Part shown: piece by piece, positions 1-44,602 of the stretch | How positions within the stretch are numbered: the stretch's first letter is position 1 | Layout: every line of letters begins with the position of its first letter | Translations under genes and position numbers: made by a program | NCBI GenBank assembly: GCA_903888765.1 | Contig: CAISVF010000016.1 | Span: forward strand, 1-44,602 | Length of the DNA stretch: 44,602 nucleotides | Origin: an uncultured Verrucomicrobia subdivision 3 bacterium | Lineage (GTDB): Bacteria; Verrucomicrobiota; Verrucomicrobiia; Limisphaerales; UBA11358 | Direction of reading: 5' to 3' | The notes under the pieces: model-generated | Seen by the model: only the letters and a program-made list of their open reading frames with translations | What the model was told of the DNA's origin: nothing | Database searches by the model: none

Positions 1-1222
1 CGCTAGGAAACAAGTCGAGTGGCCGAATGTCCACGGCCGGGAAAATCCGCTTGTATAGCTCAACCCGCTCGGAGGGCAGGTCCATCATGCGGTCGCTTGC
101 CATCAGGGCCTGCCCGGTTAAACCCTGCAGCGTGGCCCAGGCCCGCGCCTGTTCCAGGGTGAGGGGGTGGTGCACCATGACGACATCGGGGTCGCAATAC
201 CACACGATGTTATGTAAAAAATAGGATCCCATCGTCGCATTCAAAGCAATTAAAAATCCATCCCAACCTGGCAGCACATCCGCGCCGAGCCGCCATCCCT
301 CGGTGAGGCCGGCGCCCTCAAGCGGACGCTCCCAACACCCGAGCAGGTAGCGCTGGCTACCGATGGTATCATGAATGGTCTGCAACGTTTTTCGATATAG
401 CGCGATGGAATTGGTGGTGGGATTTTTCATCTGGGAGGCGCAGCGCTGGTATTCTTCCAGCACACATGGTTGGCCATCTATCTTGAAGTAGTCAAAACCC
501 CATTTGGTGAGATTTCTGAATAAATCCTTCAAGTAGTCGTGACCTTCCGCAGTGGAAGGATCCACCAGGTAATTACCCTCCCAAGTATCCGAAAGAGAAG
601 TGCCATCCGGCTTAAGCAAAAAAGCGTTAGGATGAGTCTTGATGACCAGGGGATTGCTTTGACCGTGCGGTGCAATCCAAAGTCCGGCCTTGAAACCAAG
701 CTGCTTGATGTCTGTCGCGAGGCGGTCCATACCACCGGGGAATCGCTCGTTAATGGTCGTCCAATCCCGATTGTCGCCATAACCGCGCCCGACGCCCTCC
801 CAACCGTCATCAATTTGAACATATGTCAGGCCGAAATCTTTGAGATTGGCCGCCAACCATTGTGCATTTTTGTGGATTTCATTTTCATTAATGTCGTAAA
901 AGTAATAATACCAGGAACACCAACCGGATGGGGGAACAGAGAAAATGGACTTATCGATCGGCCGGTAAAATTTGATGCCTAGCGTATTGCGGTAATAGTT
1001 TTTTATGATGGTTTCGTCATTAAGGCGAACCTCGTCTTTGGCTGGATTGAAATTTCCCTGCGCCAGCGGCGTGTTGACCGTTCCCAACATCATCACAAAG
1101 AGATCCGCATTTGCGCTGTCATGAAGGCGGCAGGGAATGGAAGGGGTTTCGCAACAGGCGGGGAGCGTCATGAATAAAAGGTTTGCCAACAACCCAAGCG
1201 AGATAAAGAAAGTGCGCTTCAT
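1..1222 (-). CDS. GH36/GH27-like (clan GH-D) alpha-galactosidase, C-terminus cut by window edge
   Basis: The reverse strand is open from an ATG at 1222 to the left edge (407 codons), so the C-terminus is missing. The N-terminus is a signal peptide (about residues 1-25) ending LPAC-C, which could be an atypical lipobox. Clan GH-D motifs follow: WCSWYYY and QIDDGWE in the early barrel strands, FDYFKIDG with the probable nucleophile Asp249, and WRLGADV with the probable acid/base Asp315, like the WRxxxD of alpha-galactosidases. The family hydrolyses terminal alpha-galactosides, and the enzyme is probably exported. It starts 27 bp after the stop of the upstream DUF6288-like gene, so it looks like the last visible gene of that group. 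The family call is firm at clan level. The exact substrate (alpha-galactoside or a related sugar) is inferred. Confidence 0.75.
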   Translation of the reverse strand, partial: MKRTFFISLGLLANLLFMTLPACCETPSIPCRLHDSANADLFVMMLGTVNTPLAQGNFNPAKDEVRLNDETIIKNYYRNTLGIKFYRPIDKSIFSVPPSGWCSWYYYFYDINENEIHKNAQWLAANLKDFGLTYVQIDDGWEGVGRGYGDNRDWTTINERFPGGMDRLATDIKQLGFKAGLWIAPHGQSNPLVIKTHPNAFLLKPDGTSLSDTWEGNYLVDPSTAEGHDYLKDLFRNLTKWGFDYFKIDGQPCVLEEYQRCASQMKNPTTNSIALYRKTLQTIHDTIGSQRYLLGCWERPLEGAGLTEGWRLGADVLPGWDGFLIALNATMGSYFLHNIVWYCDPDVVMVHHPLTLEQARAWATLQGLTGQALMASDRMMDLPSERVELYKRIFPAVDIRPLDLFPS

Positions 1223-1249
1223 AAAAGAATGGAAAGGGGCCGCCAAGAT

Positions 1250-4069
1250 TCAGTCTTCCTCTTGAATGGGGGCACGTTTCTGAGTGCTGACAGACCCGCC
1301 TACATTGAGGATCACAGTTCCGGGAGCTGAATCGATCTTGCCATTGTTGATTTTGAAGGTGAACGAATCAGTTCCCCGATAGCCATTGGCAGGCGTGTAA
1401 AAAAGTTCAGGCGGGGTGCCGGTCAGGGTGCCATGAACCGGCGGGCTAACGATCGAGTAGGTCAGGAGATCATCAGGTGCAGCGTAGGCATTTAATGTAA
1501 TGGGCCTGGTTCGGGTCGCAACCACAACCTGGGATCTGGCGATTGGCACAACATGATCCAAAGGCGGCGCATTGGTGGCATTTTCCAAGGTAGCTATCGT
1601 TTTGACGAGCGCCTGATATTGATCTTCGTGTTTTTTCCATTTGCTGAGATAACTTTTCAAGGTAGGCAATGTCCAACGGGCGGCTGCGCCATAAGCCGCC
1701 AAGGCATTCAAGGCGGGAATCTTGAAGCCAGTGTCGTTCCAACCAAAGCCCCGGGGCGTAATTAACATGGACAGGGCCAAAGGAATGGCCTCGGCAATAT
1801 GATATTTCGCCAGTGTCTCAATGCCGGAGGCGCGAGGATCCATACTCCACATCGTGTCCGCCTGGCTCTCGGTGTCGGCAACCTCAAAGATGGCCGGCAG
1901 CAATGGTTGAATATCCGCCAGCGACAAATGTTTATAGACGAAGCTGGCCACCCCGGACCGCGGGTTTGAGTCCGGCTGGCGTAGCCCAGCCTCGATGGCC
2001 GGATTGAGGAGGTTTTTGGGCGCGTTGACCGTGTAAGAAGTCACATCGTTGCCATGATAGACGGCATCACCAAACAGTTCAAAGGATAAGTGACTGTTGG
2101 CAAGCTGCACTGGATCTTCCCAGGCCACCATATCCGGATCCGTGGCGTTTTTGGTGAAAGCGATCAGCATGTTGCTCAGTTGTGGGCTGGCCGCTGCGCC
2201 GAAACTTCGCAAAGCATTGGCTGCCTGGGCACGCACCCAGACATCCGGGTCGCTTAACTCCTGAACGAGCAGGGGCAGCGCATTGGTGTTTTTGGTCACA
2301 CCCAGTGCATGGCAAGCGGCCTCACGCAACTGCGCGCTGGTGCTGCTGCCGGCAATTCTGATCAGCCCAGGCACCAGGGGGGCCACGTTCGTCCGCCTCC
2401 CCAAGGCAACCGCTGCCCAACCGCGCACGAGAGGATCGTATTCGGCCAGAGCCGACATGAGTTGATTGGTGTCATAATCAGATAAATGCTGATCGAACAT
2501 TCCAGCCCAGATGGCGTTGGTCACCTGGTCCTGGCTCAACCAGTTGGCTGGATTGGAATTCCTGCCGGTGAGATAAATTTGCTGGCGTGCCAAGGCGTAA
2601 GTGAGAACGTAGCAGGCGGTGGGATCGAGCTCGTAATAACTGCTGGCTTGCCAATAATTGGTGATGCCGGAGCTACCGCCGTATTGATCTTCGCCATCAT
2701 ACACAAACGAGCCATCGCAACGTCGCTCCAAATCTAAGTGCCAGCGGATTTGGGCCCAATAAGCGGCAAGCGCATTGGTGCCGCCGAGACTGGCAGCCAG
2801 CGGACTCCACAAGAAACTGAATCCCTGCCCGGTGTGGCCGTATTCGCGGCCATTGTAGCCAGCCAAAGTCATGCGGGTGAAATATTCCGTTTCCGCCGGC
2901 TGATTGCCCATCATCGCAAACATCAATGCAGCGAGGGATTCCTTGCCGTTGCCTGCATGATAATACCAAGGTTCGTGTTCGCCGTAGGGGATATTTCCTT
3001 TCTGCACATAATAGCCAAAAAACCTGGAGGCCCGCTCGATGGCCGGGACAATCTCCGGATCCAGCGCCTCCCCACTTTCGCGAAGGCATTTCTTTCCCAG
3101 AATAATTGCCAGATTGGCGACCAGGCCAGCCTGGTTTACGGGGCCGTACGGCGGAATGGTTCCATGCAAACTCCCATCGGCAGCCAGGAGGCTGCCACCA
3201 TGTCCGAAAGTGCCGTAGCGACTCTGGGATTGCGCGAGAGCGACGGTATATTCATTGATAGCGTGCAAAACATTCGTATCGCCGGTGCGCAGATAATACT
3301 CAGCGAGAAAAACACCATTGTAACCCCAGCCCCAAGTATCGGCTTTTTGTGCTGATTCTCCGGGCGGATAGCGGAGACTCAAGGTTGCTGGGCCGACGGA
3401 TCGGGCGTAATTTCGGACCACAGGCCAATATTTAGCATCGCCAGTGGCCAGCAAAGCCAGGCCTAGAATGGGCGGTCCGGGATAGCTATTTTCCGGACCA
3501 TCGGGAAACAACTCCTTATTAAGGATGTTGCAAGCGTTCGACAGGATTAGTTCTGATTTCGGGCAGTTATAAGGTGAAGTGGCGCTGTAGCCACCCAGTG
3601 TTTGCAAATGAATGGAAACATCCTGCGTAGTTCCCGCCCGCCAGCGTTTAATATTCAGCACGCCGTCTTGGGCCTCAGCTTCACCGATTTGCCAACCCAG
3701 ACACTTGCGGGAATCACCGGTAAAGAGAGGGACAGGCACTTGGCCCGTGCCGGCGCTGACGCCCAGGATAACGTCGTCGCGGTCCAAGATCCCTGCGGCG
3801 GGCGTATTGGTGCCGACGGTCGTGACCAGAATCTGCCACGGCGGAGTGGCGGTCATCAATCCTTGCTGGCCGGCATCAGTATCTTGGTTGAGGTAAATCC
3901 AGCCACGCATGCCCGTGGGACCGAGATTGTAGGTGCTTTCCCGATTGATCGTGCTCAGGTCACTGCGCGTAAGATCCGGCGCCTGTGTCCGGGATGGGGA
4001 GGCGGCCCCCAAACATAACCCCAGTTTAAAGAACGCAAAGCTGGTCCAAAAATGTAACTTCGTTTTCAT
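1250..4069 (-). CDS. Secreted DUF6288-like protein, short paralogue (PDZ-like, toroid-like, HEAT, Ig-like)
   Basis: About 939 residues from the ATG at 4069. An upstream in-frame TTG at 4075 is possible, but the ATG directly precedes the signal peptide. Order seen: signal peptide; the GPTGMRGW motif and a PDZ-like region (about 45-160); a long alpha-helical catalytic-looking region rich in Trp/Tyr/Gly, with repeated NGREYGHTGQGFS and DGSFVYDG motifs (about 170-530); HEAT repeats (about 540-640 and beyond); and one Ig/cadherin-like domain near the C-terminus (DSFTFKINN). It strongly resembles the 1.7-kb-residue protein two genes upstream but stops after the first Ig-like domain. I recognise the DUF6288 type seen in Planctomycetes and Verrucomicrobia. 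No reaction is known to me. It lies between the M13 peptidase (57 bp) and the GH36-like gene (27 bp), which suggests a surface or periplasmic role on the same substrate. Confidence 0.75.
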   Translation of the reverse strand: MKTKLHFWTSFAFFKLGLCLGAASPSRTQAPDLTRSDLSTINRESTYNLGPTGMRGWIYLNQDTDAGQQGLMTATPPWQILVTTVGTNTPAAGILDRDDVILGVSAGTGQVPVPLFTGDSRKCLGWQIGEAEAQDGVLNIKRWRAGTTQDVSIHLQTLGGYSATSPYNCPKSELILSNACNILNKELFPDGPENSYPGPPILGLALLATGDAKYWPVVRNYARSVGPATLSLRYPPGESAQKADTWGWGYNGVFLAEYYLRTGDTNVLHAINEYTVALAQSQSRYGTFGHGGSLLAADGSLHGTIPPYGPVNQAGLVANLAIILGKKCLRESGEALDPEIVPAIERASRFFGYYVQKGNIPYGEHEPWYYHAGNGKESLAALMFAMMGNQPAETEYFTRMTLAGYNGREYGHTGQGFSFLWSPLAASLGGTNALAAYWAQIRWHLDLERRCDGSFVYDGEDQYGGSSGITNYWQASSYYELDPTACYVLTYALARQQIYLTGRNSNPANWLSQDQVTNAIWAGMFDQHLSDYDTNQLMSALAEYDPLVRGWAAVALGRRTNVAPLVPGLIRIAGSSTSAQLREAACHALGVTKNTNALPLLVQELSDPDVWVRAQAANALRSFGAAASPQLSNMLIAFTKNATDPDMVAWEDPVQLANSHLSFELFGDAVYHGNDVTSYTVNAPKNLLNPAIEAGLRQPDSNPRSGVASFVYKHLSLADIQPLLPAIFEVADTESQADTMWSMDPRASGIETLAKYHIAEAIPLALSMLITPRGFGWNDTGFKIPALNALAAYGAAARWTLPTLKSYLSKWKKHEDQYQALVKTIATLENATNAPPLDHVVPIARSQVVVATRTRPITLNAYAAPDDLLTYSIVSPPVHGTLTGTPPELFYTPANGYRGTDSFTFKINNGKIDSAPGTVILNVGGSVSTQKRAPIQEED

Positions 4070-4126
4070 AATCAAGCTGGCTTCAGGTGGTCCACGAAGA
4101 TAAGACGATACAACTTTGCGACGAAT

Positions 4127-6157
4127 TTACCAGACCTCCACCTGCGATTCGTGGGAACGCCACATTGGCTGCCCGGCCTTGACGCCGAAGGCCTGGTAAA
4201 ATGCATCCAGATTGGAGAGCGGACCGTTGACGCGCCATTTAGCTGGCGAATGGACATCACTCAGAAGTTTTCGGCGCAGATTTTCCTCGCGCTGTTGATA
4301 AACCCAACCTAGCGCATAGCCAAGAAAAAAGCGTTTCAGCGGAGTGAATCCCCCGATTTTAGTCCCTTGTCGGTATTGTTCGGTTTTCATAAAGGCGTCA
4401 AGTCCAAGCTGTAATCCCCCGTAGTCCGCCAGGTTTTCCCCCAAACAGGCGCGACCGTTTATGTGCAGCTTGGGCAGTGGCTCGTAGGCATTAAATTGCG
4501 CGACCATGACGTCGGCTCTTTTTTGGAAGCGTAACGCATCTTCCTTGGTCCACCAATTCTTCAAGTTGCCGGCGGCATCAAATTGGCGGCCCTCATCGTC
4601 GAATCCATGGGTAATCTCATGGCCGATGGTTGAGGCACCGCTATACCCATATACCACCGCATCATCCAAGTCCCCGTCGCACTCGCCAGGCACCGTGAAA
4701 ATTGCGGCAGGAAGGACAATCTCATTGTTGGCATGGTCGTAGTAGGCGTTATAGGTTTGCGGAGTCATGCCCCACTCGGCCCGGTCCACGGGTTTGCCAA
4801 ACTTGGAAACCATGTCATTGAATTGCCAACGAGCCGCGTTCATCATGTTCTCGCAGTAGGAATTCGTGGATATAACGAGCGCCGAGTAATCTTTCCATTT
4901 ATCGGGATAACCGACCTTGGCGGTCATTTTTTTGAGTTTTTCCCTGGCTTTGGCTTTAGTGGCTTGACTCATCCAGTTGAGTCGGTCAATTCTTTCGCGA
5001 TAGGCGGACTGAATGGACTTTACCAAGTCCGCATAGCGCTGCTTTGCCTTGGGGGGAAAATACTCCTGAACGAAGATTCTTCCCAGAACCATACCCATGG
5101 CGTCGCTTTGTGAATCCAAGACGCGCTTCCAGCGCGGCCGCTGCTCCTGCTGGCCGGTAAGCACCTTGCCAGTAAAGGAAAATTCTTCGTCGGCCCAGGA
5201 CTTGCTCAGATACTTGGCATATTCCGCAATTAAATGAATGCGCAAATAATCCTTCAATACGAGCAGCGGAGTTTTCTTCAACAACCGGTTTAGGCCCGTA
5301 AAAAATTCCGGTTGCCCGACAATGACAAATTCAGGGTGCAACGACATGGCGGCCAGCCGTTCGTCCCAAGCAACCAGAGGCGTATATTTAGAGGCCAAAC
5401 TTGCCGGCGACATCTTGTGGTAGTTCTTTTCCGGGTCCCGCAAGTCTTCAAGCTTTCGCGAATTCCTGGCCAGAGCGGTCTCGAACAGCAAAATATTCTT
5501 AGCTTCCGTAAGCGATTCTGGACCGGAGCGGCCCAACAGTTTGAACATTCTGGCAAGGTGAGCCACATATTCCTTGCGGATTTGTGCCACGCCTAGTTCC
5601 GGGTTGAAATAAAAATCGCGTTCCGGCAGACCCAGCCCACCTTGGCCAACGTGGACGGACATCAAATCGCTTTGCTTCTCGTCCTGGCTCACCGACACGT
5701 CAAAGAAAGCGTCCACGCCAATGCGCCGCAAGGCAAAAGAAACAGCAAGGCATGATTGCACTTCGTTGATTGAGTCAATCAGCTCGAGTTCGTTCTTCAA
5801 CGGAGTCAGCCCGAGTTGATTTGCCCTGGCTTCATCCATCGCAGCAGTCCAAAAACAAGCAATCTTATGCTGATCACTTCCGGCGGGATTTTCCGAATTG
5901 GTGGCTTGTTCGTTTATTTTGCGAAGTTTGGCGTATAACTCTTCCTCGACCAAATTACCGATGCCCCAAGCGGGTTCGGATGCAGGTATCGGGTTGTGGG
6001 ACAGCCAGCCGCCGTTGGCGTAGTCATAGAAGTCCTTTCGCGGATCTGCTGAGGAATCCATGTTCGCGGCAAGAAAATCTTTTGTGGCAAGTTGGGAAAA
6101 TGCCGTGAATGGAATTATCAAAATCAGCGAGCAAAAACGGAGGAATTTTATTTTCAT
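4127..6157 (-). CDS. pepO: M13 family zinc metallopeptidase (PepO/neprilysin-like)
   Basis: 676 residues, the usual M13 length, with an N-terminal signal peptide (MKIKFLRFC...TAFSQ), so it acts outside the cytoplasm. The N-terminal half carries the family's DFYDYANGGWL motif (about 42-52). The C-terminal half has the zinc site GHEITHGFDDEGRQFD (about residues 508-525) and the third ligand in GENLADYGGLQL (about 570-580). The protein ends QVEVW where the family ends in a C/V-x-VW-type tail. M13 enzymes cleave peptides and small proteins on the amino side of hydrophobic residues. The gene is sandwiched 64 bp and 57 bp from two paralogous DUF6288-like genes on the same strand. A peptidase in a sulfatase/fucosidase locus suggests a glycoprotein or glycopeptide substrate, which is inference. 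Confidence 0.95.
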   Translation of the reverse strand: MKIKFLRFCSLILIIPFTAFSQLATKDFLAANMDSSADPRKDFYDYANGGWLSHNPIPASEPAWGIGNLVEEELYAKLRKINEQATNSENPAGSDQHKIACFWTAAMDEARANQLGLTPLKNELELIDSINEVQSCLAVSFALRRIGVDAFFDVSVSQDEKQSDLMSVHVGQGGLGLPERDFYFNPELGVAQIRKEYVAHLARMFKLLGRSGPESLTEAKNILLFETALARNSRKLEDLRDPEKNYHKMSPASLASKYTPLVAWDERLAAMSLHPEFVIVGQPEFFTGLNRLLKKTPLLVLKDYLRIHLIAEYAKYLSKSWADEEFSFTGKVLTGQQEQRPRWKRVLDSQSDAMGMVLGRIFVQEYFPPKAKQRYADLVKSIQSAYRERIDRLNWMSQATKAKAREKLKKMTAKVGYPDKWKDYSALVISTNSYCENMMNAARWQFNDMVSKFGKPVDRAEWGMTPQTYNAYYDHANNEIVLPAAIFTVPGECDGDLDDAVVYGYSGASTIGHEITHGFDDEGRQFDAAGNLKNWWTKEDALRFQKRADVMVAQFNAYEPLPKLHINGRACLGENLADYGGLQLGLDAFMKTEQYRQGTKIGGFTPLKRFFLGYALGWVYQQREENLRRKLLSDVHSPAKWRVNGPLSNLDAFYQAFGVKAGQPMWRSHESQVEVW

Positions 6158-6182
6158 ATCAGTTAAACCTTATGCGTTCATA

Positions 6183-6202
6183 TTTCTTGTGGCGGCAAGA
6201 AA
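6183..6202 (-). other. Small intercistronic hairpin
   Basis: A perfect 7-bp inverted repeat, TTTCTTG/CAAGAAA, with a 6-nt loop lies in the 64-bp gap between the large DUF6288-like gene and the M13 peptidase. There is no U-tract after it on the minus strand, so it is more likely an mRNA-stability or processing element than a terminator. It could also be chance. Confidence 0.3.
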
Positions 6203-6221
6203 ATGTGATTGTGCCTTTTGA

Positions 6222-9200
6222 TTATGGGTTGGCGACTTCGATTCGGTAAAAACGTTGCGGTTGGCCGACAGTGTTCGTGTCGCTTAATGACATGGTTGAA
6301 CCAGTCGCGGCGGCGCTCCATCCATTGGGCGGCGGAAAATTGGGCGGCGCAATCACCGGCACCCACGTTGCGTCTGTAAGCGCAGTTTTATGGGTGAGAC
6401 GATAAATATAGCCAGCAACCGTTGAGAAAGTGAAGGACGGCACTCCTCCCGGCAGAGCGATTCCGCCGCCGCCAAAATCGGGAACGGTCAGCGGCGCGAG
6501 GGTGGTGAAGCTCTGCACGTTTGTCGCCCAGATGGAGCCGGCAGAGTTCGTGGCACGGCAAGTAAAGTAGTAGGTTTTGTTTGGAGCAAGTCCTGTAGCC
6601 GAGTAACTGACGTTTACGATAGGCACATTTGTCCAGGTTCCAACGAAGGCCGAGTTGGTCCACAGGGTGATGCTGGTTCCACCGTTGACCGTGTTCCAAC
6701 AGGCATGAACTGAATAGTTGGTTCCGAAACCGCACAGCGTGGTATTAAGCACGGCGGAATTGGAGGTGATGCCTGTGGCGGACGAGTTGGTAAGGCCGGT
6801 GAGCGGAGCCACGGTGACCGTGCCGGTGCCCGTGAAGTCGGCATCATCAATGAATGTCGCCCCCGACCCGGTGGCGCCATAGGCGCCGTAAGGCTGGGAG
6901 GTGGAGTTGGTGTTGCTGTTGATGCCGCTCAGGAACAATGCGGAAATCCACCGGGTGCCAGTGTAATTTAATGCGGCCACGCCACTACTGCTGATTTGCA
7001 GGATGCCGCCGCCAAGCGCGGCTGGCACGGAACAGGCAAGTATGCCGGAGGTGACATAGGTCCCGCCGCTGTAGCTATTGGTGCCATTGAGGTTCATTGT
7101 TCTGGTTCCAGTCAATATCAGGCCGCCGACCCCAGTTAGGTTGCCACTAAACGTCATATTAAAATCGGCCTGAACCGTTGTGTTGGAGTTCAGAGTGACC
7201 GGACCTTTCCAAGTCGCATTAAACCCGTTTTCAGAGATGATGGTTCCGCCGTTCAAAACTAGGGCATTGGTTGCAATGACCCTTTGCAGCAACAGAGTGG
7301 CGTGGTTGTTCATCGTTACCGGTCCGGATCCAAACGAAGCGTTGTAATTTGGACTGGTCGAGTTAAATACACCGCCCACCGACGCCGTACCGCCATTGAT
7401 TATTGTTCCACCGGCGTAGGTGTTGGTAATCCAGTTCATTTGTAACAACCCCTGATTCAACACCAGACCTCCTGTGCCAAACAACACATTGCTAAGCGTG
7501 ACTTGTCCGCCACCCGTGCCGCCCAAGGCTGTCAAGGCGGAAAGCTTCAGTGGATTGTAGAAAAAAATTCCGTTGGCGCTGTTTTGATTGATTTGCGGAA
7601 GGAGCGGGCCGTTGTTCACAAACGCAACAGCGTTGGTGCCTCCGAATGTCACCGTGCCGGCGACGTTAAGTTGGTTAAGAATAAACGCGTTGGTCAGATC
7701 ATTCGTGACAGTGTACGTGCCGGAAGGATTAAAATTTAGAGTATAGTAAGGCTGGCCAGTAACGGCAGGCGCAACGGAAACACCTGCGGCATTCGTCCAG
7801 TTGGCCGCGTCACTCCAGTTGCCGGAGACGGCGCTTTTCCAGAAGTAGGAAATGGGCAAGCCCGCCCAAATAGCGATGGATACCGTGGCTGGTGCGGAGT
7901 TGCTAAGGCCGTTGTTAACAACAAAGGTGAAACTATCCAATCCGTTGTAATTAGTTGCCGGTGTGTAAGTCACATAGGGCGGAGTTCCTGAAAGAGTGCC
8001 GTGAGTCGGCGGTGTCGCTATGGCGTAAGTCGAATTGTTGCCCGTTCCCGTCAGGGTTATAGCCAGATTGGTGTTTTGAACCATGGTCACACTTTGCGGG
8101 TAGGCAATGGCCGGCCAATTGGTAACGCCGGCCCCGTTGTATAACCACTGCGGGGCGATAATCACGCCGTTGGAGCCGGCAAACGATGGTCCTGTCCACT
8201 TGAGCTTCGCCACGGCATTACCGGTTTTTTCAAAGTAATCCATTTGCACGACATATTGCCGGCCCGCTGTCAGGGCAACCGGAGCGCCATCAGTCCATTG
8301 AAGCGACTGGTTCACCCAATCATTGATTACGGGCACGCCGTTCACATATAAATTAACACCGTCGCTATTGAGGGTTGAGAACACATAATTTGCGCTTTCG
8401 GGCGCCAGCAAAAGGCCGGTCCAACGCACGCTGTAATTTGTAGCCGACATCGTGTTGGTAGGAGGGCTGGCTCCCCAAGAAAAATTGACGCTGGTGTCGG
8501 TGCGGGTGAACTTAAGTCCCGTAAAATCCACATTTGTGTAATAGGCACCCGTCAATCCGCTGCCAGGAGCCATGCTGACGATCAAGTTGACAGTTCCTGC
8601 CGAGGGCGAATTGGTCACACTATCAAATACTTGAAACGAAAAGTTGTCCACGCCGGCGTAATTGGAGGATGGCGTGTAAGTTAAGTTCGGCGCTGTGCCC
8701 GTAAGAACGCCATGTGAGGGTGCAGTCACATTTGTGAAGCCCACGTTGCTGGTTCTCCAGGAGAATCCGGTCAGCGTAACGGCCACTGCATTCGTAGTGA
8801 CTACCAATTGGGAATTTGCAACCGGATACAAGTTAGTGATGCCAGATGGCGTGGAGATGGCGCTATTTATGCTGGCAATGGCGCTATTCAGGGCCGTGTA
8901 TTGAGATGATGTCGGATCCCATGTCGAAAGATAGCCCCGGAGGGTGGGGAGCGTCCAGCGGGCTGAATCGCCATAATTTGTCATGGCTTTGAGAGCGGCG
9001 ATCAAGAAAACGCTGTTGTTCCAACCGAAGCCCTTGGGCGTTACCAACATGGATAATGCCAGCGGGAGGGCTTCGGCAACGCGGTAGTTGGCGAGTGTCG
9101 TGATGCCGCAATCGCGCGGGTTCATGCTCCACATCGTATCCGCCTGGCTCTCGCTGGCGGCGATTTGAAATACTTCCGGCGACAGGGTCTTGACTTGTGG

Positions 9201-11363
9201 CAGGGTTAATTTGTTTTGCGCAAACTGGGCCACTCCATAACGCGGATTCGAGTCGGGCTGCTTCAGGCCGGCCCTTAAGGCCGGATAGAGCAGGTTGGTG
9301 CTGGCGTTGATGGTGGAAGAGGCCACGTTATTGCCTCCATAAACAGCATCGCCAAACAGTTCAAACGATAAATATCCATTGGCAATCTGCACGGGATCGG
9401 TCCACACCACAGCATTCGCATCGGTGGCGTTATTGGTAAACGCCATCAGCATGTTGGTCAGTTGGGGAATGGCGGCCGAACCCAAGCCACGCAACGCGTT
9501 GGCGGCCTGGGCACGCACCCAATCGTCCGCGTCGCTAAGCGCCCTGGCCAGCAAGGGTGCGGAGTTGGTTTTCGCCGCCATCAGCCCCGACCCAAGAGCT
9601 ATGCAAGCAGCCGCGCGCTGAGAGCCATTGGTGCTGGCAAGAAGATTGGTTAGCATGGAGAAACTGGTGTTCGTATTGGAAGCTATCGTAGTGGCCGCCC
9701 ACCAGCGTACTTGCGGGTCATATTCGGCCAGGGCGGAGAGTAGTTGATTGGTGTTATAATTACCACAAGCCAGACCGAAGTTTCCCGCCCAGATGGCGTT
9801 GGTGACTTTAACACTAGATAACGAGTTGGCCGGGTAGGCATTTTTGCCCGTCAGGTAGAGCGCCTGGATGGGGAGGGCATAGGTCAGTACATAAGTCGCC
9901 GTGGGATCAATACCATAATAATTGGCCGTGCCCCAATAGTCATAGAGTGCGCTGCCGCCGTATTGATCCCCTCCGTCATACACGAAGGAACCATCACACC
10001 GGCGCTCCAGATCCAAGTGCCAGCGAATTTGAGAAAAATAGGATGCCATGGCATTCGTGCCGCCGATGTTGGCCGCCATCGCACTCCACAGATAACTGAA
10101 CCCCTGGCCAGTGTGGCCGTATTCACGGCCATTGTAGCCAGCGAGCGTCATCCGGGTAAAATATTCGGTGGCGACCGGCTGATTGCCCTGCAGCGCGAAC
10201 AGGAGGGCAGCCATGCTGTCTTTGCCGTTGGAGGAGTGCTGCCCGCCCAGACCGCCACAGCCGGGTTGGTGTTCGCCGTAGGGGATCGAACCTTTATTGA
10301 CATAGAAACTGAAGAAATTATCCGCCCTGGCAATGGCCGAGGATATTTCCGGATCCACTGCGCTGCCACTTTGCACCAGGCATTTACTACCCAGGACAAT
10401 GGCGAGATTGGCGACCAGACCACCTGAATTGACCGGGCCGTAGGGTCCCATAGTGCCATGAAAACTGCCATCGGTATTCAGAAGCGAACCACCATGAGCC
10501 AGCGTGCCGTATCGGCTTTGCGCCTGAGCCAGAGCCAAAGTGTATTGACCAATGCCGTGAATCACATTTGTGTCGCCGGTGAGCAGATAATACTCGGCCA
10601 GAAACACGCCATTGTAGCCCCAACCCCACGCGTCCGCCCCGGATGTGTTCTGGCCAGAGGCATAGGTAATGGCCAGCGTGGCCGGCGCTACCGAATAGGC
10701 ATAAGCCTTTACTTGCGGGAGGTAATTCGTATTACCGCTGGCCATCAGCGCCAACCCCAGAACGGGTGGACCCGGATAGCCATTTTCTGCTCCGGAAGGA
10801 AATGATTCCTGGGCAATGATGTTGCAAGCGTTGGAAAGGATCAGTGCGGATTTCGGGCAATTATACGGAGCCGTGGCACTGTAGGCGAGGTTCAAGAACT
10901 GCAAATGAATCGTAACGTCATTAGTGACACCCGCCCGCCATTGCTTGAGATTCATCGCGCCGTCGCCCGCCTCCGCAGCCCCGATGGCCCAGCCCAGGCA
11001 TTTGCGTGCATCGTTGGTAAAGAGCGGAACGGGAAGGTTGCCCAACCCGGTGCTTACGCCCAGAATCACGTCGTTGCTGGCCATGATGCCATAGGCCGGC
11101 GTGTTGGCTCCCACCGCCACGACCAATATTTGCCAGGGCTTCTGCGCGGTCATCAGTCCATAATCGCCGACATTGCGCCCGTCACGATAAAGCCATCCGC
11201 GCATACCTGTGGGACCGAGACTGTAGTTATAGGTGGTGTTTATTCCTGCGATCACGCCCGGCGAGGTCAGATCCGGAGCCAGTTGTGCCTTAGCTCCGCT
11301 GGGAAGCCCCAACAGCAGCGCGAAACTGATGAGGCCATACTTTATGTTCTTCTCAAATACCAT
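6222..11363 (-). CDS. Giant secreted DUF6288-like protein with PA14, autotransporter-type repeats and FN3-like domain
   Basis: About 1713 residues from the ATG at 11363 (MVFEKNIKYGL...). An in-frame TTG at 11420 would add 19 residues before the signal peptide and is less likely. Order: signal peptide; GPTGMRGW and PDZ-like region (about 30-170); a helical region with NGREYGHTGQGFS and DGSFVYDGGDQYGG; HEAT repeats (about 530-660); Ig/cadherin-like domain (about 840-930); PA14 carbohydrate-binding domain (about 931-1075, GLTGAYYTN...); a second Ig-like domain (about 1090-1165); an autotransporter-associated beta-strand repeat region with GGT-rich repeats (about 1170-1520); an FN3-like domain (about 1525-1620); and a C-terminal tail ending QRFYRIEVANP. 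The first half is paralogous to the gene at 1250-4069. It is probably surface-attached and binds or processes glycan. It heads a tight minus-strand group. Its function is unknown. Confidence 0.75.
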   Translation of the reverse strand: MVFEKNIKYGLISFALLLGLPSGAKAQLAPDLTSPGVIAGINTTYNYSLGPTGMRGWLYRDGRNVGDYGLMTAQKPWQILVVAVGANTPAYGIMASNDVILGVSTGLGNLPVPLFTNDARKCLGWAIGAAEAGDGAMNLKQWRAGVTNDVTIHLQFLNLAYSATAPYNCPKSALILSNACNIIAQESFPSGAENGYPGPPVLGLALMASGNTNYLPQVKAYAYSVAPATLAITYASGQNTSGADAWGWGYNGVFLAEYYLLTGDTNVIHGIGQYTLALAQAQSRYGTLAHGGSLLNTDGSFHGTMGPYGPVNSGGLVANLAIVLGSKCLVQSGSAVDPEISSAIARADNFFSFYVNKGSIPYGEHQPGCGGLGGQHSSNGKDSMAALLFALQGNQPVATEYFTRMTLAGYNGREYGHTGQGFSYLWSAMAANIGGTNAMASYFSQIRWHLDLERRCDGSFVYDGGDQYGGSALYDYWGTANYYGIDPTATYVLTYALPIQALYLTGKNAYPANSLSSVKVTNAIWAGNFGLACGNYNTNQLLSALAEYDPQVRWWAATTIASNTNTSFSMLTNLLASTNGSQRAAACIALGSGLMAAKTNSAPLLARALSDADDWVRAQAANALRGLGSAAIPQLTNMLMAFTNNATDANAVVWTDPVQIANGYLSFELFGDAVYGGNNVASSTINASTNLLYPALRAGLKQPDSNPRYGVAQFAQNKLTLPQVKTLSPEVFQIAASESQADTMWSMNPRDCGITTLANYRVAEALPLALSMLVTPKGFGWNNSVFLIAALKAMTNYGDSARWTLPTLRGYLSTWDPTSSQYTALNSAIASINSAISTPSGITNLYPVANSQLVVTTNAVAVTLTGFSWRTSNVGFTNVTAPSHGVLTGTAPNLTYTPSSNYAGVDNFSFQVFDSVTNSPSAGTVNLIVSMAPGSGLTGAYYTNVDFTGLKFTRTDTSVNFSWGASPPTNTMSATNYSVRWTGLLLAPESANYVFSTLNSDGVNLYVNGVPVINDWVNQSLQWTDGAPVALTAGRQYVVQMDYFEKTGNAVAKLKWTGPSFAGSNGVIIAPQWLYNGAGVTNWPAIAYPQSVTMVQNTNLAITLTGTGNNSTYAIATPPTHGTLSGTPPYVTYTPATNYNGLDSFTFVVNNGLSNSAPATVSIAIWAGLPISYFWKSAVSGNWSDAANWTNAAGVSVAPAVTGQPYYTLNFNPSGTYTVTNDLTNAFILNQLNVAGTVTFGGTNAVAFVNNGPLLPQINQNSANGIFFYNPLKLSALTALGGTGGGQVTLSNVLFGTGGLVLNQGLLQMNWITNTYAGGTIINGGTASVGGVFNSTSPNYNASFGSGPVTMNNHATLLLQRVIATNALVLNGGTIISENGFNATWKGPVTLNSNTTVQADFNMTFSGNLTGVGGLILTGTRTMNLNGTNSYSGGTYVTSGILACSVPAALGGGILQISSSGVAALNYTGTRWISALFLSGINSNTNSTSQPYGAYGATGSGATFIDDADFTGTGTVTVAPLTGLTNSSATGITSNSAVLNTTLCGFGTNYSVHACWNTVNGGTSITLWTNSAFVGTWTNVPIVNVSYSATGLAPNKTYYFTCRATNSAGSIWATNVQSFTTLAPLTVPDFGGGGIALPGGVPSFTFSTVAGYIYRLTHKTALTDATWVPVIAPPNFPPPNGWSAAATGSTMSLSDTNTVGQPQRFYRIEVANP

Positions 11364-11573
11364 TTTTGTTGACGCCGCTTCTCGCCGGATAATAACAGGC
11401 TTTTGTATTCGCAATATCAATTGAGCACCCGATGTGCATGATTAAGGTCTGGTCCAGATTATTCCGAATGGCGGCGCCAACCTAAGACACCGCCACCCGC
11501 ACCGAACCGCAACTCATGACCGGTCTTTGTGACGGCAACCAAAACCATCACGAAACTGGCAAACTATTTACAT

Positions 11574-11741
11574 TCAGTTGCCGTGGCAAATCAACCGATA
11601 GTAAGCGTCCGTATGGGGCACCTCGCCGTCGTTAAACACGAAACCGCCGCCGCTCGCCTGCACCTGAAAGTCAGGCATGCCCCACGGCTGGATTGCGTGC
11701 GGTGCATAACTACGTCGTTGTTCCGGCGCAGGTAGTAAATT
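11574..11741 (-). pseudogene. Remnant C-terminal tail of a secreted verrucomicrobial-type protein
   Basis: On the minus strand the last 55 codons before the stop at 11574 have protein-like composition and end GGGFVFNDGEV...DAYYRLICHGN. This resembles the C-terminal tail of the neighbouring giant protein (GSTMSLSDTNT...QRFYRIEVANP): a Gly-rich strand, a small Asp/Asn loop, then [FY]YR near the end. Such tails close many large secreted proteins in this group of bacteria. No start codon, signal peptide or body of a gene precedes it, so I read it as the 3' end left after a deletion. The operator pair lies directly upstream on the same strand, consistent with loss of the middle of a gene that once headed this group. 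It could instead be a chance open frame. Confidence 0.4.
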
Positions 11742-11786
11742 ATTACTTAAAATAAAATACTGTGCGGGCATCTTGGAAACAACTGG

Positions 11787-11822
11787 CACTTTGCGTTGAC
11801 TTGTGTGACATTTTGCGTTGAC
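11787..11822 (-). promoter_or_regulatory. Candidate operator: two 14-bp direct repeats, 22-bp period
   Basis: On the plus strand, CACTTTGCGTTGAC (11787-11800) and CATTTTGCGTTGAC (11809-11822) differ at one base and start 22 bp apart. The same core, CATTTTGCGT, occurs twice with the same 22-bp period beside the AraC-type regulator at 23.6 kb. Read on the minus strand (ACGCAAAATG direction) this pair points towards the DUF6288/M13/GH36-like group, just as the other pair points towards the plus-strand catabolic genes. A spacing of about two helical turns is typical of AraC/XylR dimers. It ends 423 bp before the next intact start (11363), with a gene remnant in between. Confidence 0.6.
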
Positions 11823-12039
11823 CGAGAGCAACTGCTGCCAGCGGACATTTGGAGCCAAGCCAGCATTCACCTTCCGAACGCACGCGATGGGTAGCGTCCA
11901 CAACCCGTCTGCGCTGCAATCCCAGGCCGACTCCGCCTTGTGACCACCACGCGGAGGTTTGAGCACTTCATTATCGGGGTGATCGCGCTAACCACATCAC
12001 TGCTTCATCCGCGTGTCGAAGGGGGTTCGCAGCGGGTGG

Positions 12040-13008
12040 CTAACGCGTCGCGGGCAGGAGGAAAAGCATGCCCTTGCCCAGCGCGTCGCCGACGAGGAAA
12101 TAAGTTTCCGCATTGCCGAACTCGTGATGGCCGTGGCTGGGATTGGGCGAGTCCTCGGGCTTACGGACAAATTCGTGCGTGGGAACAAATAGCACGTTGC
12201 CCGCAAACTCTGGTCGCGCGGCAACCGCCGCCTGCGCCGCGCGCAAAGCCTGCCAATCACCGGTGGCCTTTAACCACGGGCCGGTGAGTTCGCCAATGAC
12301 CACGGGCAGCTTAGGCGTATTGAATTCGCGCCGCACGTCGTGGATCAAGTTGACGAGATTCTGCTCATACTCAGGCACGGCGGTCCGGCCGTTCACGCCA
12401 TCGTTCCAGCCTTGATACCAGACGAAGCCGGCCAGTTCATAGCCGCAGCCTTTCAAGGCGGGAAATTCTTGATCCATGTTTGCGAGCGCTTCCCGCACCT
12501 GCTGAATCATGAGCGAATAATATTTTCCAACTTTGCCGCCCGAGGACGGCGGACGGAAATCGCGATACAAACTTTTTCCGCCCCATGCAGTTTTGATAAT
12601 CAAAACCGGATTCTCAATGTTATCGCCCACGACATGGCCGAATTGCAGTTCTGGACCGAAATGATGCTCATCGCCATACACGGAAAAACCCAAACCGAGC
12701 GGCCCCGTGAGCAGCGGCTGGTCTTCGCGCTGATAACGCACCCAAACATCTTTGCGCACGGTCCATTTGCCGTCGGCACTTTTGAGATGCTGGAACAATG
12801 CGGTCTTCGCGGGATCGGCCATCAGCTTCACGAGCGTGCCTTTGCCGTCGTTGTAGTCCGGTCCGTCCAAATCTACCACGGCCTGACCTTCCATATTGGA
12901 TTGACCGGCGAGGATGAAGACTTTTACCGGTTTCGATGGGTTGATGTTAGGCCAGGCGGCGAGCGGCGAAAAAATCAAGGCTGCGATAATGAGCAAGGTT
13001 CGTTTCAT
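12040..13008 (-). CDS. SASA-domain carbohydrate O-acetylesterase (sialate O-acetylesterase-like)
   Basis: 322 residues from the ATG at 13008. A GTG at 13020 in the same frame overlaps the preceding stop codon, but the ATG sits directly before the signal peptide MKRTLLIIAAL. The FILAGQSNMEG motif gives the nucleophile Ser37. GFVWYQGWND is the block-3 motif of the family, and the catalytic His probably lies in GHHEFGNAETY near the C-terminus. SASA (DUF303) esterases remove acetyl or other acyl esters from sugars outside the cytoplasm. The 9-bp distance from the sulfatase stop indicates co-transcription. A general role in deacylating a decorated glycan fits better than true sialic acid chemistry, since no sialidase or sialate catabolism is visible. 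Confidence 0.85.
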   Translation of the reverse strand: MKRTLLIIAALIFSPLAAWPNINPSKPVKVFILAGQSNMEGQAVVDLDGPDYNDGKGTLVKLMADPAKTALFQHLKSADGKWTVRKDVWVRYQREDQPLLTGPLGLGFSVYGDEHHFGPELQFGHVVGDNIENPVLIIKTAWGGKSLYRDFRPPSSGGKVGKYYSLMIQQVREALANMDQEFPALKGCGYELAGFVWYQGWNDGVNGRTAVPEYEQNLVNLIHDVRREFNTPKLPVVIGELTGPWLKATGDWQALRAAQAAVAARPEFAGNVLFVPTHEFVRKPEDSPNPSHGHHEFGNAETYFLVGDALGKGMLFLLPATR

Positions 13009-13016
13009 AATGTGAT

Positions 13017-14921
13017 TCACTCTTTTGCGGCGGCTGGGAAAGTTGGATATACCAGCGCAGGCTCGCGTCCCTCAAGAACGGAGACGGTTTGCCCGGTGAG
13101 GCGTTTCAGATAACCGTTCGCCAGCGTCTCATCCGATGGCCTAGGGAGCGAAGCGAGAAATTTTTTCAACAGCGGCAACGCGGGGCGGGCGCGCTCGCCG
13201 AGGCGATTGAGCACATTGGCTGCTTGCAGACTAAAAAAGGGCGAATCCGCGTTTTGCAGGCAACGCGCTAGCACGGGCAGCGCAACATCGGTTTTTCCAA
13301 GCGCGGACAGTGCTTCGGCGGCAGCCACCTGCACGGCGCCCGACGCGTCCGTGAGATGTTTGCGCAATAAAGCTTCTGTCGGAGCGGCTTTGGCTCCGAG
13401 CATGGTGCAGCCTTGCGCAGCCCACCAGCGCATCGGCTCGCTCGCGTCGTCCAGCGCACTGATCAACTTCGGGAGATTTTTTACATCGCGTTCCGATGCA
13501 GCCGCCGCCAGTGCTAGGATGCGCTCGAGGGGATAAGCGCCGTTTCTGCGCGAGGCTGCGTAACCTTCGAGCGGCGAGCCTTCGGGGATGAATCCATTGT
13601 CATTAATCTCCAGCGTGTGCCGTGCAAGGGCCGCGCGCATGCGCTCGAGCGTTTCGCGGTGAGCGGCATCGGTGGCGAGGTTCTGCACGCTGTCGGGATC
13701 GGTCATCATGTCATAAAGTTCCTCGGTCGGTTTCGCTCCCCAAAATTGCGCGGTAGCCGACGTGAGTTTTCCTTCGGCAGCCATGCGCTGCCACGACTGA
13801 TAGCCCCGCGCTTTGAACATATAATCGAGCCGCTGAACATAAGCCAAATCGGGCCGGTAGTTGTGGATGTAGAGCCAGCGACAATCCATGACAGAGCGCA
13901 TCATGTCGTAGCGTTCATCCATCCGGTCGCGGGTGCAAAAAACGAACTCGTTGGTCTTGGCCGCCGGACCGGCGAAGGCGCAGCCTTGCATGTAATCGGG
14001 AATATTCACGCCGGCGAGCGCCAGCACCGTCTCGGCGAAATCGGTAAAGCAGACCGGCTCTTTGATGCGCGAGCCCGGAGCCGCCGGCGCGAGGCGCCGC
14101 CACTTCGGCGGGAAATAGACAATCAGCGGAACGTGCGTGCCGCTCTCCTCAAGAAATCGTTTGCTGCGCGGCAGTACGCCGCCGTTGTCGCCGTAATAAA
14201 ATATGATGGTATTTTCCGCCAGGCCGTCATCCGCGAGAGTTTTAAGCTTCTGCGCGATCTGTGAGTCCATCAGCGCAATGTGATCATAGTAACGTCCCCA
14301 GTCCTCACGAATCTCCGGCGTGTCAGGCTGATAGGCGGGAATGCGCACCTGGGCGCGGTCCGTCGGCGGCAACGTGAGCGGCAGTTCTTTGGTTGGAAAG
14401 AGGCAGCTCTCGTGCGTCACAAAAAAATTAAACACGCTAAAGAAGGGATGCGCGGGACTAGGCCGCTTTCGCCAATGCGCTTGTGGACTGCTCTCGTCCC
14501 AGGCTTCCCTAATGCTGACAGGCGAGTTGTAGTCGGTCTTGTCGTTGTTCGAAGTGTAGTAACCCTCAGCCCGCAACAGCGCCGGAAAGCCCTTGAGCCA
14601 GGCCGGGATCTTTCCCTGGGCACGCATGTGTTCCGCCGGCCCGGCGGTCGCCGCATACATCCCGGTGATTAACGCAAATCGCGAGGGCGCGCATACGGGT
14701 TGCGCGAAGCAGCGCTCGTAAAGCACACCTTCATCTGCGAGGCGATCCAGCGTAGGCGTGTGCGCTAACGCATCGCCATAACAGCCGAGGAAAGGATTGT
14801 TGTCCTCGCTGACGAGCCAGAGAATATTGGGGCGCGCAGATGCGTCCCCAGCGCGCAGCGTGGGCAACGGCATTAGCAGCAGGGGGCCCAGCAGGATGAG
14901 CATTAATCGATTTCTATTCAT
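13017..14921 (-). CDS. Secreted sulfatase (S1 family) with C-terminal HEAT repeats
   Basis: 634 residues. Signal peptide, then PNILWLVSEDNNPFLGCYG (metal-site strand) and VCAPSR, where Cys77 would be converted to formylglycine. The sulfatase core runs to about residue 470 and resembles the N-sulfoglucosamine sulfohydrolase-like type. The last 150 or so residues are HEAT repeats (for example EPMRWWAAQGCTMLG, AVQVAAAEALSALG, SLQAANVLNRLG), a fusion that lengthens it relative to the usual 450-500 residues. It removes sulfate esters from a polysaccharide, presumably in the periplasm. Its start overlaps the end of the propeller gene by 8 bp, and its stop overlaps the alternative GTG of the esterase. 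No FGE or anSME maturation enzyme is in the window. Confidence 0.9.
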   Translation of the reverse strand: MNRNRLMLILLGPLLLMPLPTLRAGDASARPNILWLVSEDNNPFLGCYGDALAHTPTLDRLADEGVLYERCFAQPVCAPSRFALITGMYAATAGPAEHMRAQGKIPAWLKGFPALLRAEGYYTSNNDKTDYNSPVSIREAWDESSPQAHWRKRPSPAHPFFSVFNFFVTHESCLFPTKELPLTLPPTDRAQVRIPAYQPDTPEIREDWGRYYDHIALMDSQIAQKLKTLADDGLAENTIIFYYGDNGGVLPRSKRFLEESGTHVPLIVYFPPKWRRLAPAAPGSRIKEPVCFTDFAETVLALAGVNIPDYMQGCAFAGPAAKTNEFVFCTRDRMDERYDMMRSVMDCRWLYIHNYRPDLAYVQRLDYMFKARGYQSWQRMAAEGKLTSATAQFWGAKPTEELYDMMTDPDSVQNLATDAAHRETLERMRAALARHTLEINDNGFIPEGSPLEGYAASRRNGAYPLERILALAAAASERDVKNLPKLISALDDASEPMRWWAAQGCTMLGAKAAPTEALLRKHLTDASGAVQVAAAEALSALGKTDVALPVLARCLQNADSPFFSLQAANVLNRLGERARPALPLLKKFLASLPRPSDETLANGYLKRLTGQTVSVLEGREPALVYPTFPAAAKE

Positions 14922-15969
14922 GAATCTTGCCTGGTTTTGCCATAACTGTTTTCGGCGTGGTTGCGTTCTTTACAAATTCTGCGATGGCGATGCCGGTTTC
15001 ACCGGCCACAGAGTAGAGCAGATAAGTCCGGTTGGCTTCCACAAAGATCGCGAGGTCTCGCAGGGCATTTTCCCGGCCCGAAACCTCGCCAGCGGCAGAT
15101 TTTTTCAGCGGTACTTGCGCCCCTTGCCATTCCGTTTCCGGGCGGAGAACTTCTTGCGGCTCGGATGTTTTCCATGCCGTCCAGTCGCTATCCAGTTCCA
15201 GTTGACAACAAAAAATGTGTTCCGGCGCATCGCCGATGTTCGTGTAAAAAATCCACAAGCGATTGCCGGCGCGCTGAACCGCGACATGGCGCGGGCCGGG
15301 CGAGTTGGCTTCCTTGTCTCGTTGGGCTCTGCTCGGAAACGGATTGGGACCTTCCTCAAATTTTGTCAGTCCGTCCTGCGACCGGTAAAGAAGCCCGCCT
15401 TTGGCCATCGCATACCACCAGCCGTCCAACCGGAAAATACGCCGGTAAAAAATGCCCAGAATCTCGTCCGAGGACTTGAAGTGAAGCCCGTCCCGCGAAG
15501 TGGCGACAAAAGTTTTCTGACCGGGGACATTTATCGCGGGGCCGTGGAAATAGAGCCGGATCTGCTTTTGTTCATCATCCACCACAACATCGGGCGAGGC
15601 GATGTGGTTTTTGCAGCCAGGCGCTTCCTCCAGCCGCAAGGTGCCGGGTTCGTAAATTCTCCACGGCCCGGCCAAGTCGTCCGCATAAGCGAGCCGTATG
15701 AATTTTCCGCCGTGGTGGGCGAAGTAGAGATAATATTTTCCGAGCGGATTTTTCAACCAGGCGGGGGCGCGAATCAGCGATGGGCCGTTAATATTTTCGC
15801 CGTCGCGCCCCGGTAACATTTCGGGCCGGATGATGGGGTTGGTTGGAAGGCGGACCACTTCGAACTGGCTGCGCGAAACATCTTCTGCGCGTAGAGGTAA
15901 TGCGAAGCCGATTGCCGCCAAGGCCAGAAACCCAGGAACCATAATTTTTAATTGTCGAAATAGGTTCAT
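14914..15969 (-). CDS. Secreted GH43/GH117-like five-bladed beta-propeller protein, probable glycosidase
   Basis: 351 residues from the ATG at 15969, preceded in frame by two GTG codons. Signal peptide to about residue 28. The body repeats beta-propeller blade patterns: NPIIRPEM, NINGPSLIRAPAWL with GKYYLYFAHH, IRLAYADDLAGPW, SPDVVVDDEQKQIRLYFHG, FVATSRDGLHF, FYRRIFRLDGWWYAM, and WIFYTNIGD. This is the fold of GH43/GH117-type enzymes, with acidic residues in strand ends (for example SPDV), but I cannot assign a family or catalytic triad with certainty. It sits inside a sulfatase operon, 8 bp from its upstream neighbour and overlapping its downstream one, so it very likely works on the same glycan. 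It is a good candidate for an uncharacterised exo-glycosidase. Confidence 0.7.
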   Translation of the reverse strand: MNLFRQLKIMVPGFLALAAIGFALPLRAEDVSRSQFEVVRLPTNPIIRPEMLPGRDGENINGPSLIRAPAWLKNPLGKYYLYFAHHGGKFIRLAYADDLAGPWRIYEPGTLRLEEAPGCKNHIASPDVVVDDEQKQIRLYFHGPAINVPGQKTFVATSRDGLHFKSSDEILGIFYRRIFRLDGWWYAMAKGGLLYRSQDGLTKFEEGPNPFPSRAQRDKEANSPGPRHVAVQRAGNRLWIFYTNIGDAPEHIFCCQLELDSDWTAWKTSEPQEVLRPETEWQGAQVPLKKSAAGEVSGRENALRDLAIFVEANRTYLLYSVAGETGIAIAEFVKNATTPKTVMAKPGKIHE

Positions 15970-15977
15970 CACCACAG

Positions 15978-17423
15978 CTAGTCAACAGGGGCGTGACCTG
16001 GCATCCACAGCCCGGTGGGTTTGGCGACGTGATAGGGCGGACGCACCCCCGGCCCCAATTTCTTCGCACCAAGATCCGCGTCCATTTCGGTGGCGTACTT
16101 TTGCAAGCTCGCCACGATATCCGGATGCTCCGTCGCGACATCGGTGGTTTCACCGATGTCCATATCGAGGTTGTAAAGTGCGGGCTTGAACGGTGGTGGC
16201 GGCGGGGCGGATTTTTTCCGGGTCCCCGCCTGGCACGCGATGGCGAGTTTCCACGGGCCGCTGCGGACGGCTTCGAGTCGGTTGCCATTGAAGTAGAAAT
16301 AGGCTGCGTGTTCCGAGTCCTTGGTCCGGCCAAAAAGGATGGGCAGAATGTTCCGGCCATCAATTTTTACCCCGGACGGCAACCTCGCTCCCGCCAGCGC
16401 GGCGAAGGTCGGGAGCAAGTCAATGTTGCCAGCCACTGCATCACAAGTGCTGCCCGCTGGGATACGACCCGGCCACCAAGCGATGGTCGGCTCGCGCACA
16501 CCGCCTTCGAACGTGCTGAACTTGCCGCCGCGCAGTGGACCGGCGGAGCCGCTGCTGTTGCCCAGCCCCAGCCATGGACCGTTGTCGCTGCTGAAGAAGA
16601 CCAGTGTGTTGTCCGCGAGCTTGAGTTCGCGCAGCATGTTCATGACGGCCCCGACGCTCCAGTCGAGTTCCTCCACCCAGTCGCCATAGGGGCCGTTGGC
16701 CGAATGGCTTTTGAACAGTTTGCCGGGATGAATTGGCACGTGCACGGCGGTGTGCGGAAAATAAAGAAAGAAAGGGATGGTTGTATTTTGACGAATGAAT
16801 TTCAGCGCTTCATCTGTGTAGCGTTCGATCAAACGGTCTTGGTCGCGCGGCGCGAGCGTTTCAATCACCTGCCCGTCGCGCACAAGCGGCAACGGTGGCG
16901 GGCCTTTTTGCTTCGTCCCGGCGGGCGCTTCTTCGCCGCCCATGTCGTTCGAGTAAGGCAGTCCGAAATAGTGGTCGAAACCGTGGCGCGTGGGCAGCAC
17001 TTCCGGCGCGTCGCCCACATGCCATTTGCCGATGCACATTGTCGCATAACCCCCGGATTTTAGCAGATCAGCCACCGTGCGCTCCTTCGGATTTAATCCG
17101 ATTTTGGCGGCTGGGAAAATAACTTCCGGCAACGACACGCGCTTGGCGTAACAACCGGTCAATACTTGAGCCCGCGACGGAGTGCAGACCGGCGCGCCGT
17201 AAAACGAGGTGAGCTTCATGCCCTCCAGCGCCATCCGGTCGAGGTTTGGGGTATGATTTTTTGTTGAACCGAACGGGCCGATGTCGCCGTAACCCATGTC
17301 ATCAATCAAAATGAAAATGATGTTAGGCTTGGCTGCCAGCTTGGGTGCATCGGCCGCCTGAAGCGCGGCAGGAGGTGGCAGGAGGGCTGCGAGAAGCAGA
17401 GCCAGCATGATTTGTTTATTCAT
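15978..17423 (-). CDS. Secreted arylsulfatase-type sulfatase (S1 family)
   Basis: 481 residues from the ATG at 17423. A TTG at 17438 is also in frame. Signal peptide MNKQIMLALLL...LQA. Family motifs: PNIIFILIDDMGYGD (metal ligands), PVCTPSR with Cys80 as the formylglycine site, CIGKWHVG, and FFSSDNGPWLG with the metal-binding DN pair. It resembles arylsulfatase A/GALNS-type enzymes acting on sugar sulfates. It is followed by the propeller gene after 8 bp and preceded by another sulfatase after 46 bp. The S1 subfamily number and the sulfate position it attacks cannot be fixed by eye. Confidence 0.92.
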   Translation of the reverse strand: MNKQIMLALLLAALLPPPAALQAADAPKLAAKPNIIFILIDDMGYGDIGPFGSTKNHTPNLDRMALEGMKLTSFYGAPVCTPSRAQVLTGCYAKRVSLPEVIFPAAKIGLNPKERTVADLLKSGGYATMCIGKWHVGDAPEVLPTRHGFDHYFGLPYSNDMGGEEAPAGTKQKGPPPLPLVRDGQVIETLAPRDQDRLIERYTDEALKFIRQNTTIPFFLYFPHTAVHVPIHPGKLFKSHSANGPYGDWVEELDWSVGAVMNMLRELKLADNTLVFFSSDNGPWLGLGNSSGSAGPLRGGKFSTFEGGVREPTIAWWPGRIPAGSTCDAVAGNIDLLPTFAALAGARLPSGVKIDGRNILPILFGRTKDSEHAAYFYFNGNRLEAVRSGPWKLAIACQAGTRKKSAPPPPPFKPALYNLDMDIGETTDVATEHPDIVASLQKYATEMDADLGAKKLGPGVRPPYHVAKPTGLWMPGHAPVD

Positions 17424-17469
17424 ATTTTTCGTTGGCAAAAATCAAAACGCGGGTGCCGGTAAGAAATTT

Positions 17470-18900
17470 CTAGTCAATCGCCTTGATTTTTTTCGAGTTA
17501 AAAGTTTTGGCTGGCAGGTCCCATTCGGCGGGCCTGGGAGGAGCAACGATGAGCGGAGCTTCGTCGCCGCATTCGCGCTGGGCTTTTTTTAACCGCCCGG
17601 TCAAGGCCGCAACTTTCGCTGCGAACTGCGGCAGTCCGGCGAGGTTGGTGGCTTCTTGCGGGTCGGTCTGCAAATCAAACAGCTGGGTCTTGTCCACCTG
17701 TGGATAGCGAATGAGCTTCCAGCGCTCGTCGCGAAAAGCGCGTTGAACGTCTTTGTAGGCGAACAGCATTTCCTGGCGGGCGGGTTTCGCCGGATCATGC
17801 AGCGCGGCGCTGAACTCAATGCCTTCGCTGCCCTTTGGCGAGGCCACGTTGCAGAGTTTGCCGAGCGTAGGCAGCACGTCGAAAAGATAGCACATGGCGT
17901 CCGTCCGCTGTCCGGCGGGAATGCCTGGACCGCTGATGATGAGCGGCACGCGAACGGAATCATATTCGTAAACATTCTGTTTGCCAATAAGACCATGGCT
18001 GCCGCAGGCCACGCCAGAGTCGGCGCTGAATAACACGATGGTGTTAGTCGCATACGGCGAAGCCGCCAGCGCGTCGAGAATGCGGCCAATCTGCGCGTCA
18101 AGGTAAGTGATGTAGCGATAGTATTCCGCGAGGTAGGATTTGACGCCCGCCGGAGTGCGCGGCCAAGGCATGAGCTTTTCATCGCGAATGGTCATTTCGC
18201 CGTTGTCCCACGGATGCTGCGGCAGAAAATTCGGCGGCAGCGGGATGTTGGCGGGAGCGTAGTTGAAAGAAAAATCCGCCGGCACAATGTGAGGATCATG
18301 CGGCGCGTCGAACGGCACATATGCAAAGAACGGACCGCCCGGGTGCTCCTTCAGAAAGCGAATCGTCTCGTCCGCGAAGATGGCGCACGAGTGCCGGGCA
18401 CCGATGTGCGGCGGCGCAAGTTTGGCGTCCACCAGGTTGCTCAATTTCAACTGCAACGGATTACCCATGCCGCCGGCAAAAACGGAGCGAGCGATCTGGA
18501 AGCTGTGCGGCAGCGCTGGCGGACCGTTGTGCCATTTGCCGGTCATGAAGGTGGTGTAACCGTCGCGGCCAAACGCGGCCGGCCACGTCTCATCGAACGT
18601 CCCGTCGTGTATGAGATTTTCGGAAATGTGAAACAAGTTGCGCCCGGAAAGCAGCATCGCCCGCGATGGCACGCACGTCGCGGCGTTCATTCCGCCCTGC
18701 ATGTAGGCGCGGTTAAAAGCCATTCCCGCATGAGCCAGCCGGTCCAGGTTCGGGGTCTTGATCACTGGATTGCCGAGCGCCGCAACCGTATCTGCGCGCT
18801 GGTCGTCAGCGAAAAGAAAGAGAATGTTCGGCCGGGAATAGGCGGTCAGCCCGGTGCCAATCAGCAAAAACAGCGCGAGGTAAACAAATGCTTTTTTCAT
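17470..18900 (-). CDS. Secreted sulfatase (S1 family)
   Basis: 476 residues from the ATG at 18900, chosen because it starts the signal peptide MKKAFVYLALFLLIG and has a GGAAA-like purine stretch upstream. An ATG at 18933 overlapping the previous gene by 8 bp is the alternative. Motifs: PNILFLFADDQRADTV, CVPSR with Cys76 as the formylglycine site, TGKWHNG, VPFDAPHDPH, and FSADSGVACGSHG in place of the usual SDNG motif. It belongs to the broad choline-sulfatase/exo-sulfatase-like branch of S1. Its gene lies between two other sulfatases with overlapping or nearly overlapping ends, so it is co-expressed with them. Confidence 0.9.
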   Translation of the reverse strand: MKKAFVYLALFLLIGTGLTAYSRPNILFLFADDQRADTVAALGNPVIKTPNLDRLAHAGMAFNRAYMQGGMNAATCVPSRAMLLSGRNLFHISENLIHDGTFDETWPAAFGRDGYTTFMTGKWHNGPPALPHSFQIARSVFAGGMGNPLQLKLSNLVDAKLAPPHIGARHSCAIFADETIRFLKEHPGGPFFAYVPFDAPHDPHIVPADFSFNYAPANIPLPPNFLPQHPWDNGEMTIRDEKLMPWPRTPAGVKSYLAEYYRYITYLDAQIGRILDALAASPYATNTIVLFSADSGVACGSHGLIGKQNVYEYDSVRVPLIISGPGIPAGQRTDAMCYLFDVLPTLGKLCNVASPKGSEGIEFSAALHDPAKPARQEMLFAYKDVQRAFRDERWKLIRYPQVDKTQLFDLQTDPQEATNLAGLPQFAAKVAALTGRLKKAQRECGDEAPLIVAPPRPAEWDLPAKTFNSKKIKAID

Positions 18901-18925
18901 GGCGCAATTTCCAGCGGTTTTAAAA

Positions 18926-20461
18926 TCACTCATTCAAGGAGGGAAGCGCCCTGGGCTGGTTGAGTTGCTTTTTCCAAATGTCCACCGAAACGTCGTTCTG
19001 CTGCGGCGTGCCCGGAGTGCTGCGGCCGTCAGCGGCGTATTTTTCAAGCAGTCCCGTGAGACGGGCGACAACTTCAGGATGGTCGCCCTGCACGTTTTTT
19101 GTTTCGCCGATGTCAGTTTTGAGATCGTATAGCTGGATCTCCGGCAGATGTTGGGTGGTCACGGCTCGGTCGCCGGGCTTGCCCCAGCCCCCGGAGCCGG
19201 GGCAGAATTCGAGTTTCCATTGACCTTGACGGATGGAAAATCTGCCATTGACGCTGTGATGAACCACGGCTTCACGCAACGGCTGTTTGTCCGAGGCGAG
19301 CAACGCGGGAAGAATGCTCACGCTGTCCTCGGCGGCGTTTTCGGGAAGCTTTGCACCAAAAATATCCGCGCAAGTGCCCATGAGATCGGTCAGGCAAATC
19401 AGTTGCGCGCTCTGCGAACCGGGTTTTACTTTGCCGGGCCAGCGGACAAAAAACGGCACGCGATGGCCGCCGTCCCAAATGTCGCTCTTGTAGCCACGAA
19501 ATTGCGCGCTGGCGAAATGTCCAAGCGCTTCAAGCTTGTCCGTGCCGGCGACGGGTGAACAGCCGTTGTCGCTGGTGAAGATGACGAGTGTGTTCTCGGC
19601 AATGCCAGCCCGGTCGAGCGCGGCGAGCAACTCGCCCACTGCCGCGTCGGTCTGCATCACGAAGTCGCCATATTTGCCGAGGCCGCTTTTGCCCTGCCAT
19701 TCCTTCGTTGGCAGGATTGGCTCATGCGGCGAACTCAACGCGAGGTAGAGAAAAAACGGCTGATTCGCTTTCGCATGTTCCGCGATGTAGCCGCAACTGC
19801 GTGTGATCAGCGTGGGCAGCATGTCTATGGGGTCAAGCAATTGCGCAACGCGGTCGTCTTCAAAAACGGAACGCATCATGCGCGCGTGATGAAACCCGTA
19901 AAAATAATCGAAGCCACGCGTTAGCGGCCCGTTGCGCGTAACGGCTCCGAGCGGAGCCCCCATCAGCCTGGCTTCGTTGTCTGAATTCCTGGCCTTGTCT
20001 TTGTTGCCCGTCTTGTCCGCGCCTGCAATGGTGAAGCCGAGATGCCATTTGCCGATGCACGCCGTTTCATAACCCTGCTGCTTGAGCAACGCGGCCACAG
20101 TAAGCCGATTTGACGCGATAAGCGGCGGCACATAACCATCCAGCACATTGTTCTGCAAACGCGATCGCCAGGCGTATCGCCCCGTTAGCAATCCGTAGCG
20201 GCTCGGTGTGCAGACCGATGCGCCGGCGTGTGCGTCCGTAAAAATCATGCCTTGCGACGCGAGCCGATCAAGATGCGGCGTCTTGATTCTTCCGCGCAGT
20301 GGATTCAGAGATTGGACGTCGCCGTAGCCAAGGTCATCGGCAAGGATATACACGATGTTGGGCTTCAGTTCCGCTGCGGAAAGCCTGCTGAGGCCGAGCA
20401 GCGCGAGGAGCGTCAGGAAATTTAGCACTGCGCGTTTCAAGATTTTATTGGTTCTTCTCAT
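18926..20461 (-). CDS. Secreted arylsulfatase-type sulfatase (S1 family)
   Basis: 511 residues from the ATG at 20461, with GGAGG at 20465-20469 only 3 nt before it. Signal peptide to about residue 30, then PNIVYILADDLGYGDV, VCTPSR with Cys84 as the formylglycine site, CIGKWHLG, SSPHEPI, and FTSDNGCSP. The C-terminal part (LYDLKTDIGETKNV) is standard for arylsulfatase A-like enzymes. It starts 64 bp after the GH141-like gene and its end overlaps the alternative start of the next sulfatase. Desulfation of a polysaccharide is expected. The subfamily is not assigned. Confidence 0.92.
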   Translation of the reverse strand: MRRTNKILKRAVLNFLTLLALLGLSRLSAAELKPNIVYILADDLGYGDVQSLNPLRGRIKTPHLDRLASQGMIFTDAHAGASVCTPSRYGLLTGRYAWRSRLQNNVLDGYVPPLIASNRLTVAALLKQQGYETACIGKWHLGFTIAGADKTGNKDKARNSDNEARLMGAPLGAVTRNGPLTRGFDYFYGFHHARMMRSVFEDDRVAQLLDPIDMLPTLITRSCGYIAEHAKANQPFFLYLALSSPHEPILPTKEWQGKSGLGKYGDFVMQTDAAVGELLAALDRAGIAENTLVIFTSDNGCSPVAGTDKLEALGHFASAQFRGYKSDIWDGGHRVPFFVRWPGKVKPGSQSAQLICLTDLMGTCADIFGAKLPENAAEDSVSILPALLASDKQPLREAVVHHSVNGRFSIRQGQWKLEFCPGSGGWGKPGDRAVTTQHLPEIQLYDLKTDIGETKNVQGDHPEVVARLTGLLEKYAADGRSTPGTPQQNDVSVDIWKKQLNQPRALPSLNE

Positions 20462-20525
20462 GATCCTCCGAAAACCATAAGTACCTAATTCGTCGACACA
20501 CCGTTACGCCAAGGAGGTTGAGTTT

Positions 20526-22414
20526 TCATCGCAATTTCCGCGCGCCGGATGAAGAGTTTCTAAACGGGCCGTCGGTTACACTTTGCCGGTTGAGCTTTGC
20601 GTCAAAGAAATTCGTATCAATCTGCAGCGAAGGCCCATCGGGGTTTTCGTAGGCTGCGTTGGGGATGCTTGCCTTGCCTAGCAGTGCAGTGGTGACCAGG
20701 CGGTTCCTCGCCGGCTGCAAATGGTCCTTTAATTTGAACTCCAGAAAGAATCCGTCTTTGCGCCGGACCAATTTAACACTCGGATCGAAAGTGGCGTGGA
20801 CCGTGGCATCGGTCTCATTTTTCCACGGCGTTGCGCCGTGCAGATAAACATTGCCGCCCGTGTAAATAGGGACATCACGCACATCGTAGGCGCACAAACC
20901 AAACCCCGCGCCCTGCGGGGAAAAAATGGGACTCGTTGGCGGCGGCTCCAATTTTTCCAATTCCCGGCGGGATCCGCCATCGCCGATAAAAAGGTTGCTG
21001 TAAAAACGATGGTCTCCACCAGCGATGTTGGTAAAACCAGCAATGTTCACGGAGTGCGGCGAATGGAAAGGCGTTGACCGGGCGTGATCGGGCTGGCTGA
21101 TGATAATTCCGGTCATCAAATTGTGCGCGTAAGCGCCGCCCTCGGACATATCCCATAGATTTACCGGCGAAAGAAAGATGTTGTTGTCCACCAGGAATGG
21201 CCCGTGATCCACCTCGGTGTAAAGATCCTGAGTGGAATTGTCGTGGAACAAATTCCCGGAGACCCGCGTGCCCTGTGCCATCCAATCCAGCCACAGCCCG
21301 CGATAGGTGCGGTAAATGTGATTGCTGCTGATTACACAATCAATTGCCGCATGAAATTTGATTCCGCCCATTTCGGCGCCGCCGAACTGGCGTTGCACAT
21401 GGATGTCGTGAATCTTGTTTCCGCTGATCGTGCTGAAAATCGCGCCGAGGCTGCCGCAGATGCCGGTTTGCTCGCAGTGAGAGATCTCGTTATCGCGGAC
21501 GACATGATGGCCCACCGTGCTGCCGTTCCAATCATTAGTGAGCGCGCGCTGGATGGTCAGCACGTAGCCGCCGGAGGAATTAGCTGAGGTGTTGTCCCAC
21601 GCGTCGCCGTATTTGCCGAGCGTGATGCCGGAACAGCGGGAATGGCTGATGAGGTTGCTCTCGATAATCCAGCCTTTGCTCCAATGTGTGCCAATCAAGC
21701 CAATTTGCTCGGCGGTCGGCGGCGCCCAAGGCGTCGCGGCATTCCGCAAAACAAAACCGCGCACGGTCAGAAAATTGATGCCAGTTTTCTGCGGATAAAA
21801 CACGGTCTGGCGGACATTTAGTTCCACTCGCTGTTGGTTTGGATTCACTTCGGGGAATTGCGCCCAGATGGTTGTGTTTATCGCATCCACTTGTCCAAAC
21901 CAGAGCGAGTTCGTGCCGGCTGGTTTGAGCACAGCATCCAAAGTTGACGACTCCCAAAGCCAGTCGCCATTGAGATACACCGCCCCGGTATGATGCTGCG
22001 ACCCTCCGGGTGAAACCAGTCGCCGTGAATCAAGTCGCGGTATGAATTGAAGGCTCCGTAGATGGAATTTGGCAGCGTGCTTTTCCAAGTATCATCCTGC
22101 ACGCGGATCCAGTTTGTCACTATTTCTGAACCGGTGATTTCCACGCGCTCACCCGGTGCGGCTTGATAGACAATGCGCTTGCGATCCGACTCCCCGCCGC
22201 GCGGCGGGCTGATGCGTTCTCGATAGACGCCGGCGTGAATCGTGATAATGTCGCCCGGTTGCGTCACATCTGCGGCGTGTTGAATTGTGCCAAAAGGTGA
22301 TTCACCGCTGCCGGCGTTGGCATCGCTGCCACTCAGCGCAACGTGAAATTCAAATGCCTCGAGACGAGTTGCCACCAAAGTGAGGATGAAAGATACAACG
22401 ACCGCGATGTTCAT
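20526..22414 (-). pseudogene. GH141-like right-handed beta-helix glycosidase (alpha-L-fucosidase/xylanase family), frameshifted
   Basis: Two frames make one protein. The first (from the ATG at 22414) has a signal peptide, FHVALSGSDANAG, a GTIQHAAD...GDIITIHAGVYRE start typical of secreted parallel beta-helix enzymes, and reads properly to HGDWFHPEGR. The second continues HHTGAVYLNGDWLWE... through many helix coils (SGITLGKYGD, VRDNEISHCEQTGI, ISGNKIHDI, SSNHIYRTYRG, HNLMTGIIIS) to the stop at 20526. The shift falls at about 21998. Adding one C there (GGTCGC-C-AG) gives EGRQHHTGAVYLNG and a 629-residue product. GH141 members include an alpha-L-fucosidase and a xylanase, so fucosidase is plausible here. 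The start overlaps the regulator stop in ATGA. The cause may be a real mutation or a sequence error. Confidence 0.75.
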
Positions 22415-23571
22415 TTTAAGCTTTGTTTGGCGGACTGCTTTTTGCGATACTCTTTCGGACTCATTCCGACCAGTTTCCGGAAAGTCCGGAAGAGGTGGCT
22501 GGGCTGCGTGAAACCCGTCACGGCCGCTATTTCGACGACCTTCTCGTTCGTAGTGGAGAGGAGGTTCTTCGCCTTCTCCATGCGGACCCGGACGATTTCC
22601 TCATTAATTGTTCGTTTGAGCTCTTCGCGGAAAGCGATCTCAAGCGGTCGTCGAGAAAGCTCAGTGGCGGCAACCACGGAATCCACTCCCAGCAGATGAT
22701 TGGCATAATGATCCTGGATGTAGCGCAACGCCCGCGCCACTTGCAGGTTCTCAATCGCGATAACGTCCGTGCTGCGCCGGGTGACCAGCCCCGTGGGCGG
22801 CACGCGGACGACCTGCGCTGGCGGTTTGCGCCCGGACATCAACCGGTCGAGCAAGGCGGCGGCCTGATACGCCATCCCCTCCAAGTCGTGGCACACGCTG
22901 GACAATGGCACCCGCACGCACTCGCACAGGATCGGGTCATTATCTACGCCCATCACAGCCACCCCCTCGGGTACGAGCAAGCCGGCGTCGTCGCACGCAT
23001 CGATGATGTCTGCGGCTACACAGTCGTTGTAGCAAAACACCGCCAACGGCTTGGGCAGACGCTTCAGCTCACGCATTAGATGTTTGCGCCGCCCGGTCCA
23101 ATCGCAGGTCGCTGGATTACCATGGCGGCTGTCGGCCGCCGGCATGAGGTGACAGGTGGAACCAGCCTGGGCCAGGCGGTTGGCAAAGCCGCGATACCGC
23201 TCGGCGTTCACCACGTCATCCAGGAACGGGGCCCAGGCGAAATGCCGGAAGCCCCGCTCAAGAAAATGTTCCGCCGCAAGCTGGCCGATCCGTTCGCTGT
23301 CACCTTCCACGCGTGGCAAATTGATGTCGTTGCGCACCATGGAAATTTCCACCGCCGGCAGGCCGGATGACAGGATGAATTCCGCCAGGTCATCCCGGTC
23401 GCCAATGAAGGAAATGATACCGTCGCCCCGCCAGCCGACGGGGATTTTCGCGGTGTAAATCATGTCGGCAACCACGTGCCAGCGGTGCTCGCGCGCATAA
23501 CGGGCGACGCCTTTGAAGAAGCCGTGATGCGTGTCGGTCAGGGCGAGCAACACCGAGCGTTTTTTTGGCAT
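22411..23571 (-). CDS. XylR-like transcriptional regulator (periplasmic-binding-like sensor + AraC HTH)
   Basis: 386 residues from the ATG at 23571 (MPKKRSVLLALTDTHHGFF). Longer in-frame extension to 23700 lacks protein character and would cover the operator. The first 280 residues form a LacI/XylR-type periplasmic-binding-like sugar sensor (AEHFLERGFRHFAW, CYNDCVAADIIDACDDAGLLVPEGVAVMGVDND, PLSSVCHDLEGMAYQAAALLDRLM). The last 105 or so are an AraC helix-turn-helix pair (ALRYIQDHYANHLLGVD..., EIAAVTGFTQPSHLFRTFRKLVGMSPKEYR). Such proteins activate sugar catabolic genes on binding the sugar. It sits at the divergence point, 56 bp from a repeat pair with the 22-bp period expected of its binding site, and its stop overlaps the next gene by ATGA. 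Confidence 0.92.
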   Translation of the reverse strand: MPKKRSVLLALTDTHHGFFKGVARYAREHRWHVVADMIYTAKIPVGWRGDGIISFIGDRDDLAEFILSSGLPAVEISMVRNDINLPRVEGDSERIGQLAAEHFLERGFRHFAWAPFLDDVVNAERYRGFANRLAQAGSTCHLMPAADSRHGNPATCDWTGRRKHLMRELKRLPKPLAVFCYNDCVAADIIDACDDAGLLVPEGVAVMGVDNDPILCECVRVPLSSVCHDLEGMAYQAAALLDRLMSGRKPPAQVVRVPPTGLVTRRSTDVIAIENLQVARALRYIQDHYANHLLGVDSVVAATELSRRPLEIAFREELKRTINEEIVRVRMEKAKNLLSTTNEKVVEIAAVTGFTQPSHLFRTFRKLVGMSPKEYRKKQSAKQSLK

Positions 23572-23627
23572 GCGCCGGATACTACTCGCGCCGGCGCAAC
23601 TGGCAAGCAGTGATTGGCGAGATGGCC

Positions 23628-23660
23628 AACGCAAAATGACATAAACTTTGACGCAAAATG
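23628..23660 (+). promoter_or_regulatory. Candidate operator: two direct repeats ACGCAAAATG, 22-bp period
   Basis: AACGCAAAATG (23628-23638) and GACGCAAAATG (23650-23660) share 10 identical bases and start 22 bp apart, about two helical turns. This is the arrangement bound by AraC/XylR dimers. It lies in the 225-bp divergent gap, 56 bp from the regulator start and 136 bp from the amidohydrolase start, so it could serve both autoregulation and activation of the plus-strand genes. The same element recurs at 11787-11822. I could not define -35/-10 boxes next to it. Confidence 0.65.
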
Positions 23661-23796
23661 CTAGTCGCCGCATTGCGCCCGCTGGCAGATAATTGGGCAC
23701 CTTGAGACTAATAAGAAAACCAGTAGCCTGTGACTTGGCACCGCAAGCGGGAGAGACGCAGGTCGGCTGTTTAAGGCACTTCGGCCGCGTGAGGTT

Positions 23797-24651
23797 ATGA
23801 AACTAGATGCGCATCAGCACTTCTGGCAATACAATCCAGCGCATCAGGATTGGATGACCGATCAAATGCAGGTGTTGAAACGCGACTATCTGCCTGGTGA
23901 ACTCAAGCCGTTGCTCCAAGCCATCGGGTTTCAGGGAAGCATTGCGGTGCAGGCGCGACAAATGCTGGAGGAAACCGAGTGGCTGCTGCAGTTGGCGGAC
24001 CGGCACGACTTTATTCACGGCGTGGTGGGCTGGGTGGACTTGCGCGCAACTGCGCTCAGCGACCAATTGGAAAAATTGACCAGACATCCGAAGCTGGTGG
24101 GCATGCGCCATGTGCTGCACGATGAGCCGGACGATAACTTCATGCTGCGGCCGGAATTCCGGCGAGGCATAGGACTGCTTGGTGAATTCAAGCTGACATA
24201 CGATTTGCTCTTGTTTCCGAAGCATTTGCCGGCCGCGGTGAAATTGGTTGCGGAATTTCCCAATCAACCGTTCGTGCTGGACCACATCGCCAAGCCAGCG
24301 ATTCGTGAAGGGCAGTTGTCGCCGTGGCAGGAAAACCTGCGGCAGCTGGCTGCGTTTCCCAACGTCTGCTGCAAACTTTCCGGGCTGGTAACCGAAGCAA
24401 AATGGCAGGCATGGAATCCGGCAGATTTTCGCCGCTATCTGGATATCGTGATTCAGGTATTCGGCCCGGAGCGCGTGATGATCGGTTCCGACTGGCCGGT
24501 GTGCACCTTATCCGGCGACTATGTTTCCACTATGATGATTGTGCTTGAGTATGTGCGGCAGTTCACAGTAGAAAACCATGAAAGCATTCTCGGCGGCACT
24601 TGCGCCAAATTTTACGGATTAAACAGGTTAACCCCCCATCGACAAGTATGA
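23797..24651 (+). CDS. Amidohydrolase_2 (COG3618) sugar lactonase, L-fuconolactonase-like
   Basis: 284 residues with no signal peptide, hence cytoplasmic. Metal-dependent TIM-barrel motifs: LDAHQHFW with the HxH pair (His6, His8), VLDHIAKP, and the late GSDWPVC with the catalytic Asp. This subfamily opens L-fucono-1,5-lactone, L-rhamnono-lactone and related lactones. The next genes encode a zinc dehydrogenase, a sugar symporter and a fucose-type aldo/keto reductase. This order fits the non-phosphorylating pathway L-fucose to L-fuconolactone to L-fuconate, in which this enzyme is the second step. It is the first gene of the plus-strand group, downstream of the operator, with GAGG just before the ATG. 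The stop overlaps the next start in ATGA. Rhamnono- or galactono-lactonase is the main alternative. Confidence 0.88.
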   Translation: MKLDAHQHFWQYNPAHQDWMTDQMQVLKRDYLPGELKPLLQAIGFQGSIAVQARQMLEETEWLLQLADRHDFIHGVVGWVDLRATALSDQLEKLTRHPKLVGMRHVLHDEPDDNFMLRPEFRRGIGLLGEFKLTYDLLLFPKHLPAAVKLVAEFPNQPFVLDHIAKPAIREGQLSPWQENLRQLAAFPNVCCKLSGLVTEAKWQAWNPADFRRYLDIVIQVFGPERVMIGSDWPVCTLSGDYVSTMMIVLEYVRQFTVENHESILGGTCAKFYGLNRLTPHRQV

Positions 24652-25712
24652 ACGAAATGATGCTGGCAGGCATCCTTCATGGCGCTAAAGATATGCACGT
24701 GGAAAAATGCGCTGTTCCGGCGCTACGTGCCGGCATGGTGCGCCTGCGTGTTCGGCGCGTCGGTGTTTGTGGCTCAGACATGCACTACTTCGAACACGGT
24801 TACTGTGCCGCGTTTGTGCCAACCAGGCCATTTATTTTAGGTCATGAGTTGACCGCCGATGTGGAGGCAGTGGCTGCAGACGTGCAGACGATCCCGGTTG
24901 GCGCGCGGGTGACGGTCAATCCGGCTCGTGCCTGCGGTTTTTGCGACTATTGCAAGGCCGGCCGCGGCAATTTGTGCCGCCAGACCATCATGCTCGGCAG
25001 CGCCAGCACAGTGCCGCCGACAGATGGCGCTTTCGCGGAATTTGTCACCGTGCGGGCGGACCAGTGTCATATTTTGCCACCCCAGATGGAAGATGGACTT
25101 GGCGCGATGATGGAACCCTTCGCCGTGGCGCTGCACGCGGTAAAACGCGCCGGTTTGGTTTCAGGCAGGAAGGTGCTGGTAACCGGGGGCGGCCCCATTG
25201 GTTTGTTGGTGCTCATCACCGCGCGGGCATTGGGAGCAACGCCATTGGCTTTGAGCGACACGGTCGCAGGCCGACGGCAAACTGCGTTGAAGCTAGGTGC
25301 GGACTTGGCTTGGGATCCCGCCACGAAAAACCTTGCCGAGCAGTCGCGCGAGTTGACCGGTGACGGATTCGATATCGTCTTTGAGGCTTCCGGGGCGCCT
25401 CCCGCGTTGCGGCAGGCTTTTAACCTGATTCGGCCAGGCGGAACGATCGTTCAGATTGGGACTCTCGGCACGGAGGATGTACCCCTGCCGGCCAATCAAG
25501 TCATGGCGCGCGAGATCCAGTTCATTGGCTCTTTCCGCTACGGAAACGTCTTTGATGAAGCCATTCGCCTCGTGTCGTCGGGGCGTGTTAATCTGGAACC
25601 GTTGATCAGCCAGGTGTTCCCGTTGGAAGAAGTTCGGCAAGCAATGCAGCGCGCCTTCGCGAAGGACGAGGTCATCAAGGTACAAATCGAAATCAACGGT
25701 AGGAGCCAATAA
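24648..25712 (+). CDS. Zinc-dependent medium-chain dehydrogenase (sorbitol/L-idonate dehydrogenase-like)
   Basis: 354 residues from the ATG at 24648, which overlaps the lactonase stop by ATGA. Catalytic zinc ligands are seen at GVCGSDMHY (Cys41) and LGHE (His66, Glu67). The structural zinc lobe is CGFCDYCKAGRGNLC with four cysteines. The NAD(P)-binding Rossmann motif VTGGGPIGLLVL follows. Members oxidise a secondary hydroxyl of polyols or sugar acids. In this context it may act on L-fuconate or 2-keto-3-deoxy-L-fuconate, the later oxidation step of the pathway, but that role is inferred. It is cytoplasmic. Confidence 0.9.
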   Translation: MNEMMLAGILHGAKDMHVEKCAVPALRAGMVRLRVRRVGVCGSDMHYFEHGYCAAFVPTRPFILGHELTADVEAVAADVQTIPVGARVTVNPARACGFCDYCKAGRGNLCRQTIMLGSASTVPPTDGAFAEFVTVRADQCHILPPQMEDGLGAMMEPFAVALHAVKRAGLVSGRKVLVTGGGPIGLLVLITARALGATPLALSDTVAGRRQTALKLGADLAWDPATKNLAEQSRELTGDGFDIVFEASGAPPALRQAFNLIRPGGTIVQIGTLGTEDVPLPANQVMAREIQFIGSFRYGNVFDEAIRLVSSGRVNLEPLISQVFPLEEVRQAMQRAFAKDEVIKVQIEINGRSQ

Positions 25713-25718
25713 ATTAGC

Positions 25719-27416
25719 ATGAACATTTCACCGGTTGATGTGGCGATAATAGCCAGCTATCTGATTGGCATCACGGCGTTCGGCATCTGGATTGGTTACC
25801 GGCGCGACGCTTCCGCGCAACAATATTTTTTGGCGAACAAGTCCCTTGGTTGGTTTACCGTGGGCGCGGCGGTTTTTACTTCAAACATCTCAACAATTCA
25901 TCTTGTGGGTCTGGCTGCCGGGGGAGCAAAGGATGGAATGGTGATTGGTAATTTCGAGTGGATGGCGTGTTTCACCCTGATGACATTGGCTTTGATTTTC
26001 GCGCCTTTCTACCTCAATTCCAAAGTATCAACCCTACCGGAGTTCATGGAGCGACGCTACTGTCCACAGGCACGCACGTTTCTTGCCGTGATTGGCCTGC
26101 TGGGAGCCCTGCTGATTCACATTGGCATCAGCCTGTTCGCCGCCGCGAAAGTTTTTGAAAGTTTTCTCGGTGTTCCGATGGTGGAAACCATCATGGTACT
26201 CTCGCTATTCACTGTGATATATACTGCGCTGGGTGGTTTGAAAGCAGTAGTGATGACGGAGAGCATTCAAGTGTGGTTACTACTGGGGGGAGCAACTTTG
26301 GTGACGGTACTCGGGATCAAGGCGCTGGCCGGTGTTGGGGTGCATGACCTGGCCGGCTTCAAGGCCGCCGTGGCTCCGGGGCAGTTGCACATGTTGCAAC
26401 CAATCAGGAATGAGCAAGGGCATTTGAACGGATTTTCCTGGCTGAGTGTCTTGCTGGGGTACCCCATTCTTGGTATCTGGTATTGGTGTGCGGATCAAAC
26501 GCATGTGCAGCGCGTGCTGGGTGCCAGGAGTCTTAAAGATGGACAGAATGGTGCGCTATTCGCCGGTTTTCTTAAGATAACCCCGGTGTTTTTGATGGTA
26601 CTGCCGGGGGTGATTGGATATGTGTTATGGCAGAAGGGCGCTTTTCATTTGCTGAACGTGGCTGGAACCGGGCAACCGGATTACAACACCATGCTGCCTT
26701 CGCTGATCAATTATCTGGTTCCCGTTGGACTGAAAGGCTTGATCGCCGCGAGTATGGCCGCGGCCTTGATGAGTTGCATGGCCGCCGCCTTGAATAGCTG
26801 CGCCACGCTGATTTCCCTGGACATAGTCAAGCGCCTGCGCCCCAACACCAATGACAAACGCACCGTGGCCATTGGCCGAATTGCCACTGGGGTGATCATG
26901 GTGCTCGCGATGCTCTGGTCGACGCAAGGCGATCAATTCGGAACAATTTTTGAAGCGATCAACAAAATCCCCATGACCTTCGCGCCAGCAGTGACGACCG
27001 TTTTCGTCCTGGGCGTCCTGTGGAAGCGCGGCACCCAACAGGCCGCGATGACGACCCTTTACCTTGGCTCCATAATCGGCATCTTATATTTTATCGTGGA
27101 CTTGCCGAGCGTCGGCAAGCTGATGCTGGGGGCGGGGAAAGCACACGATGGTTTTACCGGTTTGGTTACCGACCCAGCCCAAGGATTGGGCGTTCCTTTC
27201 ATGCTGGTGGGGCCAATGATCGCGGCATTCTGCGTGGGCATTTATGTGATCACCAGCGTACTCACGCCCGCGATGAACGCGGAGGAAGTCGCGAAAGTGT
27301 GCTGGGACCATCCGCTCGGCTTTTTGCGGGGGCCGGTGGCGGGAGCGAGCGATCCACGGGTGATAGCAACCATCTTATTAGCGTTGGTAGGGGTGCTGTA
27401 TTTCGGTTTGCGATGA
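25719..27416 (+). CDS. Sodium:solute symporter (SSS/SLC5 family), probable deoxysugar uptake
   Basis: 565 residues with about 14 hydrophobic membrane segments and no cleaved signal. SLC5 hallmarks: an N-terminal YLIGITAFGIWIGYRR followed by QQYFLANKSLGWF, the conserved FTSNISTIHLVGLAAGGAKDG in helix 2, VYTALGGLKAVV-like text in IYTALGGLKAVVMTESIQ, and WYWCADQTHVQRVLGARSLKDGQ, which is close to the vSGLT-type sugar transporters. It should import a monosaccharide with Na+ at the inner membrane. Placed 6 bp after the dehydrogenase and 32 bp before the aldo/keto reductase, it is very likely the L-fucose (or related sugar) importer. Confidence 0.93.
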   Translation: MNISPVDVAIIASYLIGITAFGIWIGYRRDASAQQYFLANKSLGWFTVGAAVFTSNISTIHLVGLAAGGAKDGMVIGNFEWMACFTLMTLALIFAPFYLNSKVSTLPEFMERRYCPQARTFLAVIGLLGALLIHIGISLFAAAKVFESFLGVPMVETIMVLSLFTVIYTALGGLKAVVMTESIQVWLLLGGATLVTVLGIKALAGVGVHDLAGFKAAVAPGQLHMLQPIRNEQGHLNGFSWLSVLLGYPILGIWYWCADQTHVQRVLGARSLKDGQNGALFAGFLKITPVFLMVLPGVIGYVLWQKGAFHLLNVAGTGQPDYNTMLPSLINYLVPVGLKGLIAASMAAALMSCMAAALNSCATLISLDIVKRLRPNTNDKRTVAIGRIATGVIMVLAMLWSTQGDQFGTIFEAINKIPMTFAPAVTTVFVLGVLWKRGTQQAAMTTLYLGSIIGILYFIVDLPSVGKLMLGAGKAHDGFTGLVTDPAQGLGVPFMLVGPMIAAFCVGIYVITSVLTPAMNAEEVAKVCWDHPLGFLRGPVAGASDPRVIATILLALVGVLYFGLR

Positions 27417-27448
27417 ATTCCAACGCTTTCTGAACTGCTTATCATTAT

Positions 27449-28519
27449 ATGAAACAAAATCTGCTGGGCAAGACGGGCCTGCGTGTTTCGTCGTTGAGTT
27501 TTGGCGCTTCATCGCTGGGTGGAGTTTTTGCTCAAATCAATGAGACGGAGGGAATTCGCGCCGTGCATGTCGCGCTCGATCTCGGCATTAATTACTTCGA
27601 CGTTTCACCTGCCTACGGTGCCACGCGTGCCGAAACTGTTTTGGGGCGGGCTCTCAAGGGCATTGCGCGCGATCGTTACTATCTTTCCACTAAAGTTGGC
27701 AAATATACCCAGGCCGGTAGCTATGGAATTGACACATTGGACTATTCGCGGGCCCGTATCCGGGCGTCGCTCGATGAAAGCGCAACCCGTCTGGGCACTG
27801 ATTATTTCGATCTCATCCATATCCATGACATCGAGTATCAAGGCCGCAGGCATACCGAGTGGGCGTTGAGCGAAGGATTGTCCGCTTTGCATGAGCTGAA
27901 GCGCGAAGGACGCATTGGTGCCGTGAGCGCGGGCATTTATCCAATGGATTTGTGGCACCGCATACTCAATGATTACGAAGTGGATGCAGCCTTGGTCCAC
28001 AACCATTATTGTCTGAATGATAACCGCCTGCTCGAACTTTTGCCGCTGGCCCGCCAAAAGAACATCGGCATTATCAATGGCTCCCCCTTTGGCAGCGGTC
28101 TGCTCACCGAACATGGTCCGGCGGACTGGCATCCGGCCACAGCGGCAGAGCGCAAGGTTTTTCGAGACGCGGAATCCTTTTGTCAGGAGCAAGGCGTACC
28201 CATCAGCAAGCTGGCGCTGCAATTTGCCAGTCAACATGCGGGCCTGCCCACAACTCTGTTCAGTTCCGCAAGTCCAGAATCGGTCCGCCGCAACGTGCAA
28301 TGGCACGAGGAACCCCTCAACCTCGCCTTGCTGGATGCCGTGCAGCGTGTCTTGGCACCGGTAATGAACAAGCAATGGGATTATGACCTGACCATAGACA
28401 AGCCAACCCCTAGGGCAAATGCACCCGGTCTAATGAGTCCGGTCGAGCATCAGAGCCATGAACACGGTGCGCTCGCGCCGCTCGGTCAAGAACGCGCCAC
28501 TTTAAGCGGCCCATCTTGA
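27449..28519 (+). CDS. Aldo/keto reductase, L-fucose/L-galactose dehydrogenase-like
   Basis: 356 residues, no signal peptide. AKR tetrad: Asp and Tyr in NYFDVSPAYGATRAE, Lys in YYLSTKVGKY, His in LIHIHDIEY. The N-terminus LGKTGLRVSSLSFGASSLGG and the overall pattern are those of bacterial L-fucose (D-threo-aldose)/L-galactose dehydrogenases, which oxidise C1 of the free sugar to the lactone with NAD(P)+. That product is the substrate of the amidohydrolase four genes upstream. The last 30 or so residues (after NKQWDYDLTIDKP) have low protein character and extend past the usual end of the family, so the 3' end may have been altered, close to the broken sulfatase downstream. Confidence 0.87.
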   Translation: MKQNLLGKTGLRVSSLSFGASSLGGVFAQINETEGIRAVHVALDLGINYFDVSPAYGATRAETVLGRALKGIARDRYYLSTKVGKYTQAGSYGIDTLDYSRARIRASLDESATRLGTDYFDLIHIHDIEYQGRRHTEWALSEGLSALHELKREGRIGAVSAGIYPMDLWHRILNDYEVDAALVHNHYCLNDNRLLELLPLARQKNIGIINGSPFGSGLLTEHGPADWHPATAAERKVFRDAESFCQEQGVPISKLALQFASQHAGLPTTLFSSASPESVRRNVQWHEEPLNLALLDAVQRVLAPVMNKQWDYDLTIDKPTPRANAPGLMSPVEHQSHEHGALAPLGQERATLSGPS

Positions 28520-28536
28520 CAGCTTATATTGATACC

Positions 28537-28983
28537 ATGCAGCCAGTTATAATCAAAATCCTGGTGAAGCGCACGGCGATTTGCCTCGCCCCCGTGGGAG
28601 GGTTTTCCGGGACCGCCAAAGCAGAAAATTTATCCAATATCCTTTTCGTACTGGCGGATGACTTTGGCATCGACAGTCTGAGGTGTTATGGCGCGGATGA
28701 CTTCAACACGCCGCATATAGAGGCATTGGCATGCGGCGGCACCCAAGATCAGATAACGATCGCTGAGCGCGGGCATCTGCGTGGTGTTCTCCATCATCAG
28801 TTCAACCTGGCCGTGGACATCATAAACCAGGGTGGTGGTTCGGGTAAGCCAGCCAGCCGGGAAGACAAAAATGCCGCCATGGAAGCAGCCAATCATAAAT
28901 TGAAAGGCGGACATAGTTCGAAAGCCTGGGATAGTGAAACTGTGAATAGACAGAATATTAATGGAGACCCGATTAAATTTTGA
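28537..28983 (+). pseudogene. Truncated sulfatase, N-terminal fragment only
   Basis: From an ATG at 28537 a signal-like segment is followed by NILFVLADDFGIDSLRCYG and FNTPHIEALACGGT, an unmistakable S1 sulfatase start. The CXPSR formylglycine motif, which should follow within about 20 residues, is absent. After about 28741 the sequence no longer reads as sulfatase in any frame and the reading frame runs on to a stop at 28983. The later part does not match anything I recognise. On the minus strand it is also open for about 90 codons. The intact sulfatase that follows at 29026 is a different, iduronate-sulfatase-like type, so this is not its 5' end. Best read as a deletion remnant. Confidence 0.7.
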
Positions 28984-29025
28984 ATTAATTTCTATGTCAA
29001 ACAGGAACAGCTACCCAATTCAAAA

Positions 29026-30666
29026 ATGAACATAAAACCATCCCTTAACCTCCTGGCGGTCTATTTGCTTGGCGCTGGTGCATTCACGATGACCGCCGCC
29101 GGAACTTTGCCCGGGAAGCCAAACGTCCTTTTCCTGGTGGTGGACGATCTGCGGCCGGAACTTGGCTGCTATGGTAAAGACTACATCAAGAGTCCCAACA
29201 TTGACACCATCGCCAAATCCGGGATGGTATTCAACCGCGCCTATTGCCAACAGGCAGTATGTTCGCCGTCTCGCACCTGCGTGATGACCGGTGTGCGCCC
29301 CGACACCTCGAAGGTGTGGGACTTGGTGACCCATTTCCGCGATGCCTTACCGGCAGTGGTGACTTTGGGGCAACAGTTCAAAACCAATGGTTATTTTGTC
29401 CAAGGCATGGGCAAGATTTATCATCCCGGTCTTGATGATCCGGCCACCTGGTCAGTGCCTTGGCAGGAACCAAAGGCTCCAATTTATGCGTTGGACGAAG
29501 ACGCTGATTTGGTGGGCAAGAACATGCAACCAAAGGATGAAGATGGATCAGATGATAAAGGAACGCTCACGAGTTCCTATTTATTGCCGAAGCCCAACAC
29601 GGCCAACGCCAGCGAGGTTGCTACCAATGCTAAAAATCCGGCAGTCAGTAAGCCAAAGAGAAAGAAAGCCAACGCCAGCGGGATGTCCAATCCTCGTGGC
29701 CCGATCTATGAATGCGCCGACGTTCCGGACAGCACTTTTGTAGATGGCAAGACCGCCGACCTGGCGGTAAGCATCCTGGAAAAAATCAGTAAAAACCCCC
29801 AGCCTTTTTTCCTGGCCATCGGGTTTCACAAACCACATCTGCCATGGGTCGCACCAAAAAAATACTGGGATATGTATGATCCGGCAAAAATTGAATTGGC
29901 ACCCAACCAGTTTGTTCCTGTTGACGCCCCGGACTATGCTGTTCAGCCGAATGACGGCGAGGTTCGCGCCTACAAGGGGGTCCCGCCCAGCGGTCCCATT
30001 CCGCTGGAAATTCAACATAAGCTCAAACAGGCCTACTTCGCCGGTGTGAGTTACACGGATGCGCTAATTGGCAAGGTGCTTGCGGAACTTGACCATCTAA
30101 ATTTGCGCAGTAACACCATTATTATACTATGGGGCGACCATGGGTGGAAACTGGGGGAACACATGGCCTGGGGTAAACATAGTAATGTAGAGAATGATGT
30201 TAACGCGCCGTTGATGGTTTCGGTACCGGGCATGCACAACGCCGGTACCCATTCCGACGCACTAGTGGAGTTTGTGGACATCTACCCCACGTTGTGCGAA
30301 CTCGTCGCCATCCCCCTGCCGGGGCACCTTGAAGGCACCAGCTTTAAGCCAGTGCTGGATGACCCGCAACGGGCCTGGAAAACGGCCGCTTTCAGTCAGT
30401 ATCCGCGCAATGCCGGCAAGACCGGGGCAGGTGCGCTGATGGGGTACACAATGCGCACAGACCGTTACCGATTTACCGTTTGGGTGGGCAGAAAAGACCA
30501 CGTGAAAATTGACGCAATGGAACTTTATGATCATGAAATTGATCCACAGGAAAACTATAACATGGCCAAGAAACCGGAGAATGCCGAATTGGTTGCAAAG
30601 TTGCTGGCCCAATGGAAAAAAGGCTGGCAAGGGGCGAAGTCGATGGTTGCAGCCAATACAAAATGA
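29026..30666 (+). CDS. Secreted iduronate-2-sulfatase-like sulfatase (S1 family)
   Basis: 546 residues. Signal peptide to about residue 26, then PNVLFLVVDDLRPELGCYG, the signature of iduronate-2-sulfatase-type enzymes, and VCSPSR with Cys79 as the formylglycine site. Later motifs: GFHKPHLPW, LWGDHGWKLGEH with metal ligands, and YELYDHEIDPQENYN-type text (MELYDHEIDPQENYN). An unusual Lys/Ala/Asn-rich stretch at about residues 190-225 (KPKRKKANASG) looks like an inserted loop. It removes 2-O-type sulfates in known members. Here the substrate is probably sulfated fucose or galactose, which is inference. It lies 42 bp after the broken sulfatase and 57 bp before the GH78-like gene. Confidence 0.92.
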   Translation: MNIKPSLNLLAVYLLGAGAFTMTAAGTLPGKPNVLFLVVDDLRPELGCYGKDYIKSPNIDTIAKSGMVFNRAYCQQAVCSPSRTCVMTGVRPDTSKVWDLVTHFRDALPAVVTLGQQFKTNGYFVQGMGKIYHPGLDDPATWSVPWQEPKAPIYALDEDADLVGKNMQPKDEDGSDDKGTLTSSYLLPKPNTANASEVATNAKNPAVSKPKRKKANASGMSNPRGPIYECADVPDSTFVDGKTADLAVSILEKISKNPQPFFLAIGFHKPHLPWVAPKKYWDMYDPAKIELAPNQFVPVDAPDYAVQPNDGEVRAYKGVPPSGPIPLEIQHKLKQAYFAGVSYTDALIGKVLAELDHLNLRSNTIIILWGDHGWKLGEHMAWGKHSNVENDVNAPLMVSVPGMHNAGTHSDALVEFVDIYPTLCELVAIPLPGHLEGTSFKPVLDDPQRAWKTAAFSQYPRNAGKTGAGALMGYTMRTDRYRFTVWVGRKDHVKIDAMELYDHEIDPQENYNMAKKPENAELVAKLLAQWKKGWQGAKSMVAANTK

Positions 30667-30723
30667 GGAAAGCATCCATCCACCAGCCAGATTCATTTAT
30701 TCGTGGCTTGTAAAATACCTGAC

Positions 30724-32889
30724 ATGGCCTTAAAGACAATCATTGCGGGTCTTGCTGCTTGCCTGTTGTTTGCCAGTTCGGGTATGGCAGCAATAAAGGA
30801 TTATGGGCTAAAAGATTATGTTTATGTCTCTCGGGAATTACCCCATGCTCAAAACCAGCCTTGGAAGCTGGTTTGCACGATGCCTTACAACTGTCATTTT
30901 CAGCCTTGGATTAAATTGGTGGCTCCGGCCGGTAAAAAAATCAGTTTTGACTCCAGCAATCCGCTCGTGGTCTATCTTACGCCGACGGAAATTCATACCA
31001 CCACCGCAGGTGAGCAAATTCAGGAGGCGACAAATTGGGTAAGTGGCGAAGGAGCTATTTACACAATTCCTGCGGACGTTACGGTGGAAGCGGTCAGGTA
31101 TCGCGAAACCGGCTACGACACCTCATTTGCTGGTCAGTTTGAATGCAATGATGGCGACTATAATATCCTCTGGAAAAAAGCCGCCCGCACCGCTTATCTA
31201 TGCATGAGAGATCATTTCTACGACTGTCCGGACCGTGAACGCGTCGGTTTTTGGGGCGATGGCACTCCCGAGTTGGATCAGTGTTTTTATCTCTTCGATT
31301 CCGCCTCGCACGAACTGGCCAAGCAATTGGTATTACGGAAACTGGAGCCTAAGTTTTACCCGGGGCAGCACCTGGAATTTTTAGGCGATTATGGCTTATG
31401 GTTTTATTATCTCCAGACAGGCGATCTGGAATCCATTCGCGCGGTTTATGAGCAAACCAAAATATTTTTATTTGATACCTATCAATTTGGCAATAAACGC
31501 ACCTGGTTTGATTGGGGAAAAGAGGTCAAAGACACCGCAGTCATTGAGACGTGCTTTTATTACAACTGCCTGTGCGTTTTAAGAAAAATGGCACTCGCCA
31601 CCAGACGTGATTCCGATATTCCCGCTATTGAAGAGAAACTCGCGGGCATTAAAGAAAAATTTGACAGACAATACTGGAAAAACGGTTTTTACATGTCCTC
31701 CCAAGTAAATACTCCTGACGATCGAGCAAACGCCATGGCAGTCAACGTGGGCCTGGCTGACCAAAATAAATGGCAAGCAATTTATGAAAATGTGTTGACC
31801 AAGAAAATCTATGCCAGTTGTTTTTTCGACCGCTGGGTTTTTGAGGCGCTATGCAAAATGGGTAAACAAGAATATGCGATGCTTCGCATGTATAACCGCT
31901 ACAAAACCATGATTCCTTGCAGTTTCACCACTCTGTGGGAGCACTATGACCGCTGGTGGGCTTCGCATATTGACGCGTTTGATGAAGCTTCCTCGCTCAA
32001 TCACGGCTGGAATCCTCCGGCATTGCTGCTTTCGCAAACCATCGCCGGCATTGCTCCGGAATCAGCAGGGTGGGCGACATATCATGTGCTGCCCAAGGAG
32101 GCTTTCCTGACCACAATCAATGTGACGGTTCCAACTATCAAGGGCAACGTGAAGGTTGATTTGAGGAAAAGCGCATCGGAATATTCGTTAAATCTCACTT
32201 CGCCGGAAAACACTACCGCCGTTGTTGGTATTCCCAAAAGCTCCTTCAGAAAAATAAATTTCATCAAAGTGAGCGACGCCGTGATCTGGAATGGAACTTA
32301 TTCAGGTGGTGTTCCGGGGATAACTTTTAAAGGTGAAGACGAAAGTTACGTAAAATTTAATGTTGCTCCCGGCAGTTGGAAGTTTTCCGGCGTCGGAATT
32401 CTGTGCATGAATTTGCCGAAATTACCCCTGCAGTCAGTCGGGAACGAGCAACCGCTTGACAAGAAGGCCTGGACCGCCACAGCGTCCGTACCGGACGGGA
32501 CTTTTTTGTTTAGCGGCGACAAGATCCTGGTTGATGTTTCGGCGGCCAATGCCATTGATGGCGACCATTGGACCGGCTGGCGCGACATGTCAAACACGCA
32601 ATTCACCGGCCAGTGGTTTCAGGTGGATATGAAACAGCCGCAGGTTTTTGACAAAGTCGTTTTAGATAATACCTGGGCGCTCTGGGATTCTCCGGCCAAG
32701 TATGCCATTTCTGTGTCTGACGATGGAACCAACTGGGGATACCCGGTGGCCACGGGCCCGGGACAACCAGGCATTAACGATATCAGCTTTCCCCGGCAAA
32801 AAGCACGCTATCTCCGGATTACACAAACTGGCGTCAACCCGCTTTATCACTGGTCCATCTATGAGTTGGATATTTATCGGCACAATTAA
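30724..32889 (+). CDS. Secreted GH78-like alpha-L-rhamnosidase with C-terminal F5/8 type C domain
   Basis: 721 residues from the ATG at 30724, which begins the signal peptide MALKTIIAGLAAC; an in-frame TTG at 30703 is less likely. The (alpha/alpha)6 catalytic region carries the GH78 motif FYDCPDRERVGFWGDG (about 157-175). Further on are GDYGLWFYYLQTGD, WFDWGKE and TTLWEHYDRWWAS...SLNHGW. The C-terminal beta region (about 470-560) is followed by an F5/8 type C (discoidin-like) carbohydrate-binding domain (about 575-721, AANAIDGDHWTGWRD...YLRITQTG...YELDIYR). GH78 enzymes release alpha-L-rhamnose or close relatives. The N-terminal beta domains of typical GH78 enzymes are short here. The substrate inside a fucose locus is uncertain. 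Confidence 0.8.
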   Translation: MALKTIIAGLAACLLFASSGMAAIKDYGLKDYVYVSRELPHAQNQPWKLVCTMPYNCHFQPWIKLVAPAGKKISFDSSNPLVVYLTPTEIHTTTAGEQIQEATNWVSGEGAIYTIPADVTVEAVRYRETGYDTSFAGQFECNDGDYNILWKKAARTAYLCMRDHFYDCPDRERVGFWGDGTPELDQCFYLFDSASHELAKQLVLRKLEPKFYPGQHLEFLGDYGLWFYYLQTGDLESIRAVYEQTKIFLFDTYQFGNKRTWFDWGKEVKDTAVIETCFYYNCLCVLRKMALATRRDSDIPAIEEKLAGIKEKFDRQYWKNGFYMSSQVNTPDDRANAMAVNVGLADQNKWQAIYENVLTKKIYASCFFDRWVFEALCKMGKQEYAMLRMYNRYKTMIPCSFTTLWEHYDRWWASHIDAFDEASSLNHGWNPPALLLSQTIAGIAPESAGWATYHVLPKEAFLTTINVTVPTIKGNVKVDLRKSASEYSLNLTSPENTTAVVGIPKSSFRKINFIKVSDAVIWNGTYSGGVPGITFKGEDESYVKFNVAPGSWKFSGVGILCMNLPKLPLQSVGNEQPLDKKAWTATASVPDGTFLFSGDKILVDVSAANAIDGDHWTGWRDMSNTQFTGQWFQVDMKQPQVFDKVVLDNTWALWDSPAKYAISVSDDGTNWGYPVATGPGQPGINDISFPRQKARYLRITQTGVNPLYHWSIYELDIYRHN

Positions 32890-32895
32890 AACGAA

Positions 32896-34008
32896 ATGTC
32901 ACATTCAACTTCATCCAGAATCTCAGCCCCGGTTAACGTGGCCGTCGTTGGTCTTGGTTTTATGGGGGTGACCCATTTGCACGCTTATCTGAATAATCCT
33001 TTGGCCCGGGTGGTTGCCGTGTGCGATGCCGTGCGTCTGCCGCTTAATGGAGTGTTATCGGGAGTCGCAGGAAACATCCGTATGGCCGACGACATTTACT
33101 TAAATCCGGACGTCAAAGTATTCCGTAATCTGGATGAATTGCTCGCGGAGCCAGGGATTCATTTGGTAGATATTTGCACTCCCACACCGCTGCATCCGGA
33201 GCAGGCAATTGCTGCATTGCAATCGGGAAAGCATGTTCTCTGCGAAAAACCACTGGCACGATCTTCTCTGGAGGCGCGTGAAATATTAAAGGCAGCGGCA
33301 AACTCTCCGGGCTGGGTGATGCCGGCAATGTGCATGCGCTTCTGGCCCGGCTGGAGCTGGCTGAAGCAATTGGTGGCGGAGGAAACTTTCGGCAAGGTGC
33401 TGGCCGCTAAATTCAGCCGCGTTTCAGCGATGCCGGCGTGGAGCAATCAAACCACTTACAAGGCTGAAATGGATTTGGGGGGAGCGCTTTTTGACTTGCA
33501 CGTTCACGATACGGATTTTGTGAACTATTTATTCGGCCTGCCAGATAGTGTCTTTTCTTCGGGCGTACTCGGCAAAGGCGGAGCCATCAATCATGTCGTC
33601 ACCCAATATCACTTCGCCGATGGTCCGACGGTTCACGCCGAAGGCAGCTGGCTGCGTATGCAAGGATTTGACATGGCTTACACGCTGCATTGTGAACGCG
33701 TAACGCTGGACTTCGATTTGGCGCGCGGAACCGACGCGCTGCGTTTAACTCAACCGGGTAAAATGCCGCGCACCGTCCCTTGCGACGGGCCCGATGGCTA
33801 TAATGTTGAAGTCAATTATATTGTGGATTGCGTGGTCAACCAACGGGCACCCCAAATCGTCACCGGAACTGATGGACTAATGGCACTGGAAATCTGTGAG
33901 GCGGAGGAAAAATCCATACGCCTAGGCAAGCCGGTTCAAATTTTGAACGCCACCACAAGTGAAACGCACCCCCCAACCCTTCTAAAACCTGAAACCCAAT
34001 GCGCTTAA
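32896..34008 (+). CDS. Gfo/Idh/MocA family oxidoreductase, cytoplasmic
   Basis: 370 residues, no signal peptide. Rossmann motif VNVAVVGLGFMGVTHLHAY (about 13-31), then the DICTPTPLHPEQAIAAL and CEKPLARS motifs, where the Lys of EKP lines the active site, and DLGGALFDLHVHDTDFVNYLFG, the usual GG..D.G.H-D region. Such enzymes oxidise or reduce sugar or sugar-alcohol hydroxyls with a tightly used NAD(P). It follows the GH78-like gene by 6 bp and precedes a DUF1080/Gfo pair, so a role in a keto-sugar step is plausible. Its own substrate is unknown. Confidence 0.88.
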   Translation: MSHSTSSRISAPVNVAVVGLGFMGVTHLHAYLNNPLARVVAVCDAVRLPLNGVLSGVAGNIRMADDIYLNPDVKVFRNLDELLAEPGIHLVDICTPTPLHPEQAIAALQSGKHVLCEKPLARSSLEAREILKAAANSPGWVMPAMCMRFWPGWSWLKQLVAEETFGKVLAAKFSRVSAMPAWSNQTTYKAEMDLGGALFDLHVHDTDFVNYLFGLPDSVFSSGVLGKGGAINHVVTQYHFADGPTVHAEGSWLRMQGFDMAYTLHCERVTLDFDLARGTDALRLTQPGKMPRTVPCDGPDGYNVEVNYIVDCVVNQRAPQIVTGTDGLMALEICEAEEKSIRLGKPVQILNATTSETHPPTLLKPETQCA

Positions 34009-34061
34009 AGCCTTCCATCATGCATCTTCTTGATTTAATGCCTGAGACATCTTAACCCTTG

Positions 34062-34110
34062 CTTTCAGGTTTACGCAATCCTTATCTGAAAGTGATAAAA
34101 TAAATATAAT
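34062..34110 (+). promoter_or_regulatory. Inverted repeat and AT-rich candidate promoter before the DUF1080 gene
   Basis: The 118-bp gap here is the largest between plus-strand genes. It holds a perfect 7-bp inverted repeat, CTTTCAG (34062-34068) and CTGAAAG (34086-34092), followed by an AT-rich run containing TATAAT at 34105-34110. TATAAT lies 16 bp before the ATG of the DUF1080 gene. No good -35 box is present at the expected spacing. It may be an internal promoter with an operator, or a weak hairpin at the end of the preceding transcript. Confidence 0.3.
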
Positions 34111-34126
34111 ATCCACTAAAAAACTT

Positions 34127-34834
34127 ATGAAATCCAGCCGATGGTTGTGCCCACTTTGCGCATCAACCCTTATTCTCCTAACCAGTTGTCAATCGCAGGA
34201 CAAAACCAGTGCTGCATGCCATCCAAAGTCCATTAGCTCCCTTCACGGCACAGATCCAGCAGGTTTTCAGTCCATTTTTAATGGCAAGGATTTTACGGGT
34301 TGGGCGGGTCCACTCGATTGCTGCGAGATTATAGGCGAAGCGATTGTCTGGCGGCACGACAAAGGTGGCACGATCTATACCCAGGGTGAATACACGAATT
34401 TTGTGGTGCGCTTGGAATTCAAGCTTCCGCCTGGCGGAAATAATGGCTTGGCTATTCGCTATCCGGGTGAAGGCAATACGGCTTACGATGGCATGTGCGA
34501 ATGTCAGGTGCTGGACGATAATTATGAGAAAGCGACCGGCGAAAAAATTGATCCACGCCAGGCGCACGGTTCGGCCTACGGCATGGTAGCCGCCAAACGC
34601 GGCTTTCAGCGCCCCATCGGTCAGTGGAACTATGAGGAGGTCACTGTCATGGGGCAGAACATCAAAGTGGAATTGAACGGCACCATGATCCTTGATGCCG
34701 ATTTAAGCAAGGTCACTGAATTCATGCACAATCGAGCGCATCCCGGCAAAGACCGCATCAGTGGCCATTTCGGTTTCGCTGGCCACGATGATCCAGTGGC
34801 GTTTCGCAATATTTCCATCAAGCGTCTCAACTAA
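34127..34834 (+). CDS. DUF1080 lipoprotein (3-keto-glycoside hydrolase/lyase-like)
   Basis: 235 residues. Lipoprotein signal with LLTSC lipobox (Cys21), so it is anchored to a membrane. The DUF1080 jelly-roll begins GFQSIFNGKDFTGWAGP and continues FVVRLEFKLPPGGNNGLAIRY, CECQVLDDNY, GSAYGMVAAK, GQWNYEEVTVMGQNIKVELNG, GHFGFAGHDDPVAFRNISIK. Characterised relatives cleave glycosides that have first been oxidised at C3 by Gfo/Idh/MocA oxidoreductases. Here a Tat-exported enzyme of that type starts 12 bp downstream, which fits such an oxidise-then-cleave pair. The particular glycoside is not known. Confidence 0.9.
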   Translation: MKSSRWLCPLCASTLILLTSCQSQDKTSAACHPKSISSLHGTDPAGFQSIFNGKDFTGWAGPLDCCEIIGEAIVWRHDKGGTIYTQGEYTNFVVRLEFKLPPGGNNGLAIRYPGEGNTAYDGMCECQVLDDNYEKATGEKIDPRQAHGSAYGMVAAKRGFQRPIGQWNYEEVTVMGQNIKVELNGTMILDADLSKVTEFMHNRAHPGKDRISGHFGFAGHDDPVAFRNISIKRLN

Positions 34835-34846
34835 CACGTCCCCCCC

Positions 34847-36181
34847 ATGAATTTAAACCAACTCCAGTCCCGTCGATCCTTTCTCAAGAAACTGGGTGTC
34901 GCCACCGCCGGTGCCCCGTTTGTCACCCGCAACCTGCTGGGGCAGTCGCCGAATGGCGTCTTGCGCCACGCGAGTTTCGGAGCGGGTGGGATGGCGTGGG
35001 AGGATCTTACTCAAATCGCCCAGTGTCCAGGCGTTGAAATTGTCGCCATTTGTGATGTGGACTTGAGCCACACGGCGGATGCCCGGAAACAATTTCCCAA
35101 GGCGAAAATTTATCAGGACTGGCGCAAGTTGCTGGATAATGAAGCAAATAACATTGACTCCGTGAACGTGTCGGTTCCTGACCATATGCATGCACCCATC
35201 GGCGTTTCGGCGATGCAACTCGGCAAACATCTTTATGGCCAGAAACCGCTCGCTCACGATCTTTACGAAGTGCGCCGAATGACCGAAATCGCCCAGAAGA
35301 GAAAGGTGGTCACCCAAATGGGCATCCAGATTCACTCCAATGCTCATTACCGCAAAGCCGTGCGTATTATTCAGGGGGGCGTTATCGGCAAAATCAAAGA
35401 GGTTCATTCCTGGTGTCCGAAATCCTGGGGCGACAATTCGCCCATGCCGGATCGCAGTGATGCTGCGCCTGCCGATTTTGATTGGAACCTGTGGCTGGGT
35501 GTTTGTGCGCAACGTCCATTCATTGGCGGCGAGTATTATCATCCGGAGAACTGGCGCAAACGGCTGGCTTTCGGCACCGGCACTTTCGGCGACATGGGCT
35601 GTCACATCTTTGATCCGGTCTTCAAGTCCATTAACCTGACGGCACCGTTGACGGTCCGCTCCGAAGGTGCCCCTCCCAACCAATGGAATTGGGGGCTCGA
35701 TTCCAAAATTCACTACCTCTTTCCGGGTACCGAATTTACCGCAGAAAGAACATTGCCGGTGACCTGGTATGATGGGATGCAGAGCCCGTCGGTTGAAATC
35801 GTCAATCTGCTCGAAGGAAAGAAACTGCCGGGCAGCGGTTCGGTTTTCGTGGGTCAGGAAGGTGTAATGGTCTTGCCGCATTATGGCCGCCCGCAGTTCC
35901 ATCCTGACGCAAAATTTCGTGACTTTGTGCCCCCTGATGCGGGCGAAGCTAACCATTGGGGGCAGTTTGTGGATGCCTGCCTCGGCAAGGACAAGACTAC
36001 CGCGAATTTTACCTATGCCGGGCCGCTTACGGAGGCCGTGTTACTTGGCGGAGTGGCCTCTCACTTTCCGCAGACGACGCTGAAGTGGGATGCAAAGAGT
36101 TTGAAATTTGATCTGGCCGAGGCAAGCCACCTGATTCGCCGGGAATACCGTCATGGCTGGTCGGTGAAAGGTCTCTCCTGA
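34847..36181 (+). CDS. Tat-exported Gfo/Idh/MocA family oxidoreductase
   Basis: 444 residues. The N-terminus has a twin-arginine signal, SRRSFLKKLG (Arg9-Arg10), so it is exported folded with its bound nicotinamide cofactor. The Rossmann part carries FGAGGMAWED, IVAICDVD and VNVSVPDHMHAPIG; the EKP motif appears as QKPLAHD, where Lys is kept but Glu is replaced by Gln. The C-terminal half has GTFGDMGCHIFDPVF. This bulky Planctomycetes/Verrucomicrobia type is commonly paired with DUF1080 proteins, as here (12-bp gap). It probably oxidises a sugar hydroxyl in the periplasm. The substrate is unknown. Confidence 0.9.
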   Translation: MNLNQLQSRRSFLKKLGVATAGAPFVTRNLLGQSPNGVLRHASFGAGGMAWEDLTQIAQCPGVEIVAICDVDLSHTADARKQFPKAKIYQDWRKLLDNEANNIDSVNVSVPDHMHAPIGVSAMQLGKHLYGQKPLAHDLYEVRRMTEIAQKRKVVTQMGIQIHSNAHYRKAVRIIQGGVIGKIKEVHSWCPKSWGDNSPMPDRSDAAPADFDWNLWLGVCAQRPFIGGEYYHPENWRKRLAFGTGTFGDMGCHIFDPVFKSINLTAPLTVRSEGAPPNQWNWGLDSKIHYLFPGTEFTAERTLPVTWYDGMQSPSVEIVNLLEGKKLPGSGSVFVGQEGVMVLPHYGRPQFHPDAKFRDFVPPDAGEANHWGQFVDACLGKDKTTANFTYAGPLTEAVLLGGVASHFPQTTLKWDAKSLKFDLAEASHLIRREYRHGWSVKGLS

Positions 36182-36268
36182 TTTGACTTACCAAACCATG
36201 CGCATATGCAACCATCACTGCGGCAAGGTTATTGTAATCTTAAAGAACAAAACCCAATTAATTGAAAT

Positions 36269-39200
36269 ATGCATCGCGTTTTAAGGCCATTTTCGGTCAT
36301 TTTTATGGTCGTCGGATTGATTTCGGAGATTACCCTGCCAACTCGTGCCGCCGGCTCGTTGGATAAGGCTAAGCCGGTTTCGCATACGCTTCGCCAAATG
36401 GAAGGCTGGACGCTGCAAGTGGATGACCGGCTGTTGTCGCCGCCGAATGGCGAGTTGGGCGGGCGCGCGTTACGTTTTCTAGAAAGCAAACTTGCGGATA
36501 TCAGGGCAGTGGTTGGCGGTGAACCCCTCGCGAAGCTGCAGTCCGTTAATATCGTGCTGGATTTGAGCCGCGGCGACCTGCGCAACCTGCAGTATCATCC
36601 CGATGCAGGCTGGCTGGCGGAAAACGGCTACTCGACCAATCTGGTGAAATGTGTCCACATTCCCCGGGCGGATGAATTGCCCACGCCGCGCAACATCAAT
36701 GAGCAACCCTGGGTGGTGCTGCACGAACTGGCCCATGCCTATCACGACCAGGTGCTTGGGTTTGACGACCCGCGCATTTTGCTGGCCTATGAGCGATACA
36801 AGAAAAGCGGACATGGCGATGCCGCTTTGCTTTTCGACAGCACTCGCGTGAGGCATTACGCACTGACCGATCACAAGGAGTTCTTTGCGGAAATGACCGA
36901 AGCCTACTTTGGAGAAAATGATTTTTTCCCCTTTAATCGCGCTGAATTGATGACCAGTGAGCCGCAGATTTACGAATTGTTGCAGGCCATCTGGGGGCCG
37001 GTTGGTGGGAGTCAGGCCAGGTCCACCAAGGAAGCAGGTCAGGCCAAAGTCAAGTCAATCAAGCCGGAAGAGGCATCGACAGTTCTGTGGTATGACAAAC
37101 CGGGGACTGCGTGGCGCGCAGCTTTGCCAATAGGCAACGGAAGATTGGGGGCGATGATCTTTGGGAATACGGAGGTCGAGCGTATTCCCTTGAACGAACA
37201 GTCCATCTGGACCGGCGGACCATATGATCCGACAATTCCGGGTGGCCCCCAAGCGCTGCCCGAGATTCGGCGGCTCGTGTTTGCGGGCAAGTTTTACGAG
37301 GCCGAAACTTTATTTGCCAAAAAGATGATGGGCAAGCCCGACCAGATGAAGTATCAGCCGCTGGGCAACCTGTTCCTCGAATTCCCCGGCCACACCAACG
37401 TCAGCAATTATCTCCGGCGTCTTGATCTGGAGACCGCCGTAGCCAGTGTTTCCTATCAGCTGGGCGACACCATCTATCGCCGTGATGCCTTTGCCAACGA
37501 AGATAATCAGGTTATTGTGTTCCGGCTCACGGCGAACAAGCCGGGGGCAATTACTATTCGCGCAAAATTTGCGGGTATCTTGAACACCAACCCGCCGGGC
37601 GACGAGAGCTTTGCCGCCGAAGTGACCACAGACGGTCAAATGGTGCTGCGCGGAACTACGGCAACTTATTGTGATATAAAGGGCCGGGTGAAATATGTGG
37701 GCCGAGTAAAGGTTTTGAATGAAGGTGGCAAGTTGACGACCACCCGGGATGGCGTGTCGGTGGACGGTGCCGATTCCATAATGTTGTTGTTTGTCGCTGC
37801 CACCAACTTCAAACATTATGACGATATCAGTGGCGATCCTGAAAAGCTGGCCAGGGAATACATGGGCAGCGTTAGCGAGCGAACCTACGACCGGCTGCTC
37901 GACAGGCATTTGGAGAATTACCAAAAAATATTTCGGCGCGTTAGTTTGACCCTGCCTGCTACGGATGCGTCACTGCGGCCAACGGATCAGCGTTTGCGAA
38001 CCTACGATCCTAAAAAAGATCCGCAGCTTATGGCGTTGATGTTTCAATATGGACGTTATTTATTGCTGGGCAGCAGCCGCCCTGGTGGGCAACCGGCAAA
38101 TCTTCAGGGCATCTGGAATGAAGACATGAATCCGGCGTGGGATAGCAAGTTCACTGCGAACATTAATTTGCAAATGAACTATTGGCCGGCGGAGACGGCC
38201 GCTTTGCCTGAGTGCGTGGATCCGCTGGTGCAAATGGTCCGGGAACTATCCGAAACCGGTGCGACTGTGGCAAAGGTTCATTATGGTGCGCGTGGCTGGG
38301 TTTTTCATCAAAACACCGATCAATGGCGAGCCGCCGCACCGATGGACGGCCCCACTTGGGGCACCTTCTCCGTAGGCGGGGCGTGGCTGTGCACTCACCT
38401 GTGGGAGCACTACCTGTTCACCGGCGACAAGGAGTATCTTCGCGAGATTTATCCTTTGCTCAAGGGGGCGGCGCAATTCTTTCTCGACACCCTGGTCGAG
38501 TATCCGGATAAAAAATGGCTGGTAACCTGTCCCTCGACCTCGCCGGAAAATTTTCCGGCCTGGTTTGGCAACCACACCTTTCACGACGACTATACGGGCA
38601 TTAATTTGCCGGGCACCACCATTACTGCCGGTTCCACCATTGACATGGGAATTCTCCGCGATTTATTCGCCGCATGCATTGAGGCCGGGAAGGTATTGCA
38701 TGAAGATAAAAAATTCTGTCAGCAGGTCGCGGCTGCCCGGGCCCGACTCGCACCGCTTCAGATAGGCAGGCAGGGCAACTTGCAGGAATGGATTGAAGAT
38801 TATACCGGTATTATAGAACCGCAGCATCGCCATCTTTCACACCTATACAACTTATATCCCAGTGCGCAAATTTCGCCCGCTGCCACACCCGAACTGGCCG
38901 CTGCGGCGAAAGTCGTGCTGAACGAGCGCGGCGATGCCGGCACTGGCTTTGGCATGGCTTGGAAAGCCGCCTGCTGGGCGCGGCTTCAGGACGGCGACCG
39001 CGCAAGCGCCTGCCTGGCCAATTTGGTCGCCCGGCAGACGTGCCCGAACTTATTTTCCATTTGTTTCTCCTCTCCGCAACTGGAAGGCGCTTGCGGCGCG
39101 ACTGCTGCCATTGCGGAAATGCTGGTGCAGAGTCAGGCAGGTGAAATCCAACTGCTGCCCGCTTTGCCGAAAGCCTGGCCGGAAGGAAAAGTCACCGGTC

Positions 39201-39367
39201 TGCGCACGCGCGGAGGTTTCGCTGTGGACCTCAAATGGAAGGAGGAGAAATTGGTTGAATGCGTGATTCATTCACTGAATGGAAATCCTTGCCGCCTCCG
39301 TTACGGAAACCATACCTGCGATGTCAAAATTGCAAATGGCGGGAATTTTAAATGGAACGGCCTCTGA
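36269..39367 (+). CDS. GH95 alpha-L-fucosidase with N-terminal HELAH metallopeptidase-like domain
   Basis: 1032 residues in one uninterrupted frame. After a signal peptide (to about residue 28) comes a domain of about 230 residues with VVLHELAHAYHDQVLGF (His152, Glu153, His156) and HKEFFAEMTEAYFG (Glu208 a likely third zinc ligand), the layout of a gluzincin-type metallopeptidase. A short Lys/Ala/Glu linker (about 250-268) leads to GH95 starting STVLWYDKPGTAWRAALPIGNGRLGAM (about residue 271). GH95 motifs: NLQGIWNEDMNPAWDSKFTANINLQMNYW (conserved Asn pair, about 631-637), CPSTSPENFP (catalytic Glu about 759), HRHLSHLYNLYPS, and a variant GFGMAWKAACWARLQDGD. GH95 cleaves alpha-1,2-linked L-fucose or L-galactose by inversion. 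The fusion suggests that fucose removal and peptide binding or cleavage act on one substrate. Confidence 0.88.
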   Translation: MHRVLRPFSVIFMVVGLISEITLPTRAAGSLDKAKPVSHTLRQMEGWTLQVDDRLLSPPNGELGGRALRFLESKLADIRAVVGGEPLAKLQSVNIVLDLSRGDLRNLQYHPDAGWLAENGYSTNLVKCVHIPRADELPTPRNINEQPWVVLHELAHAYHDQVLGFDDPRILLAYERYKKSGHGDAALLFDSTRVRHYALTDHKEFFAEMTEAYFGENDFFPFNRAELMTSEPQIYELLQAIWGPVGGSQARSTKEAGQAKVKSIKPEEASTVLWYDKPGTAWRAALPIGNGRLGAMIFGNTEVERIPLNEQSIWTGGPYDPTIPGGPQALPEIRRLVFAGKFYEAETLFAKKMMGKPDQMKYQPLGNLFLEFPGHTNVSNYLRRLDLETAVASVSYQLGDTIYRRDAFANEDNQVIVFRLTANKPGAITIRAKFAGILNTNPPGDESFAAEVTTDGQMVLRGTTATYCDIKGRVKYVGRVKVLNEGGKLTTTRDGVSVDGADSIMLLFVAATNFKHYDDISGDPEKLAREYMGSVSERTYDRLLDRHLENYQKIFRRVSLTLPATDASLRPTDQRLRTYDPKKDPQLMALMFQYGRYLLLGSSRPGGQPANLQGIWNEDMNPAWDSKFTANINLQMNYWPAETAALPECVDPLVQMVRELSETGATVAKVHYGARGWVFHQNTDQWRAAAPMDGPTWGTFSVGGAWLCTHLWEHYLFTGDKEYLREIYPLLKGAAQFFLDTLVEYPDKKWLVTCPSTSPENFPAWFGNHTFHDDYTGINLPGTTITAGSTIDMGILRDLFAACIEAGKVLHEDKKFCQQVAAARARLAPLQIGRQGNLQEWIEDYTGIIEPQHRHLSHLYNLYPSAQISPAATPELAAAAKVVLNERGDAGTGFGMAWKAACWARLQDGDRASACLANLVARQTCPNLFSICFSSPQLEGACGATAAIAEMLVQSQAGEIQLLPALPKAWPEGKVTGLRTRGGFAVDLKWKEEKLVECVIHSLNGNPCRLRYGNHTCDVKIANGGNFKWNGL

Positions 39368-39417
39368 CCTGATTGGCGGCCGACACTAAATCTGGCATCC
39401 GAGTCGCAATTGAAATC

Positions 39418-41688
39418 ATGTACCATGCCGTGCGCAAATCGCTCTTGTTAGGTTCATACCTGCTGTTATCAGGTCTTGAACTGTTGGCTGCCGAAAAGCA
39501 GCCGGTGAACCAGGCATTGCTGACAGTAGATCGAATTTTTGGGAAAAAAGGGGAATTTAAATCGGAGGAATGGGGGCCGGGCTGCTGGTTAAAAGACGGC
39601 TCCGGTTATACGACTCTCGAACCGTCTAGGTTCGCCCAGGACGCCAAAGATATTGTTCGCTACGATGTGGTTTCGGGCCGGCGCGAGGTGTTGATATTCG
39701 CAACCAATCTTGTACTTAAAGGTGCTTCCACATCCCTGAAGATTAAAGACTATGCCTGGACTGATGACGGCTGTAAATTGCTGATCTTTACGGACACCAA
39801 ACGTGTCTGGCGCAAGGAGACACGCGGGGATTACTGGGTGTGGGATTTGAAGCGGCAGAATCTTAAAAAGCTGGGCGGCAACGCGGCGCCTTCGACCTTG
39901 ATGTTTGCCACGCTGTCCCCGGATAACCGCCAGATTGCTTATGTTTGTCAAAATAATATTTTCGTGCAATCGCTGGACACCTGGCGCATCACCCAGATAA
40001 CCAAAAGCGGGTCACCCACCATTATCAACGGCACCTCGGATTGGGTTTATGAGGAGGAATTCGATTTGCGGAACGGGTTGCGCTGGAGTCCTGATGGTAA
40101 ATACATTGCTTATTGGCAATTTGATACGTCCGGAGTCAGAGAATATAAGCTGATCAACTACACCGATGAGCTATACCCCAAAATTAAGTCCTTTGCTTAC
40201 CCGAAAGTCGGGGAAACCAACTCTGCTTGCCGGGTGGGTATTATCAAAGCCAGTGGTGGCAGCACGCATTGGTTCCAGCCGAGTGCCGACCCGAGAAACA
40301 ATTACATTCCGGCAATGGAATGGATGAAAGATTCCCGGCACATCGTTTTTCAGCAGCTTAATCGGCTGCAAAACACGAACAGGGTCATGTGCGGTGACAT
40401 AAAAACCGGCCGGTGCGAAACGCTTTTCACCGATCGCGATGAAGCCTGGGTAGATGTCAATGATGAGTGGCCTTGGTTAAATGACGGAGAGCATTTTTTA
40501 TGGCTTAGCGAGCGGGACGGCTGGAGGCACGCCTACTCAGTGAATTGCACCAATCGTGATATCAAATTGCTGACGCCGGGGGCCTTTGACGTGACCCGCA
40601 TCGCCGGCGTGGATGAGCGGCGCGGGTATGTTTATTTCATCGCCTCGCCCGACAATCCCACACAGCGCTATCTTTATTGCGCACCCTTGGATGGGCGTGG
40701 GAATTGCGAGCGGATTTCACCTGACTATCAGCCAGGCACGCATACTTATGACCTCTCGGAAGATGGCTGCTGGGCCTTCCATGCGTATTCAAGTTTCAGC
40801 CATCCGCCGGTAAGCGAACTCGTACAGTTGCCGGAACACAAAATCGTGCAACCAATCGCCGACAATGCAAAGCTGCGCCGTAAACTGGGCGAGTTACCAG
40901 CCTGTTCCACTGAATTTTTTCGCGTCAGCGTAACGAATGGAATTCAGCTTGACGGCTGGTGCATCAAGCCGCCGGACTTTAATCCAAGCAGTCATTATCC
41001 CCTCTTAATACAGGTTTATGGAGAACCGGCCAGTACCATTGTTAACGACCGCTGGGGTGGGGAAAGCTATCTCTGGCACATAATGTTGGCGCAACAAGGT
41101 TATGTTGTGATTGCCATGGATAATCGTGGCACGCCAACGCTGCGCGGTCGCGATTGGCGCAAAATTGTCTATCGCCAGATTGGCATTCTAGCTTCGGCTG
41201 ACCAGGCAGCCGCTACCCGGCAACTGCTGCAGGAACGCACTTATCTGGATGCCCGGCGCGTTGGCATCTGGGGGTGGAGCGGAGGTGGTTCCATGAGTCT
41301 TAACGCTATTTTCCGTTACCCGGATCTATATCGCATGGCTATGGCCATTGCTTTTGTCAGCAACCAATGTAAATACGATACGGTTTATCAGGAACGCTAC
41401 ATGGGCTTGCCTGCGGATAATGTAGCTGGCTACCGGGACGGTTCACCTCTCAACTTCGCGCACCAGTTGCAAGGCAAGCTTTTGCTCGTCTATGGCACCG
41501 GCGATGATAATTGCCATTATCAAAATTGTGAAATTCTGGTTAATGAACTTATTAAACAGAACAAGCAATACTCATTGATGGCTTATCCGAACCGGACTCA
41601 TGCCATTGAAGAAGGGGACAATACCAAGCGCCATCTATTTGAAACCCTGACAAGGTATTTGCAGGAAAATCTACCTCTGACTGAATAA
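39418..41688 (+). CDS. Dipeptidyl peptidase IV (S9B family)
   Basis: 756 residues from the ATG at 39418, which starts the signal peptide region; an in-frame TTG at 39373 is less likely. The beta-propeller half carries the S9B double-Glu motif SDWVYEEEF, which binds the substrate N-terminus. The alpha/beta-hydrolase half has the triad: GIWGWSGGGSMS with Ser621, YGTGDDNCHYQN with Asp at about 696, and YPNRTHAIEEG with His728, in nearly the same places as in classical DPP IV. It releases X-Pro or X-Ala dipeptides from peptides outside the cytoplasm. It sits 50 bp after the peptidase-like/fucosidase fusion and before serine dehydratase, which supports peptide use by this locus. Confidence 0.95.
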   Translation: MYHAVRKSLLLGSYLLLSGLELLAAEKQPVNQALLTVDRIFGKKGEFKSEEWGPGCWLKDGSGYTTLEPSRFAQDAKDIVRYDVVSGRREVLIFATNLVLKGASTSLKIKDYAWTDDGCKLLIFTDTKRVWRKETRGDYWVWDLKRQNLKKLGGNAAPSTLMFATLSPDNRQIAYVCQNNIFVQSLDTWRITQITKSGSPTIINGTSDWVYEEEFDLRNGLRWSPDGKYIAYWQFDTSGVREYKLINYTDELYPKIKSFAYPKVGETNSACRVGIIKASGGSTHWFQPSADPRNNYIPAMEWMKDSRHIVFQQLNRLQNTNRVMCGDIKTGRCETLFTDRDEAWVDVNDEWPWLNDGEHFLWLSERDGWRHAYSVNCTNRDIKLLTPGAFDVTRIAGVDERRGYVYFIASPDNPTQRYLYCAPLDGRGNCERISPDYQPGTHTYDLSEDGCWAFHAYSSFSHPPVSELVQLPEHKIVQPIADNAKLRRKLGELPACSTEFFRVSVTNGIQLDGWCIKPPDFNPSSHYPLLIQVYGEPASTIVNDRWGGESYLWHIMLAQQGYVVIAMDNRGTPTLRGRDWRKIVYRQIGILASADQAAATRQLLQERTYLDARRVGIWGWSGGGSMSLNAIFRYPDLYRMAMAIAFVSNQCKYDTVYQERYMGLPADNVAGYRDGSPLNFAHQLQGKLLLVYGTGDDNCHYQNCEILVNELIKQNKQYSLMAYPNRTHAIEEGDNTKRHLFETLTRYLQENLPLTE

Positions 41689-41717
41689 AGCCTTGTAAAA
41701 ATAAAACTTTCTTATCC

Positions 41718-42266
41718 ATGATTGTCACCGTTACCCACCTGGAAATGCTTTCCGCCAGCGAGATTCTGCCGAGATACGCGGCAGATCCGGCATTTTCCAT
41801 TAATGAGGCTACCATCAAACAATGGCAGGTGAACAAATTTTTCTACAGCTTTGTGGGCGAATCCTGGTCCTGGTGGGAAAAATTGAGTTGGAATTGCGCA
41901 CAATGGCAGGCCTACGCGCACGATAATCGCCTCCGCACTTGGATCGCCAGCTATGCAGGATCGCCAGCCGGCTATTTCGAATTGCGTTGTGACGAAGAAA
42001 ATGGTGTGGAAATCAGTTACCTTGGCCTGACTTCCTCTTTTATTGGCCACGGTTTGGGCGGCCCTTTGCTGACCGGAGCATTGTTGGCGGCTTGGGCCGA
42101 GCATCCCAAGCGTGTCTGGGTTCATACTTGCACACTAGACCATCCGGCTGCTTTGGCCAACTACCTCGCCCGCGGCATGAAAATATTTCGTACGGAATTG
42201 CAAAATGATCCGCCGAAGTATTCTTCATCTTCCGTTCCCAGACCGAAATCTGCCCCCCCCCAATAA
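41718..42266 (+). CDS. GNAT family N-acetyltransferase
   Basis: 182 residues, no signal peptide. The GNAT core is seen in AGYFELRCDEENGVEISYLGLTSSFIGHGLGGPLLTGALLAAW, where the Q/R-x-x-G-x-G/A acetyl-CoA loop appears as FIGHGLGGPLL, followed by VWVHTCTLDHPAALANYLARGMKIFRTE, the usual end of the fold. Its acceptor is unknown. It begins 29 bp after DPP IV and ends 6 bp before serine dehydratase. The last codons pass through a run of nine C (42253-42261), so the exact C-terminus is sensitive to sequencing error. Confidence 0.85.
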   Translation: MIVTVTHLEMLSASEILPRYAADPAFSINEATIKQWQVNKFFYSFVGESWSWWEKLSWNCAQWQAYAHDNRLRTWIASYAGSPAGYFELRCDEENGVEISYLGLTSSFIGHGLGGPLLTGALLAAWAEHPKRVWVHTCTLDHPAALANYLARGMKIFRTELQNDPPKYSSSSVPRPKSAPPQ

Positions 42267-42272
42267 AATTAT

Positions 42273-43868
42273 ATGATTGTCAGCATTTTCAACGATGTAA
42301 TTGGTCCCGTGATGCGCGGTCCGTCGAGTTCTCACTGTGCCGCCGCCCTGCGTATTGGAAAGCTGGCGCGTGACCTGATGGATGACGATTTTCAGGAAGT
42401 ATTGGTGGAATTCGACCGCAACGGCTCGCTGCCGACCACTCACGCTAGCCAAGGCTCGGACATGGGATTGTTCGGTGGCCTGCTCGGTTGGGATGCGGCG
42501 GATGAGCGCTTGCCGGGGGCACCGGAAGCACTGCGCAATGCGGGTGTCAATATCCGGATCGAGACTGTGGACGCCGGAGACCCCCACCCGAACACTTACC
42601 GGCTCACACTTTTCAGCGCGCGTGCTCAACACTCGATCATCGCCATCTCCACGGGCGGTGGGATGATGGAAGTCATTAACATTGATGGTTTCAAGGTCTC
42701 ACTATGCGGGGATTACCATGAGACTTTATTATACATCATCGGCAATGGTCAGGCGCTCGCCAAGGACCTGGCGGAACTCGTCACTGTGGATGAAGTCTGT
42801 TTGCTAGCTTATTGCGGCAAACAACTCGTGCAGGTAAAAGCCGCAGCATTTTTGAGCGATGAAATGATCGCTAAGCTTCGGCAGGTTTGTCCCATACTTG
42901 CCGTCAAGCGCCTTGCCCCTGTCTTACCCATCCGGTCGCGCAAAGATACTAAAGTGCCGTTCACTACCTGCGAGGAAATGATGGTTTACCATGCCGGTAA
43001 CAACGTTCCGCTATGGAAGATTGCCATGGAATACGAGCAAGCGCGTGGTGGCTTATCCGAAGGGGAAGTTATCGAGAAGATGTTGGGAATTGTTCGTATC
43101 TTGCGTCGCTCCATTCAGCACGGTATCGCCGGCACACAATATTCTGATCGTGTTCTGGGACATCAGAGCGGCAAATTCAATGACCTCCTGCAAGGTGGGC
43201 GACTGCTTAACGGCGGTGCGCTTAACCGCATTGTGCTTTACGTGTCGGCAATGATGGAGGTGAAAAGTTCCATGGGCGTTATCGTCGCGGCTCCCACGGC
43301 GGGAGCGTGTGCGGCTTTGCCCGGCGCCGTGATTGGAATGGCCGAAGAAATGAATTTGTCAGAGGAGGATATGGCGAAGGCCATGCTCGCAAGTGGAATC
43401 ATTGGTGCGATCATCGCCACCCGCTGGACGTTTGCAGCGGAGGTAGGTGGATGTCAGGCCGAGGGCGGTTCGGCAGCGGCGATGGCGGCGGCGGCGCTGG
43501 TAACTTTGGCCAATGGGACGTTTTCACAGGCGGTGGCGGCAGCCTCCATGGCTTTCCAAAGCATGCTGGGATTGATTTGCGATCCGGTGGCCAATCGCGT
43601 TGAAGTGCCCTGTTTGGGCAAGAACGTATTGGCAGCAAGCAACGCTTTTTCCTGTGCGAATATGGCGCTGGCGGATTTCGATCCGGTCATTCCCTTCGAC
43701 GAAGTCATTGAGGCGGCGCAGCGCGTGGCGGGGCAGATGCCTCGCGAGTTGCGGTGCACGGCGCTAGGCGGACTTTCCATCACCAAAACTTCGCTAGCAA
43801 TCGAAGCCAGGCTGGCGGAAAAGAAAGCCACCGCGTGTGATGCGCCTCGCTGTGGCTGCTCGCATTGA
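42273..43868 (+). CDS. sdaA: L-serine dehydratase, iron-sulfur dependent, single chain
   Basis: 531 residues with beta and alpha parts joined in one chain. The beta part has GPVMRGPSSSHCAAALRIG, THASQGSDMG and an ACT-like regulatory stretch. The alpha part has SSMGVIVAAPTAGACAALPG (Cys346), EVGGCQAEGGSAAAMAAAAL (Cys394), and GLICDPVANRVEVPC (Cys436, Cys447). Three of these cysteines probably hold the [4Fe-4S] cluster that dehydrates L-serine to pyruvate and ammonia in the cytoplasm. It ends CDAPRCGCSH, an extra Cys-rich tail. Close downstream of DPP IV and GNAT genes, it fits use of serine from degraded Ser/Thr-rich glycopeptides. A housekeeping role is equally possible. Confidence 0.92.
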   Translation: MIVSIFNDVIGPVMRGPSSSHCAAALRIGKLARDLMDDDFQEVLVEFDRNGSLPTTHASQGSDMGLFGGLLGWDAADERLPGAPEALRNAGVNIRIETVDAGDPHPNTYRLTLFSARAQHSIIAISTGGGMMEVINIDGFKVSLCGDYHETLLYIIGNGQALAKDLAELVTVDEVCLLAYCGKQLVQVKAAAFLSDEMIAKLRQVCPILAVKRLAPVLPIRSRKDTKVPFTTCEEMMVYHAGNNVPLWKIAMEYEQARGGLSEGEVIEKMLGIVRILRRSIQHGIAGTQYSDRVLGHQSGKFNDLLQGGRLLNGGALNRIVLYVSAMMEVKSSMGVIVAAPTAGACAALPGAVIGMAEEMNLSEEDMAKAMLASGIIGAIIATRWTFAAEVGGCQAEGGSAAAMAAAALVTLANGTFSQAVAAASMAFQSMLGLICDPVANRVEVPCLGKNVLAASNAFSCANMALADFDPVIPFDEVIEAAQRVAGQMPRELRCTALGGLSITKTSLAIEARLAEKKATACDAPRCGCSH

Positions 43869-43877
43869 ATTTTTTAT

Positions 43878-44602
43878 ATGAATAGAAAGCAAAGCTCGAC
43901 GGGTGGGTGGGCAGCGATGGCTGTTATAACCATGGCAAGTTTTAGCATGCTGGCCGAAGTGCCCCGACCGGAACATCCGCGGCCGGATTTTTATCGTGAG
44001 AACTGGATGACGCTTAATGGGGAATGGCAATTTGCGGTTGATCGCAAGGCTGACGGCGAATCCCGTGGTTTGATCAGCGGCAAGGGGCTTGATTCAAAGA
44101 TCCTCGTCCCTTTCTGTCCGGAGAGCCAACTTTCTGGGCTAGGCTTGGGCAATAATGAACGGCTGACGAATGTCTGGTATAGCCGTGAATTTGCCGTGCC
44201 GCCAACCATGAAAGGCAAGCGTGTGCGGATTCATTTCGGTGGTGTGGATTTCAAGTCCTGGGTCTATATCAACGGCCAGTTGGCCGGGACGCACATCGGC
44301 GAAAATGCCGAATTCAATTACGAGATCACGCACCTTCTCAAAGATGGTTCCAATACGGTGGTGGTAAAAGTGCTGGATGATATGTGGTCAGGACTTCAGC
44401 CTTGCGGCAAGCAATCGCCCGATAAGAGCGAGGGTTGCACCTACACCCGAACCACCGGCATCTGGCAACCTGTGTGGCTCGAAGGCGTCGGTTCCTCATT
44501 TGTCGAAAATATTTCCGTGGTTCCTGATCCCGATAACTCGCGTGTGCTGGTTGAGGCAAGAATCAACGGCGTGGATCCAGACCTGACGCTCAAGGCGGAA
44601 GC
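43878..44602 (+). CDS. GH2 family glycoside hydrolase (beta-galactosidase-like), N-terminal part
   Basis: Open from the ATG at 43878 to the right edge (241 codons), so the catalytic barrel is outside the window. A signal-like segment (about 10-26) is followed by the GH2 sugar-binding jelly-roll: HPRPDFYRENWMTLNGEWQFAVD, ILVPFCPESQLSGLG, NVWYSREFAVP, VRIHFGGVDFKSWVYINGQLAGTHIGENAEFNYEIT, and GIWQPVWLEGV. The wording is that of secreted GH2 enzymes of the beta-galactosidase/glucuronidase group. It starts 9 bp after serine dehydratase and so is in the same group. Exact activity cannot be read without the catalytic half. Confidence 0.88.
   Translation, partial: MNRKQSSTGGWAAMAVITMASFSMLAEVPRPEHPRPDFYRENWMTLNGEWQFAVDRKADGESRGLISGKGLDSKILVPFCPESQLSGLGLGNNERLTNVWYSREFAVPPTMKGKRVRIHFGGVDFKSWVYINGQLAGTHIGENAEFNYEITHLLKDGSNTVVVKVLDDMWSGLQPCGKQSPDKSEGCTYTRTTGIWQPVWLEGVGSSFVENISVVPDPDNSRVLVEARINGVDPDLTLKAE

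Follow-up and report, generated by a model that had tools for sequence, protein, structure and literature searches.

Genomic context of a zincin-GH95 fusion gene

The window, i.e., the whole stretch of 44,602 nucleotides analyzed here, derives from an uncultured Verrucomicrobia subdivision 3 bacterium (contig CAISVF010000016.1 of assembly GCA_903888765.1) and carries on its forward strand a gene that joins a metallopeptidase-like zincin domain to a glycoside hydrolase of family GH95. The genes and features considered below are the following:

1250-4075, minus strand: DUF6288 protein
6222-11420, minus strand: DUF6288 protein
12040-20461, minus strand: one SASA-type esterase gene and four sulfatase genes
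14914-15975, minus strand: frame without Pfam match (E 1e-5) among the esterase and sulfatase genes
22411-23700, minus strand: AraC-type regulator with a periplasmic-binding-like domain
23797-32889, plus strand: amidohydrolase, alcohol dehydrogenase, Na+ symporter, aldo/keto reductase, sulfatase (the window's fifth) and alpha-L-rhamnosidase-like enzyme
28516-28983, plus strand: frame without Pfam match (E 1e-5) within this run
36269-39367, plus strand: zincin-GH95 fusion gene (ATG start, 1032 amino acids, no internal stops)
36269-36349, plus strand: putative signal peptide, residues 1-27, read from the sequence by eye
36350-37000, plus strand: zincin (metallopeptidase-like) domain, about residues 28-244
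36722-36736, plus strand: HELAH motif, residues 152-156, with H152 and H156 as two zinc ligands and E153 as general base
36857-36880, plus strand: Y197 (oxyanion-type Tyr) to E204 (third zinc ligand), spaced by seven residues
37001-37081, plus strand: linker, about residues 245-271, of low confidence in the model and evolving fast
37085-37816, plus strand: GH95 N-terminal domain PF14498, residues 273-516 (229.8 bits)
37883-39124, plus strand: GH95 catalytic domain PF22124, residues 539-952 (529.7 bits)
39128-39334, plus strand: GH95 C-terminal domain PF21307, residues 954-1022 (83.1 bits)
39373-41688, plus strand: dipeptidyl peptidase IV (DPP4, S9B-type) gene directly downstream of the fusion (PF00930 320 bits, PF00326 150 bits)

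A previous reading made from the sequence only had described one continuous frame comprising the front domain and a full GH95 enzyme, and the open reading frame at 36269-39367 with all three GH95 Pfam domains is exactly that; its numbering of E153 is likewise correct because HELAH spans residues 152-156. Judging from the putative signal peptide, the fusion protein is apparently secreted. The neighboring DPP4 combines a DPPIV_N propeller with an S9 hydrolase domain as in S9B peptidases, contains the stretch DWVYEEE, a DPP4 signature, and more likely starts at an in-frame ATG at 39418.

The sugar cluster around these genes resembles Verrucomicrobiota fucose/rhamnose clusters in the sections of PMC8857213 considered here, which also place peptidases among the neighbors of fucosidases and describe high peptidase content as not characteristic of Verrucomicrobiota. 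Elsewhere in the window, the two DUF6288 proteins (941 and 1732 amino acids, both with HEAT repeats, the longer one also with PA14) flank an M13 peptidase gene. A serine dehydratase gene (42273-43868) lies three genes after the fusion; one is also found directly after a standalone zincin at another locus (L043, 8621-10075), and a second locus from the same bin (L053, 1983-3413) is similarly arranged.

The GH95 enzyme and its linker

The back half displays the architecture of CAZy family GH95, i.e., an N-terminal beta domain, an (alpha/alpha)6 catalytic domain and a C-terminal beta domain, each far above the Pfam cut-off. Its N631-x-N633 and E760 match the base and acid of AfcA (residues taken from the parts of PMC10154630 considered here) by motif rather than by structure, and all three residues are invariant in 49/49 aligned fusions including the window's own. 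The back half is predicted to be a GH95 alpha-L-fucosidase or alpha-L-galactosidase. With the GH95 part taken to start at protein residue 265, nine distinct PDB sequences match it at E <= 1e-5, eight of which align from its residue 2-16 and one from its residue 97. The front domain is therefore extra to solved GH95s, in line with the earlier statement that such enzymes begin near the WYDKP region: GH95s such as the alpha-L-fucosidases 7kmq, 4ufc and 2eab share the same three Pfam domains and align over nearly their full length but, unlike the window's protein, have no front domain.

In the full-length model (pLDDT 76.7, pTM 0.69), the linker is poorly defined with a mean pLDDT of 33 for residues 251-260, and its sequence identity in two comparisons is 40-46% versus 75-80% on either side. 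Across 84 proteins, it has a median length of 27 residues (range 20-50). Self-cleavage at a linker Pro-Pro is unsupported as a general rule since this dipeptide is present in 19 of the 84 linkers. Pro-Pro also occurs near the start of the zincin domain in 115/267 segments. A nearly invariant Lys-Pro (P0001 residues 35-36, window positions 36371-36376; alignment columns K8 and P9) shortly precedes the zincin core in a region modeled with low confidence.

The front domain as a predicted gluzincin-type peptidase

The HExxH motif and downstream Glu ligand of gluzincin-type zinc peptidases (clan MA) are present in the front domain and, together with the remaining predicted catalytic position, invariant: H152, E153, H156, Y197 and E204 are found in 240/240 aligned sequences, a count that is biased because the alignment comprises the window's own domain and its 239 closest listed relatives. 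The earlier statement that the zinc-binding His residues, the general base and the downstream Glu are intact is thereby borne out. The Pfam search placed only GH95 above the cut-offs, while the front domain had no NCBIfam match and remained below the Pfam gathering cut-offs for the lethal factor domain model (PF07737, ATLF; 20.3 bits versus 27.4) and for M90 (PF06167, MtfA; 21.9 bits versus 26.2). Some listed relatives are assigned to PF07737 and others to PF06167, and we place the window's domain by its sequence in a seemingly uncharacterized group beside M34 and M90.

A PDB sequence search found no relative of the front domain and a profile search returned a single chance match (E 4.7), so we turned to fold comparison. 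The predicted structure is a zincin fold, for which Pro-Pro endopeptidases (PPEPs) rank nearest, followed by lethal factor and then MtfA, though Foldseek alone gave nothing below E 0.001 and had PPEP-2 as its best hit (E 0.01). PPEPs are M34-like in MEROPS (Pfam PF07737). In structural alignments, PPEP-1, PPEP-2 and PPEP-3 are 14-22% identical to the window's domain, which differs from them in its fusion to a carbohydrate enzyme. It shares with PPEP-1 and PPEP-3 the seven-residue spacing from Tyr to Glu, but their tandem Glu that includes the zinc ligand (Glu184-185 in PPEP-1 and 196-197 in PPEP-3, as given in the parts of PMC12828418 considered here) is mostly Lys-Glu in window-type domains (position 203 among the 240 aligned: K 213, M 25, Q 1, R 1), and Pro-Pro specificity thus gains no support from this feature. 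The domain differs from MtfA (M90, PF06167, PDB 3dl1), a cytosolic protein, in having a putative signal peptide.

Sequence and model thus agree on a gluzincin-type peptidase whose predicted site is intact, and the front domain is very likely a working peptidase of this group. Three frames each contain a tandem pair of more distant relatives (about 29-33% identity; L130, i.e., G295:C35, at 1089-2630; G298:C315; G290:C281), and the HExxH motif is missing from the second domain of the L130 pair.

Recurrence and co-inheritance of the fusion

The window's genome is fragmented into 621 contigs, and an assembly or frame error could in principle have joined two separate genes. A search of 49 genomes of the genus found five with a front-domain match at E <= 1e-10, four of which (including the window's own) carry the domain in frames of 1033-1074 amino acids, while the fifth match is a distant copy (36% identity) in a frame of 241 amino acids. 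The fusion is hence present in three other genomes of the genus, with a front part that is 78-80% identical (G027 and G038 score equally), and the window's genome has a single front domain. For another genome with a GH95 of the fused subgroup (G035), fusion status cannot be told because its contig begins inside this gene. GH95 enzymes as such are common in the genus (44/49 genomes at E <= 1e-60), and the fused ones form a subgroup of their own that is 76-78% identical to the window's, compared to at most 54% for the others in longer matches (55 and 58% for two fragments). This recurrence, the same architecture in many relatives beyond the genus (see below) and the co-divergence of both parts contradict a joining error, which we regard as having practically no chance of being correct.

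The best 120 GH95 matches listed (own included) comprise 78 with the zincin domain, one among these with only a piece of it, and 42 without, though four of the latter begin inside GH95 so that their fusion status cannot be told. Across 78 fusions, the pairwise identities of the zincin and GH95 parts correlate (Mantel r 0.77; best of 999 permutations 0.11) with mean identities of 69% and 70%, respectively, and the two parts therefore travel together once fused. L007 and L008 correspond by their coordinates to the fusions of G011 and G027; compared with the window's gene, they give dN values of 0.13-0.17 and dS values of 1.25-2.27 for both parts, the latter near saturation.

We built a zincin tree of 170 sequences (the window, 119 listed long relatives and 50 random ones of 113 standalone domains), on which 20 architecture labels require 70 changes (minimum 19, shuffled mean 98.3) and the GH95 label 16 changes, of which three are forced by well-supported branches; 82/167 inner branches of this tree are weak. 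For GH95, the tree has 139 rows, made up of 79 fused and 42 unfused proteins and 18 of 20 genus paralogues (two were dropped for too few columns). This tree, which also holds proteins chosen for their zincin domain in the long-relative search, shows eight changes between fused and unfused, four of them forced. The label changes on the zincin tree mean that the fusion was gained or lost more than once and that labels are distributed non-randomly. At one locus (L023, 2320-2345), SASA-zincin and GH95 are separate genes with an ATGA overlap; this GH95 is 79% identical to the fused ones and seemingly has no signal peptide of its own. By their sequences, such split GH95s (L023, P0243) may act in another compartment.

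Distribution and partners of the zincin module

Using residues 28-264 as query, 326 long relatives (0.55-1.75 times 1032 amino acids, E <= 0.01) were found, and the best 120 including the window's own were listed. Among the 119 others, 58 carry GH95 (53 as zincin-GH95 and five with an additional SASA domain), so that the fusion is no isolated case. The remaining 61 listed proteins are SASA esterases, DUF6797/cytochrome proteins, sulfatases, DPP4, sialidase-like proteins, GH32 and single others, with labels from precomputed Pfam accessions. Fusion partners thus include haem-type enzymes as well as DPP4, and the zincin sits at either end or between domains. Among listed relatives, which as the closest matches are biased towards the query, zincins of about 60-83% identity are fused to many unrelated secreted enzymes. 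With the 264-residue front part as query, 5858 short proteins matched at E <= 0.01; 113 of the best 120 listed are standalone by our length rule. For 20 of 24 eligible standalone zincins, co-directional neighbors encode two sulfatases, a GH43, a GDSL lipase, an alpha/beta hydrolase, one carbohydrate kinase and one serine dehydratase, with the remaining thirteen unrelated or without Pfam match.

A contig search yielded 297 stretches encoding a relative, and the best 80 carry bin titles of Planctomycetota, Verrucomicrobia, Lentisphaerae, Kiritimatiellae, Armatimonadetes and others; most records of the module are from Planctomycetota and Verrucomicrobia. The zincin-GH95 architecture is real and shared by several phyla as titled. 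An even sample of the window's phylum has the zincin in 13/240 genomes (E <= 1e-10, own included) and no GH95 fusion besides the window's own, all other copies lying in frames of 219-355 amino acids; here, the module is scattered and its fusion to GH95 rare. No match to the front domain was found at E 1e-5 among 72,556 plasmid and 50,697 phage records.

Linkage to DPP4

A DPP4 of the window's type is absent from the other 48 genomes of the genus at E <= 1e-60 and present in at least 3/240 phylum genomes at 1e-100 (own included), a lower bound because only four candidates were scored in some genomes. Close relatives of this DPP4 are themselves fused to a zincin (P0011, P0019 and P0021; 1237-1281 bits), and DPP4-zincin fusions of reverse order occur as well (L126 and L127 from one genome, L128). 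At L010, the gene adjoining SASA-zincin-GH95 encodes a DPP4 that shares 81% identity with the DPP4 portion of one of the listed fusions. Other loci are arranged as GH95-DPP4-GH95 followed by an opposite-strand frame and a zincin (L131), or begin with a distantly GH95-like gene and DPP4, from which a tandem zincin is separated by two genes (L130/L141).

In 26 genomes chosen for their zincin and not for DPP4, we counted 36 DPP4 relatives, of which six are found no more than 5 kb from a zincin compared to about 0.12 expected (Poisson P 4e-9). This estimate ignores contig ends and relatedness, three of these cases are fusions, and two genomes contribute two cases each; the other 30 relatives lie beyond 5 kb of any zincin. 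GH95 behaves differently: the same genomes have 73 matches at E <= 1e-60, of which the 68 non-fusion ones are on zincin-free contigs (lists compared by eye), and none lies beside an unfused zincin at this threshold. A weaker GH95-like gene is found near an unfused zincin in G295.

Proposed function and alternative explanations

The front domain is best read as a shuffled and apparently secreted peptidase module, found time and again with DPP4 and with enzymes that strip glycans. We give an even chance to the view that the window's protein is a secreted zinc endopeptidase and a GH95 acting on one glycoprotein, with a mobile module and help from DPP4. The front domain would be a catalytic zinc endopeptidase with a fold like lethal factor, PPEPs or MtfA, tied to GH95 by a linker of about 27 residues, and would represent a mobile accessory with which PVC-group bacteria equip varied enzymes that act on extracellular glycoconjugates. 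Most likely, the peptidase would open the protein backbone of a fucosylated and probably sulfated glycoprotein, GH95 would take off terminal fucose and the neighboring DPP4 would trim X-Pro dipeptides from the newly made ends. From the partner enzymes and the PPEP-like fold, the substrate is perhaps a proline-rich fucosylated glycoprotein. The data show the architecture, the conservation of the catalytic residues, the predicted fold, the joint inheritance of both parts, the repeated fusion and the linkage to DPP4, whereas secretion, proteolytic activity, a shared substrate and any preference for proline-rich sequences are what we infer here. Because the partners are so diverse, a single substrate class may not suffice for all fusions. 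Also weighing against this view are the weak Foldseek match, the Lys-Glu in place of the PPEP Glu-Glu, the inactivity reported for the PPEP-like CD1597, the 68 GH95 matches on zincin-free contigs, the 30 DPP4 relatives beyond 5 kb of a zincin, the mixed neighbors of standalone zincins, the GH95s that lack the domain and the split GH95s. The sequence-only reading had proposed a glycopeptide-specific enzyme, and the linked esterases, sulfatases and DPP4 do fit an attack on protein-bound glycans; a device dedicated to fucosylated glycopeptides is not supported, given the wide range of secreted enzymes to which the domain is fused and the 5858 short versus 326 long matches, and this narrow reading should be widened to the shuffled module.

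The variety of unrelated secreted proteins that bear the domain, be it terminal or internal, and the abundance of short relatives would also suit a generic maturation or release module that cuts its own linker or an envelope protein irrespective of its partner's substrate, just as PPEP-1 releases cells by cutting adhesins. However, the fast-evolving linker has no conserved Pro-Pro cut site, most of the listed partners are, by simple tally, DPP4 or enzymes related to carbohydrates, and the parts remain fused over long divergence, which a release module does not require; we consider this explanation rather unlikely. Another view, in which the front domain has no catalytic role and instead binds or scaffolds, draws on the motif lost from one of the two tandem copies in L130 and on the PPEP-like CD1597, for which the parts of PMC11460543 considered here report no detectable proteolytic activity. 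It is quite improbable in light of five invariant catalytic positions that mere binding would not need, even if this count is biased towards closest relatives.

The resemblance to lethal factor and the recombining domain, together with the fact that polymorphic toxins include zincin domains, could hint at a weapon-like effector, i.e., a peptidase delivered against other microbes whose coats are opened by the attached enzymes. Yet the signal peptide looks ordinary, no delivery or immunity gene was seen among Pfam-annotated neighbors, the gene sits in a sugar-utilization cluster and the plasmid and phage records lack the domain, all of which leave this possibility very little room. Returning to the reading of peptidase and GH95 on one glycoprotein, its boldest form is a tentative and somewhat doubtful one: an unrecognized, horizontally spread family of secreted zinc endopeptidases might serve as a plug-in on fucosidases, esterases, sulfatases and DPP4 of PVC bacteria that dismantle proline-rich, fucosylated and sulfated glycoproteins, e.g., algal cell-wall or mucilage proteins.

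Precedents and biological meaning

In the listed titles and abstracts from openly accessible journals, we found no description of a GH95-peptidase fusion or of this module. The Limousia mucinolysome contains, in the parts of PMC12997984 considered here, a GH20 with a peptidase domain that likewise places glycosidase and peptidase in one secreted chain, but it differs in its glycosidase family, phylum and organization as a dockerin-cohesin complex. Verrucomicrobiota have been studied, e.g., in the sections of PMC8857213 considered here, for their use of sulfated algal polysaccharides rich in fucose. Should some of the enzymes involved indeed contain a conserved endopeptidase, these bacteria may in reality feed in part on glycoprotein. 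Beyond this, the partners provide a large group of peptidases with a substrate hypothesis that can be tested, and the module supplies candidate enzymes for cutting glycoproteins.
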